From assembly GCA_032871835.1 (NCBI GenBank), contig CM065303.1, positions 57,574,597-57,638,596 of the forward strand: a stretch of DNA of 64,000 bases, read 5' to 3'. A program made the position numbers and the translations under genes. The notes under the pieces are model-generated. The model was given only the letters and a program-made list of their open reading frames with translations, was not told the origin of the DNA and made no database searches. How positions within the stretch are numbered: position 1 is the first letter of the stretch; each line of letters opens with the position of its first letter. This stretch comes from Dipteronia dyeriana (Eukaryota; Streptophyta; Magnoliopsida; Sapindales; Sapindaceae). Positions 1 to 64,000 of the stretch are shown in pieces.

Positions 1-139
1 CTTCAACTGCCATCCATGCTCTGTCATGAATTTGGCAAATGTACGACTCCATCTTGTATTTCCAAGAGGTATAATTCAATCCGGTGAGGAGTGAAGGTCT
101 AGTGCTAGAAGCTCACTCGTTGCCACCGTTTCTACTCAT
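1..139 (-). pseudogene. SIRE-type Copia gag, N-terminal fragment
   Basis: The first codons of a retrotransposon gag read on the minus strand from an ATG at 137-139 to the window edge. They match, with substitutions, the gag start of the second copy at 49387 (shared motifs such as SWK and YICQIHDRAWM). An in-frame TGA lies after the eighth codon, so this copy is not translatable here. Gag packages the element RNA. The rest of the element, if present, lies outside the window to the left. Assignment rests on homology to the better-preserved copy in this window. Confidence 0.8.
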
Positions 140-264
140 TGTGTTTAATGAATGAATGATATGAATGCAAGTGTATGAATGATCAATAGACACACAAAAT
201 GCAACACACACCAAATTGAGCAAGGATCACCTATGTATGTCTAGGAACCTGCTCTAATACCAAT

Positions 265-1155
265 TGAAAATAATATTATGGTGTGTATAATATTAATCTA
301 GAGGGGGTGAATAGATTTTAAACAAATTTACTCAATTTTTGTTAAAGGTCAAGTTGACAAAAATGCCCCTAGCTAATTACAACAAAATCACAAGTGTAAA
401 GATTACGGAAATAATAATGACACTTGAGATATACGTGGAAACCCTTCAAATGGGAAAAACCACGGGCTGATGAGTGCGCCACACTAGAACCTCGAATCCA
501 CTAATGGCAAGAGAATTACAACCTAATCCCGGTTTTAATTCACCACCACTACCTAATCCCGGTATAAGTGAACCTAGTCCATCTTGCTTGCGATTTAAGC
601 TACCTACTCCCGAAAGCAACATAAGTCTTACTTCTCAATGAAGAGATAAGATGTCCTATGTGAATATATGATGATATTCAATGAACAAACAAGGCTAGGA
701 AACTCTAAATGCTTATCAAGGATAATGAGATGACAATTAATGCAATCCTAGATATCATGAGCTAAATGACATGTTCAAAAAGCTTAGCTAAACATAGATC
801 AAACAATCCTATGAAGCTATCACAGTACAACACTCAATCATGTCATCACAACAATCTCTAATTTGTATCTAGAATATGTTCTAAGAGCATACAAATAATT
901 GAAGAGATGGCTTAGCAAGTAAAACACTTAACTTGTAAGAAGATAGTGAAAAACTTACCAAATAAGATGTAATGAAGCAAACCTATCCATTGATGCACTC
1001 TAAATGAACTTAGATGATGCAATATGAAGTTTTATGCACATGGAATGCTTTGAGTGTTCAAATATGAGTTCTTGGAAGAGTTTTTCCTTTGAAATATGTT
1101 CTAAGGAAAATATGTAATGTTCTGAACTCTTACACGACCTTAAACCAAAGATTTA

Positions 1156-1190
<35 letters not shown>

Positions 1191-1861
1191 TCCAAACAAA
1201 GTGAGGTCATTTTGGAAAAAAACGTTTCAGCTTCCTCTATGTGCGCTGGTGACGTGCGCTGGTTGAGTAGCGCACTACCAGCGCACATCCTATTTTTGTC
1301 AATAGGCGTTTGTCGATTGGCGCAGCTTAGTGGCGCAACACATGTGACGATCCATTAGAATGTTACACTGGTGAGGTTGTGCTAGTCGAGTAGTGCACTG
1401 CCCATTTTTGTATTTTTGCGCTAGTGCAGCAGCGCAACTCAGTGGCGCAACACATGCGACAATCCACTGGAATGTTACGCTGGTCGAGTAGCGCACCACC
1501 AGCGTAATGCCTATTTTCAACACTCAAACACACATAATCAATAAGTTCAAGAGTGATGAAAAATGCATCTTATTCTAATGCCAAAACATGACATAAAGCA
1601 TTTAATTCCAAGATGCAAATAAATCAACAAGAGTCATTTAAACCAAAATGTACACAAGAATAAACACACAACATATATGAATAAGAGTTATGCATGAATT
1701 TGTGAGTGTGTACAACTATCTCTTCAAATCAAGTAAGCACAAGAATTTTACCTTCGGTGCTTCTCCTCATGAGTTCTTGAGAGCCTAAGCTACCCTTACA
1801 TAACACCCTAAAAATATGGTTTGTTCACGAAATAAGCCAATCAACAAATGAGGACTTTACA
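265..1861 (-). repeat. LTR of SIRE-type Copia element (copy 1)
   Basis: A 1597-bp LTR in minus orientation, nearly collinear with the two LTRs at 47665-49262 and 55798-57394. On its own strand it starts TGTAAAGTCC and ends TTTCA. It is followed at 264-247 by the primer-binding site ATTGGTATTAGAGCAGG, similar to the initiator-methionine type. It holds an (AT)n tract near 1158-1187 and a GC-rich block at 1234-1510 of repeated 'GCGCTGGT...ACCAGCGC' hairpin-like units. As the 5' LTR it would carry the element promoter. The second LTR is outside the window. Confidence 0.9.
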
Positions 1862-1888
1862 GGCTTTATCAGCCGCCTTATCGAGTTT

Positions 1889-3586
1889 CTATATAGCATC
1901 CGCGAGCATTTTGTCTGTCTGGGAAAACTTCTTCTCACTCGATTTTAGAGAAGCCTTTAATCGAGCAATCTCATTTTTAGCTCGAGCGAGCTTGTCAAAC
2001 GATTCCTTGACAACCTTCTTCGACTCAGATTTGGTCTTCTCGACCTCCTTCTTGAGTTTTGAGTTTGAAAAGGTAAGAGTGGACACCTTCTTGGAAAAAG
2101 ATTTTACATTCTTCCTCAGGAAAAGTTAGGATTGAAGAGCCTGCAAAGAGCAAAAAAATATTCGAACCTAGAATAAAAAATATAAATAAAGAGAGCATCA
2201 AGTGCTAATAAGAGAATTTGAAAGGCACTAGTAAGTCCCCAGTCGACAACTCGAGAGGCTCCTGTCTAGGAAAAGTGAGCCTCATCTTTAGGAAAGAGAA
2301 GTTGATCGACCTCTTACAACATCAGTCCGGGATCGAAGTAAATAGAGATGTCAGTCAAGAACCTGTCAATAAAGCCTTCAGTCGAAGCTTTATCTTGGCG
2401 AGGATGCTTCTTTACCTTCTTGATAATGGGGGTAACTTGCTTAGTCAGGTCGACACACATAGATTGGTCGACAGCCATGGTTTCTGGTATGCTCACAACC
2501 TTTTTCCCTCTCAACTTCTCCAACCTCTCTATCTGCCTATTCAAGGCTTCCTCAAAAGAAATTAACCTCATGTTCGACATAGTTATTACGGTGAAAGCTC
2601 ACTCAGTGTCAGTAACAGGCTCGAGAAACTAGGTATCATAAAAAATCTTGAACCCGTGCCTTAGCTAAGCATACATTGTTAAATCTTCAAGACGAGGATA
2701 GGGATTACCTGACTATGCAAATTTAGTATGGTTCCATAGAGAGCTCTTCCTTAGACTCTCCTTTCCTTAGGGTCAATAGAAAGGATCCTCTACGTCCTCG
2801 CTATATTGTCCATACCCTGGATCGACTTTGTTTTCTCGTCTAGACCCACCGAAACAGAAAAAAAAATAGTTAGGCATTTGAGTAAACGTAACATATACAT
2901 GGAGTGATCGAGCGCCTACCAGTATTATTCCAATTTGACCTGACTCTATCGACCATAGCCACTTGGGCAAAAAAGTATCTAGGTTTCTAGTCAGGATCCC
3001 TAGTAGTTAGTTCGGAGATCAAATGACCTTGATGGTATCGAGCTGCTATCATATACATCTCAATATTTGTATCATGCTCCTTCAAATGGTAAGTGTATAA
3101 AAAGTTCTTGACAAAAAAATCCAACTTCCTCCACTTGATCAAAACCTCTAATGCTAGCAGGATAATCCATCTATTGGGCATCAATTGACTTGAAGCAATC
3201 TCAAAAAATTTGAGCAGCTGTCGAGCGAGTAGCGAGATTGGGAACATAAGACCTAACTTGAACAGTAGATAATAAAATCATGTCAAACCTTGGATCGACC
3301 AATCTACTCATTCGAATAGGGTCGTATCTCGCAACTTGACTGAATCTGGGACACCAAGCTGAAATTCTAAGTTTTTAACATCTTGGAATGACAACCTCGA
3401 GGCAGGATTTTTAGTTAGAAGATGTTCACTCACAAAGGATGATGGCTCCATGTTTAGCTCACCAAGTATCGCTAAAAGACCCACTACCATGGTTTTGGGT
3501 TGATTAACACTCACTTCACCAATACCCATATCAGATAGGGGTCTAGCAATAGACACCTCATCATGATGACTCAAATCAGATGACAC
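1889..3586 (-). pseudogene. Decayed gag-like or antisense ORF of a retrotransposon
   Basis: Several open stretches on the minus strand appear to be pieces of one broken reading frame, in order 3586-3308, 3247-2987, 2970-2773, 2580-2314 and 2086-1889. The middle has the pattern 'DPDWKPRYFF', which I associate with uncharacterised plant transposon proteins. The last piece is a strongly charged coiled coil (KLKKEVEKTKSESKK). Stops and frameshifts separate the pieces. The block lies just upstream of a plus-strand LTR-like sequence, so it could be an antisense ORF such as those known in Tat-lineage Gypsy elements, or the gag of a minus-strand element. The family is an inference. Confidence 0.4.
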
Positions 3587-4029
3587 ATCAGATTGTTCAA
3601 GGGAAATCTCACTAGAATCGTCTCAATAGGTATCGATCATCTTCTCCAATGAAGGGTTTGAAGAGTCATCGCTTCGACTCGAAATAGCTCCAAATGTTTT
3701 CGAAAAGAGAAAACAAACTTTAGTGAAAAACGATCGAACTACCTCATAAAGGGCAACTGTAATAAAACTAAATTATCATCCGAACTTAAAAGAAACTCAA
3801 CCATACCAGCGACGTGTTACTTAATGCTTTCTATCGACCAAAGTTCAAAGCAATCACTTGGACCTATCAAAAACTATTCGATAAGTTATCAAACTCGTTA
3901 AAACGTGACCTATTACTCGAACACCATTGTATCTGATATCAACCAAAATGGGTTATTTGACTCAACTCGACACGAGCTATCGATTTTGAAACTATCAACT
4001 CTCCAACTTAAAGATTTCGATCTTGAAAA

Positions 4030-4855
4030 GTGGGGGACAAACTATAATGGTCAAAACTAGGCCATCGGCCCATTAAACGAACCCATAATAAAACAAACAT
4101 AGGTTTCTCGTGAAACCTATCAGAATTAAGCCCAAAGGCCAAAAGGCTCAAACACTGGCCCACAAGTCATTAGAACAACTTACAACACGTGGTCAAATCA
4201 AGTCATAAATGAGTTAATCTTGATTTGACTTTTCACGGATCTCAAGGTCATTATGGCCAAATTCAAACGAGTCAAAACAGATAATTAAATCCCATGATCC
4301 ATGCCACATGTTAATGGGGTTAGATGTTGAGAGGCTGCTAGCTTTCACTATATATACGAGACCCTTTACCAATGAAAGAGATCCTGATTTTTACTCGAAA
4401 ACTCACGTAAAAGCTCTCTCTACACTCACCTCATCTCTAAACATTTATTGTGGCCATGGCCTTCGTATTAATTGTTGATTTACATCCCAGACTAGGTAAA
4501 GCCAATCACCTATAAAACGTTGATCGACTTGACCATTGACTATCCCAGGTCGAGCTACGGATTCAGCCAAGGAGCCGATCGATCAAACTCACTGAAACTC
4601 AAACGCCAACGTTGTCTTTGATCCACCAGCTACGACCCAATACCATCGACTCCCTTAGTCGACCAAACCTTATCGACTAACAGCTAGACTCAATAGGTTG
4701 AGTGACCCTGATTGTTATTCCCTACTTATCTTTTACATACATTGATCGAATTGTATACTGACTTAAGCGTCGGAGAGTCCCTCAAAAGGAACATCCCCCT
4801 TTGTGGCTTGACTACCGCTCCCTTTTTCCTCTTATTTCACAAATTGGCAGTGCCC
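4030..4855 (+). repeat. LTR-like block of a Gypsy-type element
   Basis: A polypurine stretch (GAAAAGTGGGGGA) is followed by TGGGGGACAAACTATAATGG. About 300 bp further on, a TATA-like CTATATATAC sits near 4350 followed by a CT-rich leader. The block ends ATTTCACA, directly before TTGGCAGTGCCCACC, which starts with TGG like a primer-binding site. This order (PPT, LTR, TATA, PBS-like) suggests an LTR in plus orientation. No second copy exists in the window, so the ends are not proven. Confidence 0.35.
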
Positions 4856-5420
4856 ACCTCGACAACATAAATCAATTGTAGATCTGATCGACTACAATAA
4901 TCAATTCATAGGTAATAAAATTAAAAAACAAACATGTCATTCAGATTTAGGTTTCAGTCATGATTCAGTTTTATGTAAAATTCATGATTGTTCAGTCTTG
5001 AGAAAAAAAAAGGCCCCTAAGTGAGTAAACAGAGCTAATACTTATTTGTTCTATCGGTAACAAGTTAAGTTGATGATGTGGATAATTGATTGGTTGTTGT
5101 AATGTGAAATCATAGTAGCGATTACACCAAAGTGAAACTCTTCCTTGATTGTAGTGTCGAAGCACAAATCTTTTTCATTTTTTTTCTTTTCTCAAAAGGC
5201 AATGTTTCTATAGCTTTTGTAAATACTAGGTTTGATAGCACGTGTAATTTTATATATATTTTCAACTTATAAGTTATTTAAGACAGTTAATACTTGATAA
5301 AGTGAAATGATTTTGTATGACTCTACAACTCCCCATTAACACAGGAAAAAACCATTCGTTATCACAATAGATAAAGATTCTTTATTATGTGAAAGATAAT
5401 TACAGTTACAAGTGATGAAT

Positions 5421-5594
5421 TGGTGGGTTCACGTAAAAGTGCACGGCGAATACCAAAGGGCGTTATTCATGTTCAAGCAAGTTTCAACAACACCATTGTG
5501 ACAGTTACAGATGTACGGGGTCGGGTTATTTCTTGGTCCTCCGTTGATACTTGTGGATTCAGGGGTACAAGAAGAGGGACACCTTTTGCTTGTG
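5421..5594 (+). pseudogene. rps11: Plastid rps11 fragment in nuclear DNA (NUPT)
   Basis: An in-frame stretch of about 57 codons matches the middle of plastid ribosomal protein S11, including [29 protein letters not shown] and [13 protein letters not shown]. The first dozen residues and the C-terminal half are missing, and unrelated sequence begins abruptly on both sides. One or two residues differ from typical plastid S11 (VDT where SAGT is usual), consistent with drift after transfer. The piece has no plastid neighbours (rpoA, rpl36) and is too short to be functional. It is a nuclear insertion of plastid DNA, not a gene. Confidence 0.9.
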
Positions 5595-6278
5595 TATCGA
5601 TTATGTTATGTCCTATTTCTGCTTGATACATATGTTTATATTGGGGCTAGGGTGTTGCCATATTCCTTGTTGTGCAAGCAAGAAATATTATCGAGCGAGA
5701 TCCTAGGGGTATCGTATTTTGGCAAGATTCTTGGCAAATCGAACCTTTGTGCATTTATGGTGTTGTGGTCTTCATTCCTTGTGGGAGTATTTCTTCAGAT
5801 CTTTGTATTTATTACTGTAATTATCAACTGCTGGATTATATGTGATTGCCTTGCCTAGTATAAGGTCAAGCTTCATGGAGAATATGTTGATATCTTATGT
5901 CATTAATGATGCCTTGTGTTCGTTGTGGGGCAAGTTTGGGTCAATACGCCTGTTTGGGGGTTCTTCTACGAGTAACTGCTCTTAGCAGGTGAGTTACTCT
6001 CATTTTGTTATCGCTATGTGTGCCCGTCGAGCTTACTTGGCCCGATACTGTGGATATTTGGTCCCCTGAATCCTGGGTTTTATACTAACATGTCGAATCG
6101 AGTAAAATTAATTCAAACAGTTATGCATTTATCTAATCAGACATTTGATACGAATAAGCAGATGAAATGAATATACATTTTTAATGAAATATAATTCTAA
6201 TATATATATTAAACTAAACACCAGATCTGGGAGTGGGCTCCCAAAATATAATGATGGGGGAGGAGTTTAATAGTATAA
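5595..6278. other. Unassigned intergenic DNA
   Basis: No convincing exon, element end or repeat is visible here. A 116-codon open stretch (5511-5858) overlaps the rps11 fragment in another frame and has no recognisable domain. Confidence 0.5.
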
Positions 6279-6713
6279 GAGCATCTCCAATATAAATATG
6301 TAGTTCTGAGTTTCTAAATAGTGTCATGTTCGTATTTCTATTCATTATGGGCCCACTTAAAAAAAATTAGAGAAATGCATATTCACATCTCGAATGTAAT
6401 TATATGAAGTCAAATGTGTATTCATTTATGATCAATTATAATAAAACAATTATTTTACTATCTCTTCTCTTTTATTTTACAATTAAATGACTTGAATATT
6501 ATCGGTGGAATGAGTTAGAAATCCTAGTCAGTATTTCTAGGAGAGTTCCTAGAATTTGAAACCCAACTCCATATTCTCTAACTTTTTTTTTTCCATATCA
6601 TCTCCGTATTGAAGTTAGATAATTGTATTGGAAATAGTTTTTCTAACTTTTTAACTATCTATCTTATGTGGCACTCAGTTTTCTTCAAATGAATATTTGC
6701 ATTGAAAATACTC
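6279..6713. mobile_element. Tourist-like (PIF/Harbinger) MITE, 435 bp
   Basis: The element begins GAGCATCTCCAATATAAATAT and its other end, reverse-complemented, begins GAGTATTTTCAATGCAAATAT. These are imperfect terminal inverted repeats of about 21 bp. It is flanked on both sides by TAA (6276-6278 and 6714-6716), the 3-bp target duplication of PIF/Harbinger elements. The interior is AT-rich and non-coding. Confidence 0.8.
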
Positions 6714-7144
6714 TAATACATTAATACATTTATCGTTTTATATTTTCTTATCATATTTCATTTTATTTTTATTTTTTATTTAATTTTACTTTATCTTTAT
6801 TTTAAAATTTTAATAATTATAAGCAAGCAAATTATTTATTTTCTTTTAAATTCTCCTTTAAAGCAGTGGAGATCTTTCTATTTCTTTTTTTATTTATGTA
6901 TTTGGTCTCCACCATCCATCTTTTGATATGGATGAAGGAGATCTATCTTCTTCATTACCTTTTTTTAAAAAAAATTATTATTATTATATTAATGGTGATT
7001 GAGGTATTTAAGTCGTTTACCTTTTTTAACACAGTCAACTGTTAAAATTAACAGTCAACACTAATACTGAGGGAGGTGTGAGTCAGTTTTTTGAAAGTAT
7101 TTCCATTTGTGAATAGCCAAACCCCAAGTAAGTTTCATGTAATT

Positions 7145-7149
<5 letters not shown>

Positions 7150-7192
<43 letters not shown>

Positions 7193-7199
7193 GATACTT
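7150..7199. repeat. (TA)n microsatellite
   Basis: About 25 uninterrupted TA dinucleotides. The surrounding 6.7-8.6 kb is AT-rich intergenic DNA with no coding signal that I trust, including a purine-rich tract at 7545-7600 and an A-tract at 8323-8342. Confidence 0.95.
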
Positions 7200-8639
7200 T
7201 CAAAATTTGAAAAATGTGAGGATATGTCAAAATAATTCACACCACTTGCTCTTGTACTCATAGTCATAAAAGTTATCGCCCAGGAGGCTAGGGGGCATTG
7301 ATACTCCATATGGTGGAGATAACTCTCATACTTTTTCGCAATGTTGATCGGAGGATACAGCGGTGATATGGTCATGATATAAGTTTGGGGTAATATTACA
7401 ATTATTTTTGTAAAAATAGTGCCAAATTACAATTTTAAAAAGCTTTGGGGTCAAAATCAAATTTTGTAAAAAAACCTATCTGATTAAGTGTAAGTGTTAG
7501 GGTTCCTTTTCTTCATTCAACTGCTGCCCCTTTACACATATAAAGAAGAGAAGAGGAAGAAGAAGAAAGAAAAGGAAAGAGAGAAAGGGAAGAAAAGAGA
7601 TTGAGAATATGTTTTGAATGAATTATGTTTTTATATATTAACATTATTATTTTAATATAAATATATATTATTTTAATTGACTTCTGTCGTATCCGTGTAT
7701 CTTATTATTTTATATTACAAAAACTATTATAATAGGACTACTTAGATATCTACTCTCATTTCAAAAGAAGAAAACTTTATATACATGTTTGTAAAATGTG
7801 CATGTTAAGATTTGAACCCTTCGCCATTTTTATGTACAGGAGGTCACTAATGGTTCTGCTAAGAGATGATGTACTATTTTATCTACTTTAATTATGTATT
7901 ATTATAATACTCGAAATTATACAATAGATTTAATATATACTTTTATATATATCGTCAATATATGCCATATATTCTTGCATTTGCTTATGACGCCGATGTT
8001 GCTGCATAATAATCGTTGCTTACCCCTTGTACCAAATGAATCAAGCCATTATTTCCAAACCCTCACATTTCTTTTAAAGAATTTGCAATTTGCACTAAGC
8101 ACCCACTTCATCATTTGACAGCCTACAATCTTTGCATATACCACAATTAAAGCTCCAAGCATGATTAAAGATTGTCCCCCCAGATATCTAGACTGCATAT
8201 GAATATAATCTCCGCATATCTCTAACTTTCATATGGTGAGATCCGGACAGAAGCGATTGCACAATAGCAATAGCTCCTAGCTTTTGTAAATGGGATTGCC
8301 ACTCACTTCCCATAGCAAACAGAAAAAAAAAAAAAAAAAAAAGTGTTGCTAAAAGCAGCTTTCAGTTTTCACCAACCCATTTTTAAAGTCAACTTTTAAA
8401 CCTCATCTTCTGATGACATATATGTCTCATGTTCATCACAAGTTATGCCAAAAACCATTAATTCATGTTTATAAAGTAACCGATAAAAAAACAATAATAA
8501 GCCAACTGTTTATAGAGAGGCTCTTAGAAAACAGAAAATAGAAAATATTTGGAATTTGAAGACAAGATGAGGTTGACACAAGTATCTTTCAATATTTTAA
8601 CCATACCTATCCAATCATTTAAACAAAAATTTCCCACCG

Positions 8640-8869
8640 AATGAAAGGATTGGTTTATTGCAAATAATGGCAACTTTAATGAAAATCATCAAGTGGCATG
8701 TTACAGCCAACAAGCCTAAATGAGTACATAAGTATATGGGAAATTTCTTCAATCTCATTAAACGAAGTACCCGCATCGAAAGACTAGTTTTCATAAATTA
8801 CTCGTAATCAAGCCATCTCACCACGTTAATCTATCATATAAAAATCTCAAAAATGAAACCCATGATTAG
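8640..8869 (-). other. Probable ASADH 3' UTR region
   Basis: AT-rich sequence downstream of the ASADH stop codon. AATAAA-like hexamers are present on the minus strand, but no polyadenylation site can be fixed from sequence alone. Confidence 0.35.
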
Positions 8870-11800
8870 CTATAATAACATCTCCGCAATCTGAATAGCA
8901 TTTAGTGCAGCTCCTTTGCGAATTTGATCACCACAGACAAAGATATCCAGCCTGCTTAAAAAGTCTCATTAGTACTGACCTTTTTTTGCTGATATATAAA
9001 ACAAAAAGATATGGCAAGAGACTAGTACCCGTAATTCCCATCTTGAGAAACATCTTGGCGGATTCTGCCAACTGCAACATCATCTTTGTTTGATACCTCC
9101 AACGGTGTAGGAAAGTGATTGGATGCCCGGTCATCAATTACTACTACTCCAGGTGCATCACTAAGAATATCCTTTGCTGTTTCCTGGAGGTACAAATACA
9201 ACAAATTCTTAAGTTAAGATGAAAATTTATCGAGAAAGCAACAGGGTAAAGATTTTGATAACAGAAAAATTAATTTAGTCAGGCATCGAGGACAGATGAC
9301 AAGCAGCTTGAGATACATAATAAATATATAAATAAATAAAATTAGAGGGTTAGAGCATCTCTCACCGTACTCTATTTTGGTATGAACTCCAAAATAGAGT
9401 ATCACATGCTCCCACCGTACTCTAAATTGTTGTTGCCAAGATTTTTTTTTAGATTTTCTAACGTAGTGAAAAGCTGATAGGTTAGTCAAATCTACAATTA
9501 CTGTCGAATCCACAACAAGATAATTGCTCCAAAAGGAACCAATTTATTAATATTGATCAAAAGTTACAATAATCGGAAATAACTATTTATAATAAACTAT
9601 TCCTAATACAACTCGAATATGACATTCCTAAAAAGACTAAAACATGAAAAGATCAAAATTAATCAAAATGTTCTAAGGGGTCATTTTTTTTTATCTGAAG
9701 ACTGAATAGTCCTGAGTTTTTTCGAAGACTGAAAAACGACGAAAATCTGAACTTAAATGACATGTTTGTTTGTTTGTTTGTTTTTTCTTCTCATCTATCA
9801 ACATGTTTGTTTTTAAAAATAAAATTGTCTGAAAATAAGTAATTTTACATTTATACTCATGCTAATCAAAAAAAGTAACTTAACAAACACCATTCTTTAT
9901 TAGATTTTGCATGTTCTGCAAATGAAGTTTAAGTTCAATTTATTGCCAAAAAAATGTTCAAGTTATTTTGCATGTTATCTACATTTCCAAAGTATACAAT
10001 TAAGGAAACCATTTTTTTTTTTTTGGTTTCCTGGATCACATGCACCGGAAACCAAATAATAAAAAACAATTGATTTTCTTTTTTTGAAATAGGTTCCCAA
10101 ATTATATGCATCGGTCTCTATGAGATGTGATTTGTTTTTTTTTTTCCTTTCTAAAAGCCTTAAAATAAGAAATATATTAAAAAAAAGAATTATACACCAT
10201 ATCAAATTAGGATAAATTTGAAAATATATCTTTTTTGAGAGGATAGACTTGGAAGAAAATATTTTAATTATAATGCAGTGATTTAGAATCAAATTAAAAG
10301 TCAGGATTTCTTTTTATTTTAAGTTGTTTTTTGGTATTTTTAAATTGTTTGACCACTTAAAAAAAAAAAACGGAACAACTTAATTATTTCAATTCAGACT
10401 CCTTAAGTTTTACGTACAAAAAACAAACGACCCTTAACATTGATGACTCCTAACTTGACCGGAAAACAATATCAAATCTTACCCAAAAGATAAGTTTGAT
10501 TTATTTCCAAAACCTAAATTTAATTCCTAATCACACTAATAGAAAGAAATCTTTCTTAATTAAAAAAGTCGCCTAAATTATAGAAATAAAATAAAATAAA
10601 AACAATCTGGTTCGTGGGACACGGACAGCGGTTTGGACCACAACTGATTCCAGAAACTTCTTTGGAATTGGATACGGCTTGGGTCGTGGGCTAACTGGTC
10701 GCGGTTTGGACCGCGGTTCCTCGCTACACACTTTTCTCTTGTGAAAGTGTCCTACATCAGCTTCTATCTTTCAAACTCTAAATTTACTTTTGACAATTTT
10801 TATTCCACTTTTACGCTCATATCCATAGTTATAAACAAATATTTGAAATTTATATCCTTTTTACTTTAATAATTAATTCAATTAATATATAATAAGTTTT
10901 AATTTATAAATCATATTATCATAAAAATTATACCATTAAAAATGTTTTATCTAGATTTTTAAAATGAGAATAATATTGTATATATATTAATAATATTTTA
11001 ATTTAATAATTTTTCATTTATCAATACTTATTCTTACTATACTTTATATTATTAGCATATTAATAATTATAAATTAGCACTAAAATAACGACAGAAAAAA
11101 ACATAGTGACAATCAAAACTTCCACATTAAAATTACAACATAAACACATTAAAATAAGGATAGCAAAATGAAAAAAAATAGCAACATTGAACAAACATAA
11201 AATAACTACATAATGCTCAAAGACATTAATATTTCCAAAGGTCATCCAAATGTTTGATAAATGAAAAACGTTATTTTTTTATGAAAAAAAATAGATAAAA
11301 TATATTTAGAGAATATTTTGTTTTAAATAGTTCATGAATGTGAGAAAATTTGGTAAGCAAAATTATGTGAGAATATTAGTTTAAAATTTAAGTAAAAAAA
11401 AAAAACCTAAAGTAAAAAATTATAACAAATTCATATACTAATAAACGAAAGGGATCTGGGGACACAATTTTTAACACAATATTTGACACGATTTTATAGC
11501 CAATAGATCTCTGAGATGGAATCTGATGGGAAACTAGATAAGCACTATTAGATGATATTATTAGATATCATATTTATCTTGGTATAATTATCTCTTTCAG
11601 AGATAATTAGGTTTTGCTTTATCTTTATCAAGCGTTAAGTGTTCATCATTTTGTCGGCTATAAATAGGCCCTTTCAGAGCCTACTGTAATCATACTTGAT
11701 GAATTGAATTGAATGAGTATTGTGTTTTCCAACCTCTATTTCTTCTGTGTATTTCTTGTTTCCTATCCCTAATTATCTCTCTTTCTATCTATTTCTCTCT

Positions 11801-14800
11801 AAAATAGATAGAGTTATGGTGGGTGATGCTCTTAATCCAGAATGATAAATGAAACTAAACATCCCATATTATAACATTAAGGCCATTTATTCAAAACTAA
11901 TTCGAGGATCAATAGAAAATCAGAAAATCCCTTGGCATGCAACAAATCATTAGCATGACTGCATATGATAATCAAACTTCACAATTTTTCTCTCCATCAG
12001 TGACATTTTCAAAACCAAAGTGAAAAAGGAAAAAGACATTGGGAAGTGGAAACAACAAGAAAAACAAGCCACCAATTTGAGGTCAATATTTGTAGAATAT
12101 TTTTTTTAAATCAATGTTTTGCTCTCCCTCGAACATCTTTTTCTCCCCATAATGAATCAAACATATAAAATACAGTGCCAAAATAATGGATAGAGGGCAA
12201 AGACTTTTTGAAGTTACTTATTTTCCTTTTCAGAATATTCCAAGCAAAAATCCATCCATATTTCTAGAAAAGTGTCTAATAGCTCTTGAAATTTAAAGCT
12301 GTTAACAACTCTCTCAAGTCTCAATTTTAAGCAGCTTGGTACACTACCACATGTATGTACTAGCCATAACTCTTATTCATCTCATATCATTTAATTCATT
12401 AACGTCGTTTATCTTTTCTCCTTATATCATTAAAATAGCAGAAAAACAAACATAAACCTAACAGAATCCCGCAAAAACTAGGACCAAGGCTAGCCTCCAG
12501 AATACCATTTGAAGGAATAGACAGAGAAGCAATGCACCATTTATATTTCTTTGAAAATGTCAACTCCCATAAGATATGCTTTATTTCATGACTCAATTAC
12601 CAGCAACTAAAACTATAAAATCATTCCTAATAACAAAAGATGCTAAATGATGCACTCTTTCAATGAATGGGCTCACACAAGCACGCATGCCAAAGAGAAT
12701 GAAGAAGACTTCCTGACGACAACTTGTGATCAAATATATCAGAATCTAAACTCCTAAAACAATTTCTGAATACTTGAAAATATTTTTAGACTCTTGTAAT
12801 TAACAGCTTGAAAACATTAAATAAATAAATAAATGACTTAATATTGTGGTCAACCTGATTACTAACAAATTTCATCCATAATAAAAACAAATCCTCATAG
12901 AACTACAATTACAAGTAGGCTGCTAAAATGTACCTATGCTAGCATCTCTGTTTTTCCAATTTAGACTGAGAAGGATCAAAACAATCACATTTATAAAGGA
13001 AAAGATAAACACAATATAGATGGTAGCGGATAAATTGGCAAGTAGGGGGAGGTTTGTCTGTAGAAAAAATGTAATGCTGCAAGAACAGTTCAACTCTACT
13101 TTGGAGTACATGGTTGCAGAGCAACAGTGTGGTATTAAATTGCTCATCTTAAGGAGTTACGTTATCTCCTGTTTCTGCAGCTTTTTTTTTTAAATGTGTA
13201 TATATCTATACATATACATATGCTTCATCTTTTTGATGCAATCTATCATACTTCCTATATCCTTTTGGTCTTTCTAATGCATTTACTACTTGACAAGTAA
13301 ACTAGTTGTAGCAACAATTAAAAATTAAAATATAAATTAAAAAAAAAAAACGCAGGAGATAAACTAAAAATAAACTAGTTGAAACATCAATATGTTTCTC
13401 ACATTCAACCTGTAACAAAAATCATAAAATCTTTCATTAATATACTTTAAAGCTGCATCTATTCAGTCTTCAATTCACCATGAAAATAACAAGAACAAGG
13501 AATAAATGGAATAGAAGTTCATAATCAACATATAATATTAAGTTATTAACAAAAACTTGACGGAATATTGACGCAAAAGCATCATTGAAATGAAGAGAAT
13601 CATGCTTTACCTCATCAAGGGGATTCTCAAATTGAAGGTTCACACTCTCAGCATGTGCACGCATAACAGGAACTCGTATGCATGTCGCAGTCACTCTAAC
13701 ATCTTTATCATTCTGTAACACAAGAATACAAAAACCATTTTATATAAAGACTAAATGAGATTTGCAACCCATTATCCAGCCAAAGCAGAAACTCTAAAAT
13801 TCTCAATCCATCCGATAAGACATTATATTATAGGTGAAAACTTGCAATACTTACCCAGATTTTCCTTGTCTCTTTTACCAATTTCATTTCCTCTTCGTTG
13901 TACCCATTTGAGACAATAGGTGCATTGTGCGAGAACAAATTAAAAGCATACTGCAAAAAATAAAACGATATCAAAATGTTATCTTCCAAAACTTGACAAA
14001 AAGACTAATCACATTGCTCATAAAGTTATCAAGTACCTGTTGATTAAAAATATTACAAGTTGGTGGTTTTCCTTCCAATACCTTACAAACAAACAGGGGG
14101 AAATGTCAATTCACAAAACACTGAAACTAAATATAACTGTAAACTTGCAAAGTGTATCCGGAAACTTTACGAGACGACAGGATATATTATAGAAACCTCA
14201 CGAGTTTGAAGCTCAAGCTCTTCCATTGCAGCCGCACCAGCACCACTAGCTGCCTGATATGTACTCACTACCATTCGCGTCACCTTGAGCATAGCAAAAC
14301 CAATCACAAATCGCATAACAAGTGTTGTAATCAACTAACCCATCAAGAAATCAAATCCTTCAATTCGAAATGTTTGAAATCTCAATCAAATACACATGTA
14401 CCTTTGCGCGGCGATGGAGTGGTGTGGCAGCCATTAAGCAAATGATTGTTGAACAATTGGGATTGGCAATCAAGGCACCTTTTCCGGTTCTGAGCTTGAT
14501 CCCACTCATAGCTTCAGGATTCACTTCAGGGATTACAAGCGGGACATTCTCAACCATTCGAAATGCGGAGCTGTTGTCGACCACAACGGTACCTTTATCG
14601 ACAGCAATGGGCCCGAATTTCTTGCTAATCGAGCCACCAGCGCTGAAGAGCGCGATTTCGACATCGTCAAAGCTGTTCTCTGTGAGCTCTTCGATGGTGT
14701 ACGTTTTGTCCTGGAAATAGAACTCTTTCCCAGCAGAGCGCTTGGAGGCCAGCATTTTGATGGAGCGATAAGGGAAGTCGCGGTCGGAGAGAACGGAGAG

Positions 14801-14971
14801 GAACTCTTGACCGACGGCGCCGGTGACTCCCACAACAGCCAGAGAGGGTCCGGATTCTTGGTAGGACATGCGGACACGTGTAACGATGGGTTTGGTTCTC
14901 GTGGGTTTGTTGATGATTGGCAGTTTGGAGAGGAAGTGGGTCTGGGTTTGATGAGATGTGAAGGCCGCCAT
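8870..14971 (-). CDS. ASD: Aspartate-semialdehyde dehydrogenase, chloroplastic
   Basis: Seven exons on the minus strand, all with GT..AG borders: 14971-14402, 14283-14197, 14081-14037, 13950-13855, 13712-13611, 9183-9029 and 8951-8870. They total 1137 bp, 378 residues plus a TAG stop, close to the usual plant length. The enzyme (EC 1.2.1.11) reduces aspartyl phosphate to aspartate semialdehyde with NADPH, the branch point to lysine, threonine, methionine and isoleucine in plastids. Residues 1-35 are rich in Ser/Thr/Lys and look like a transit peptide. GVTGAVG (48-54) is the NADP-binding glycine loop, NPNCST carries the catalytic Cys173, [10 protein letters not shown] the conserved Gln200, and RVPVMRAH (279-286) the substrate-binding Arg and catalytic His. 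The C-terminus reads [17 protein letters not shown]. No stop or frameshift is visible, so it is probably active. Intron 5 (9184-13610) is unusually long at 4427 bp. Confidence 0.96.
9352..9425. mobile_element. MITE remnant in ASADH intron 5
   Basis: GAGCATCTCTCACCGTACTC is followed by an inverted pair (TACTCTATTTTGG / CCAAAATAGAGTA) and a second CACCGTACTCTA. The GAGCATCTC start resembles the MITE end at 6279, but no target duplication is evident. Confidence 0.4.
9426..11445. other. ASADH intron 5, AT-rich part
   Basis: Long A/T runs and no coding signal. A short GC-richer patch at 10610-10735 repeats 'GCGGTTTGGACC' and looks like debris of a DNA transposon or LTR. Confidence 0.5.
11450..11860 (+). 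repeat. Possible solo-LTR remnant in ASADH intron 5
   Basis: A TATA-like CTATAAATAG near 11660 is followed by about 150 bp of leader rich in TTTCT/CTCTCT. Upstream are two imperfect palindromes (ATCTCTTTCAGAGATAAT and a TAGATGATATTATTAGATATCA block). This is promoter-like architecture, as in short LTRs. I could not define ends or a target duplication. Confidence 0.3.
11861..13610. other. ASADH intron 5, upstream part
   Basis: No exon is needed here: exon 5 ends at 13611 and exon 6 resumes at 9183 in frame. The open stretches on the minus strand (for example 12923-13147) have no recognisable domain. Confidence 0.6.
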
Positions 14972-15111
14972 TGGAGATGTTTTGCGAGAGAGAGCGAGAG
15001 GCGGCTGAGAGCCTGAGAGAGTGTTTTGGAGGGGACAAGTACCAGCACTCTACTATTTTGGGGTTAAAAGTTAAACTAAAAGGCCGGTTAGTTTCGATTC
15101 AACCTCGTGAG
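14972..15111 (-). promoter_or_regulatory. Short 5' flank of ASADH
   Basis: Only 140 bp separate the ASADH ATG from the hAT-type element. On the minus strand this holds a pyrimidine-rich leader (CTCTCTC repeats at 14982-15025). I see no clear TATA box. The 8-bp target duplication CTCGTGAG (15104-15111) is its outer edge, so much of the original promoter now lies beyond the insertion. Confidence 0.5.
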
Positions 15112-16129
15112 TAGGGGTGGACACGGTTCGATTCGATTCGGTTTTGGTTAAAATTGTATTTAACTATTATATTTTTAGCTTTTAAAAATTTGAATCGGTT
15201 TGAACCGTATTAGATCATGAAACCGAATTAAACCAAACACCTTTATCTCAATTCGATTCGGTTCGGTTTTGAATCTATTGGGCTCATTAGGCTTTTAGGT
15301 TTTTATATACATTTTTTTCATTTTTTGTATCCTTTAACAAATGCTTTTTTATTTAGATCTTTGGACAATCGATTTTAGGCTGTTTTTTTAACAATCTCAT
15401 ACATTCAAAACACATATAAATATACCACATTCTTGTTTAACTAATCAAATTTAATCCAAATCAAACACAACTACCTGCTCAATAGCTATCATTCTACCAA
15501 ATTCAATCCATATAACTTTAATTACATAGATAGAATAATAGAAGTCCAAAATGCAATCCAATATAAAATGATCACACATAAATAATCCAACATACAATCC
15601 ATAATAAAATTAAACTTAAATTTCAATCCATAATATAATAAAACATAACAAATTAATTAAAATGACATCATTTCTACCTTTCCGACCGTCTATCCGTACA
15701 CCCCTCTTTACATTGTTTCTTTTGTAATGGATCTAGAATCCTCTAATTCATCATCAGATTGTGAACCTGAATTCTCCTTCGATGAATAGGTTCGTGGGTC
15801 GATCTCCGTCCTTTAAAATTCAAGTAAATAATAAAATTATGTATTGACATTCCAAATAATAAAAATGCAAGAAAACAATAAATTAAACAGCAAAAACAGT
15901 AAAAAGAACACAAAAATTTGAATAAAAAAAATTATATATTGACTGTGAATAGAACAGTGAACATGAATCCTATATACATGCTATTGCAAGCTATTTTGTT
16001 CTATTCTTTTTATACATGGATACATGAATCCTATATACAAGTAAACTTTTCACATCCAAAAAAGAGAATTACATCAAACATCAAAGCAGCAAACGAAGGC
16101 CCTCAGTTCCCAAATACATCACAGGAAGT

Positions 16130-16710
16130 CAGGACTCAGGAACCAGTTGGGTTTGGTGGAGAAACTCTCTTTCATATCAACATTTCTACAGTTGGGCATT
16201 TCCTCTTCCGCCCACCTCTTGGCCTTAATCTGAATTGCTTATCTGTCTCAATAAAATCCCCCTGATTCCATATAAATAACAACACTGAGGTTTGAGTATG
16301 TATCGTTTTTCAAACAAAGCTATTTCATGGCATTTACAAAATCAACACAACGCTTACAGTGGCATAAATGTGGCACCCTGACTTTTCATGTTTATCTCTC
16401 ACATGCTTGTAGGCAAATCTCATGCCACAACCGACAAGTCCGCATGCAAAAGGCTTAATTTCATGGTGCACTGCCTTGACATGCTACTAGAGGTTTGATT
16501 TCTGTTGCGAACCAAATCAATAAATAGGTAATACATATAATTCAAAAAATTAAGTGTTGATACAAAATCAAAGTAGAGGCATCTTACAGCTGAGAATGAG
16601 AGTAGACAACCCTTAAACTCGCACTTAAATCTTTCAGATGAAACTGTTTCCTCATGTGTAAGCACATGCCGCTTTATGTTCGTTCTCAGTTGCATCGATC
16701 CACAAATCTC
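16130..16710 (-). pseudogene. Transcription factor IIIA gene fragment (captured)
   Basis: Three exons on the minus strand. 16710-16588 reads ICGSMQLRTNIKRHVLTHE then FKCEFKGCLLSFSA. 16501-16358 reads HVKAVHHEIKPFAC then GMRFAYKHVRDKHEKSGCH. 16261 to about 16130 reads DFIETDKQFRLRPRGGRKRK then CPTVEMLI. These are the last C2H2 fingers and C-terminal tail of plant TFIIIA, which binds the 5S rRNA gene and 5S RNA. The introns keep GT..AG borders and join in phase, so the copy came from genomic DNA, not from mRNA. It is dead: two adjacent TAG codons follow KSNL and a TGA follows VEMLI. The N-terminal fingers are missing. Confidence 0.85.
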
Positions 16711-16877
16711 AAAACAAAATTAAACAGAAATTCCATTACAAAAAAGAATCAATAACATCAAACACATTAAATCATACACACACAAGCAAGCTATAACAAA
16801 CATCAAACACCCATAAACTAATAAAAGTAAAAAAAAAAAAAAAGCAAAACAGAATACTAGGACGACGAAGAAGAAAA

Positions 16878-17105
16878 AACCTTGACAATGGCGACTGACA
16901 AATGTAGGCGGAGGCGCAGAGCAGCGGAAGGGAGACGTGTGCAGCGGAGCTGGAGGTCGTGTGAGAGATGTTGTGATGGAAGACAAATGGATATGTGGCG
17001 AAGATTTATGGCGAAGAGCTGCTGCGATTGTCTGATATGAGAGAAAATAGAGAGATGGAGTTGTGGCGGAATAGAATGAGAGATAGGGTCTGATGAAAGA
17101 AGTGA
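16878..17105 (-). other. Possible captured first exon or leader
   Basis: On the minus strand a CT-rich leader (about 17105-16990) runs into an open stretch that ends CATTGTCAAG followed by GTTTTTTC, a plausible splice donor. It lies upstream of the TFIIIA exons on the same strand and could be the 5' exon of the captured gene. The peptide (MSSITTSLTRPPAPL...) has no domain I recognise. Confidence 0.35.
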
Positions 17106-17420
17106 AATTAGGTTTTTTTGTATTTAAATGTCAGTTCGTTGGGTCGGTTCGGTTTTGGAAGGGTCAGAACCGAAATCGACCCATTTTCTATACGGTTCTT
17201 TCGGTTCGAACCGAATTGAACCGAATTGAACCGAATTGAACCATTGAACCGAACCGAACCAAACACCATATTTCGACTCGGTTCGGGTCGATTCGGTTCG
17301 GTTCGGTTCGAAGAACCGTGCCCACCCCTACTCGTGAGGCTCACGCTTATTATTCCATTCCATGGACATGTCCAAATATCCAAATACACCAACTTGTCAT
17401 TTTGAAGTGTTGCCCGCTGT

Positions 17421-18065
17421 TAGGGGTGAGCTTTGATTGGACCGGTTCGGTTTTTCATAGAACCGATAAAAAACCAATAAAATCCGGTTTTTAAAAAAGT
17501 AAACCGATCCAATCAAATTGACATTTACCAACCGATAAAAAACCAACCGAATTGGACCGGTTCGGTTCGGTTCGATTTTTTTGGTTTTGGACCTGATGGA
17601 CCAAAATTCTAAATTTCATTTATTACATATTTAGTTCATTTTTTTGAATCTATTGGACCAAATTTATTTACATGACAATAAAAACATATTAAAAAACTAC
17701 AAAATCCAATACAAAATAGTAAACATATTTCAAAATACATGCCAACCAAATTTTTTATTGATAGCTAATACAATAGTCAGTATCAAACAAAGTCAAATTA
17801 CATTTTAAAATCCAATAAAATATACTTAATAATTGAAGAGTAAAGAGTGAAAGTTAGAATTAGTTTTTTTTTAATATATAGTCGGATACCGGTTCGGTTA
17901 TCCGGTTTTTGGAACTAAACCGGATAAAAACGGATCCAACCGGTTTTTTTAAAATTAGAACCGAACCGAACCGATCACCCAATCAAAACCGGTAAAAAAC
18001 CAATTGGATCGATTTGATCCACTGGTTCGGTTCGGTTCGCTTCATTGATATTTTGCCCACCCCTA
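17421..18065. mobile_element. hAT-type MITE, 645 bp
   Basis: The ends TAGGGGTGAGC and (reverse complement) TAGGGGTGGGC are flanked by perfect 8-bp duplications CCCGCTGT (17413-17420 and 18066-18073). Both arms are built of GGTTCGGTT/AACCGGAT-like repeats, as in the neighbouring 15112-17330 element, but there is no captured gene. Confidence 0.85.
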
Positions 18066-18361
18066 CCCGCTGTTAAAAAAATTTGTATAAGGATAGATTA
18101 ATCTAACGATAGTGATAATTTTATTTTGAGTATTAATCTATTATATAAATTTTGATTTTTGATTTTTGGAAGGGGAGTATTCGAACCGCAATCTTGTAGT
18201 GGACTGTTCGAGATAATTTTATTTTGTGTAGAACAAACCACCACCTCTACGTATATGATTGTGTATTTGTATGTGAAATCGGAGTGATTTCAAAATTTGT
18301 AGAATGCTAGTAACTAATAGAATTCATTACAGGTCAATAAGTTTCTTTTTTGCATATCACT

Positions 18362-18605
18362 TTTTAGTAGCGATGGTTGTGCACCTCACTTCCACATCTA
18401 GTGGTCAGAGTTCAAGTTCCACTGTGCATATTTGATAAACATGTGTTGGGAGTTTTCTCCTCGTTTGAGGGACTAGTCATCTCCCGGTAGTAAGAGTTGT
18501 ATTTCATATGTAACATGCCCTCGATAGTGGAAGTAGTATTCCGGGTTATTTCTATAGAATCTATATACAATGCCTAAATTGTAGTGGAAGAGCTAGAGAA
18601 CTGTA
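18362..18605 (+). mobile_element. Possible tRNA-derived SINE
   Basis: TAGCGATGGTTGTGCACCTC resembles a pol III A box, and about 35 bp later CAGAGTTCAAGTTCCACT resembles a B box (GTTCAAGTTCC). About 190 bp of unrelated body follows. No poly-A or poly-T tail or target duplication is obvious, so the call is tentative. Confidence 0.4.
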
Positions 18606-18621
18606 TGTAGTTATCAATTTA

Positions 18622-19016
18622 TATATATAGTGAGTCTATGATAAGGGGTTTTTTATTCTAATTTTGGTAAAAACCATCATGAAATCACATTGATTTCTAT
18701 AAATTTTGATCTGAATTTTTTTTATAAATGATAAGTTCATTGAATCTACATAAATTCTAAAATTTTACAACATTATAAATATTTATCCCGAATTTTTTAA
18801 ATATGAAGGTATTGGAAAATAGACAAAATATAGGAAAATTCAAGAAAAATAGTTATAGTACTTGAAAAGATATCATTTTTTTCATGGGTAGATTTCGATG
18901 ACCTTATCATTCACGAAAAATCCAGATCAAAATTCATTCAAATCTACGTGATTTCATGATGGTTATTGCAGAAATTAAAATAAATGATCTCTTATAAGAG
19001 ACTCACTATATTATAT
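18622..19016. mobile_element. Fold-back MITE with long inverted arms
   Basis: Left arm ATATAGTGAGTCTATGATAA... and right arm ...TTATAAGAGACTCACTATAT are complementary over more than 100 bp, sharing AACCATCATGAAATCAC near both inner parts. Length is about 395 bp, non-coding. Flanks are TA-rich, so the duplication is unclear. Confidence 0.7.
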
Positions 19017-19019
19017 TTT

Positions 19020-19362
19020 ATATATATAGTGTAGATTATATAATCATATCGATTTTTATAAATTTTAATCAATTTTTTTTTTTTGGAATATAAATTGATT
19101 GAATTCATTGAAATCTATCCGTAAATAAAACTTGAATTTTTTTCAAGCACTAGATCTAAAACTATTTATCCTAACTTTGTTAAATATAAAAGGCATCAAA
19201 AAAATAAGAGAAAGATAGGAAAATTCAAACAAATAGTTATAATACTTGAAAATTCTCAAGTTATATCCATAAGTAGCTTTTAATGAATTTATCATCTACA
19301 AAAAAAAAAATCAGATCAAAATCCATAAAAATCAATGTTATTTCATAGGTATTTGCTGAAAT
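19020..19362. mobile_element. Diverged second copy of the same fold-back MITE
   Basis: It shares internal order and words with the preceding element (AGTGTAGATTATATAATCAT, TAGGAAAATTCAA, ATAGTTATAATACTTGAAAA, and near the end AAATCAATGTTATTTCAT). It is more decayed, and the arms are only partly complementary. Confidence 0.5.
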
Positions 19363-20240
19363 GTGGATGTACTCCATTCATTAATGGTATACCCAATGTC
19401 ACACACGGTTGGTAGATAATTATTGGTCGTAGAATATTTGGTTCCAGAGAATTCTTCAATGGCCTAATAGAACATTTCAAGTCTATCACTGATCTCTTTT
19501 GCCAACACCACCCCATCATATTCAATTGACATATTTTTATACTGTGAATCTCTTTGCCTCAAATAAGGAAAAATAATTTTGTGCATTAAAGCATAGTAAA
19601 CCATCAAGTATGTAGAAATCCACCTTGTTTAGCAATCAAGTGCCAACATTTTAGTCCTCTCGATATTAATTGGTTGACAGTCTCAAAACAAATTTCCTCT
19701 CTTTTCGATGATGATGTCCAATAAAAAACACTATCACAAATCCTCTCAATACTTCAATAATCACATATAACCTATCTCTCATTATCAAAGTCAATATATG
19801 TTCAAAACAACGCATATGGAATATGTCTTCATTCATCAAAAGTGAGCCACTAGAAAACTTCTTTAAAAAAAATACGAATTATAGCATTATTGGTGCTACA
19901 ATTATCCATAGTTAAAGTAGATAACTTTTGTTTGATATTCCAATCCTATAAACAATCCATCATAACAACTGTAAGCATCTCATAAGTGTGTGGACATAGA
20001 ACATATACAAACCTATTTAAGAGAATATCACAAAAACATTAAAACTATTAAGATCTATTATAGTACCCTAACCTTAATAATTTTCACATATTAAACTAAT
20101 TAAATTACTAAATCCCTATGATTTGACTTTTTAAAGTTTAAGAATTATCAACAAAATGTGTTGTAATAGCCATGAACCCATTCCTTTAATTATGAAATGT
20201 CTACATGTTGGTAGTAAGTGCAATGATACCCTTTTTTTTC
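19340..20240 (-). pseudogene. Decayed hAT transposase
   Basis: Minus-strand segments in different frames match the plant Ac/ricesleeper-type hAT transposase core. 'CFEHILTLIMRDRL' corresponds to the CxxHxLNLI motif, with the TLTMDNC-like and 'RWISTYLM' (RWNSTY) segments on either side, and 'EEFSGTKYSTTN...LPTVC' towards the end. Many stops and frameshifts separate them, so it is non-functional. No terminal repeats could be tied to it. It could once have mobilised hAT-type MITEs like those nearby, but there is no direct evidence. Confidence 0.65.
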
Positions 20241-20860
20241 TTCAATAAACCCATTGTTTTAATGATAAGCACGTCATTGAGATGCCTAGCAAAAGTTATT
20301 TACATTTTGTTTTACCTCGCAAGAGGACGAGTCACAGAGACTAGCACAACGGTAAGTGAGTGTATCATTTCGTAGGAAGGTGGGATCTGTTGATCGTTGC
20401 TGGTTCTGGCTATTATTACAACACGCCGAGCGAACTTGTGTGTTATGTGTGCAGAAAATGTAAATAATATTATAACTGAATAAATTATATAATATAATAT
20501 TTACAATGATAGACGGAATTGATAGATATGTCATCAAATATGGTTACACAAAGGAAATGAGTCAATCGTAACAATCCCTAAACTCACTTAGACCCTCAAA
20601 TGTACAAGTATACCATAGGCTCGTGTTCCCTTAATTAATCTATAATTTATCTCGATGTCTTTGAGATTGCATCTACACATACAAAGTACGTATGAATCCA
20701 TCAAGTGTTTTGGGACACACACACGAACCCTATTCGTCAGCCTAGTAATCTCTCAACTTACTGGTCATACATTGGACATTTCGTTAGGCATGTAATGCGT
20801 AACCTTGTGGGCCATATTACAACCAATAATTCATCCACAAGACTAACCAAATACAGGATG
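20241..20860. other. Unassigned DNA
   Basis: An open stretch on the minus strand (20537-20286) shows no domain. Nothing else is recognised before the Copia integrase remnant begins. Confidence 0.5.
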
Positions 20861-20884
20861 ACAATCAAGTGAACGCATTAAGAT

Positions 20885-23064
20885 TACGAGATACCCATAC
20901 AACAGCTCCTGGTACACCTCAGTAAAATGGTGTACCGGAGAGGAGAAATAGGATCTTGATGGAAATGATGAGATCTATGATTAGTTTCTCATCATTACCA
21001 AATTATTTCTAGGGATATACATTACAAACTAAAGGATACATTTTGAATGTAGTGTCATCCAAATATGTTCTTAAGACTCAGCTAGAGTTGTGAAATGGTC
21101 GTAAAGCTAGTTTGCGACATTTCCACATATGGGGGTGTCCAACACACGTGCTGAAGAACATAAGTGGAAAGCTAGACTCCAAGTCTATTGTCTGCCTATT
21201 TGTTGGATACTCTAAAGAGACCAGAGATGGACACTTCTATAGTCCCGAAGATAATTAAGTATTTGTTTCGACAAATACAACGTTTCTTGAGGACAATTAT
21301 ATTAGTGACCATAAACCCCGTTCTAAGATTGTATTGAATGAGTTGGAGCATGGTGAGACTAGTGCTTCATCAACAAGAGTTATTCATCCACACACATCTG
21401 AGAGTCAGATGGTTTCGGATCAGGATACATTACCACCTAGACGTAGTGAAAGGGTTGTGAGACAACTTGAACTCTATTTAGGTATAGATGAGGGATAAGG
21501 TGTTATCTCTGCTGATAGTGTGGATGATCCATTGACATTTAAGAATACAATGGTAGATCTTGATAAAGAGGAATGGCTTAAAGCCATGAATCTCGAGATG
21601 GGGTCTATATACTCTAACTCAGTTTGGGATCTTGTAAACTTACCGGATGGGGTAAAACCCATAGGGTGTAAGTGGATCTACAAGAGAAAGAGAGGAGTAG
21701 ACGGAAAGGTAGAGACCTTCAAGGCAAGGCTTGTGGCCAAGGGTTATACGCAGAAAGAGGGGGTCGATTATGAAGAGACCTTCTCGCCAGTAGCAATGTT
21801 TAAGTCTTTTAGGATTCTCTTATCCATTACTGCCTATTTCGATTATAAAATTTAACAGATGGACGTCAAGACTGAATTCTTGAATGACAATCTTGACAAA
21901 AGCATCTATATGATACAAATAGAGAGATTCGTGTCTTCAGATCAAGAGCAAAAGGTTTGAAAGTTGTAAATGTCCATCTATGGACTTAAGCAAACATCTA
22001 GATCTTGGAACATTAGGTTTGATGAAGAGATTAAAACCTATGGCTTCGAGTAGAACATCGATGAGCCTTGTGTCTACAAGCGCATGATTGATAAGAAAGT
22101 AGTTTTCTTGGTTCTATACGTAGATGATATCCTACTCATTGGGAATGATGTGGGAGTGTCGTCTGAAGTAAAAGGTTAGCTAGCTAGCCAATTCTAAATG
22201 AAAGATTTGGGAGAGGCAGATTATGTTCTAGGGATCCAACTTATAAAGGATCATAAGAACAAACTCATAGCACTGTCTCAGGCATCATATATCGATAAGA
22301 TTCTTGTGCGATTTTCGATGCAAAACTCAAAGAAAGGTAATTTACCTTCTAGACATGGAGTTCACTTGTCTAAGGAACAATGTCCTAAGACACCTCGAGA
22401 AGTTGAGGATATGAGACGTGTGCCCTATGCATCGGCAGTAGGTAGTCTCATGTATGCTATGTTATGCACGAGACTAGACATTTGCTATGCAGTGGGAGTA
22501 GTCAGCAGATACCAGTCAAACCCAGAATTGGATCATTGGATTGCTGTCAAGACAATTCTCAAGTATCTTTGGAGAACGAAAGACAATATGCTAGTGTATT
22601 TCGGGCAAGATTTGATCCCGTTAGGATACACGGATTCTGATTTTCAATCAGATAAGGATTCTAATAAATCCACGTCTGGATCAGTATTTACCCTGGGTGG
22701 TGGAGTCATTGTGTGGAGAATTATCAAGCAATCTTGCATTGCTGACTCCACCATGGAAGCCGAATATGTAACCGCTTGTGAAGCTGCTTAAGAGGCTGTT
22801 TGAATCCGTAATTTCTTGAGTGATCTGAAAATTGTTCTAGACCTGGATAAGCCTATCACACTTTATTGTGATAACAGTGGTGTTGTGGCTAATTCCAAAT
22901 AGCCAAGAATCCACAAGAGAGTGGAAGCATATAGAGAGAAAGTATCATCTCATCAGAGAGATAGTACAGAGAGGAGATGTGATCATCACCAAGATAGTCT
23001 CACAAGACAATCATGTTGATCCATTTACGAATACCATATCGACTAAAGTGTTTTCGGATCACTA
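20885..23064 (+). pseudogene. Copia pol remnant (integrase end, RT, RNase H)
   Basis: The plus strand reads the integrase end (TPGTPQ*NGVPERRNRI, with the catalytic Glu region), the integrase C-terminal link, and then reverse transcriptase from 21510 (EEWLKAMNLEM, KWIYKRKRG, ARLVAKGYTQKEGVDYEETF, LYVDDILLIGND near 22115). RNase H follows (YTDSDFQSDKDSNKSTSG, DSTMEAEYVTACEA, LYCDN). More than ten stops or small indels break it (for example 21256, 21853, 22050, 22789). Gag, protease and the N-terminal integrase are absent upstream. The RT/RNase H text resembles the Angela/TAR-like Copia group. It is followed by a polypurine tract and a 3' LTR. Confidence 0.9.
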
Positions 23065-23118
23065 AGATGGTCTAGGGTTACGAAACATGCCTCACATGCT
23101 TTAGTGCAAGTGGGAGAT

Positions 23119-24893
23119 TGTTGGGGTTTATTCCCTAAACATGTAATTTGTAAATGGATTTATGAAATAAATAAAAAGAAAAGTTCAATTCATTCTTGTT
23201 ATGTTATTTATTTTATAAACTTGTACATATATTAACATCCTAGATTGTCGGATGTAATCTCGAAGTATGTATATGAGTGTCATATACATATGGATACAGT
23301 AAGAGACGTGCAATCTAAAGAGTCCATAGATAGCAAATAAAGTTGGGTACTTTATGTATGGTATGATCACATCATACAAGGTGCAATCTATAGTTGCGGT
23401 CCATTCCATAATGTACGATGATTCTATCATGAATCATTCATATGAGATATCGGAATGGAGACACCTTGTATGATGTGATCATGCAGGATCGGGCCATGAT
23501 CTATATGAATCTCTCACTAAGATCTGTTTACTGATGAGATTCATATATATCAACTAATGATGCCTATATATGGGTGATCTTAATCCTGAGTGTCTTATCG
23601 ACTCCTTCAGGTTAGATCGTGGTCTTTGATATATCATGGGTGAGATAGGATACAGTTCCTGATCAATATACTCTGTCTGTTAGGATTGCGGTTTGGCTTG
23701 TGGCTGAGAAGGTTTGTACACAATAGTGGAATCCAATCCTTCTTGTGAGAAGTAGATGGTAGTTTCCTTAAGGGTTGATTCAGGGCTTGGACAATATGAA
23801 CACTCTCCTAATTCCATGAGGAATTATGATTTGTTGTCCATTAGAGAAACAACGATACTTAAAGGATATATGTAATTAGAGGGGTATAACGAACATTATG
23901 AGCCAGCTATAATTATGAAGTATTGTGGAGGATCACACCATATATAATAGTTATATCAATGGACACCGAATTGTATCGGTCTGTGTAAAAGCATCTACAG
24001 TTGAGAGAGTACAGCTTCGGGTTTTTAGTGGAATAACACCGAAGTTAATATTCGTGAAATGTTGATTAAAGAGTTTAATTAATTATTTCTAAGAATTATT
24101 GAAGCTCAAAATACTGTGGGTCAATTAGGTTCCCTTGCTAACCCGGTCAATTTAGGTAACAAGGGTCACGATTAATTAATTGGATTGTTCGATTAATTAA
24201 TTGGATTGTTCGATTAATTAATTGGATCGTGTTATGAAAATGACACGTATTTTTTTGAGAATTAATTGAATAATAAGATTATTTAATTAATAAATAATGG
24301 TGATTAAATAAATTAAATAATACGATTATTTAATTATATTATTGATTACTAAATATAATAAGATAATATGATTATTTTATTTTATTAAATTAAATATTTA
24401 AATTTAAATTTAAAATATTAAATTTAAAATGTTAAAAATTTAAAAAAATATTTAATTATCTTTTAAAGATATGAGATATTTTAAAAGATTTGAAAATCAA
24501 ATAAAAATATCATTTACTTTTAAAAGATATAATATGTTGCATAACAAATGATTACACGTTAAAAAAAGGAAGCAAAACGCATCGGTTGAAAAAGTGAAGT
24601 GTTTGAATACGTGTATTAAATGAGAAAAATAAAACGCATAACAGTGGTTTTTTGTTTGAAACGTGCAAGTGTCTATTTGTATGTTGAGACATATCAGAGT
24701 TGCACAAAAACAACATATCAGAGTTGCACAAAAAAACCTTTTTTTTGTGCAACTGTTTTTTTTTTGGTATGCGTAAACTTTAAAGAATTATTTAAGATAA
24801 TTTTTGACAATTAGAATTGTTCCGGTTGTTTTTCTAAGAAAAAATAGGTTTTTCCTCTTTTTTATACATCCTCTTAAGTTTCTGTATACGCAA
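23119..24893 (+). repeat. 3' LTR of the Copia remnant
   Basis: The LTR starts TGTTGGGGTTTATTCCCT directly after the polypurine tract AAGTGGGAGAT. The end is uncertain. GTATACGCAACA near 24893 ends in CA and is a reasonable candidate. It contains a 23-bp unit repeated three times (TTAATTAATTGGATTGTTCGA, 24172-24238), a very AT-rich part (24240-24540) and a short direct repeat 'CATATCAGAGTTGCACAAAAA' (24690-24740). No 5' LTR is in the window. Confidence 0.65.
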
Positions 24894-25037
24894 CATGCTC
24901 ACACGCAGTTACCTGTTTCGAAAATAGCTAGAAAGATCGGTGTTACAGACCAAGAGCATAGTAAGAAGTGAATGAACCTCCAAACTTTGGTAAGGTTCTA
25001 TTTAATATCTTCTTCAGATTATGATGGATTTCAATTT

Positions 25038-25039
<2 letters not shown>

Positions 25040-25072
<33 letters not shown>
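25040..25072. repeat. (TA)n microsatellite
   Basis: About 16 TA dinucleotides in AT-rich DNA between two Copia remnants. Confidence 0.9.
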
Positions 25073-25073
<1 letters not shown>

Positions 25074-25164
25074 AGTGTAATAATATTATATGTATTAGTT
25101 TCGAAAAATTATAATACAAAATTCACTGGTCCCTGATCAATTACAATATGTATTAAAAATTTTA

Positions 25165-25608
25165 AAATTTATTTCCGTTGCATTCCATCTTGGTTCTGGA
25201 GTATTTTCTTGGTCTTTGAAGAAATAACAGGTGGTTGCTCTATCGACAACAGAAGTTGAGTACACTGCAGCTGCTGGTGGTATTACACAGGCTGTGTGGT
25301 TGCGTCGCATGCTTTCTGAGTTAAAGCATCAACAGGATGCTCTCACGGTGATCTACTGCGATAACAAGTCCACCATTTCTCTGACCAAGAATCCAGTCTA
25401 CCGTGGTAGAAGTAAGCACATTGACATCAAGTTTCACTTCATACGTAACTTGGTGAAAGACAAAGAGATCGTGATCAAGTACTGCCGTTCAGAGGAACAG
25501 GTTGCAGACATCTTCATGAAGCCGCTCAAAATTGACATTTTTCAGATGCTTAAGAAATCTTTGGGCATGACGAGCTATGAAGGACTTGGTTTAAGGGGAG
25601 CTATGTAG
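25165..25608 (+). pseudogene. Copia RNase H fragment
   Basis: It reads FHLGSGVFSWSLKK, one stop, then VVALSTTEVEYTAAAGG, IYCDNKSTISLTKNPV, SKHIDIKFHFIR and VADIFMKPLK: the RNase H end of a Tork/TNT1-like Copia pol. The end of pol is followed by an LTR beginning at 25630 that breaks off near 25684. The upstream pol is missing. Confidence 0.85.
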
Positions 25609-25629
25609 GATTAAACCGAGTATTATCTT

Positions 25630-25684
25630 TGTATTTATCAGTTCATATATTAGGTTGGATTTATCCTTCATATAATTCCTATTT
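25630..25684 (+). repeat. Truncated LTR, plus orientation
   Basis: It starts TGTATTTATCAGTTCATATA, matching the LTR at 26840, and stops after about 55 bp where a minus-orientation leader and LTR begin. Confidence 0.7.
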
Positions 25685-25730
25685 TGTGAGTTCTGATCCT
25701 TATGGCTTCAAATTAGGCTTTGATACAAAA

Positions 25731-25977
25731 TGTAAAAACTAACACGCAAGAAAGAATTTACTGAAGAAACTGTTTATTGAATTAGTGAATAACAATGAAC
25801 TGATGCCAACTATTTATAGAAGCTGGGATGAGGTAACATGATAACATCAAACCTCTAACTGATAATTACAATAAAAAATAAATTAATGATAATCCTATCT
25901 AATGATAATCCTAACTAAAGATAAATAAGAATTATTTGAAGGATAAATCCAACCTAATATCTAAACTGATAAATACA
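25731..25977 (-). repeat. Inverted LTR of the same Copia family
   Basis: The reverse complement of the LTR at 26840-27140: TGTATTTATCAGTTTAGATA... to ...GTTAGTTTTTACA. On the minus strand it is followed at 25730-25718 by TTTTGTATCAAAG, a degenerate primer-binding site. It is therefore a 5' LTR plus leader joined head-on to the truncated plus-strand LTR. Confidence 0.8.
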
Positions 25978-25999
25978 AAGACAAAGAAGAGACCCGGAA

Positions 26000-26818
26000 G
26001 AATTCTGAGGCAAGCTGAGAGATGCTTCCAGATCTAGTCAGGGGAAAGGCGGAGGAGGCAATAACACTAATCAGAAGAGTAAATCTCAGATTCAGTGTTT
26101 CAGATGTAAAAAATATGGCCACTACAAGAATGAGTGCAAATCCAATAGGAGAATTTTTTAGGCAAATCTTACAGAAGATGGAGACTATTCAGAAACATTG
26201 TTGCTAGCGTGCACCGTAACAGTGGATGATGCCAAGTACAGATGGTTTATGGATACAGGCTGCAGCAACCACATGTGCGGTAGAAAAGAGATGTTCTCAG
26301 AATTGGATGAGACCTTTACTTTGGAAGTGAAGTTTGGGAATGACTCAAATGTGTCAGTAACGGAGAAGAGGAAAAGCACCTCTAGATTTTCATTCCATCT
26401 TGGTTTTGGAGTATTCTCTTGGTCTTCGAAAAAGCAACAGGTAGTTGCTCCATCGACAACAAAAGCTGAGTACATTGCATCTGGTGGTGGTGATACATAG
26501 GCAGTGTGGTTGCATCACATGCTTTCTGAGTTAAAGCATCAGCAGGATGCTCCTACGGTGATCTACTGCGACAACAAGTCCACCATTTCTCTGACCAAGA
26601 ATCCAGTCTATCATGGTAGAAGTAAGCACTTTGACATCAAGTTTCACTTCATACGTGACTTAGTGAAAGACAAAGAGATCGTGATCGAGTACTGCCGATC
26701 GTAGGAACAGATTGTAGACATCTTCACGAAGCCGCTCAAAGTTGACATTTTTCAGATGCTTAAGAAGTCTTTGGACATGATGAGCTATGAAGGACTTGGT
26801 TTAAGGGAAGCTATGTAG
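26000..26818 (+). pseudogene. Deletion-derivative Copia: gag/protease fused to RNase H
   Basis: A gag zinc knuckle (CFRCKKYGHYKNEC, about 26098-26140) is followed by protease with MDTGCSNHM (about 26250). In the same frame, after GNDSNVSVT, the sequence jumps to RKSTSRFSFHLGFGVFSWSS and the rest of RNase H. Integrase, reverse transcriptase and part of RNase H are removed. Later stops (26498-26500, 26702-26704) break the RNase H part. The RNase H portion is almost identical to that at 25231-25608, so both come from one family. It is not autonomous. Confidence 0.85.
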
Positions 26819-26839
26819 GATTAAACCAAGTATTATCTT

Positions 26840-27140
26840 TGTATTTATCGGTTTAGATATTAGGTTGGATTTATCCTTCAGATAATTCTTATTTATCTTT
26901 AGTTAAGATTATCATTACATAGGATTATCATTAATTTATTTTTTATTGTAATTATCAATTAGAGGTTTGATGTTATCATGTTACCTCATCCCATCTACTA
27001 TAAATAGTTGGTATCAGTTCATTGTTATTCACTGGTTCAATAAACAGTTTCTTCAGTAAATTCTTTCTTTTATGTTAGTTTGTACAATCAATTCAATAAA
27101 CAGTTCTTCAGTAATTGTTTTATGTGTGTTAGTTTTTACA
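26840..27140 (+). repeat. 3' LTR of the deletion derivative
   Basis: About 301 bp from TGTATTTATCGGTTTAGATA to TTAGTTTTTACA, with a TATA-like CTATAAATAG near 26999. The last 80 bp contain a small internal duplication (ATTCAATAAACAGTT...CTTCAGTAA twice). Confidence 0.7.
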
Positions 27141-27382
27141 CAAGGACTCAAGAAAAATAATACTGGAAATCTAACATGCAAAAGCAAGTATCAAAATAGA
27201 CAAGAAAATGCAAATCTAACATGAATTCATGAATCTAACTAGAAAACGCAAATATACAACAATAAAACGCAATAATCAAAACAAATAAACAACAAATATA
27301 ACATGTAAAGTTTAACAGGAAGTCAAAACAATATAAAACAATAAAAATGTATTAATCAGCAAACAAGAATAGAAAATGTCTA
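27141..27382. other. AT-rich flank
   Basis: Repeated short words (GAAAACGCAA, AAATCTAACATG). No gene or element end is recognised other than the GATGT target duplication at its edge. Confidence 0.5.
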
Positions 27383-27387
27383 GATGT

Positions 27388-28008
27388 TGTTGTCGAGAAG
27401 AAATTGCAAGCACACAAATCTAAACACAAAATAGAAAGTAATAATAAAAGAAGACACACAAGATTTTACGTGGTTCAGTAATTTGCCTACGTCCACGGAG
27501 CGCACCGCACTCAATCCACTATATCTCAGAGTTGATTACATTCTCTCAGTCTCTCTTTCAGTCTCTCTACAATTGCTCTCTATCTCTAGCAATTTTCTCA
27601 CACACTGCACACTAGTTTTCTGCTATTTTCTTCTCTCTTTTTAAGTACAAATAATGATGGTATTTATATGAGAGCACTAGGGTTAGTTAAATCCCAATTG
27701 GAATCTATTTCCTATTCCATTTACTTGTACACGCAGGATTTCCTCTTTCCTCGTGAAACCCGTCTTTACCACGGTCTGGACCGCTATATGGGCACATGCC
27801 TGTGCCGCGGTCCATAATGCGTAACACGCTTGTGGAACTTCGCTCCACAGACCGCGGTGTGTGCATCTTGTCTGCGTCGCTGTACGCACATCATGTCACC
27901 TCTGGAATTCTTCGCCGTGTGTGCCGCGGTTTGGGTCATTGCCTCCATCTCCGCGCCACCTACCAAAGTTTTTTTCTTCACTTGTTTCTGGCTTCACATA
28001 ACCCAACA
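27388..28008 (-). repeat. 3' LTR of Tork-type element
   Basis: A 621-bp LTR, very similar to the 5' LTR. It contains a GC-rich stretch (27765-27960) with repeated ACCGCGGT/CCGCGGTC words and a CT-rich transcript leader (27535-27640). Confidence 0.95.
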
Positions 28009-28101
28009 ATCTCCCACTTGAAGACCAAAACTCAATAGGCGTTCTCCATCCTTCCTTGATGACTTAGTGGATAAATAACGGTGCGCTCATTCCCCATGTT
28101 T

Positions 28102-31100
28102 TTACTCTTGAAAACCCACTGAAGTTGCGCACAACTCCAGTTTTTTAATAGTGACTAGCTTGGTTAACATGTCAGCCGGATTCTTAGTTCCTACAATCTT
28201 CACTAGCTTCAACACTCCTTCTTCAATTAATGATCGAATGAAGTGGTAGGGCAGGGCTATATGCTTGGTCCTAGAATGGAATGCTGAATTCTTGGCCAAG
28301 TGTATTGCACTTTGACTGTCACTGTACAACACATTCAACACCTGATCGAATCCCAACTAAACTAACAACCCTTGTAACCATATCAGCTCTTTGCTTGCTT
28401 CTGTCACAACCACATACTCAGCTTCTGTTGTAGAGATTGTCACTATCTTCTGCAACTGGGACACCCAACTAACTGCAGTACTAGCCATTGTAAACATATA
28501 TCCGGTGGTACTTCTTCTATGATCCACTTCTCCGGCAAAATCTGAATCCACATAACCTTCCATATTGAGTTTATCTCTCTTGAAGGTTAGACACTTCTCT
28601 GTCGTACCCTACAGGTATCTTAGGATCCATTTCATGGCCTCCTAGTGAGGCTTGCCCGGATTGGACATGTAACGGCTCACAACTCCCACTGCTTGGGAAA
28701 TGTCAGGTCTTGTGCAAGTCATGGCATATATTAGACTTCCAATGGCTGAAGCGTAAGGAACTCTAGCCATGGAGTCCTTCTCTTCTTTCGTCTTCAGACT
28801 CTGATCCTTAGACAACTTGAAGTGACTAGCTAAATGTGTTCTTACTGGTTTAGCATTTCCTATGCTGAATCTCTATAACACCTTCCGAATGTACTCTGCT
28901 TGTGAAAGCTTTAATGTACCTTCCTGTTCGTTTCTGCTAATCCTCATTCCAAGAATTTACTTTGATGGACCCAAATCCTTCATCTCGAATTCACTCGAAA
29001 GTTCCTTCTTCAAATTATTTATCTCTTCTAAATTTGCACCAGCTACTAACATGTCATCAATATAAAGTAACAATATTATAAAGCAGGACTTAACCTTTTT
29101 GAAGTAGCAACAGTGGTCAGTATTGCATCTTAAGTAGCTATTCCCTTACATGAATCCATCGAACTTCTTGTACCACTGTTGGGAAGCTTGTTTTAAACCA
29201 TACAAGCTCTTAGTCAACTTGCATACCAACTCTTCCTTGCCATCTTCCGTAAACCTCTCTGGTTGCTTCATGTATATCTATTCCTCCAAATCTCCATGAA
29301 GAAAGGCAGTCTTCACATCTAACTGCTCCAGATATAACCCTTTTGCTGCGACAATACTTAACACTAACCGAATCGTAGTTAGTTTATCAACAGGAGAAAA
29401 AAATTTAGAGTAGTCGATACCTTCAATTTGTTGGAAACCTTTGACTACGAGTTGTGCCTTGTATCTCTTGGAACCGTCATGTTCCTCTTTGATCCGATAC
29501 ACCCATTTATTCTGTAGGGATTTTTTTCCTTCAGGCAACTTGGTTAACTCCCAAGTTTGGTTAGATGCCAACGACTCCATCTCATCCTTCATTGCAAGCT
29601 CCCACTTGCTCGCATCTTCTCCTTGACAAGCTTTATCATAGTACTCAGGTTCTCACGCATCTGTCAGCAGCATGTAGTGCAAGTATTTCCTATTTGGTAT
29701 ATGAGTTTGAGTTGATCTTCTCAATGTATTATGGACTTGTATCATTGGAACATCTATATGTGGGATTGGTTCTTGTACCTGGGGCTGCACACCTTGTTCT
29801 TCATCATTCTGTTTGATGTGTTCTATGATCTCTCTATCATGTACATCATTCGGTCCAAAAAACTCTGGCTCTTCCTGCTCAGACATTTGTGTGTTTCTGT
29901 CTTTGTACATGACCCTTTCGTTGAAGACAACGTCTCTACTTCTGATCATCTTACGGTTTTGGTCATCCCACAACTTGTAACCAAAGTCATCCTCTCCATA
30001 GCCCACCAAAGTACATTTTACTGACTTGGCGTCTAGCTTACTCCGCGCATGATCACCTACATGTACATAAGAGACACACCCAAACACTTTAAGGTGAGAA
30101 AGTTTTACCTCTTTCCCAGTCCAGATCTCTTCTTGTATAGCGAGGTCCAAAGGCTTTGATGGTCCTCTGTTGATCAAATATGTTGTTGTATTGACTACTT
30201 CTGCTCAGAACTGTTTTGGCAGCCTTGAGTGTAGCCTCATGCTTCGATCTCTCAGTCAATGTTACGTTCACATGTTCTGCTATGCCATTCCGCTGTGGGG
30301 TTCCAGGAACCGTCCTACTAAGTTTTATCCCATTTTGGTAGCAAAACATCTTGAACTCATTGTCTTTATATTCTTCACCATTGTATGAATGCAACTTTTT
30401 GATATTCAAACCTGTCTCATTCACAACCCTGGCTTTCCATCTCTTGAAAGCATCAAATACCTCAGACTTATATTTTAGAAATTAAACCCATACCTTTCTG
30501 AAATAGTCATCGATGAAAGTGATGAAGTACAGTTTACCTTCAGTTGATGAGACTGAAGCTGGACCCCAAACATCGGTGTGCACTAGTTCCAGCTTCTCTT
30601 TTACCGGTGTTCTTCCGGTTCTCTTGAAGCTCACTCGCTTCTGTTTTCCTATAATGCAACTCTCACAGAAATCAACCTCAACGGATTTTAAATCTGGCAA
30701 CTTACCTTTTGAATGCAGACACTTCAACCCTTGAGAACTCATGTGCCCAAATCTCTGATGCCACAAGTTCAGATCGTCTTTGCTTTCCGCCATAGAGACT
30801 GAACCATACTCATATGTGGTTATGTAAAGCGACCCATTCTTACTTCCTCAGGTGATTGTCATTGCACCTTTCGAAATCTTCCACTCATCACCTGTGAAAG
30901 TCGTCACAAAACCATTTGACGTTAGTTGCCCAATGGAGATCAAATTCTTCCTTAAGTCCGGTATATGTCTCACATTGTCGAGCTTCCAAACTGATCCTTG
31001 CAATTGAATCTTTATATCTCCCTTCCCGGTAATGTGGTATGCTTGATCGTCACCAAGATACACTTTACCCATATTTCCGGAGACGTAGTTCTCAAGCAAT

Positions 31101-32055
31101 TCCCTGTGAGGTGTGGCATGGAATGACGCTCCCGAATCCAAGACCCAAGACTCCATTTTGCTTTCCAACTAGCAGATAAGGCAGTCATCTGACTCCTTTG
31201 ATACACAATTCACACTGCTCTTGCCCTTATCTTTCTTCTCAGATCTACACTCATACGAGAGATGACCTTTCTTACCATAATTCCAGCATTCAACATCCCT
31301 TTTGCTTCGTTGCTAGTTTCTCGAATAGTTAGCCTGATTTCTTGATTTGGACTTACCTCTAGACTTTGATCTTCCCCGTTGACTTGTGTTTCGATTTCTG
31401 CCTCTGCCTTCTCTGCCTTCTCTACCTTCCAAACTCAATGCTGAAGATGTAGATGCCCCTAATCCCTCTTCACGCATCCTGATCTCTTCCGTCATGATCA
31501 TGTTTATAACCTGCTGAAGATTCCACTTTTCTTTCCCGAACGAGTTGGCAATCGACTGGCATGTCATTTTCTAACTTTTTGGCATTTGGGTGAGTAGAAA
31601 CGCTGCCATAAACTCCTCATCAAACCCTATAGATAAAGAACACAACCCTTCCTTTACTTCATTGAACTAGTTCAGAAAATCTTTAAAGTTTTGACCCTCC
31701 GCCATCTTCAAGGTTGATAACTTTTTGACAATATGGACTTTCCTTACCGCAGAAGGCTGTTCGTATAGGTATGATAAGGTATCCATTAGATCTTTGGCTG
31801 TCTGTTGATCATTTATGTTGAAGCGACTCGCTTCGTCAAACTGAGACGAATTGCTCCCAATGTTTTCCTGTCCAAGAGTTCAAAGTCATCATCATCCATG
31901 TTCTTCGATTTCTGTTTCTTTTCCCAATCTTTATCGGTCATATCCTTTGGTCTCTCTTTTATGGACCAATGTCGATCCTTCTGGTACATATAATCTTCCA
32001 TCTGCATCTTCCACAAGCTAAAATTCAAACCATTGAATTTCTCAATTTTATGCAT
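28102..32055 (-). pseudogene. Tork-type Copia gag-pol, defective
   Basis: Read on the minus strand from an ATG at 32055. Gag is MHKIEKFNGLNFSLWKMQME, with a basic RGRSKSRGKSKS region near 31340. Protease shows VLDSGASFHATP (about 31140). The pre-integrase is LWHQRFGHMS (about 30760) with CESCIIGKQ, then integrase (HTDVWGPASV about 30580, GTPQRNGIAEH about 30305). Reverse transcriptase runs from 29592 (KNKWVYR-like), with LYIDDMLVAG near 29055. RNase H follows (YVDSDFAGEVDHRRSTTG, TTEAEY, LYSDSQSAIHLAKN), ending near 28102. In-frame stops and frameshifts occur throughout (for example near 28354, 28600, 28645, 30480, 31568), so it makes no full polyprotein. RT motifs fit the TNT1/Tork group. 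Confidence 0.93.
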
Positions 32056-32153
32056 TTTCTTCTCTTACTCCATCTCCACGACGAAAACGATGACCTCAAG
32101 AGAACCTAGATTTGTGTGAATAATATGCCCCAACCCGGAGCTCTGATACCAAT

Positions 32154-32778
32154 TGTTGTCGAGAAGAAATTGCAAGCACATAAATCTAAACACAAAATAG
32201 ATAGCAATAATAAAAGAAGACACAAAAGATTTTACGTTGTTCAGCAATTTGCCCCACGGAGCGCACCGCAGTCAATCCACTATATCTCAGAGTTGATTAC
32301 AATCTCTGTCTCTCTTTCAATCTCTCTACAACTGCTCTCTCTCTCTCTAGCAATTTTCTCACACACTACGCACTATTTTTCTGCTCTTTTCTTCTTTCTT
32401 TTTAAGTACAAATAATGGTGGTATTTATATGAGAGCACTAGGGTTAGTTAAATCCCATTTGGAATCTATATCATATTCCAATTACTTGTGCACGCATGAT
32501 TTCCTCTTTCCTCGCGAAACCCGTCTCTACCGCGGTCTGGACCGCTGTGTGGGAACATGCCTGCACCGCGGTCCATAACGCTTAACACGTCTGTGGAACT
32601 TCTCTCCACAGACCGCGGTGTGTGCATCTTATCTGTGCCACGGTACACACAACATGTCACCTCTGGAATTCTTCGCTGTGTGTGCCGTGGTCTGGGTCAT
32701 TGCCTCCTCCGCGGTCGCCACCGCCCCACTTGCCAGAGTTTTTTTCTTTACTTGTTTCTGGCTTCACATAACCCAACA
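32154..32778 (-). repeat. 5' LTR of Tork-type element
   Basis: A 625-bp LTR with the same GC-rich ACCGCGGT block (32525-32735) and the CT-rich leader (32300-32360) as the 3' copy. The small differences between the two LTRs show the insertion is not very recent. Confidence 0.95.
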
Positions 32779-32827
32779 GATGTTTGATCGTCAAATAAGA
32801 ATAAGTAGAGATTAAAATCAAATCAAA

Positions 32828-32874
<47 letters not shown>
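32828..32874. repeat. (GA)n microsatellite
   Basis: About 22 GA dinucleotides just outside the Tork-type element. Confidence 0.95.
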
Positions 32875-32876
<2 letters not shown>

Positions 32877-34117
32877 ATGACTTGTATGTCTAGAAGAAAG
32901 CAAGAGAGGAATGGTGGATCTTGAGACTAGGAATCACACGAAGTGGAACTGAGAATCACTTGAAGTGGATCTTGAGACTGAGAATCGCTTGAAGTGAAGG
33001 GAATTAGGGATTACTTAGTCTCTGACTAGCTGACCTTTTATATACTTGTTCAAAACAATGTCGTTTTGAGCAATTCAAAATGATGTTGTATTAAACTATT
33101 CGGGTCTAGTTTTTTTTACCTGACCCAGACCTAGCGTCGGACCTAATATGGTTTGGTTAGTTCATACCCAGACCCGACCCACGATCTAAATATTGAGAAC
33201 CATACCAAACCCATACGGTTCGGTAATCACGGGTTTGGATGAAATTGTTATATCCCTGCCGTGGTCCCTCACTTTCTCACTTTCCTTCGTTTTCTACCAT
33301 CAGAGCAAACCATTCTTCTTGTCATTTCACACAAAAAAAAAACCTACCATCACCGAATCTTTACTAACCAATCATTGAGATGGTGTTTTATAAGTGTTTA
33401 AAGGATGGCTAGGTTATTTTTCTTTTAGTACATAATAAAGGTCTTGAAATCGAAGGAGCTCAAGAGGTTCCTTATTTCATTTTGCTTTTAAGGTATGGTT
33501 TTTTTTTTCACTTTTACAGTTTTACAGTGTTTTTATATTGATTTTGAGTGCATGGTTAGAATTTTGAATTTTTGTTTTAACTATAGCTAACGATTTAGGG
33601 TTTCTATTTATACAAATTATGGGTTTTTTTGTTTGAAGTTGATAAATATTAAATCGATGGTGAATTGATATGTTCATGAATGTTATACATGAAGTATGCA
33701 TAAAAAATTCTCACTTTGTTAATAATTTTATTTTTTTGTGAAAGACGGTTAGGGTTTTTTGAAGTTTCAATTTCATTCATGCATGTTCGTGAAGATATAG
33801 TTGATTAACTTAGATGATAGGCTTTTGCATTACAGGTTTGTAAAGATATAGTATCATTGACTTCTTATCGATATTTAGTTGATATGATATGTTAATGTTA
33901 CTGAGTTTTGATGTTTATAATATGTCTGATGCATATTATAGTTTATGCTTATAATATGTATATCGTTGATGAACATAATATTGATGTTTATAATATGTAT
34001 GTATGTTATAACATGTATTCTACCAGGTATATATCATTGATATGTATATAGCATGTATATGTTTTGCATGCTTGTTGTTTTGATTGAAGTTCCTTTTTTA
34101 TTTTGGCACATTTTGAA
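32875..34117. other. Region upstream of the MULE remnant
   Basis: No gene is recognised. It may be the 5' leader of the MULE whose coding begins at 34118. 33110-33240 has GGTTTGG/CAGACCCGACCC words that look like DNA-transposon debris. Confidence 0.4.
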
Positions 34118-35059
34118 ATGGATATACGTGATGTTATAGTCCATTATGATACATCTACGATTGAGCTTAATAATTGTGATGCTGACTACATTAGACTGAT
34201 TATATTGTTGCATGCCATGTTTTAAAAACAAACTGGTAGTGAGGAAGTGTCAAATGATAATTAAGTACTATGTTTGGGTCTTTTGGCCATGGTTTGGAGA
34301 GAGAAAGGAAGTGACTAGTGATAAGGAGCTATTAAATGTGTTTAGATTCTTTATAGATCATAAAAAGAGGAAAATCAAGTTTAAATTAAAAACGAAACCA
34401 TATATCCCACTCCCATAAGAATCAATTTCTAACTTTTGCAATCCACATCCTAGGGCATATATTGGTAACTCAGATTTAGGGTTTAATGGCTTTGCAAATA
34501 ACTTGTTTAAGTATAAGGGTGATAATGGGGTTGATGGTGCAAATAGTGTGGCTGGCGGTGAGGAAGTGCTTGAGGTTGATGGTGTTACGGCTACGAGTGG
34601 TGTAGATGAGGATGAACATAAGGTAAGGGATGAGAGTGATAAAGTGAGTGAGGTTGATGATGGTTTGGAACTTGCTGTTGTAGATGAGGATGGCATCAAT
34701 GTCTACCTTGAATTGTTGGAATGGTATCAATCTAAGAGTGATGATGAGTATTTTAGTGAGTCAGAAGATGAAAAAGTCGAACCTAAAATAACTAGATTCA
34801 TGGAGAGAAGCGATTTTAAGAAAATGGGAGGTGGTCATATAGAGTTTCATGTTGGACAAACACATGACAATGTATTCTCATTAAGGGTATTGTTAAAATA
34901 CTATGTCATTCAAAAGTGCATTAATTACAAAAAAAATAAATAACAGAAGTAGATTAACATATGAATGTAAAGAGAAGGGATGTCCTTGGAGGTTGCATGC
35001 TTCTAACATGTTACATGATGTAACAATGAAAATCAAGACCTATGAAAATACACGGAGAG
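34118..35059 (+). pseudogene. MULE (MURA-type) transposase, N-terminal part
   Basis: It starts MDIRDVIVHYDTSTIELNNC. After stops and frame changes it reads WFGERKEVTSDKELLNVFRF (34280-34345) and then a long acidic linker (34503-34780). The MuDR-type DNA-binding start follows (HIEFHVGQTHDNVFSLRVLL, then YECKEKGCPWRLHASNM and MKIKTYENT at about 34960-35050). That order (N-terminal segment, acidic linker, Cys-rich MuDR domain) is standard for plant MURA proteins. The protein is cut at 35060 by an LTR-like insertion, and the transposase core is missing. Confidence 0.75.
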
Positions 35060-35647
35060 TGTCTAACAAAACCTAGAGGAGGTGAATGGGTTGATAATCG
35101 ATTACTTACCAACTTTTTCGATTAGTCAATATTTATCATAATTAACCAAAACAAGTAAACAACAAAAATCAAATATAAAGTGCAGAGTTAAATTGACATT
35201 TGAATTTTACGTGGAAACCCTCAACAGGGAAACAAAACCTACAAGACTAGTCTTGCTAGCCACTTAGTCATAAAACTCCACTATTTTAATAATTGCTTAT
35301 AACATAATTTGACAACCTAATTACACTTCAAGGTTCGTAACACAATCAATCTTACCTGCAAGCCTTTAATAGTGAACATTAACAATGCTCGTCAACCAAC
35401 CCTTGGTTGTAAGACTTCACTTGTTTATACAACTACCACATGTATAATACTTTGACTTATTGAAGAGAATTAATAGTCTAAGTGAATATGTAACAATATT
35501 CAAAATGCAATAAAGTATAAGACCATACACAAAATGCGTAATTAAATGTTATAACGCAATTTAATAACCTAGTTATCAAAAAGCTAATTGTTATTTAAAC
35601 ACACATAAACATTCAAGAGAGCTTGACTAGATAAACGAACATAAATC

Positions 35648-35945
35648 TAAAGGTGGCAACTGGGCGGGTCAGAACCGTGGAATGCATTTTCATCCCCATC
35701 CTCGCCCCCTAAAACCATCCTCATCCTCGTCCCTGTCCCTACAATAAGAGAAGTGGGGTGGGGCTTGGGGATTCCCCGTTGGAGAGGCCTTCCCCATACC
35801 CCACCCTATTCCTCGTCAAAGATTCCTTAACACATCAACTTCTAAAGTTTTGAATCTAAATATATGCAAACATAGTTTGGAGATGAATAATTTTTTTTAG
35901 TTAAAATAAACAAAATTATAATGTTTAAAAAATAACATTAAATGA

Positions 35946-36000
<55 letters not shown>

Positions 36001-36169
36001 GGGCAGGGATGGGGTGGGAAGTGTTTCTCTCGTCCCCATCCCACTTCACTGTCGGGGACAAGACTTTGTCCTCATCCTGTCCCTATCACATAATATTATC
36101 CCATATCCCCGCCCCAATCAGGGGGAACCTCACGGGGCCACGACCCCACGGGGAATATTGTCATATCTA
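35648..36169. mobile_element. hAT-type MITE with GC-rich arms, 522 bp
   Basis: Begins TAAAGGTGGCAACTGGGCGGG; the other end, reverse-complemented, begins TAGATATGACAATATTCCCC. Perfect 8-bp duplications CATAAATC flank it (35640-35647 and 36170-36177). The arms are rich in GGGGATGGGG/CCCCATCCC, and an (AT)n tract (35951-35998) lies between them. Confidence 0.8.
35951..35998. repeat. (AT)n microsatellite inside the hAT MITE
   Basis: About 24 AT dinucleotides between two GC-rich arms. Confidence 0.95.
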
Positions 36170-36694
36170 CATAAATCTATCAACCTAGTCATCAAACAAT
36201 CTCACAAGAATATTCAAGACTTAGCTATTTAGGTAAAATTAGTCTAATCATATAAGCCATCACAAACAAACCTCAATCATGTTATAATTCTTGAATATGA
36301 ATATTTAAGATTTGAGTTTTGCACCTAATATTCAATAAAAACTTATCATGGAAAAAATGAACAATAACTAAAGATGAAATGTTTAATCAACTTACCAAGT
36401 CACTTAATGATGAAGACCCGTGCTTGGAAGATACTTAATATTGCACGAAGATGAAGGGTCTGGAGGTTTGGAGAGTTAATATAAAACTTGAAGTTTTCTC
36501 TCTCTAGAATGAATCAATCTATCTCTATAGGGTTTCAATTTCGTGGTCTGAATGAAGAAAATGAGAACAGGTTATTTATATAGAAGCCTAGATGAAACTA
36601 TGTCATTTTGAAAAAGTTACAAAACAATTCTAGGTAAAAACAGTATTTTTCACAGGATAAATGTCGCCACATAAGTAGATGAACTTTTGTCACA

Positions 36695-36860
36695 ACCTAC
36701 TGTAGGATGATCCATCTTATTCTGGACTTATGTGCAAGGGCTGATGTTGAAGCAGCACATGTGGATCCACCACCACTAAAAAGGAAACTCGGTAAACCGA
36801 AGGTTCTAAGGAAGAGTGAATCAAATGAGAAACCCAAAGCAACTAGTTGTGGCCGTGTTG
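36695..36860 (+). pseudogene. MULE transposase C-terminal segment, exon part 1
   Basis: It reads ADVEAAHVDPPPLKRKLGKP then a Lys/Arg-rich stretch and SCGRVV: the proline/lysine-rich PxGRPKxxR tail that follows the SWIM domain in plant MULE transposases. The reading continues beyond the solo LTR, at 40080, into a zinc knuckle. Confidence 0.7.
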
Positions 36861-39800
36861 TGTTAGGATTATGCTCAATATCAAGAGTGTAACAATGTAT
36901 TTGACAATCTTTTCATATTAATAAAATGATTTCTAGTTTAACAAATCTTATATCATTTATAGTTTAATTATTATAATTATCAAAAGTAAAAAATTAAAAG
37001 GTCAAAAGACTATGAGAAATGAAGAATTATTCGTACATCTGGATATGTATGAGGTAGACATAATTATTTTGTTAGTCTTGAACAATATTCACAACTTAAG
37101 ATAAAGGTTGGACTCCGTTATCTTATTAAAGTTATAGATTCTTTTGCTAGCATTTGAGTAGGATCTAATGTGTTATGATGAGTCTAAAATCATCAAAGTG
37201 TAGTGTCTTTGAGTAGAAGAATCTAGTGCACTAGGTGCATTGAATAAGATCACAGTGAGATACTTTATCCAGAACCGTCAATGGATAAAAGTTTTCGCTT
37301 GAAGACAATCGGAGAGTCTATCTCAATCCTGAGATAAATGATGGACTTATGGTTATAAGTGTTATCATTTGAGTCATCAATGAATGCGATTATATGGTAT
37401 AGTTTATCATCGATGGTTTGGTGGTATTCATTTGTTAATCAATAGAGGACTTCATTTATAGATATGGATATCGTGACTCCATTTATTAAATGTGTGTAGA
37501 ATACCATCGTATAAATATTTTAAGGTATTGGATATTAACTCTTAACGTTAAGTTTTCAATAGTATCTATTAAAATATAGCTTCTGGACAAGTCAAAATAT
37601 CCAAGTTCAAAATTTGATCGTATGAGTAAATATGGTAACTAGGAGAGCTATAGGCGGTCTATAAGCTTTTGATGATTACTAATATTCTTCACGAGGATAT
37701 ATTATCTTTATTAAGATTGTCTAGGGTACGAATGAGGAACATTAACTTATTCTATCTTTATTTAAAAGTTCAATTTTAGTTCTTTAACGGAATGAACTAA
37801 AATTAATATATCGGACCTATATGAATCTTTTGTTGATTGTGATTAGGATATGTCTATTGGATCTTAAGTTTAGATAGCCCGTCAAGATCCCCAATCCACA
37901 CAAACTTGCATGGATCACTTGATATATTCTACCGGACTAATTTATGGGTCCATCTAGAATTGTTTTTGGATTTCGAAATCCAAAAGTTTTGGAAAGGTGC
38001 GGTCATTTGTGATCAAGACACGTAGGAACTCTGTAAAATACCCGAATGGGTGGCCAAGGATGTGGGAATCATTGGGCGGCCCTAATGGGGTGCGATTAGC
38101 ATTCCATTAATACATTAAGAATATAATTTGCACATTTTTAATTAATTGGGCTGTTTAATTATTTTAATGTATTAATTTAAGACATGTGGATTTGTTTCTT
38201 TTTTAGTAAGAATGAATCTAATTCACATGTTGACTTTTTATTAAAGTCTAATGGATGTAATAAAATGAAAAAAAAAACAATATATGGCTTGGGCGGCAAG
38301 AGCGAATATAATAGCATAATATATTGATTTTTATTTCATTATTTAATTAAATAGAAATTAATTAATTAACTAACTAATTAAAAGTCAAAATCTTTTTCCT
38401 AGTAGGAGAAAGTCTCCTAATGTCATACTATTGTTGGTAGTATGATAAGTATCAAATAATTTATTTGTAAATAATTTATTTGATAAGTAGATAAATAAAT
38501 TCATTTTATTTATCTAGCCAAATTAAGAAGTATTTGATATTAATCAAAACTCTAATTGACATGGTCAAATTAGAAAGTTTTGATAAAGTTACAATTTAGT
38601 TTATATTCAATAACTAGTTATTGGATAAATACACTAATGAGTTAGAATATGAGTCTTGATGTGGAAAATAATTCTTCTTTGAGTGAGGTTTCTTGGCTAA
38701 CACACAAATTCTTCTTTTGAGAGGATTTGGGCACAACACAAAAATCCTCCTTAGGAGAGGATTCAGCCATGACCTATATATTCTCTAAGTGAGAATTCAG
38801 TCAAGATTTAAATCTTGAAGAGAGAATTCGGTCACCACTCTAGTTCTTGTGTGATAATTTTTTTTTATTTTCTTATATAGTTATAAAAAAAAACTTTATC
38901 AAACTCATTCTGTGAAGAATTCGGCCAAGCATAGAGAGAATAGAGAACATTTTTGTTTTCGATAGAGCATTAGTAGCTTTTACATCAAAAGGCTTTGTAC
39001 ACAAAATCGAATCGGGTTCACATGAGCTTCAATCAATAGATTGAGAATTCACAAGTGACCAAACATTATTCGTTTTTCTCTAGGAGGATTATTGTGACCA
39101 TGGACAGACCATCACAGGGGTTAGGGTGGGCTCAAGCCCACCCTGCCCAGTCTTAAAAAAAAATTACAGAATATACCCTTTTCACATTATTTAATTACCA
39201 TTTTAGATCCGATAAAATAAAGCCCTTTCTTTTATGTCTCACCTTCCTTTCTCTTGTTTTTCCTTTTTATCATTCTAATTTATATTTTCAATTTTGACCC
39301 ACACCTACCTCTTGAAATAAAAGAGACTTTTTAATAACTACTCTCTCATACATACTCTTTCTCTAAAAAAAATATATTTGGTTTTCAAATTAATTATATG
39401 TTAATAAATTAAGTATATCTTAAAATTTTAGTGTTGATCTAATTTATAGTTTTTTAACTTTATATTTTTGGATTTGCCTTAATCTTGATGTGTAAATATG
39501 AGTGTGAGGGATTTCACCAAAATATTGAGCTTGCATGACCTTAGGTCCTTAGGCAACATGTTGCTTAATTTTGCTAAAATGGATGTCCATTTAAATATAT
39601 TTGCATTGTATGTTTCTTTCATTTTTTTTAGGCTCCTTTTATTAACATATTTATTTAAAATATACAATTTTTGATGTAAAGGTTGCTATGTCTCTCTACT
39701 AGGTTTATCTTTACTTTTAACTTATTAATATTTTTTTACCGTAAAGGTTTATTAAAAAAATTTATTAAAGCCCACCCTAGTGATGAATCCTGGTTACGTC

Positions 39801-40074
39801 CCTGAATGTGACTAACAAAAGGAAATTTTTTTTTTTGTTTTCCATCCTCAGGTATACAATTCAAGGAGTCCACACTCTTAGGTGATTCATGTTCGTGATT
39901 GGATTGGAAGATTTTACGGATTCAATTCGGCACAACTTCAATCGTCACGAGAAAAAGGTACTGTACTTTTATTATATGTTAATTAATCAAAAGTTAAGCT
40001 CCATTCTCTTAAAGGGAAATTTTTAGAAATATACCAACCGATATTTTTCGCTTCCGCCGCGTGCTTTTCCTACA
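36861..40074 (+). repeat. Solo LTR of a Copia element (with nested hAT MITE)
   Basis: Begins TGTTAGGATTATGCTCAATA and ends CGTGCTTTTCCTACA, flanked by perfect 5-bp duplications TGTTG (36856-36860 and 40075-40079). After subtracting the nested element at 39099-39804 and its duplication it is about 2.5 kb. There is no internal coding sequence, so it is a solo LTR left by LTR-LTR recombination. The end (AATCGTCACGAGAAAAAGGTA...TTTTCGCTTCCGCCGCGTG) resembles large Copia LTRs. Confidence 0.85.
39099..39804. mobile_element. hAT-type MITE, 706 bp
   Basis: One end is CATGGACAGACCATC then GGGGTTAGGGTGGGCTC. The other, reverse-complemented, is CAGGGACGTAACCAGGATTC then ACTAGGGTGGGCTTT. The 8-bp flanks ATTGTGAC (39091-39098) and AATGTGAC (39805-39812) differ at one base. 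The interior is AT-rich and non-coding. Confidence 0.7.
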
Positions 40075-40305
40075 TGTTGTTTGTAAATAACCATGCCATA
40101 ACAAAAGAACTTGTAAATGTGTTGACACTTCAGGAAGCAATAAGGTAATAATACTATTTTTAAACACTTTTGACATTTTCCATGGTATTGATTACTCATT
40201 GGGTCTTTTTTTTTTTACAAAGTGTTGCAAAGGGTGCCTCATCTTCACAACCTCCCACACAAATTCAGACTCAACCACATCCTCAAGTGACTATGCATTT
40301 AGATT
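40075..40305 (+). pseudogene. MULE transposase C-terminal segment, zinc knuckle and last exon
   Basis: Directly after the solo LTR the frame resumes as VVCK, stop, PCHNKRTCKCVDTSGSNK, the end of a CCHC zinc knuckle typical of MULE transposases. A splice donor (AAG|GTAATAAT at 40145) and an acceptor before 40229 lead to VAKGASSSQPPTQIQTQPHP, the usual Gln/Pro-rich tail, ending in a TAG near 40303. This joins 34118-35059 and 36695-36860 as one interrupted MULE gene whose transposase core is lost. Confidence 0.7.
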
Positions 40306-41860
40306 GATTGCACAGCCACTTAGTAGGATATTAGTATGGATTGCAAGTACTTAAACTGATTATAGTGTTTAGTTTGTACATTTTGTGTTTACTGGTTTTT
40401 GTTGGATTTTAGTATGGTTTTTACAAGCACTAAAACTGATTGTGTATTTAGTTGTTGCTTTTGATAGTATTATAACCATGCATGAATGCTTAATAAGTTT
40501 GAAAAAGTATGTATGAATGCAATCACTTAAAGCTGTTACTTTCATTAACATTTAGAAAATGCACATCTTCATAACATTTAGAAAAAAAATAGCTATTGAA
40601 ATATCAAAGAAAATCATATCAATTATACCATTATCATCCTAAAGCCACTTTGAATGGACTCTAAATTATGCATTCTTCCATGTAAACATGCTTCTGATTC
40701 TGCATCTTTGCATTAAACATTTAGGTTTCTTTTTTATCTCTATTGATTTTTTCAACCTTTTGTCATCATATAAAATATGTTGGATCTAGCTGCCACCAGT
40801 TAAAAATTTACATTGTCTGCTTTCACAACAATAAAACAACTTATCTAGATTAATTTTGGATTCAGAGATCTTCAATCCAACATTTTTCCCACAAATACAT
40901 GTTTTATTTCTGAATGTAATCATTCCACCATTGATGTTGCTTGAATTGCTGGAAATTCCATCCATTGTGGGATGATATTTTCAGATCCTTATCAACTAAA
41001 AATGTTTGTAAAAGAAATAGATTAATGTATTTGTAAAAGATATAAATGAGTGTGATTAATGCATGCAGTTATGTTTGTATAGCAAAGGGAAAGAAATGGA
41101 TGAATGTATGCAATTGTGTTAGAGATGGTTTTTTTATAAAGAGAAATATAGTCGTTGAGTGCACAACGATTTCATTTAGGGGTGCACAAGTATTTTCTGT
41201 TCAAGCAACACATTTCAAGGGCAAAAGATTCTTTCAATCAACTGTTGTTGTCAGAGCATTTTAACTGAAAAGCTAAGGGGAAGAGTGAATATGGTGAATA
41301 CTTTCATTTTAGGAGGTTAAAAGGCCATTAATGGAAATATAATGGGAGATTTACTAATATATCAAAATATAGGGGGAAAATGATATTTTCTTTTAAAATG
41401 TAAGTACTAAATGTACAGTTAGAAGAGTTTATCTGTCGGTAAAAAAAGCCCCTTTTTAGCTTAAATTTTGGACTTTAACAAGTACATCTTCTTAGTTTTT
41501 TTTTTTATTTTAAAAAATATATAATATAAACTTATTATATTTTAATAATTCCACAATGCCCTATTAACTACGAATAGTAATACATTTTTTTAAACATGTC
41601 TTAAATACAACTTCACTGCTATGTACATATTTCACTTTACACATTCTTTAAATAATTGCAAATTATTTTTAATTATATGAAATGTTATTTTTCTCATTTT
41701 TTTTATGTTTTAAATTCTTTTACGTCATTTTGGTAATCCAATCACGTAAAAGAGCTTTTAAAATTATTATAATCAAGTTTCAAAAAAAAAAAAACCAAAC
41801 GATCTAAAGCTTAACATAGCTTTTTTAATTGACAGTCAAATGACCAACAACCTTTTTCTC
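40306..41860. other. AT-rich DNA between the two MULEs
   Basis: The region probably includes the 3' flank of the first MULE. Open stretches at 40551-40369 (minus) and 41046-41264 (plus) have no recognisable domain. I found no terminal repeats that I could pair. Confidence 0.4.
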
Positions 41861-41867
41861 GGGTCTC

Positions 41868-41985
41868 GTTCATTTTGTTGTATTGTATTTATATTGGGTA
41901 ATTAAAATGTACTAAAATAATATAATACAACATTATATTATTTTAATATATTTTAATTGTTTAATACAACAAACACTGTATTAAG
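41868..41985. mobile_element. Small palindromic MITE-like element at the MULE A left end
   Basis: TTGTTGTATTGTATTT at one end and TTTAATACAACAAACA at the other, with AATTAAAATGTACTAAAATA opposed to TATTTTAATATATTTTAATT inside, so the block folds into one hairpin of about 110 bp. It adjoins or replaces the outer part of the MULE A left terminal repeat. Confidence 0.55.
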
Positions 41986-42329
41986 TTTAAAAGACACATA
42001 TTATGGTGAACTGTCCAAATTATCCCTAAACTGTAATTTTTTAAAATGTCCATTTTGAACTCGTTGGTATCTCTCCAAAAAAATTGTCTGAAAAGCTTAA
42101 CTCTCTCTCTAGATTCTGCAGTAGAAGGTAACAAATATTTATGATCTTCACTTAAATTTCTTTTATGCATTTTAGATATTTTGCATTCAATTATGTGTGG
42201 GTTAACAATGTATCCATTCCTCGATATCAATGTATCCATTTCAGATTCTGCTGCAGAATGCTTTTTTCTTGTATGACCGAGAATATTTAAAGATGAATCA
42301 AGCTTATTTTATATTGGATCGAGCTGTTG

Positions 42330-43185
42330 TTAGTTTGAAAAAAGCTCGATTATTCGAAAAATATGCTCGACAAAAAATGCTCTATCCCTTAGGAAAAGTT
42401 CTCGATCCCTGGACAAAGGTTCTCGAACCGTTATAAAAGTTCTCGATCCCTGGACAAATAATCTCCATCCCTTTAAAAAGTTCTCGATCCCTTAAAAACT
42501 TTCTCGATCCGTTAGGAAAAGTTCTCGATCCTTTAGAAAAAGTTCTCGGTCCCTTCGAAAATGTTCTCGATCATTTGAGAAAAGATCTCGATCCCTTGAT
42601 AAAAGTTCTAGATAATTTGAAAAATATTCTCGATCCCTTAAAAAAGTTCTCGAACCATTTAAAAAGTTCTCGTTCCGTTGTTAACAGTTCTCGATCCGTT
42701 AGAAAAACTTCTCGTTCCGTTGTTAAAAGTTCTCGATCCCTTGATAAAAGTTCTCGATAATTTGAAAAATATTCTCGATCCCTTAAAAAAGTTCTCGAAC
42801 CGTTAAAAAAGTTCTCGAACCGTTAAAAAGGTTCTCGATCCGTTAGAAAAAATTCTCGTTCTGTTGTTAAAAGTTCTCGATCCCTTAGAAAAAGTTGTCG
42901 TTCCCTTTTTAAAAGTTCTCGATCCCTTGATAAAAGTTCTCGATAATTTGATAAATATTCTCGATCCCTTTAAAAAGTAGTCGAATCATTAGAAATGTTC
43001 TCGATCCCTTAGAAAAAGTTCTCGTTCCCTTGTTAAAAGTTCTCGAACCGTTATAAAAAGTTCTCGATAATTTGACAAATATTCTCGATAAAAGTTCTCG
43101 AATTGAACCTTTTTTAAAGTTATCGATCCTTTGTAAATTGTTCTCGATCCCTTATAAAAAGTACTCGATCCATTTGAAAATTTTG
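42330..43185 (+). repeat. Left CTCGATC array of MULE A
   Basis: Several dozen degenerate units of about 18-21 bp with consensus GTTCTCGATCCCTTAAAAAA, all in the same orientation. Spacing is near-regular and the TCTCGAT core is the most conserved part. The array lies between the terminal repeat and the MURA start codon, so it may be transcribed as leader. It can be read as a repetitive LDPLKKVL-type peptide, but no start or homology supports translation. Confidence 0.9.
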
Positions 43186-43260
43186 AAATTTTTAGTAATT
43201 GTAAAATTAATTTTGTTTTATCTGTTAATAATTGATAGTGATGATGATTTTCACAGGACA

Positions 43261-46030
43261 ATGGATCGGGTTAGATTAATAATATCTTACAACGGTTGAT
43301 GGGAGCAATTAGCTGATGGAAGTCAGAGGTTTCTTGATTCCGATAACCAAGGAATGTATGTGTCCAGATATATGACTTACAAAGAGCTGATGTCGATTGT
43401 ACAAACCGTTGTGAAGTACGATGTGAACAAATACATTGATGATCTACAATCAATATCAATCTTTCCCAGGATAACATGTCACACATTTATAAGAAATGAC
43501 GACGATGTTTTGTTTATGCTAGGGGAAGATAGGGTAATCCCTCAAGTATGTGTCAGTTTAATTGAGAGGGTTGCAGGAGGTGTCATCGGTGAAGAAATCC
43601 CTCGTCATGATAACACCCAACAATTTCGATCTTCAGACGGAAGCAACTAGTTGTTGACAGAAAGAAGTGGGAATGACGGTAGGGAAAACCTATATGGTGT
43701 CCCACCGGAAGTAGCCGACCATGGTGATATAGTTGGAGCTCAACTGGACGATGATTTCGGTTGTCAAATTGAAATAAACGCTGGGCAGTACAACCACCAA
43801 TACAATGAGATGTACAATGACATGAACAATGAGCGGAACAATGAACCTCATAACCTACCAATCCATGAGGTGGGTAATGAGGCAAATGTGCATCCGGTAC
43901 ATAATGTACCGAACAATGAGGAAGATAAAGAACCGCTCGAAACGGGAAGACGTGCAAGACGTGTCAATAGATGTAGTTCCACTGCAGTAGATATAGCTGG
44001 GACATCTGAGTACCGGCCTGATGTAACTCCAGCTGAGTCTGAGAATGCCAGAACGTGGGTTATTCCAAGAGCAGAATCATACTCGTTTGGTATGGGTGGA
44101 AGCAGGAACTTGGTAGAAGATGAACCTACCAGCATGATATATAAAGGTCAATGTTTTCCTACTAAAAAGGATTTGAAGAGATTGGCTGGCCATTTTGCAA
44201 TGCGGCACAACTTTGAGTGGAAGGTGAAAAGGTCGAATAAGACAACATTACATCTGGTTTGTTTGATGGACAACTGTACATGGAAGTTAAGAGTGGTTAG
44301 GAGAGATGAAGCAACATACTTTCAAGTACGAAGTTTTATCAACGAGCACACTTGTCCGTTGGAGGAGATTCACCGCCGGCATCGATAAGCTAGTGCAGTC
44401 ATAATTGGAAAAGTGGTTGCACCTAGATTGCAGCAACATGATGGTCGACTAATGCGTCTGAAGGACATAATCGCCGACATGAAAACAATGTATGGCATCC
44501 AAATAATGTACAGTAAGGCACATCAAGCCCTTGATTATGCATTGTCACTTACCTATGGAACGCATGAGGAAAGCTTCCAACTGCTGCCATCATTCGGTTA
44601 CGTGTTGGAATAACAAAATCCTGGAACGATTACTGACTTACAGTGCGATGAAAATGGTAAATTCCTACACTTTTCATGTCGTTGGGTGCCTCACTCAGAG
44701 GATTCCAGAGGTGTATGCGTTCAGTTATTGCCGTTGATGATACCCATTTAAAGGGTAGATTCGGGGGCACAATGTTTTTTGCAACTGCACAAGATGGGAA
44801 TGAACAGGTTTATCCAATTGCTTTTGGGTACGGTGACTTGGAAAACAACCTATCATGGGAGTGGTTTTTGGATTCCTTGAAAGATGCCCTTGGTCATATA
44901 GATGATTTGGTTTTCATTTCTAATCGACATGCAATCATTAAAGTAGGGATTTCTAAAATGTTCCCTTATGCCACTCATACCATATATTGCTGGCACTTTT
45001 ATGAAAATATTAAGAAGAGATATCATAGAAAGGATGTGGCCGCAATAATGGATAAAGCAGCCCGAACGTACACCGAGTTGCAATATAACCGGCACATGGA
45101 AGAGTTACGCAACTTGCACCCGAATGCATATGAATATGTAATTGATGTAGGTCCATACAAGTGGTCCCGTGTTCACTACCCCGACAGAAGGTATAGGGTC
45201 ATGACAACAAATGTTGCAGAATGCATAAACTCATACCTTAAATTTGCACGGCAACTGCCTATATTGACTTTGACAGAGTTTATTAGGAATATGCTACAAT
45301 GTTGGTTTCATGATTGTCATAGGGTTGCACAATCCATACGTCATCAGTTGACCGACGCAGCACATCTTTTGATCCTGAAACGTGTTGAAAAGTGCAATTT
45401 TTTTGACTGTTAATCCAGTAGACTGGAATATATTTTCGGTGAAACGGGTTGGATTACAGTGGACCGTAGACTTAGCCCGGAAGACCTACACATGTAACAA
45501 ATTCCAAATGGACCTTCTTCCATGTTCTCACGCTCTCGCTGCTGTAAGGTACATCATACAATTTTGTGTACGGTTAATATTACTTAAACATCATACAAAT
45601 TTATCATCGTTTTCAATGTTTTTACAGGGACCGAAACATGGATTTCACATCCCTTTGTGGGGACTACTATAAGCGATAAACACTTATTGATGCGTACTTG
45701 GTTCCTATTATACCGGTTGAACATCCTTCCACTTGGATTGTGCCATCTGACATCGTTGAGAGAGTCGTTTTGAATCCAAGCTCTAGGAGACAAGCAGGCC
45801 GCCCGAGGGCTTCACGCCGTATCTCGTCTTCGGAGAGAACATCCATACAGAATTGTAGACGATGTCGACAACCAGGGCATAATTCGAGGAGATGTTCTAA
45901 CCCAGCTTTTACTGATGAAGATCCGAGCAGAGTCATTCCTGAGGAATACAGACGCAAGTGTAGTATCTGTCATACTGTTGGTCACAACAGACAGACGTGT
46001 CCTACTAGAGACGGTGGGACCGTGGAATGA
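43261..46030 (+). pseudogene. MURA-type transposase of MULE A (mudrA-like)
   Basis: Starts MDRVRLIISYNG. The order of domains is a MuDR N-terminal segment (43354-43600), an acidic linker, the MuDR Cys/His DNA-binding region (FPTKKDLKRLAGHFAMRHNF at about 44160, LVCLMDNCTWKLRV, HTCP), and a transposase core from 44700 (VIAVDDTHLKGRFGG, HTIYCWHFYENIKKRYH). A SWIM zinc finger (TYTCNKFQMDLLPCSHALAA, about 45488-45545), an intron at 45549-45627 and two CCHC knuckles (CRRCRQPGHNSRRC, CSICHTVGHNRQTC) end it. The product would cut and rejoin element ends. Breaks are TGA 43297, TAG 43648, TAA 44386, TAA 44611, a frameshift near 44670, a frameshift in a T-run near 45400, and TAA 45677. The usual second catalytic Asp (ISDRH) reads ISNRH. 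It is inactive as it stands. Confidence 0.93.
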
Positions 46031-46129
46031 ATTGAGGCGTTATAATGATGACATTGTTAAAATTTGAACTCGTATGACTTATTAAGTAACTGAAATGCAA
46101 TTGTATTTAAATATGATTTGTATATATAT

Positions 46130-46300
46130 ACAAATGTAAAAAAAATTATACAAAAGAATTGGTAAATATACAAAACTGTTGGTACATATACAAAAGAATT
46201 TGTAAATATACAAAAGAATTTGTAAATATACAAAAGAATTTGTAAATATACAAAGTAATTGGAACATATAAAAAAGAATTGGTACGTATACACATGAATT
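46130..46300. repeat. 20-bp tandem repeat between convergent MULE genes
   Basis: About seven units of TTTGTAAATATACAAAAGAA, four nearly perfect in the centre (46190-46255). It sits in the short gap between the MURA stop and the Ulp1 stop, where the two transcripts end head-on. It might serve 3' ends, but this is inference. Confidence 0.85.
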
Positions 46301-46311
46301 ACTACAGAAAT

Positions 46312-47664
46312 CTATATGGGCCAGGAGTTTACAAATATTTCAACCGCCATCTTCTCCCGAATGATCCCCATATCGTCTTCAGACCAATCGATTTTTTTTT
46401 GTTCGCTAGTATGTACTCGATCAATCTCAACGTGTGAGGACCACAATTACCCCTGAAGTTGGACACATTAACAAACACGTTAATAAAACATTAGGTTTAT
46501 ACTAATACAATCTTAAAGTGACTATTACGTAATGTCTTACGATTGCTTCTGCTGGGGGATATGTTTTCCAGACACGACTCTGACATCAAAGGGCTTATTT
46601 GTCTTCTCAAATTTCAGTAGTCATGCCGCTCGTTTAGTATGAAATCCGGCCTGATGCAATATCGAGGGCACAAAGTAGCGCAACGGGGCTACCTGCTGCT
46701 TTCGGATATGAGCTTGGACCTCCTGTCTCTAGGGGTCGACTATGAACATCTTCCCGCATGTGAGGTCCACAGTCACCAGCAGCCAATGTTAGCGCCCAAT
46801 GTTGCACGGTATCAGGACCTAGAAACGTCAACAATAGGTGTTAGGATGTACAAAGCCATTTATATATACAATTGCAAACCATGTGAAGTAACACTTACCA
46901 TGTCAACCTCGTGCCACAGACGGCATCCAATCGGGGCACCACCAAGGACCGTTGTGAGGTCATCATCCTTCCACCAAGACCTCAAAACATTCCAACGGCT
47001 CGGGGTGATCTGCCAGCGAGAATCGCGAGGCATCATTTTCTTGTACTGGTGCTCCATAAAGGACTGCAGAAACAAAAACACAAAATTTTAATTGTTTTCC
47101 ATACACACATAAAACAACACGTAATCATTATTAATTTCAGTACTTACAAAAAATTACGAGTCCAATATGTTAACCATCTGACTATACACATTCGTCAAAG
47201 CCCGTTGATGCTTCCAAAGAATATGGAGGTACGCGTCCATATGCTGGGAATTAAAACACGTTAAGATATGTTAGGATGCGTACACATCTAAAACAAATAC
47301 TAAAATCAGGATTTACGATTCCACATACCTCATCATCAACATCTATGAAGTTGGTCTGCCACCGATGGAACCATGCAGCATCAACAGGCTCCAGCATATC
47401 GACATCAGGTCTGCATTAATGTTCCATCAGCTATACATTTATATAATGCATTACAAGAAAAACGGCCACCTAAATGACAATTAATTTTACTTACAGTTCC
47501 CCGTTTACGTTCTTCTTGAAGGCTCGGTACGCCTTCAACTGGGTATCGTCCACCAGTTTCTGGGGATTAAATACGTGGTCAGGTCCCTCTACTATTAACC
47601 TCGTCCTCTAAGGTCAGCATGGATCTGTGTACGGGCTAACCAACTGCCAACCGCGCTTCAGTAC
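46312..47664 (-). pseudogene. Ulp1-type C48 peptidase, C-terminal half (MULE A)
   Basis: Minus-strand exons: HMDAYLHILWKHQRALTNVY (about 47240-47160), an exon at about 47063-46900 (MMPRDSRWQITPSRWNVLRS, GCRLWHEVDM), then HWLLVTVDLTCGKMFIVDP (about 46788-46732) with the His (codon 46786-46788) and Asp (46735-46737) of the C48 triad. Next comes HIRKQQVAPLRYFVPSIL. IPQQKQS is followed by an intron to 46453, and SGNCGPHTLRLIEYILA carries the Cys (46443-46445) and the usual Gln. Ulp1/SENP peptidases remove SUMO-type modifiers; the role of the MULE copies is unknown. Breaks: TAG directly after VDP, further stops, and a frame change in the A-run near 46393 before DWSEDDMGIIREKMAVEIFV. The gene continues beyond the retrotransposon at 57395. 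Confidence 0.85.
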
Positions 47665-49262
47665 TGAAAAGTCTTCATTTGTTGATTGGCTTATTTCGTG
47701 AACAACCACATTGTTGGGGTTCATATAAGGGTAGCTTAGGCTCTCAAGACCTCAAGAGAAGAAGCATTAAAGGTAAAATTCTTGTGCTTACTTACTTTGA
47801 AGAGATAGTTGCACACACTCACATATTCATGCATAACTCTTGATCTTATATGTTGAGTGTTTTCTTGCGTGCATTTTAGTTTAAATGACTCTTGTTGACC
47901 TATTTGCATCTTGCTATGAAAGTTGTATGTCATGCTAGGCATTAAAAATATGATGCAATTTCATCACTCTTGAACTTATTGTTTTTGTGCATTTGAGTGT
48001 TGAAAAAATAGGCCTTGCGCTGGTGATGCGCTACTCGACCAGCGCACCTCACCAACGCAACATTCACAGTGGACCACCGCTAGTCATGCACAACTGAGCT
48101 GCGTTGCTGCACCAGCGTGTAGTTAAAAAATGTGGCCGTGCGCTGGTGGTGCGCTACTCGTCTAGCACAGGCTCACCAGCGCAAACATCCCAGAGAATCT
48201 GCGCTTGTGTTGAGCTACTGGGATGCACCATTCGACCATCGCCTGTTTTAAAAATAGGTTGTGCGCTGGTGGTGTTCTACTCGGCCAGTGCACGTCACCA
48301 GCGCACACAGAGGAAGCTGGAACATTTTTTCCAAAATGACCCCACTTTGTTTGGATCTTATATATATATAACTCAATTCCTTAAGGTCGTGTATGAGTTC
48401 AGAATATCACATTTCTTCCTTAAAACACATTTCAAAGGAAAAACAATTCCATGGACTCATTTTTAATCACTCAAAGCATTCCCATGAGCATTAAATCTTC
48501 ATTTTGCATCTTCTAAGTTCATCTAGAGTGCATCTATGGATAGAGTTGCTTCATCACATCTTGTTTGGTAAGTTCTTCACTATCTTCTTACAAGTTAAGT
48601 GTTTTGCTTATTAAACCATCTCTTTAATTATTTATATGCTCTTAGAACATTCTTAGAATCAAATTAGAGATTGTTGTGATGCCATGATTGAGTGTTGTAT
48701 TGTGATAGCTTCATAGGATTGTTTGATCTATGTTTAGCTAAGCTTCTTGAACATGTCATTTAGCTTTTGATATCTAGGATTGTATTAATTGTCATCTCAT
48801 TATTCTAGATAAGCATATAGGGTTTCCTAGCCTTGTTTGTTCATTGAATATCATCATATATTCACTTAGGACACTTTATCTCTTCATTGAGAAGTAAGAC
48901 TTGTGTTGCTTCCGGGAGTAGGTAGCTTAAAGCACAAGCATGATGAACTAGGTTCACTTATACCGGGATTAGGTAGTGGTGAAGGATTAAACTGGGATTA
49001 GGTTGTAATTCCTTTATCATTAGTGGATTCGAGGTTCTAGTGTGACGCACTCATCAGCCCGTGGTTTTTTCCATTTTGAGGGTTTCCACGTATATCTCAA
49101 GTGTTTTTACTATTTCCGTATTTATTACACTTGTGGTATCTTTGTAACTAGATAGGGGTATTTTCGTCAACTTGACTCTTAACGAAAATTGGATAAAAGT
49201 TAATTAAAATCTATTCACCCCCCTCTCTAGATTAATATTACACACCATATTATTTGTTTCAA
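47665..49262 (+). repeat. 5' LTR of SIRE-type element
   Basis: 1598 bp. It contains the 'GCGCTGGTGGTGCGCTACTC' hairpin-like block (48014-48310), a TATA-like TATATATATA (48359-48369) shortly after it, and the conserved end (CTATTCACCC... ACACACCATATTATTTGTTTCA). Confidence 0.97.
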
Positions 49263-49386
49263 TTGGTATCAGAGCAGGTTCCTAGACATACATAGGTGAT
49301 CCTAGCTCTTTTTGGTGTGTTTTGTATTTTATGTGTGTATTGATCATTCATACATTTGCATTCATATCATTCATTCATTAAACACA

Positions 49387-50612
49387 ATGAGTGGAAACGG
49401 TGGCAATGAGGGAGCTTCCAGCACTAGACCTCCACTCTTCATCGGGTTGAATTATGCCTCTTGGAAAGGCAAGATAGAGTCGTACATATGCCAAATTCAT
49501 GATAGGGCATGGATGGAAGTTGAAGATGGCTGCACTCCACCCATGATGACTCTTGCAGATAGAGGAGATGATGTACTCAAACCAAAGGCTCAGTGGAATG
49601 CACAAGAGTTTGAGGCTTCAAAGTGGAATAGGAATGCAATGCATGCCATTTTATGTGCAATTGATGATAATCAGTACAGATTGGTTCAGAACACTAGGAT
49701 AGCTAAGGAGGCTTGGGATATCCTAGAAGTTGCTCATGAGGGAACCGATGTGATTAAGGAATCGAAGCTTCAAGTTCTCCAATTGCAATTTGAATTGCTC
49801 AAGATGGATGAGAATGAGTGCTTTAAAGACTTTGAAGTGAGGTTGATGGACATTGTGAACCAAAGTCATCAACTTGGTGATCCTTATTCAGATAGGAAGA
49901 TCAAGAAGAAAATTATGAGATCTCTACTCGATATATTTGAGTCTAAGATGACGGATTTGGAAGAGAATAGTGGGTATAAGGATATAAAGCCTAGTGAAGT
50001 GATTGAGAGGCTTCTAGCTTATGAATCTAGAAAATGTCATAATCCCACACCATCAAAGAAGTAAAAGGATATTTCTTTGAAAGCCTCCAAAGTTGAAAAG
50101 GAGGAAGGTGATGACTCAGATGAAGAGATGGATTTGCTAATGAGGAAGTTCAAGAAATTCTACAAGTCCGAGAAGAAAGGCTTTGGATCCAAGGGTCAAG
50201 ACTTGAAGAAAAATGCTCCATTCAAAAAGTTTAAGCCTAGGAAAGAAAAGACAGAGAAGAAAGGAGTCCAATGCTATGAATGTGGTGGAATATGTCATTT
50301 TGCCCCGGAATGTGCAAATCATAAGAACAAAAAAAAAAGGGAAAAGTGATGGTTGCCACATGGAGTGAAAGTGATAACTCTAATGAAGGAGATGAGTCTT
50401 CGGATGATGAAGAACTCATGGCTAACTTCATAGCATTTACATCCACTCTTAAGAGCAAAGATGCTAGTGAAGAAGAGAATGATAGTCAAGAGGAAGACTA
50501 CTCAAGTGATGATGGATCTTCATCACAATCCACAAATGGAAGTGTGGATAGGATGAATCTCAAAGACTACATGGCTAAGTTTGAGAGCTCAAGACTAAAA
50601 AAACAAGAATGA
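49387..50612 (+). pseudogene. SIRE-type gag (copy 2)
   Basis: Starts MSGNGGNEGASSTRPPLFIG at 49387. It has the Copia UBN2-type gag core (NYASWKGKIESYICQIHD to KIKKKIMRSL), a Lys-rich segment, and a CCHC knuckle CYECGGICHFAPEC at about 50271-50312. An acidic Ser-rich stretch follows (SESDNSNEGDESSDDEEL) and FIAFTS, typical of SIRE gag. Breaks: TAA at 50062-50064, a one-base frame change in the A-run near 50335, and further stops after 50610. Gag would form the element's particle. Confidence 0.9.
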
Positions 50613-50676
50613 GATCAAGAGATTAAAAGAAGAAAATCTAAACCTCTCAACTCAAGTTGACCAACTAAATGAAGAG

Positions 50677-53600
50677 TTGGAAAGATCTAAGTGGAGTGAA
50701 GAAGCATTGAAGAAAGAGCCTGAAGATGCTAGAGAGTTGTTGGCCAAGATGAACTCTAGCACCAAGAAACTTGACCACATGCTAGATGTTGGAAAGAGGC
50801 CAAGTGACAAGAAGGGGCTTCGGTTTGAAGATGACAAGATGTTCTCCACTCCAAGCAAGACCATTTTTGTAAGAAGCATGAACTTCAATGAGTTATCTCC
50901 TCATTAAACTCCTAGGAAGAAGCTTGATCTAGGAGAGTGTTCAAGTAGTGCTCAAGTGAATGTGGCACCAAGAAGCCCACCTCAAGCTCATCCTACAAGG
51001 GTTCCTCAAATTAACTTCCCTCAACCAAAAGCTCACAAAGGGAAGACACCTATCATGCAAGCTCAACCAAGGAAGCAATCAAGTCTTGCTCAACAACAAA
51101 GAAGGAAAGCTCATCAACAACAAGCAAGACAACCACAAAGACATGGGAAGGCTCCAATGCATCCTCAAGGATATGGTATAATTCCTGACTTTTTACCTAC
51201 ATGTCATTTTTATGGTATTGATGGTAACATTAGACCAAATTGCTTTAGGTATATCAAATTCTGTAGGATTGAATGCATGATAGAAAAGAAAAAGGCTAGA
51301 GCCATGAAACACGATCCTAGGACATCTAGAGCCATGATGCATGATCTTAAGAAACCTAGAGCCATGATGCATGTCACTAGGAAAAGTGGAACACCTTTGC
51401 ATGATTCTAGGACATTTAGAGCCCATGTACCATTGATCACTAAGAAGAAAAATATTGCACCTAGGTGGATTAGAAAGGATGAACACATTTGTCATGTTGC
51501 ACAAATTGCTTTGAAAGCTCATTCTTGTGATTTTTGGTATTTGGATAGTGGGTGCTCTAGGCACATGACTAGAGATAAGAGTTTCTTTAAGAATCTTATG
51601 ATGGAGGAGGGAGGAAATGTCACCTTTGGTGATGGATCCAAAAAGAAGGTCAAAGGAAAAGGAACCATTTCCATTCCCGGATTACCTTCCTTGTCCAATG
51701 CTTTGTATGTTGATGGCCTAAAAGCCAATTTGATAAGAATTTCACATCTTAGTGATGATGGACTCTCCGTCTTGTTTAGGGAAAATGATTGTTCTATCCT
51801 ATTGCCTAATGGACAAACTTTGTTAAAAGGTATGAGGTCTAGTGACAATTGCTATTGTCTTGAGGTTAGAAGTGTGTCTTGTAATGTGTCCAAGGATGAA
51901 CAAATAGAGTTGTGAAATGAAAGGCTTGGTCACATGAACTTTAGGGATTTAAGAATCTTAGATTGGTTCAATGTTGTGCTAGGCCTTCATAAGCTTGGGA
52001 AAAAAGTTAATAGTGTTGGTGGACCTTGCCAACAAGGGAAGCAAACCAAAAGTATGCACAAAAAGGGCAAGTATATAACCACCAAAGAACCTCTAGAGCT
52101 TCTCCACATGGATCTTATGGGTCCTATGCAAACCGAGAGTTTAGGTGGAAAGAGATACATTTTTGTGTGTGTAGATGACTTCTCTAGGTATACATGGACT
52201 TATTTCCTTAGAGAAATATCTGAAACTTTTGATAAGTTTAAAATGCTTTGCTCTAAAATTCAAAATGAAATAAACTCCAAGATTAAAAGCATTAAGAGAA
52301 TTAGGAGTGACCATGGGAAGGAATTTGAGAATGCCTACTTTGAAAACTTTTGCAATAGTCTAGGCATTTCTCATTAGTTTTCGGCTCCTAGGACACCTCA
52401 ACAAAATGGAGTTGTTGAGAGGAAAATAGGGTTCTTCAAGAAATGGCCCGTGTGATGTTGCTTAGCAACAATGTCCATAGGAATCTTTGGGCTGAGGCCG
52501 TCAATACGGCATGCTACATAGGAAATAGAGTCTTCCTTAGGTCTCACACTAGGCAAACCTCCTATGAGTTATGGAAAGGTAAGAAACCAAATGTTAGCTA
52601 CTTCCACACTTTTGGAAGCAAATGCTACATTTTGAATGACCGTGATCAACTTGGAAAATTTGATGCTAAGAGTGTTGAGGGTATCTTTATTGGCTATGCC
52701 TTGATTAGTAGAGCCTATATAGTTTTTAATCTGAGAACTAGGACCGTAATGGAATCATCTAATGTTGTCATTGAATATACTAGGCTCAAAACTAATGACC
52801 ATTAGGAGGAGGTAGATTTAGTTGATGACTCCCCTTTGGAGAAAGTAGTTGATATCTTTAATGTTGAAAATGCTAATCTTGATGATGACATAGCACAACT
52901 TAGTGATAGAATTCCTCACTTGGACTCAAAAGAACATGCTTCATGGGTTAGGAAACTTCATGACAAAGATGACATTATTGGTGAAGTTAGTGAGGGTGTT
53001 AGGACTAGGCGCCAAATGGCTAATCTTATTAGCTACACTTGCTACACCTCTCAAATAAAACCCAAGAAAATTGATGAAGCGTTAAAAGATGAATTTTGGG
53101 TTCTTGCTATGTAAGAAGAGCTTAACCAATTTGAAAGAAATGAGGTTTGGACTCTAGTTCCTAGGCCTAAGAACACCAATGTGATAGGCACCAAGTGGGT
53201 ATATAGGAACAAATCCGATAAGGATGGCAACATTGTGAGAAACAAGGCTAGGCTTGTAGCACAAGTATACTCTCAAATAGAGGGTTTTGACTTTGAGGAG
53301 ACATTTGCTCCCGTTGCTAGGATTGAGTCCATTAGGCTTCTTTTATTCATTTCTTGTTTGCACAAGTTCAAATTATATCAAATGGATGTTAAGAGTGCCT
53401 TCCTCAATGGTTTCTTGCAAGAGGAAGTGTTTGTTGAGCAACCCAAACGGTTTGTAGATCCTCACCACCCTAATCATGTCTATCACCTCAAGAAAGCTTT
53501 GTATGGGTTGAAACAAGCACCTAGGGCTTAGTATGCGTGTCTCACTCAATTTCTCATAGATAGTGGATACACTAGAGGTAGTGTTGACAAGACTCTATTC

Positions 53601-54584
53601 ATCAAGAGAGACAAATATAAGCTCTTTATAGCTCAAATCTATGTTGATGATATAGTCTTTGGTTCCACAAATGATACCAAAGTCCAACAATTTATTGATG
53701 TGATGTCTCATGAGTTTGAAATGAGTCTAGTTGGTGAGTTGAGTTACTTTCTAGGCTTACAAATTAAGCAAATGGATGATGGGATTTTCATATCTCAAGC
53801 TAAATATGCCAAAAACCTAGTGAAGAAATTTGGTCTTGAAAGTGCCAAACATTGTGATACACCCATGAGTACCACTTTGAAGCTAAACAATGATGCTAGT
53901 GGTAAAAGTGTGGACCAAACTTTATACCGTGGCATGATTGGTAGCTTGCTTTATTTGACCGCAAGTAAGCCCGATATCTCTTTTAGTGTGGATGTATATG
54001 CTAGGTACCAAGCGGATCCTAAGGATTCCCATCCCTTTTCTGTTAAGAGAATCATTCGATATGTGAATGGGACATCCAACTATGGGATTTGGTACTCTTT
54101 TGACACTAATGCTAGTCTTGTAGGCTTTAGTGATACAGATTGGGCAGGAAATTGTGATGATAGGAAAAGTACATCGGGCGGTTGCTTTTTCCTTGGGAAC
54201 AACCTCGTCTCTTGGTTTTGCAAAAAGTAAAATTCGATTTCCTTATCCACGGTTGAAGCCGAATACATTGCTGCTGGGAGTGGATGCACACAACTCCTTT
54301 GGATGAAGCAAATGCTAGTCGACTATGGATTCAATCATGGTTCTCTTACTCTCTTTTGTGATAACATGAGTGCAATTAATATTTCAAAGAATCCAGTTCA
54401 GCATTCTAGGACTAAGCACATTGACATCCATCATCATTTCATTAGAGAACTAGTTGAGAGCAAATGTATTGTACTTGAGCATGTAGGTACAAATAATCAA
54501 CTAGCGGATCTATTTACTAAACCCTTAGATGCTACTAGATTCAAGACTCTTAGTAGATCTATTGGGATTTGTTTAATGGAGTGA
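50677..54584 (+). pseudogene. SIRE-type gag end and pol: protease, integrase, RT, RNase H
   Basis: The late gag region has a second knuckle-like CHFYGIDGNIRPNC (51206). Protease shows WYLDSGCSRHMTRDK (about 51537). Integrase has MDLMGPM, RSDHGKEFEN (about 52303) and TPQQNGVVERK (about 52391). Reverse transcriptase runs from about 53115 ([47 protein letters not shown] about 53639). RNase H includes GFSDTDWAGNCDDRKSTSGG, STVEAEYIAAGSG and QLADLFTKPLD and ends at 54584. Breaks: TAA 50905, TGA 51913, TAG 52375, a one-base loss near 52425, TAG 52803, TAA 53112, TAG 53529 and TAA 54228. Everything else is in frame, so decay is moderate. Several stops fit C-to-T or G-to-A change of Gln or Trp codons. 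Confidence 0.93.
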
Positions 54585-55797
54585 TGTGTTGTGGTCTTTG
54601 ACCCCATATGGGGAACTCAAGCAAAGAGAGTCATTGTATACTTGTTGCATGCAATTTTTTTTTTCAAAATATGTTTATACCTCTTTATTGATTGCTTGAG
54701 TAGCTTGGTTGCACTTATGGTATATTGTATTTTCTTAAATAAGTGTGAAATTTGCTTTGATTACAATCCATGTCATATTTATGTTCAAACATGCATTTTT
54801 AGACTAGGAGATCTACATAGGAAGTACATTTTGAATGACCTATAATTATCTCCATGACATGATGTTTCTTTAAATGACATGCTAATGAAAAATGATAAAG
54901 CATGATTTGTTGATTGCAATTGTTAAATGCAACACATTGTGTGAAACATACTAGTGAGACTAAAATGTTTATTCAATGTCTCTCTTTCTTTATTAGTTAA
55001 ACATGGCTATTATCATACGGGTATCCTCCCGGAAAAATCAAATAGGGTGTAAAGTTGCTCATGCCTTGTTTAGCTTTCAAAGTTAGATATAGTGCCTTTA
55101 AAACTTGATATTTATAAGAACTCTATATCCTTGATTCTCTCATGACAAATGGTGAAATTGGTTTGAATTATATTGGAAACCTTTGTCATTTGCTTTTCCA
55201 AATACCATTGTTTTTTGAACTTGAATGCAACATGTCTTGTATGCAAATAACTTTTTGATTCACACATTGTCTTCAAATAAATCTCCTTATGTCTCTTCTA
55301 TCAATTGAGATTGCATAAATGTGGCTTATATAATTATGCAACAATCTTGTATGCTCTTTTCTTTCTTTGCCTTGAGTGACCCGGTTGGGGACTTCTCATT
55401 TGCCTATATCATGACAAAAAGGGGGAGTAGAATGTATTGGCTTTGAGGGGGAGCATTGCATGAGTGTACTTGTTTGAGGGGGAGATTACATGTAGGGGGA
55501 GTAACCCGTTGAGGGGGAGCATTGCATGAGCATTTCATGATATCATACTCATATTTCTAAATTCAAATGCTTTTGTTTTATATTCACGTGATCATCTCAC
55601 ATGCACTTGGTTTGGAAAGAGTATTTGTGCTTGCCTTGTGTGTAGGGTTGATAGTTCTACAAGAGATTGAAGACTTGAAGTTTTTTTTTATGTTTATCTC
55701 TTTGTAATGTAGAATATCTTCCCGGTGTTTTTCTATTTTGTTTTGTGAGGATCAATGTGAGTGGTGGTTTTGTCACGAAACAACCAAAGGGAGAGAT
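54585..55797 (+). other. Post-pol region of SIRE element
   Basis: 1.2 kb without a clear gene; SIRE relatives can carry an envelope-like ORF here, but none is recognisable. Near 55420-55530 the purine-rich word GAGGGGGAG(A/C) occurs several times, like extra polypurine tracts, before the actual tract at 55784-55797. Confidence 0.6.
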
Positions 55798-57394
55798 TGA
55801 AAAGTCCTCATTTTTTTATTGGCTTATTTCATGATCAACCACATTGCTGGAGTTCATGTAAGGGTAGCTTAGGCTCTCAAGACCTCAAGAGGAGAAGCAT
55901 CAAAGGTAAAATTCTTGTGCTTGCTTACTTACTTTGAAGAGGTAGTTGCACACACTCACATATTCATGCATAACTCTTGATCTTATATGTTGAGTGTTTT
56001 CTTGTGTTCATTTTAGTTTAAATGACTCTTGTTGACCTATTTGCATCTTGTTATGAAAGTTGTATGTCATGCTAGGCATTAAAAATAGGATGCAATTTCA
56101 TCACTCTTGAACTTATTGTTTTTGTGCATTTGAGTGTTGAAAAAATAGGCCGTGCGCTGGTGGTGCGCTACTCGACCAGCGCAACATTCATAGTGGACTG
56201 CCGCTAGTCATGGGCCACTGAGCTGCGCTGCTGCACCCGCGCGTAGTTGAAAAATGTGGGCGTGGTGGTGCGCTACTCGTCTAATGCAGCCTCACTAGTG
56301 CAAACATCTTAGAGAATCTGCGCTTGTGTTGCGCTACTAGGATGCGCCACTCGACCAGCGTCTGTTTTAAAAATAGGTTTTGCGCTTGTGGTGCGCTACT
56401 CGACCAGCGCGCTACCCGACCAACGCAAGTCACTAACACACACAGAAAGCTGGAACGTTTTTTTTCCAAAACGACCTCACTTTGTTTGGATCTTATATAT
56501 ATATATAACTCAATGCCTTAAGGTCGTGTATGAGTTCAGAATATCACATTTCTTCCTTAGAACACATTTCAAAGGAAAAACACTTTTAATAACTCATTTT
56601 TAATCACTCAAAGCATTCCCATGAGTATTAAATCTTCATCTTGCATCTTCTAAGTTCATCTAGAGTGCATCTATGGATAGGGTTGCTTCATCACATCTTG
56701 TTTGGTAAGTTCTTCCCTATCTTCTTACAAGTTAAATGTTTTGGTTACTAAACCATCTCTTTATTTATTTGTATGCTCTTAGAACATTCTTAGATACAAT
56801 TAAGAGATTGTTGTGATGCCATGATTGAGTGTTGTATTGTGATAGCTTTATAGGATTGTTTGATCTATGTTTAGCTTAGCTTCTTGAACATGTCATTTAG
56901 CTTTTGATATCTAGGATTGTATTAATTGTCATCTCATTATCCTAGATAAGCATATAGGGTTTCCTAGCCTTGTTTGTTCATTGAATATCATCACATATTC
57001 ACTTAGGACACTTTATCTCTTCATTGAGAAGTACTTGTGTTGCTTCCGGGAGTAGGTAGCTTAAAGCACAAGCATGATGAACTAGGTTCACTTATACCGG
57101 GATTAGGTAGTGGTGGAGGATTAAATCGGGATTAGGTTGTAATTCCTTTATCATTAGTGGATTCGAGGTTCTAGTGTGGCACACTCATCAGCCCGTGGTT
57201 TTTCCCATTTGGAGGTTTTCCACGTATATCTCAAGTGTTTTTACTATTTTCGCATTTATTACACTTGTGGTATCTTTGTAACTAGATAGGGGTATTTTCG
57301 TCAACTTGACTCTTAATGAAAATTGGATAAAAGTTAATTAAAATCTATTCACCCCCCCTCTAGATTAATATTACACACCATATTATTTGTTTCA
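55798..57394 (+). repeat. 3' LTR of SIRE-type element
   Basis: 1597 bp, very similar to the 5' LTR. The hairpin-like GC-rich block (56150-56440) differs from the 5' copy by small deletions and base changes. Confidence 0.97.
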
Positions 57395-57399
57395 AGTAC

Positions 57400-59660
57400 A
57401 CGTCTGGGTCCTCGAACTCCCCCCGAAGGGGTGTGCTCAGATGAGGATGAGGGAGGAGGAGTCTGCTGCTGGAAGGGAGGTGAAGGGGGAGCCTGCTGCA
57501 CAGTCGGAGGTGGAGGGGCAGGGGGAGCCTGTTGCTCGGTCTAAAATGGAGGTAGAGGTGGAGGTGGAGGTGGAGGTGGAGGTGGATGGAGAGTCTGCTA
57601 CTCGGACAACGATGCTGGGGGAGCCTGCTCATTGGTCGGAGGTCGGAGGTGGAGGTGGAGGTGGAGGTGGAGGTGGAAGAGGAGGAGGAGCCTGCTACTC
57701 GATCGGAGGTAAAGGTGGAGGGTGAGCCTACTGCTCGGACGCCAATACCGGGGGAGCCTGCTCCTCAGTCAGATGTAGAGGGGGAGGGGGAGGGGGAGGA
57801 GGAGGGGGAGAGGGAGCCTGCTCATCGCTAGAAGGTGGTGGGGGAGCCTGCTGCTCTGACGTCGGTGGATCCTGGAGCTCGCTAAGAGGTGACGGGGGAG
57901 CCTGCGAATTGCTCTGAGCTGGAGTGGGGTCGGCTGCTAGCTCAGAGGGGGAAGGGGAAGAGGAAGAGGAAGGGGAAGGGGAAGGGGAAGGGGTGGATGA
58001 GGGGGAGACTGAGCCCCACTGTCTAGAAATGCCCCTCTGGTTTGTGGATCCTCTGTATGGGTCCTGAAGACCTAAAGTCCCCCGATCAATGCAAGTAACT
58101 CCCTATGTTGTTGATGTCGATCCTCGTCGCTCTTTTGAAAAAAATCGAGCAACTCCCAGTGCTGTTGTTGTCGATCCTCCTCACTCTTCCGGAGGGCTTC
58201 ACGTAACTCCTTCAAGTTATGTTCTAAACGGGCCAGAAATCATGCAACTTTTTTAATATGAAAACAATCAACAACTCCTGTTACTAAAAAGAAAACTACC
58301 ATCTCCACTTACCTCCACATCAACTCGAACACCTGCACGGGAATCCCTTGTAGCGGAACCAGTTCCTAGGGTGGTAAACCAAACCTGCCTCATTCGCCGG
58401 TGAGACGGCTCAGATTCGCCTGTGAGACGGCTCAGATTCACCGGTGAGACGGCTGGACCTGTAGGGTCTGAAACCTCCATCTTAGTACACCTCCCACCCT
58501 CACCCTCCCCTTCCTCGGGATGAACTGCACTTGTAGTTGGCTCAAGGACAGTAGGAAGGTGAACCCTATCGTCCTGCACATACGAGCTCCCCCCTCACTC
58601 AGGCTTGCAAAGTACGGGGCCACCACCTCAGCTGCTGTGGGCACGATGTCCGTCCTCGCCGACATCTGAAAGTGTATTTAGATGAATGTCATTGTTACTT
58701 ATCGTAATTAAAAAAAATTACTTTAACAAAAAAAAATACCCTAGCACTAAAAATCTTCTTTCCTCTAGGTTGTTTGGTCAACTCCCACTTCAACAACAGA
58801 GGGGAAAGATCCGTAACCCTTCGAGTCCCGAAAATGACGCCCAGTTGGGGGATCACCTCAAAAGCAAATATTTGCATCACAAATACGTACAGTTATAATC
58901 CAAAACAATTTTTGAGTCAAAATTAAATGTACATTTTGGAAATCAAATTTCTTACCAAAAGGGCATGTGATAGACCGTAGATGTTGTACCCCTCCACAGA
59001 ATGTCCAACATCGCCCTGTGATTGTTGCCGTCTCTCCTCACGACGTCGCGGTAAGGCATGCTTGAATGAAAATATAGAATGCATATAGACGTGGGCACCC
59101 CACGGGAATGCATCAAAGGCATTGTGGTCCTCTACCAACCTAAACTGCCAAACTGGAATCTTCAATCTCTCGTCCACCCCCATCAGTATCCAGTTAAACA
59201 TGTAAATGAGGCACAACTTCACAGCATCGTACGCCTGTTGAAACTCTCCCTGGGTAAGTACCGCTGATGTATGTCATTCTCAACTGCAACATACATACTC
59301 GTGTCCGGTACGACTCTAAAACGTAATCCGGTGATGAGGCTAAATTCCACCTTCAAAAACTGCACCACATCGTTCTCTAACAAGAACTGCATCTCATCTA
59401 TCGGCCCGTCATGGTCTAGCTCCCGGACCAGCAGCTGATGAATAACACCACCCAAAAAATTCATCTCCCGGTGCATAGATATGAAATGCCCGAAACAGGA
59501 GGCCATGAACCGACGCCGATCCTCAACAGCAAACTCTTTAGGGACCTGATTAAGTGCATCGTCTTACGGGCAAGGGCTTCAAAATGGTCGTGTCTGGTCA
59601 ATTTCCCTTGAACAAATCTCCCTCTGCAGTTTTAAGCAATTCTTTCATACTACTCATCAT
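57400..59660 (-). pseudogene. DUF1985 / N-terminal half of Ulp1-type peptidase (MULE A)
   Basis: Minus-strand exons. 59506-59250 reads MHREMNFLGGVIHQLLVREL and VVQFLKVEFSLITGLRFR. After a frame change near 59250 it reads LTQGEFQQAYDAVKLCLIYM, GVDERLKIPVWQFRLVEDHN, FPWGAHVYMHSIFSF and VEGYNIYGLSHALL (to about 58955). The exon 58870-58740 reads IFAFEVIPQLGVIFGTRRVT and LLKWELTKQPRGKK, and about 58665-58560 reads ARTDIVPTAAEVVAPYFASL. This is the DUF1985 domain that precedes the Ulp1 catalytic domain in MULE-borne Ulp1-like genes. A long proline/serine-rich linker (57420-58010) follows. The catalytic half lies across the retrotransposon at 46312-47664. Confidence 0.8.
57540..58010. repeat. GGAGGT / GGGGGAG low-complexity repeats
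   Basis: Runs of GGAGGT (57547-57595, 57645-57690) and of GGGGGA/GGGGAA (57778-57815, 57945-58010). On the coding (minus) strand they give Pro-, Ser- or His/Leu-rich simple peptide, a likely disordered linker of the Ulp1-type protein. Confidence 0.9.
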
Positions 59661-59706
59661 CTGCAATGTCACAGAAACAGTACATTAGTAAACTGCATAA
59701 AAACTA

Positions 59707-60510
59707 GAAAATATTCTCGATCGTTTGAAACAAATTCTCGATACTTTTAAAATATTCTCAATCCTTTGAAAAAGTTTTCGATTTGTATAAAAAGTTCTTA
59801 ATCCTTTGCAAATAGGCTCGATCCTTTGAAATTAGTCTCGATCCTTTGTAAAACCTCTCGATTCATTGAAAAATCTTCTCGATCATTTGAAAAAGTTCTC
59901 CACCCTTTTAAAAACATTCTCGATCGTTATGAAAATACTCTCGATCCATTGAAAATACTCTCGATCCTTTGAAAAACCTTTCGATTCTTTGAAAATGTTC
60001 TCGATAAATTTAAAAAATCTCGAGCCTTTGAAAATATTCTCGAACCTTTGAAAATAGTCTCGATCCTTTGAAAAACCTCTCGATCCTTTGAAAAATCTTA
60101 TCGATCATTTTATAAAATCTGGACCCTTTGAAAAACATTCTCGATCGTTTGAAAACATTCTCGATCCTTTGAAAATAGTCTCGATACTTTGACAAACATC
60201 TCGATTCTTTGAAAAATCTTCTCGATTCGATCATTTTAAAAAATCTCGATCCTTTGAAAAACATTCTCGATCGTTATCAAAATTTTCTCGATCAATTTCA
60301 AAAAATCTCGATCTTTTCAAAATAGTCTGGATCCTTTGAAAAACCTCTCGATTCTTTGAAAAACCTCTTGATTCTTTGAAATTTTTTCTCGATCATTTAA
60401 CAAAAGCTCGATCACTTTGAAAAACGTTCTCGATCACTTTCAAAAACCTCTCGAATCTTTCTAAAAAATTTCCTCGATCTCGCTTGAAATATTCTCGATT
60501 TATTATTATT
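59707..60510 (+). repeat. Right CTCGATC array of MULE A
   Basis: Several dozen degenerate units of about 18-22 bp with consensus TTCTCGATCCTTTGAAAAAC, all in the same orientation as the left array. They differ from the left type by CCTTTG in place of CCCTTA. The array lies just upstream of the first recognisable Ulp1-gene exon, in its leader or promoter region. Confidence 0.9.
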
Positions 60511-60839
60511 TAAAAAAAATAATCCTCGATACCAGAATATTGAACCTCATTTCAAACTCAAACCAAAACCACAACCACTGTCAACCCTAATCTACAATTT
60601 CTTTCAACAGAACAAGCCTGAAATGCAATTATAAGTTATGAACAACAAATCGATAAATAAAACAAACTCAACTTACCTTTGTCAGTCGCTGCGAAATGTA
60701 CTGTATTCCCGTTCCGGTTAATAAGCTGTTGATTTTCTCGCCGTCGGTTTCTTTGTTGTCGGTTTCTTTCTCGGTTTCTTTATCACTGTTGCTTTTCTCA
60801 GACTCACAAAACGATAACTTTTCTCTCTTTTTCAATTTT

Positions 60840-60952
60840 GTGGGGGTATTCTCGTCTGTTTAGTTTAAATGGTGCATTTTAAACTTACATTACTAAACTG
60901 GTGACATTTGCACAACACCCCTCTCAAATAGTGCCATTTATTTATCGAGCCC
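60840..60952 (+). repeat. Right terminal inverted repeat of MULE A
   Basis: Reverse-complemented it reads GGGCTCGATAAATAAATGGC, then GTCACCAGTTTAGTAATG and TAAGTTTAAAATGCACC. It matches the MULE B end at 61454 over about 110 bp. Confidence 0.85.
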
Positions 60953-61443
60953 TTAATGGTATTAGGTTGTATTGTATTAGAAAAACCACTCTTTTTTCAA
61001 TAAATGATGAAATATGAATTATGTTGTTAATATATATTTTTTATAATTTTAAAATTATATAGGAAATATTTATTTTATTATAAAAATATTATTTATTTTA
61101 AAAAATTTAATGAAAATAAATATTTATTGATTTTTTATATAAAATTATTTAATGATTTATTCAGATATTTAAAATTAATTATTAACTATTTTTTTAAAAA
61201 TATATTATATTTTTTAATAAAAAAATACAATAAAGTCATATAGAAATAACGATATAATAGATCACTAAAAACATATTTGTATTAATAATAATATAGTCTA
61301 ATAAAATCCAATACAAACAAATATGATGTGTCAAACAAGCCATCAATTTATTACTTATTATCAATATTTTTTAACTATATTATAGGAATTCCAAATTAAT
61401 TTGAAGTATCAGATTAAAGGGTTTAACTATTATATTGTTGGAA
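60953..61443. other. Spacer between MULE A and MULE B
   Basis: About 490 bp, extremely AT-rich. TTGTATTGTATTAG near 60967 and CTAATAAAATCCAATACAA near 61298 face each other, so a degenerate MITE may fill most of it. No gene. Confidence 0.5.
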
Positions 61444-61919
61444 AACTATAATTGTGGTCGATAAATTATTGGCACTATTTGAAGGGTGTGTTGTGCAAAT
61501 ATCACCATTTTACTAATGTATGTTTAAAAGGCACCATTTAGTGTCATTGGACAAAAATACCCCGAACTGTTGAAAAGATAGAAAGTAGTCGTTTTGTTAG
61601 TGTGAAAAAAGCTAGAGTGAGAATGAGACCGGCGGCAATAGAATCGACGGTGAAGTGACCGGAACGTGAACGAGAATACACCAGATTTGTTACGATTGAC
61701 GAAGGTAATTTCTGTTCATTTTTTTTTCTGGATTTTGCAGTTGATAACTTGTCATTGCATGTTAGACTTGTGTTTTGTTGATTCAATTCGTAGATTATGA
61801 TTGAAAACGAGATCTGATAATGGTTGTGGTTTAGATTAGGGTTTGAAATTAGGTTTAATATATGATGAAGAAGATGAAATTCTAGGTATCGATGAATTGT
61901 AATTTTGAGAAATTTTTAA

Positions 61920-62650
61920 ATCGAGAATTTTTTTAGCGAAATCAAGGTTTTCTTGGAACTAGATCGAGGATTTCTAAGTAAGAACCGGGAAGATTTTTGA
62001 AAGAATCGAGATGATTTTTTAAAGAATCGAGCATATTTTTTCAAACGATCGAGGTTATTTTCAAGAGATCGAGAATATTTTTCAAACGATAGAGAATATT
62101 TTCTAAAGATCGAGAATATTTTGAAACGATTGAGAATAATTTTCAAAAGATAGAGAATATTTTTCAAACAATCGAGATTATTTTCAAAAGATCGAGAATA
62201 TTTTTCAAACAATAGAGATTATTTTTTAAACGATCGATAATATTTTTCAAACGATTGAGATTATTTTTCAAACGATCGAGAATATTTTTCAGAAGATCGA
62301 GAATATTTTCCAAACGATCGAGATTATTTTCAAAAGATCGAGATTATTTTTCCAAAGATCGAGATTATTTTTCGAACGATCGAGATTATTTTTCAAACAA
62401 TCGAGAATAAATTTTCAGATGATCGAGAATATTTTCTAAACGATCGAGATTATTTTTAAAAGAACGAAAATATTTTTCAAACGATCGAGATTATTTTTCA
62501 AACGTTCGAGAATATTTTCAGAAGATCGAGAATATTTTTCAAACGATCGAGATTATTTTCAAAAGATCGAGAATATTTTTCACAAACGATCGAGATTATT
62601 TTTCAAAAGATCGAGAATATTTTTCAAACGATCGAGAATATTATAAAAGG
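61920..62650 (-). repeat. MULE B array, right type
   Basis: Units of about 20 bp reading GATCGAGAATATTTTTCAAA on the plus strand, i.e. TTTGAAAAATATTCTCGATC on the element strand: the same class as 59707-60510 but more uniform. Some units appear as local higher-order duplicates (for example 62430-62650). Confidence 0.92.
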
Positions 62651-62664
62651 ATCAAGAACCGAAA

Positions 62665-62765
62665 AACCTTTGACTTCCATCAGGTAATTGCTCATATCGG
62701 CCGTTGTATGATAAGACTATTCTCACTTAATCCATTGTCCTGTGAAAATCATCATTACAAACCAT
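62665..62765 (-). pseudogene. MURA start retained in MULE B
   Basis: On the minus strand GATTTTCACAGGACAATGGA and CCTGATGGAAGTCAAAGG match the MULE A leader and first two dozen codons (43240-43335). MULE B reads YNGRYEQL where MULE A has YNG, stop, WEQL, but MULE B has its own stop at codon 3. Right after the shared GAAGTCAAAGGTTT the deletion joins it to the other array. Confidence 0.88.
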
Positions 62766-62831
62766 TATTAACAATTTAAAAAATTAAATTAAGTTTACAA
62801 TTATTAAAAATTAAAAATATTTATTAAGTGT

Positions 62832-63125
62832 AAGGGATCGAGAACATTATCAAAGGGATCGAGCTTTTTGGAAACGGATCGAGCTTTTTCCAAATAGATC
62901 GAGAACATTTTTAAGGGATCGAGACCGAGAACTTTTTTAAGAGATCGAGATATTTTTCAATGGATCTAGAATATTCTTCAAATTATCGAGTATTTTTTCG
63001 AAATAATTGAGTATTTTTTCCACATAATCGAGTTTTTTTCAAAATTTATAAAACCTCGATCCAATAACAAGTATGCTCGATTCTTCTTTAAATATTCTCG
63101 GTCACACATGAAAAATACTCGGATC
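62832..63125 (-). repeat. MULE B array, left type
   Basis: Units such as AGGGATCGAGAACATTTTTA, the inverted form of the 42330-43185 class. Shorter and more worn than the MULE A array. Confidence 0.85.
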
Positions 63126-63479
63126 TATTAAATGTTCATACATGTTCTTACAACACAGAAATGCATGTAAAAAATCAGAAATGCATGAAAACAGAAAAGA
63201 TAATACACGAGATCATAAATATTAGTTACCTTCTTGCGCAGATTCTGGAACGAGACAATTTTTTTGAAAAGAGATACAAGTTTTCAAACAACTTTTTTTG
63301 GGAGATATAAAGGAGTTCAGAAACTTGTCTTTTACAAATAAAACTTTAGGGACAATTTCGGTAGTTCACCATAATAGGTTCATTTTAAACTTAAGTTATT
63401 AAACTGGTGACATCATTACAAAAGACAATAAAAAAGATGACATATCTCACCATTTCCACAACTATAATTATAAGAGGGT

Positions 63480-64000
63480 GCAAAATCAGAAAAGTTTGAC
63501 AGACAAGTAGCAAGCAGCAAATTGGCTCTGATTTTTTATTCTCATCACTTGCATCCAAACCTGACAACCTCCACTTAACAGTTGGCTGACAGGTTTGAAG
63601 AGGCATGTTCAACTATGTTGTCCCAAATATATTTGAGAAGAGAGAACATGCGGTGACATTGACATTCATACTAAATTTATTTACAATTCATATTCAATTA
63701 TTTCTATTTATTATTTTTCAATTTAAAAGCAAGAAAGACATGCTTAACTAAATACAATTGAAGTACAGTAATAAATAGATATCACACGGCAAGTATTTCA
63801 TATAAGATTTTTATAAAATTACGAGCAAAATATGATATTATATTTTAAATTTATAAAAACCGAATTGATTGGAGTGTTTAACTAAAAGAGAGTAGGCCGG
63901 ATAAAACATGTTATTAATGTGATAAATATTGTTGGACTTAGTGCACCTTAACTACATTATTTATGCAGGATAGGATGTTGTATATGTGTGGACCTAGTAA
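63480..64000. other. Right flank, no feature recognised
   Basis: AT-rich DNA after MULE B. No exon, repeat array or element end is seen up to the window edge. Confidence 0.5.

What the first reader, a model, noticed from the sequence alone, without database searches (positions are those of the whole stretch)
42330..60510. Long CTCGATC arrays at both ends of the MULE, with end-specific consensus
Seen: two arrays of about 800 bp each, units near 20 bp, same core TCTCGATC. The left array is of CCCTTAAAAA type and the right of CCTTTGAAAA type. Both point the same way instead of mirroring each other. Such strongly homogenised subterminal arrays are more than usual MULE terminal repeats and could be transposase-binding platforms, as subterminal repeats are in other DNA transposons, or promoters of the two genes. 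I know no description of this exact array.
Basis: partly seen in the sequence, partly recalled or inferred. Interest (0 to 1): 0.85.

Follow-up and report, generated by a model that had tools for sequence, protein, structure and literature searches.

The report
Motif arrays in a plant transposon
A Mutator-like jumping gene of a maple relative carries, next to the start of each of its two genes, a long row of the same short DNA word that its own second protein probably binds to escape the plant's silencing; the trick is known from Arabidopsis, but this word and its wide spread look new.

Summary
Both about 800-bp arrays exist: 20-21-bp units, core TCTCGATC, same direction, end-specific spacers. 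TCTCGATC occurs 55 times in the window, all in these four arrays.

The host genome (914 Mb, Dipteronia dyeriana or nearly so) holds 8,541 exact triple-motif matches (control 0). The first 10 arrays taken by motif alone all adjoin ends of this MULE family. In 20 other copies all 486 exact motifs point one way. Both arrays lie in predicted 5' leader introns, of MURA and of an inward-facing second gene.

That gene encodes DUF1985 plus an Ulp1 protease. A DUF1985 profile hits VANC21 (E 2.1e-4), and two poor models both rank the VANC21-DNA crystal first. VANC21 is the Arabidopsis VANDAL protein that binds same-direction motif arrays and removes silencing.

Best explanation: a VANC-type anti-silencing landing platform, a new member of a known kind. 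Transposase binding fits less well because the arrays are not mirrored. Binding, hypomethylation and mobility were not tested; no sampled copy showed an uninterrupted MURA frame, and cores are not specially conserved between copies.

The parts
41983..60952 (+). Element 1: MULE copy; right end at 60952 (...TCGAGCCC); the outermost left end is not delimited in this copy; carries a Copia insertion
   Evidence: Right end fixed by alignment with 20 copies, left-end homology starts near 41983
42128..43256 (+). Predicted 5' leader intron of MURA (AAG|GTAACA ... TTTTCACAG|GACAATGG), containing array A
   Evidence: Donor and acceptor conserved in element 2; donor GT kept in 11 of 13 aligned copies, acceptor AG in 15 of 16 (read off); coordinates. 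No transcript seen
42372..43182 (+). Array A (left type), core TCTCGATC, spacer CCTTAAAAAAGT-like, period 20-21
43261..46030 (+). MURA transposase gene, degenerate (in-frame stops): DBD_Tnp_Mut, MULE, SWIM and zinc-knuckle matches
46126..46300 (.). Third, different 20-bp-period array (ATACAAAAGAATTGGTAA) between the convergent 3' ends
   Evidence: repeat words present in 15 of 15 copies in which both flanks aligned (of 20)
46330..47085 (-). 3' part of gene 2: Ulp1 protease domain (Peptidase_C48), broken
47665..57395 (+). Copia LTR retrotransposon inserted in gene 2; LTRs about 47665-49262 and 55798-57395, 91.5% identical (bounds from alignment, approximate)
57396..59660 (-). 5' part of gene 2: DUF1985 (VANC-like) and a proline-rich repetitive linker; frameshifted
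   Evidence: composite 39.6 bits against cut-off 35.1; single frames 14.4 and 29.6 bits, below it; homologs; VANC21 match of homologs
59661..60676 (-). Predicted 5' leader intron of gene 2 (AAAG|GTAAGT ... TTGCAG|ATG), containing array B
   Evidence: donor GT kept in 19 of 20 copies, acceptor AG in 18 of 19 (read off); coordinates. No transcript seen
59707..60512 (+). Array B (right type), core TCTCGATC, spacer CTTTGAAAAATAT-like
60843..60952 (+). Right terminus of element 1 (degenerate terminal inverted repeat)
61444..61453 (.). 10-bp target-site duplication of element 2, left copy (AACTATAATT)
   Evidence: exact 10-mer found at only two places in the window
61454..63459 (-). Element 2: internally deleted, inverted relative of the MULE (right end, leader exon and donor, array C, MURA start remnant, array D, leader exon, left end)
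61989..62658 (-). Array C (right type), core TCTCGATC, spacer GTTTGAAAAATAT-like
62656..62783 (-). Remnant of the MURA start with leader-intron acceptor, 80% identical to 43213-43340
62835..63048 (-). Array D (left type, decayed), 9 units
63460..63469 (.). 10-bp target-site duplication of element 2, right copy

Best explanation
The arrays are the cis half of a VANC-type anti-silencing system. The trans half is the second gene of the same MULE, a DUF1985-Ulp1 protein related to VANC21. The protein is proposed to bind TCTCGATC words that recur every 20-21 bp, about two helical turns, all in one direction, in the leader introns of both element genes. It would load densely on the DNA and strip repressive marks (DNA methylation) from both gene starts and the ends, so that MURA and the VANC-like gene are expressed and the element can move. 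Non-autonomous derivatives keep the arrays because these let a full copy's protein activate them in trans. Shown here: array anatomy, placement, tie to this MULE family in the genome sampled, likely homology of gene 2 to VANC21. Inferred: the leader introns, that this protein binds this word, and what follows.
Confidence: 0.72

Rival explanations
1. Transposase platform: MURA binds the subterminal arrays at both ends and builds a synaptic complex, as subterminal repeats do in other DNA transposons (recalled: TnpA sites of En/Spm, AAACGG of Ac).
For: Arrays at both ends, end-specific, kept in deleted derivatives; MURA has a DNA-binding domain match.
Against: Both arrays point the same way, so the two ends are not mirrored (486 of 486); they lie in predicted leader introns about 400 bp inside the tips, while separate degenerate terminal repeats exist at the tips; the element encodes a likely VANC21 relative.
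Confidence: 0.12
2. Leader-intron enhancers or promoters: host transcription factors or intron-mediated enhancement use the arrays to drive MURA and gene 2.
For: Arrays sit in predicted 5' leader introns with conserved donors and acceptors, next to each start codon.
Against: A single direction on the element strand means opposite directions relative to the two transcripts; no host factor is indicated; similar arrays in VANDALs act through VANC (PMC5735166). Not exclusive of the best explanation.
Confidence: 0.1
3. By-product: slippage and unequal exchange made functionless minisatellites that spread by hitchhiking with the MULE, at most feeding small RNAs for RdDM.
For: No clear extra constraint on the core between copies; methylation-like decay; arrays vary in unit number among copies.
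Against: The same core at both ends with different spacers, also in a relative about 20% diverged; core better kept than spacer among units; single orientation.
Confidence: 0.06

Closest known systems
VANDAL21/VANDAL6 VANC anti-silencing systems of Arabidopsis (PMC5735166: parts 1-3 of 6 of the text read; PMC10398659: passages read)
   Same: MULE with MURA and a DUF1985 gene related to VANC; short words arrayed in one direction at high density in noncoding regions of the element; degenerate terminal repeats; a different word per family
   Different: Word TCTCGATC instead of YAGTATTAY or AGTTGTCC/AGTTGTAC; two arrays of about 800 bp in two predicted leader introns with end-specific spacers; host in Sapindaceae; second gene has an Ulp1 domain
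KI-MULEs with Kaonashi (KIU) genes, Ulp1-bearing second genes (PMC2528002 passages; PMC13317346 section 11 and passages; primary paper of 2006 not seen)
   Same: Ulp1-bearing gene in reverse orientation to mudrA; the review calls KIU genes VANC genes with an Ulp1 domain acting on their own family and reports eudicot-wide conservation
   Different: KI-MULEs are called non-TIR; here recognisable degenerate terminal repeats remain. No array of this word is named in the passages read
Eudicot VANC diversification (Sasaki et al. 2022, EMBO J; only title and reference seen; paper not held)
   Same: Recalled abstract: VANC systems in eudicots gain and lose DUF1985, DUF287 and Ulp1, and their motifs act by sequence, density and helical periodicity; non-autonomous VANDALs matter
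   Different: Cannot compare in detail; whether it lists a Sapindales motif is unknown to me
Subterminal repeat arrays of En/Spm and Ac (recalled, not fetched)
   Same: Short repeated words near both ends bound by an element protein
   Different: As recalled, those lie within the first few hundred bp, not in leader introns in one common direction

Membership tests
Mutator-like element (MULE) | MURA transposase with MULE domain | tested here: met
   PF10551 54.9 bits, PF03108 31.6, PF00872 27, all above cut-offs
Mutator-like element (MULE) | 8-11 bp target-site duplications | tested here: met
   10 bp exact for element 2; exact 9-11 bp at the shared boundary in 5 of 13 copies with both ends anchored, 1 more ambiguous in an AAT repeat, the rest near, displaced or none; element 1 of the window: none established
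VANDAL-type VANC anti-silencing MULE | VANC-homologous DUF1985 protein encoded in the element | tested here: met
   VANC21 profile hit of homologs E 2.1e-4; first structure match, from poor models
VANDAL-type VANC anti-silencing MULE | Dense same-orientation motif arrays in noncoding regions of the element | tested here: met
VANDAL-type VANC anti-silencing MULE | Absent or degenerate terminal inverted repeats | tested here: met
   Element 2 ends align weakly: score 63 against a maximum of 43 in 300 random comparisons
VANDAL-type VANC anti-silencing MULE | MURA inside the VANDAL clade | not tested
   No named VANDAL transposase was fetched and no tree was built; the clade in PMC6446971 is Brassicaceae (passages)
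VANDAL-type VANC anti-silencing MULE | VANC binds the motif and causes hypomethylation of the family | not testable with these tools
   needs binding assay and bisulfite sequencing
KI-MULE (Kaonashi) | Ulp1 domain gene in reverse orientation to mudrA | tested here: met
   Peptidase_C48 on the - strand, MURA on the + strand; both regions found in the same order in copies that hold both
KI-MULE (Kaonashi) | No terminal inverted repeats | tested here: inconclusive
   Degenerate but recognisable repeats
Captured satellite | Arrays found mainly away from MULE ends | tested here: not met
   10 of 10 arrays taken by motif alone, all from the first 2.4 Mb of C1, adjoin an end of this family; 20 of 20 right-array loci, one the window itself, carry the right end

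The most novel reading that the evidence does not exclude
A VANC system that has turned into a two-array device: a DUF1985-Ulp1 VANC reads the same word in two leader introns whose end-specific spacers let it treat the transposase gene and its own gene differently. It has in turn bred parasites of the anti-silencing itself: derivatives built from left ends and kilobase-long arrays (such as the cluster at C1:1838846-1842069, of which only the last stretch was read), drawing the protein for their own de-silencing.
Probability: 0.15. Interest if true: 0.78.

Novelty: new member of a known kind. Interest (0 to 1): 0.58.

Why it matters
It would give a VANC-type, sequence-specific anti-silencing system with its probable target word in the maple family, at a scale of thousands of motif matches in one genome. 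Ulp1-bearing VANC genes are already reported as widespread in eudicots (PMC13317346), so the new parts are the word, the paired leader-intron arrays and their spread. It offers a new protein-word pair for testing how VANC proteins and target arrays coevolve, a ready spacing test, and natural non-autonomous copies that keep the arrays after losing the genes. Such pairs have been proposed as tools for editing epigenetic states (PMC5735166).

Tried and rejected
Captured satellite: rejected in the sample, since arrays chosen by motif alone all adjoin ends of the family.

Mirrored terminal repeat or MURA platform: kept only as a rival, because of the single orientation.

Core constraint between copies: looked for and not clearly found. 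A spacer-anchored within-array tally showed no better-kept core (its anchor favours the spacer); the unanchored wraparound alignment did. Whole-array phase at 10.5 bp was not coherent.

Left type of array D: 4 of 9 with PWMs from the window, 6 of 7 with PWMs from 20 copies.

Pair counts at 24-26 bp and 30-32 bp spacing, a better test of helical phase, did not complete. A left-array genome search did not complete, so the left-array statistics come from stretches fetched by the right array, plus two left arrays in the motif-only sample. Paper searches: CTCGATC with MULE 0 papers; DUF1985 with Mutator-like 2; Dipteronia with Mutator-like 0; Sasaki 2022 not held.
Full report
Observation. The two arrays are real and as described. 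TRF and unit decomposition give array A at 42372-43182 and array B at 59707-60512, 39 core-anchored units each in the regions scanned, period 20-21, core TCTCGATC, both on the + strand. The nine-base TTCTCGATC occurs 37 times against 0.46 expected in dinucleotide shuffles, 0 of 100 reaching 37. Every TCTCGATC of the 64 kb (33 on +, 22 on -) lies in one of four arrays. The spacers after the core differ by end: CCTTAAAAAAGT-like on the left, CTTTGAAAAATAT-like on the right.

Arrays C (61989-62658) and D (about 62835-63048) on the - strand belong to a second element at 61454-63459. It is flanked by the exact 10-mer AACTATAATT at 61444 and 63460, the only two places of that 10-mer in the window. 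It consists of a right end, a leader exon and splice donor, array C, a remnant of the MURA start, array D, a leader exon and a left end, inverted with respect to element 1. With position-weight matrices from 20 genomic copies, 28 of 29 C units are right-type and 6 of 7 D units left-type; 31 of 34 A units and 27 of 32 B units fit their own end (units with at most one core mismatch). With matrices from the window alone C was clear (31 of 32) and D was not (4 of 9).

Anatomy of element 1. MURA runs rightward from 43261 with DBD_Tnp_Mut, MULE, SWIM and zinc-knuckle matches but several in-frame stops. A second gene runs leftward from 59660: DUF1985 near its start (39.6 bits, cut-off 35.1, on a composite with X at frame breaks; single frames stay below the cut-off), a proline-rich linker, and an Ulp1 protease at its end (Peptidase_C48 58.1 bits, cut-off 20.7, composite). 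A Copia retrotransposon with LTRs 91.5% identical splits it. Alignment of elements 1 and 2 and of the copies shows conserved splice donors and acceptors that place array A in a leader intron of MURA (42128-43256) and array B in a leader intron of gene 2 (60676-59661, - strand). Read off, GT of the gene 2 donor is kept in 19 of 20 copies and AG of its acceptor in 18 of 19; for MURA, 11 of 13 and 15 of 16 (the copies in which each site aligned). The introns are predictions; no transcript was seen.

Host and genome-wide distribution. The closest named proteins are from Dipteronia dyeriana and Acer. Contig C8 of the window's assembly has exactly the length, 76,278,206, listed for D. dyeriana proteins; other contigs differ slightly. 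Searching that 914-Mb genome with array B gave 4,345 first-look candidates, of which 40 were scored, on ten contigs. In 20 of 20 loci cut out (one is the window itself), leader exon and right end follow the array, and the gene 2 start precedes it in 19. These are the best matches and so biased to close copies. A motif-only scan for three exact cores at 20/21-bp spacing found 4,194 forward and 4,347 reverse matches, 0 for the reversed pattern, and 1 match at 15/16-bp spacing. I grouped the listed first places on C1 by eye and fetched the first 10 clusters (2 kb each; of the long eighth cluster only the last stretch). All lie within the first 2.4 Mb of C1, and some are probably the two ends of one element. 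10 of 10 adjoin an end of this family: six right ends (five with the gene 2 start), two left ends with MURA, and two (L047, L048) with an inverted left end after the array.

Twenty copies in detail. Stretches of 10 kb from the right end inward (20 of the 39 scored places other than the window) show the order left end, array, MURA, Ulp1, DUF1985, array, leader exon, right end, some with internal deletions or parts not found. An aligned left terminus was found in 13 of 20. All 486 exact cores point one way, 0 the other. In the 16 copies with at least 8 left units, 428 of 503 left units fit the left type; the four other copies (13 units in the search region, 1 left-type) were left out of that sum. 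558 of 641 right units of the 20 copies fit the right type. L028 is an internal deletion that keeps both arrays. Element ends are typically GAGGAAATGG... and ...TCGAGCCC, with exact 9-11 bp duplications at the shared boundary in 5 of 13 copies with both ends anchored, one ambiguous, and near, displaced or no matches in the rest. In none of the 20 was MURA one open frame; the longest is 774 aa (15 of the 20 hold the catalytic region). Transitions at C and G are raised in CG, CHG and CHH contexts in arrays and in coding regions, as expected of copies that were methylated.

Comparison with the known. In PMC5735166 (parts 1-3 of 6 read) VANC21 binds YAGTATTAY and VANC6 is linked to AGTTGTCC/AGTTGTAC. 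The motifs are arrayed in one orientation at high density in noncoding regions of the element, often as tandem repeats, including introns and upstream of the transposase gene, and VANC expression removes methylation there. PMC13317346 (section 11 and passages) calls Ulp1-carrying VANC genes KIU and describes them as conserved in eudicots. PMC2528002 (passages) gives Ulp1 in reverse orientation to mudrA as the KI-MULE arrangement, which is met here. Sasaki et al. 2022 could not be read; from memory, its abstract says that VANC motifs act by sequence, density and helical periodicity. The present element therefore looks like a new member of that kind, with a new word and very large, end-specific leader-intron arrays.

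Mechanism and doubts. I infer that the DUF1985-Ulp1 protein binds the rows of cores and lifts silencing of both gene starts, in trans also for deleted derivatives. Within arrays the core is better kept than the spacer, but between copies it is not (slightly so once CG columns are set aside), so selection, if any, acted mainly while the family was active. The single orientation speaks against a mirrored transposase platform. Binding, demethylation and activity remain to be shown.

Noticed in passing
   Followed up: yes
46126-46300: A third 20-bp-period array (ATACAAAAGAATTGGTAA), a different word, between the convergent 3' ends; its words are present in 15 of 15 copies with both flanks aligned, and interval lengths fall near 261, 280 and 298 bp in 14 of 15 (one 273), i.e. 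unit steps. Could be another binding array or a 3' end signal.
   Followed up: partly
L048 (G000:C1:1838846-1842069) and L047: A run of motif clusters over about 3.2 kb, of which the last stretch was read and ends in an inverted left end of the family; L047 has left-end matches on both sides of its array. Possibly array-rich non-autonomous derivatives.
   Followed up: partly
47665-57395: Copia LTR retrotransposon inserted in the second gene, LTRs 91.5% identical.
   Followed up: partly
57476-57993: Strings of 6-bp GGAGGT-like repeats in the proline-rich linker region of the DUF1985-Ulp1 gene. VANC variable regions are also reported to hold peptide repeats (PMC5735166).
   Followed up: no
60953-61453: About 500 bp of AT-rich sequence between the two MULE elements with a GTTGTATTGTATT word also near 41876; maybe a small MITE.
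   Followed up: no
14360-15046: Frame with a semialdehyde dehydrogenase NAD-binding domain (114 bits), a likely host gene piece.
   Followed up: no
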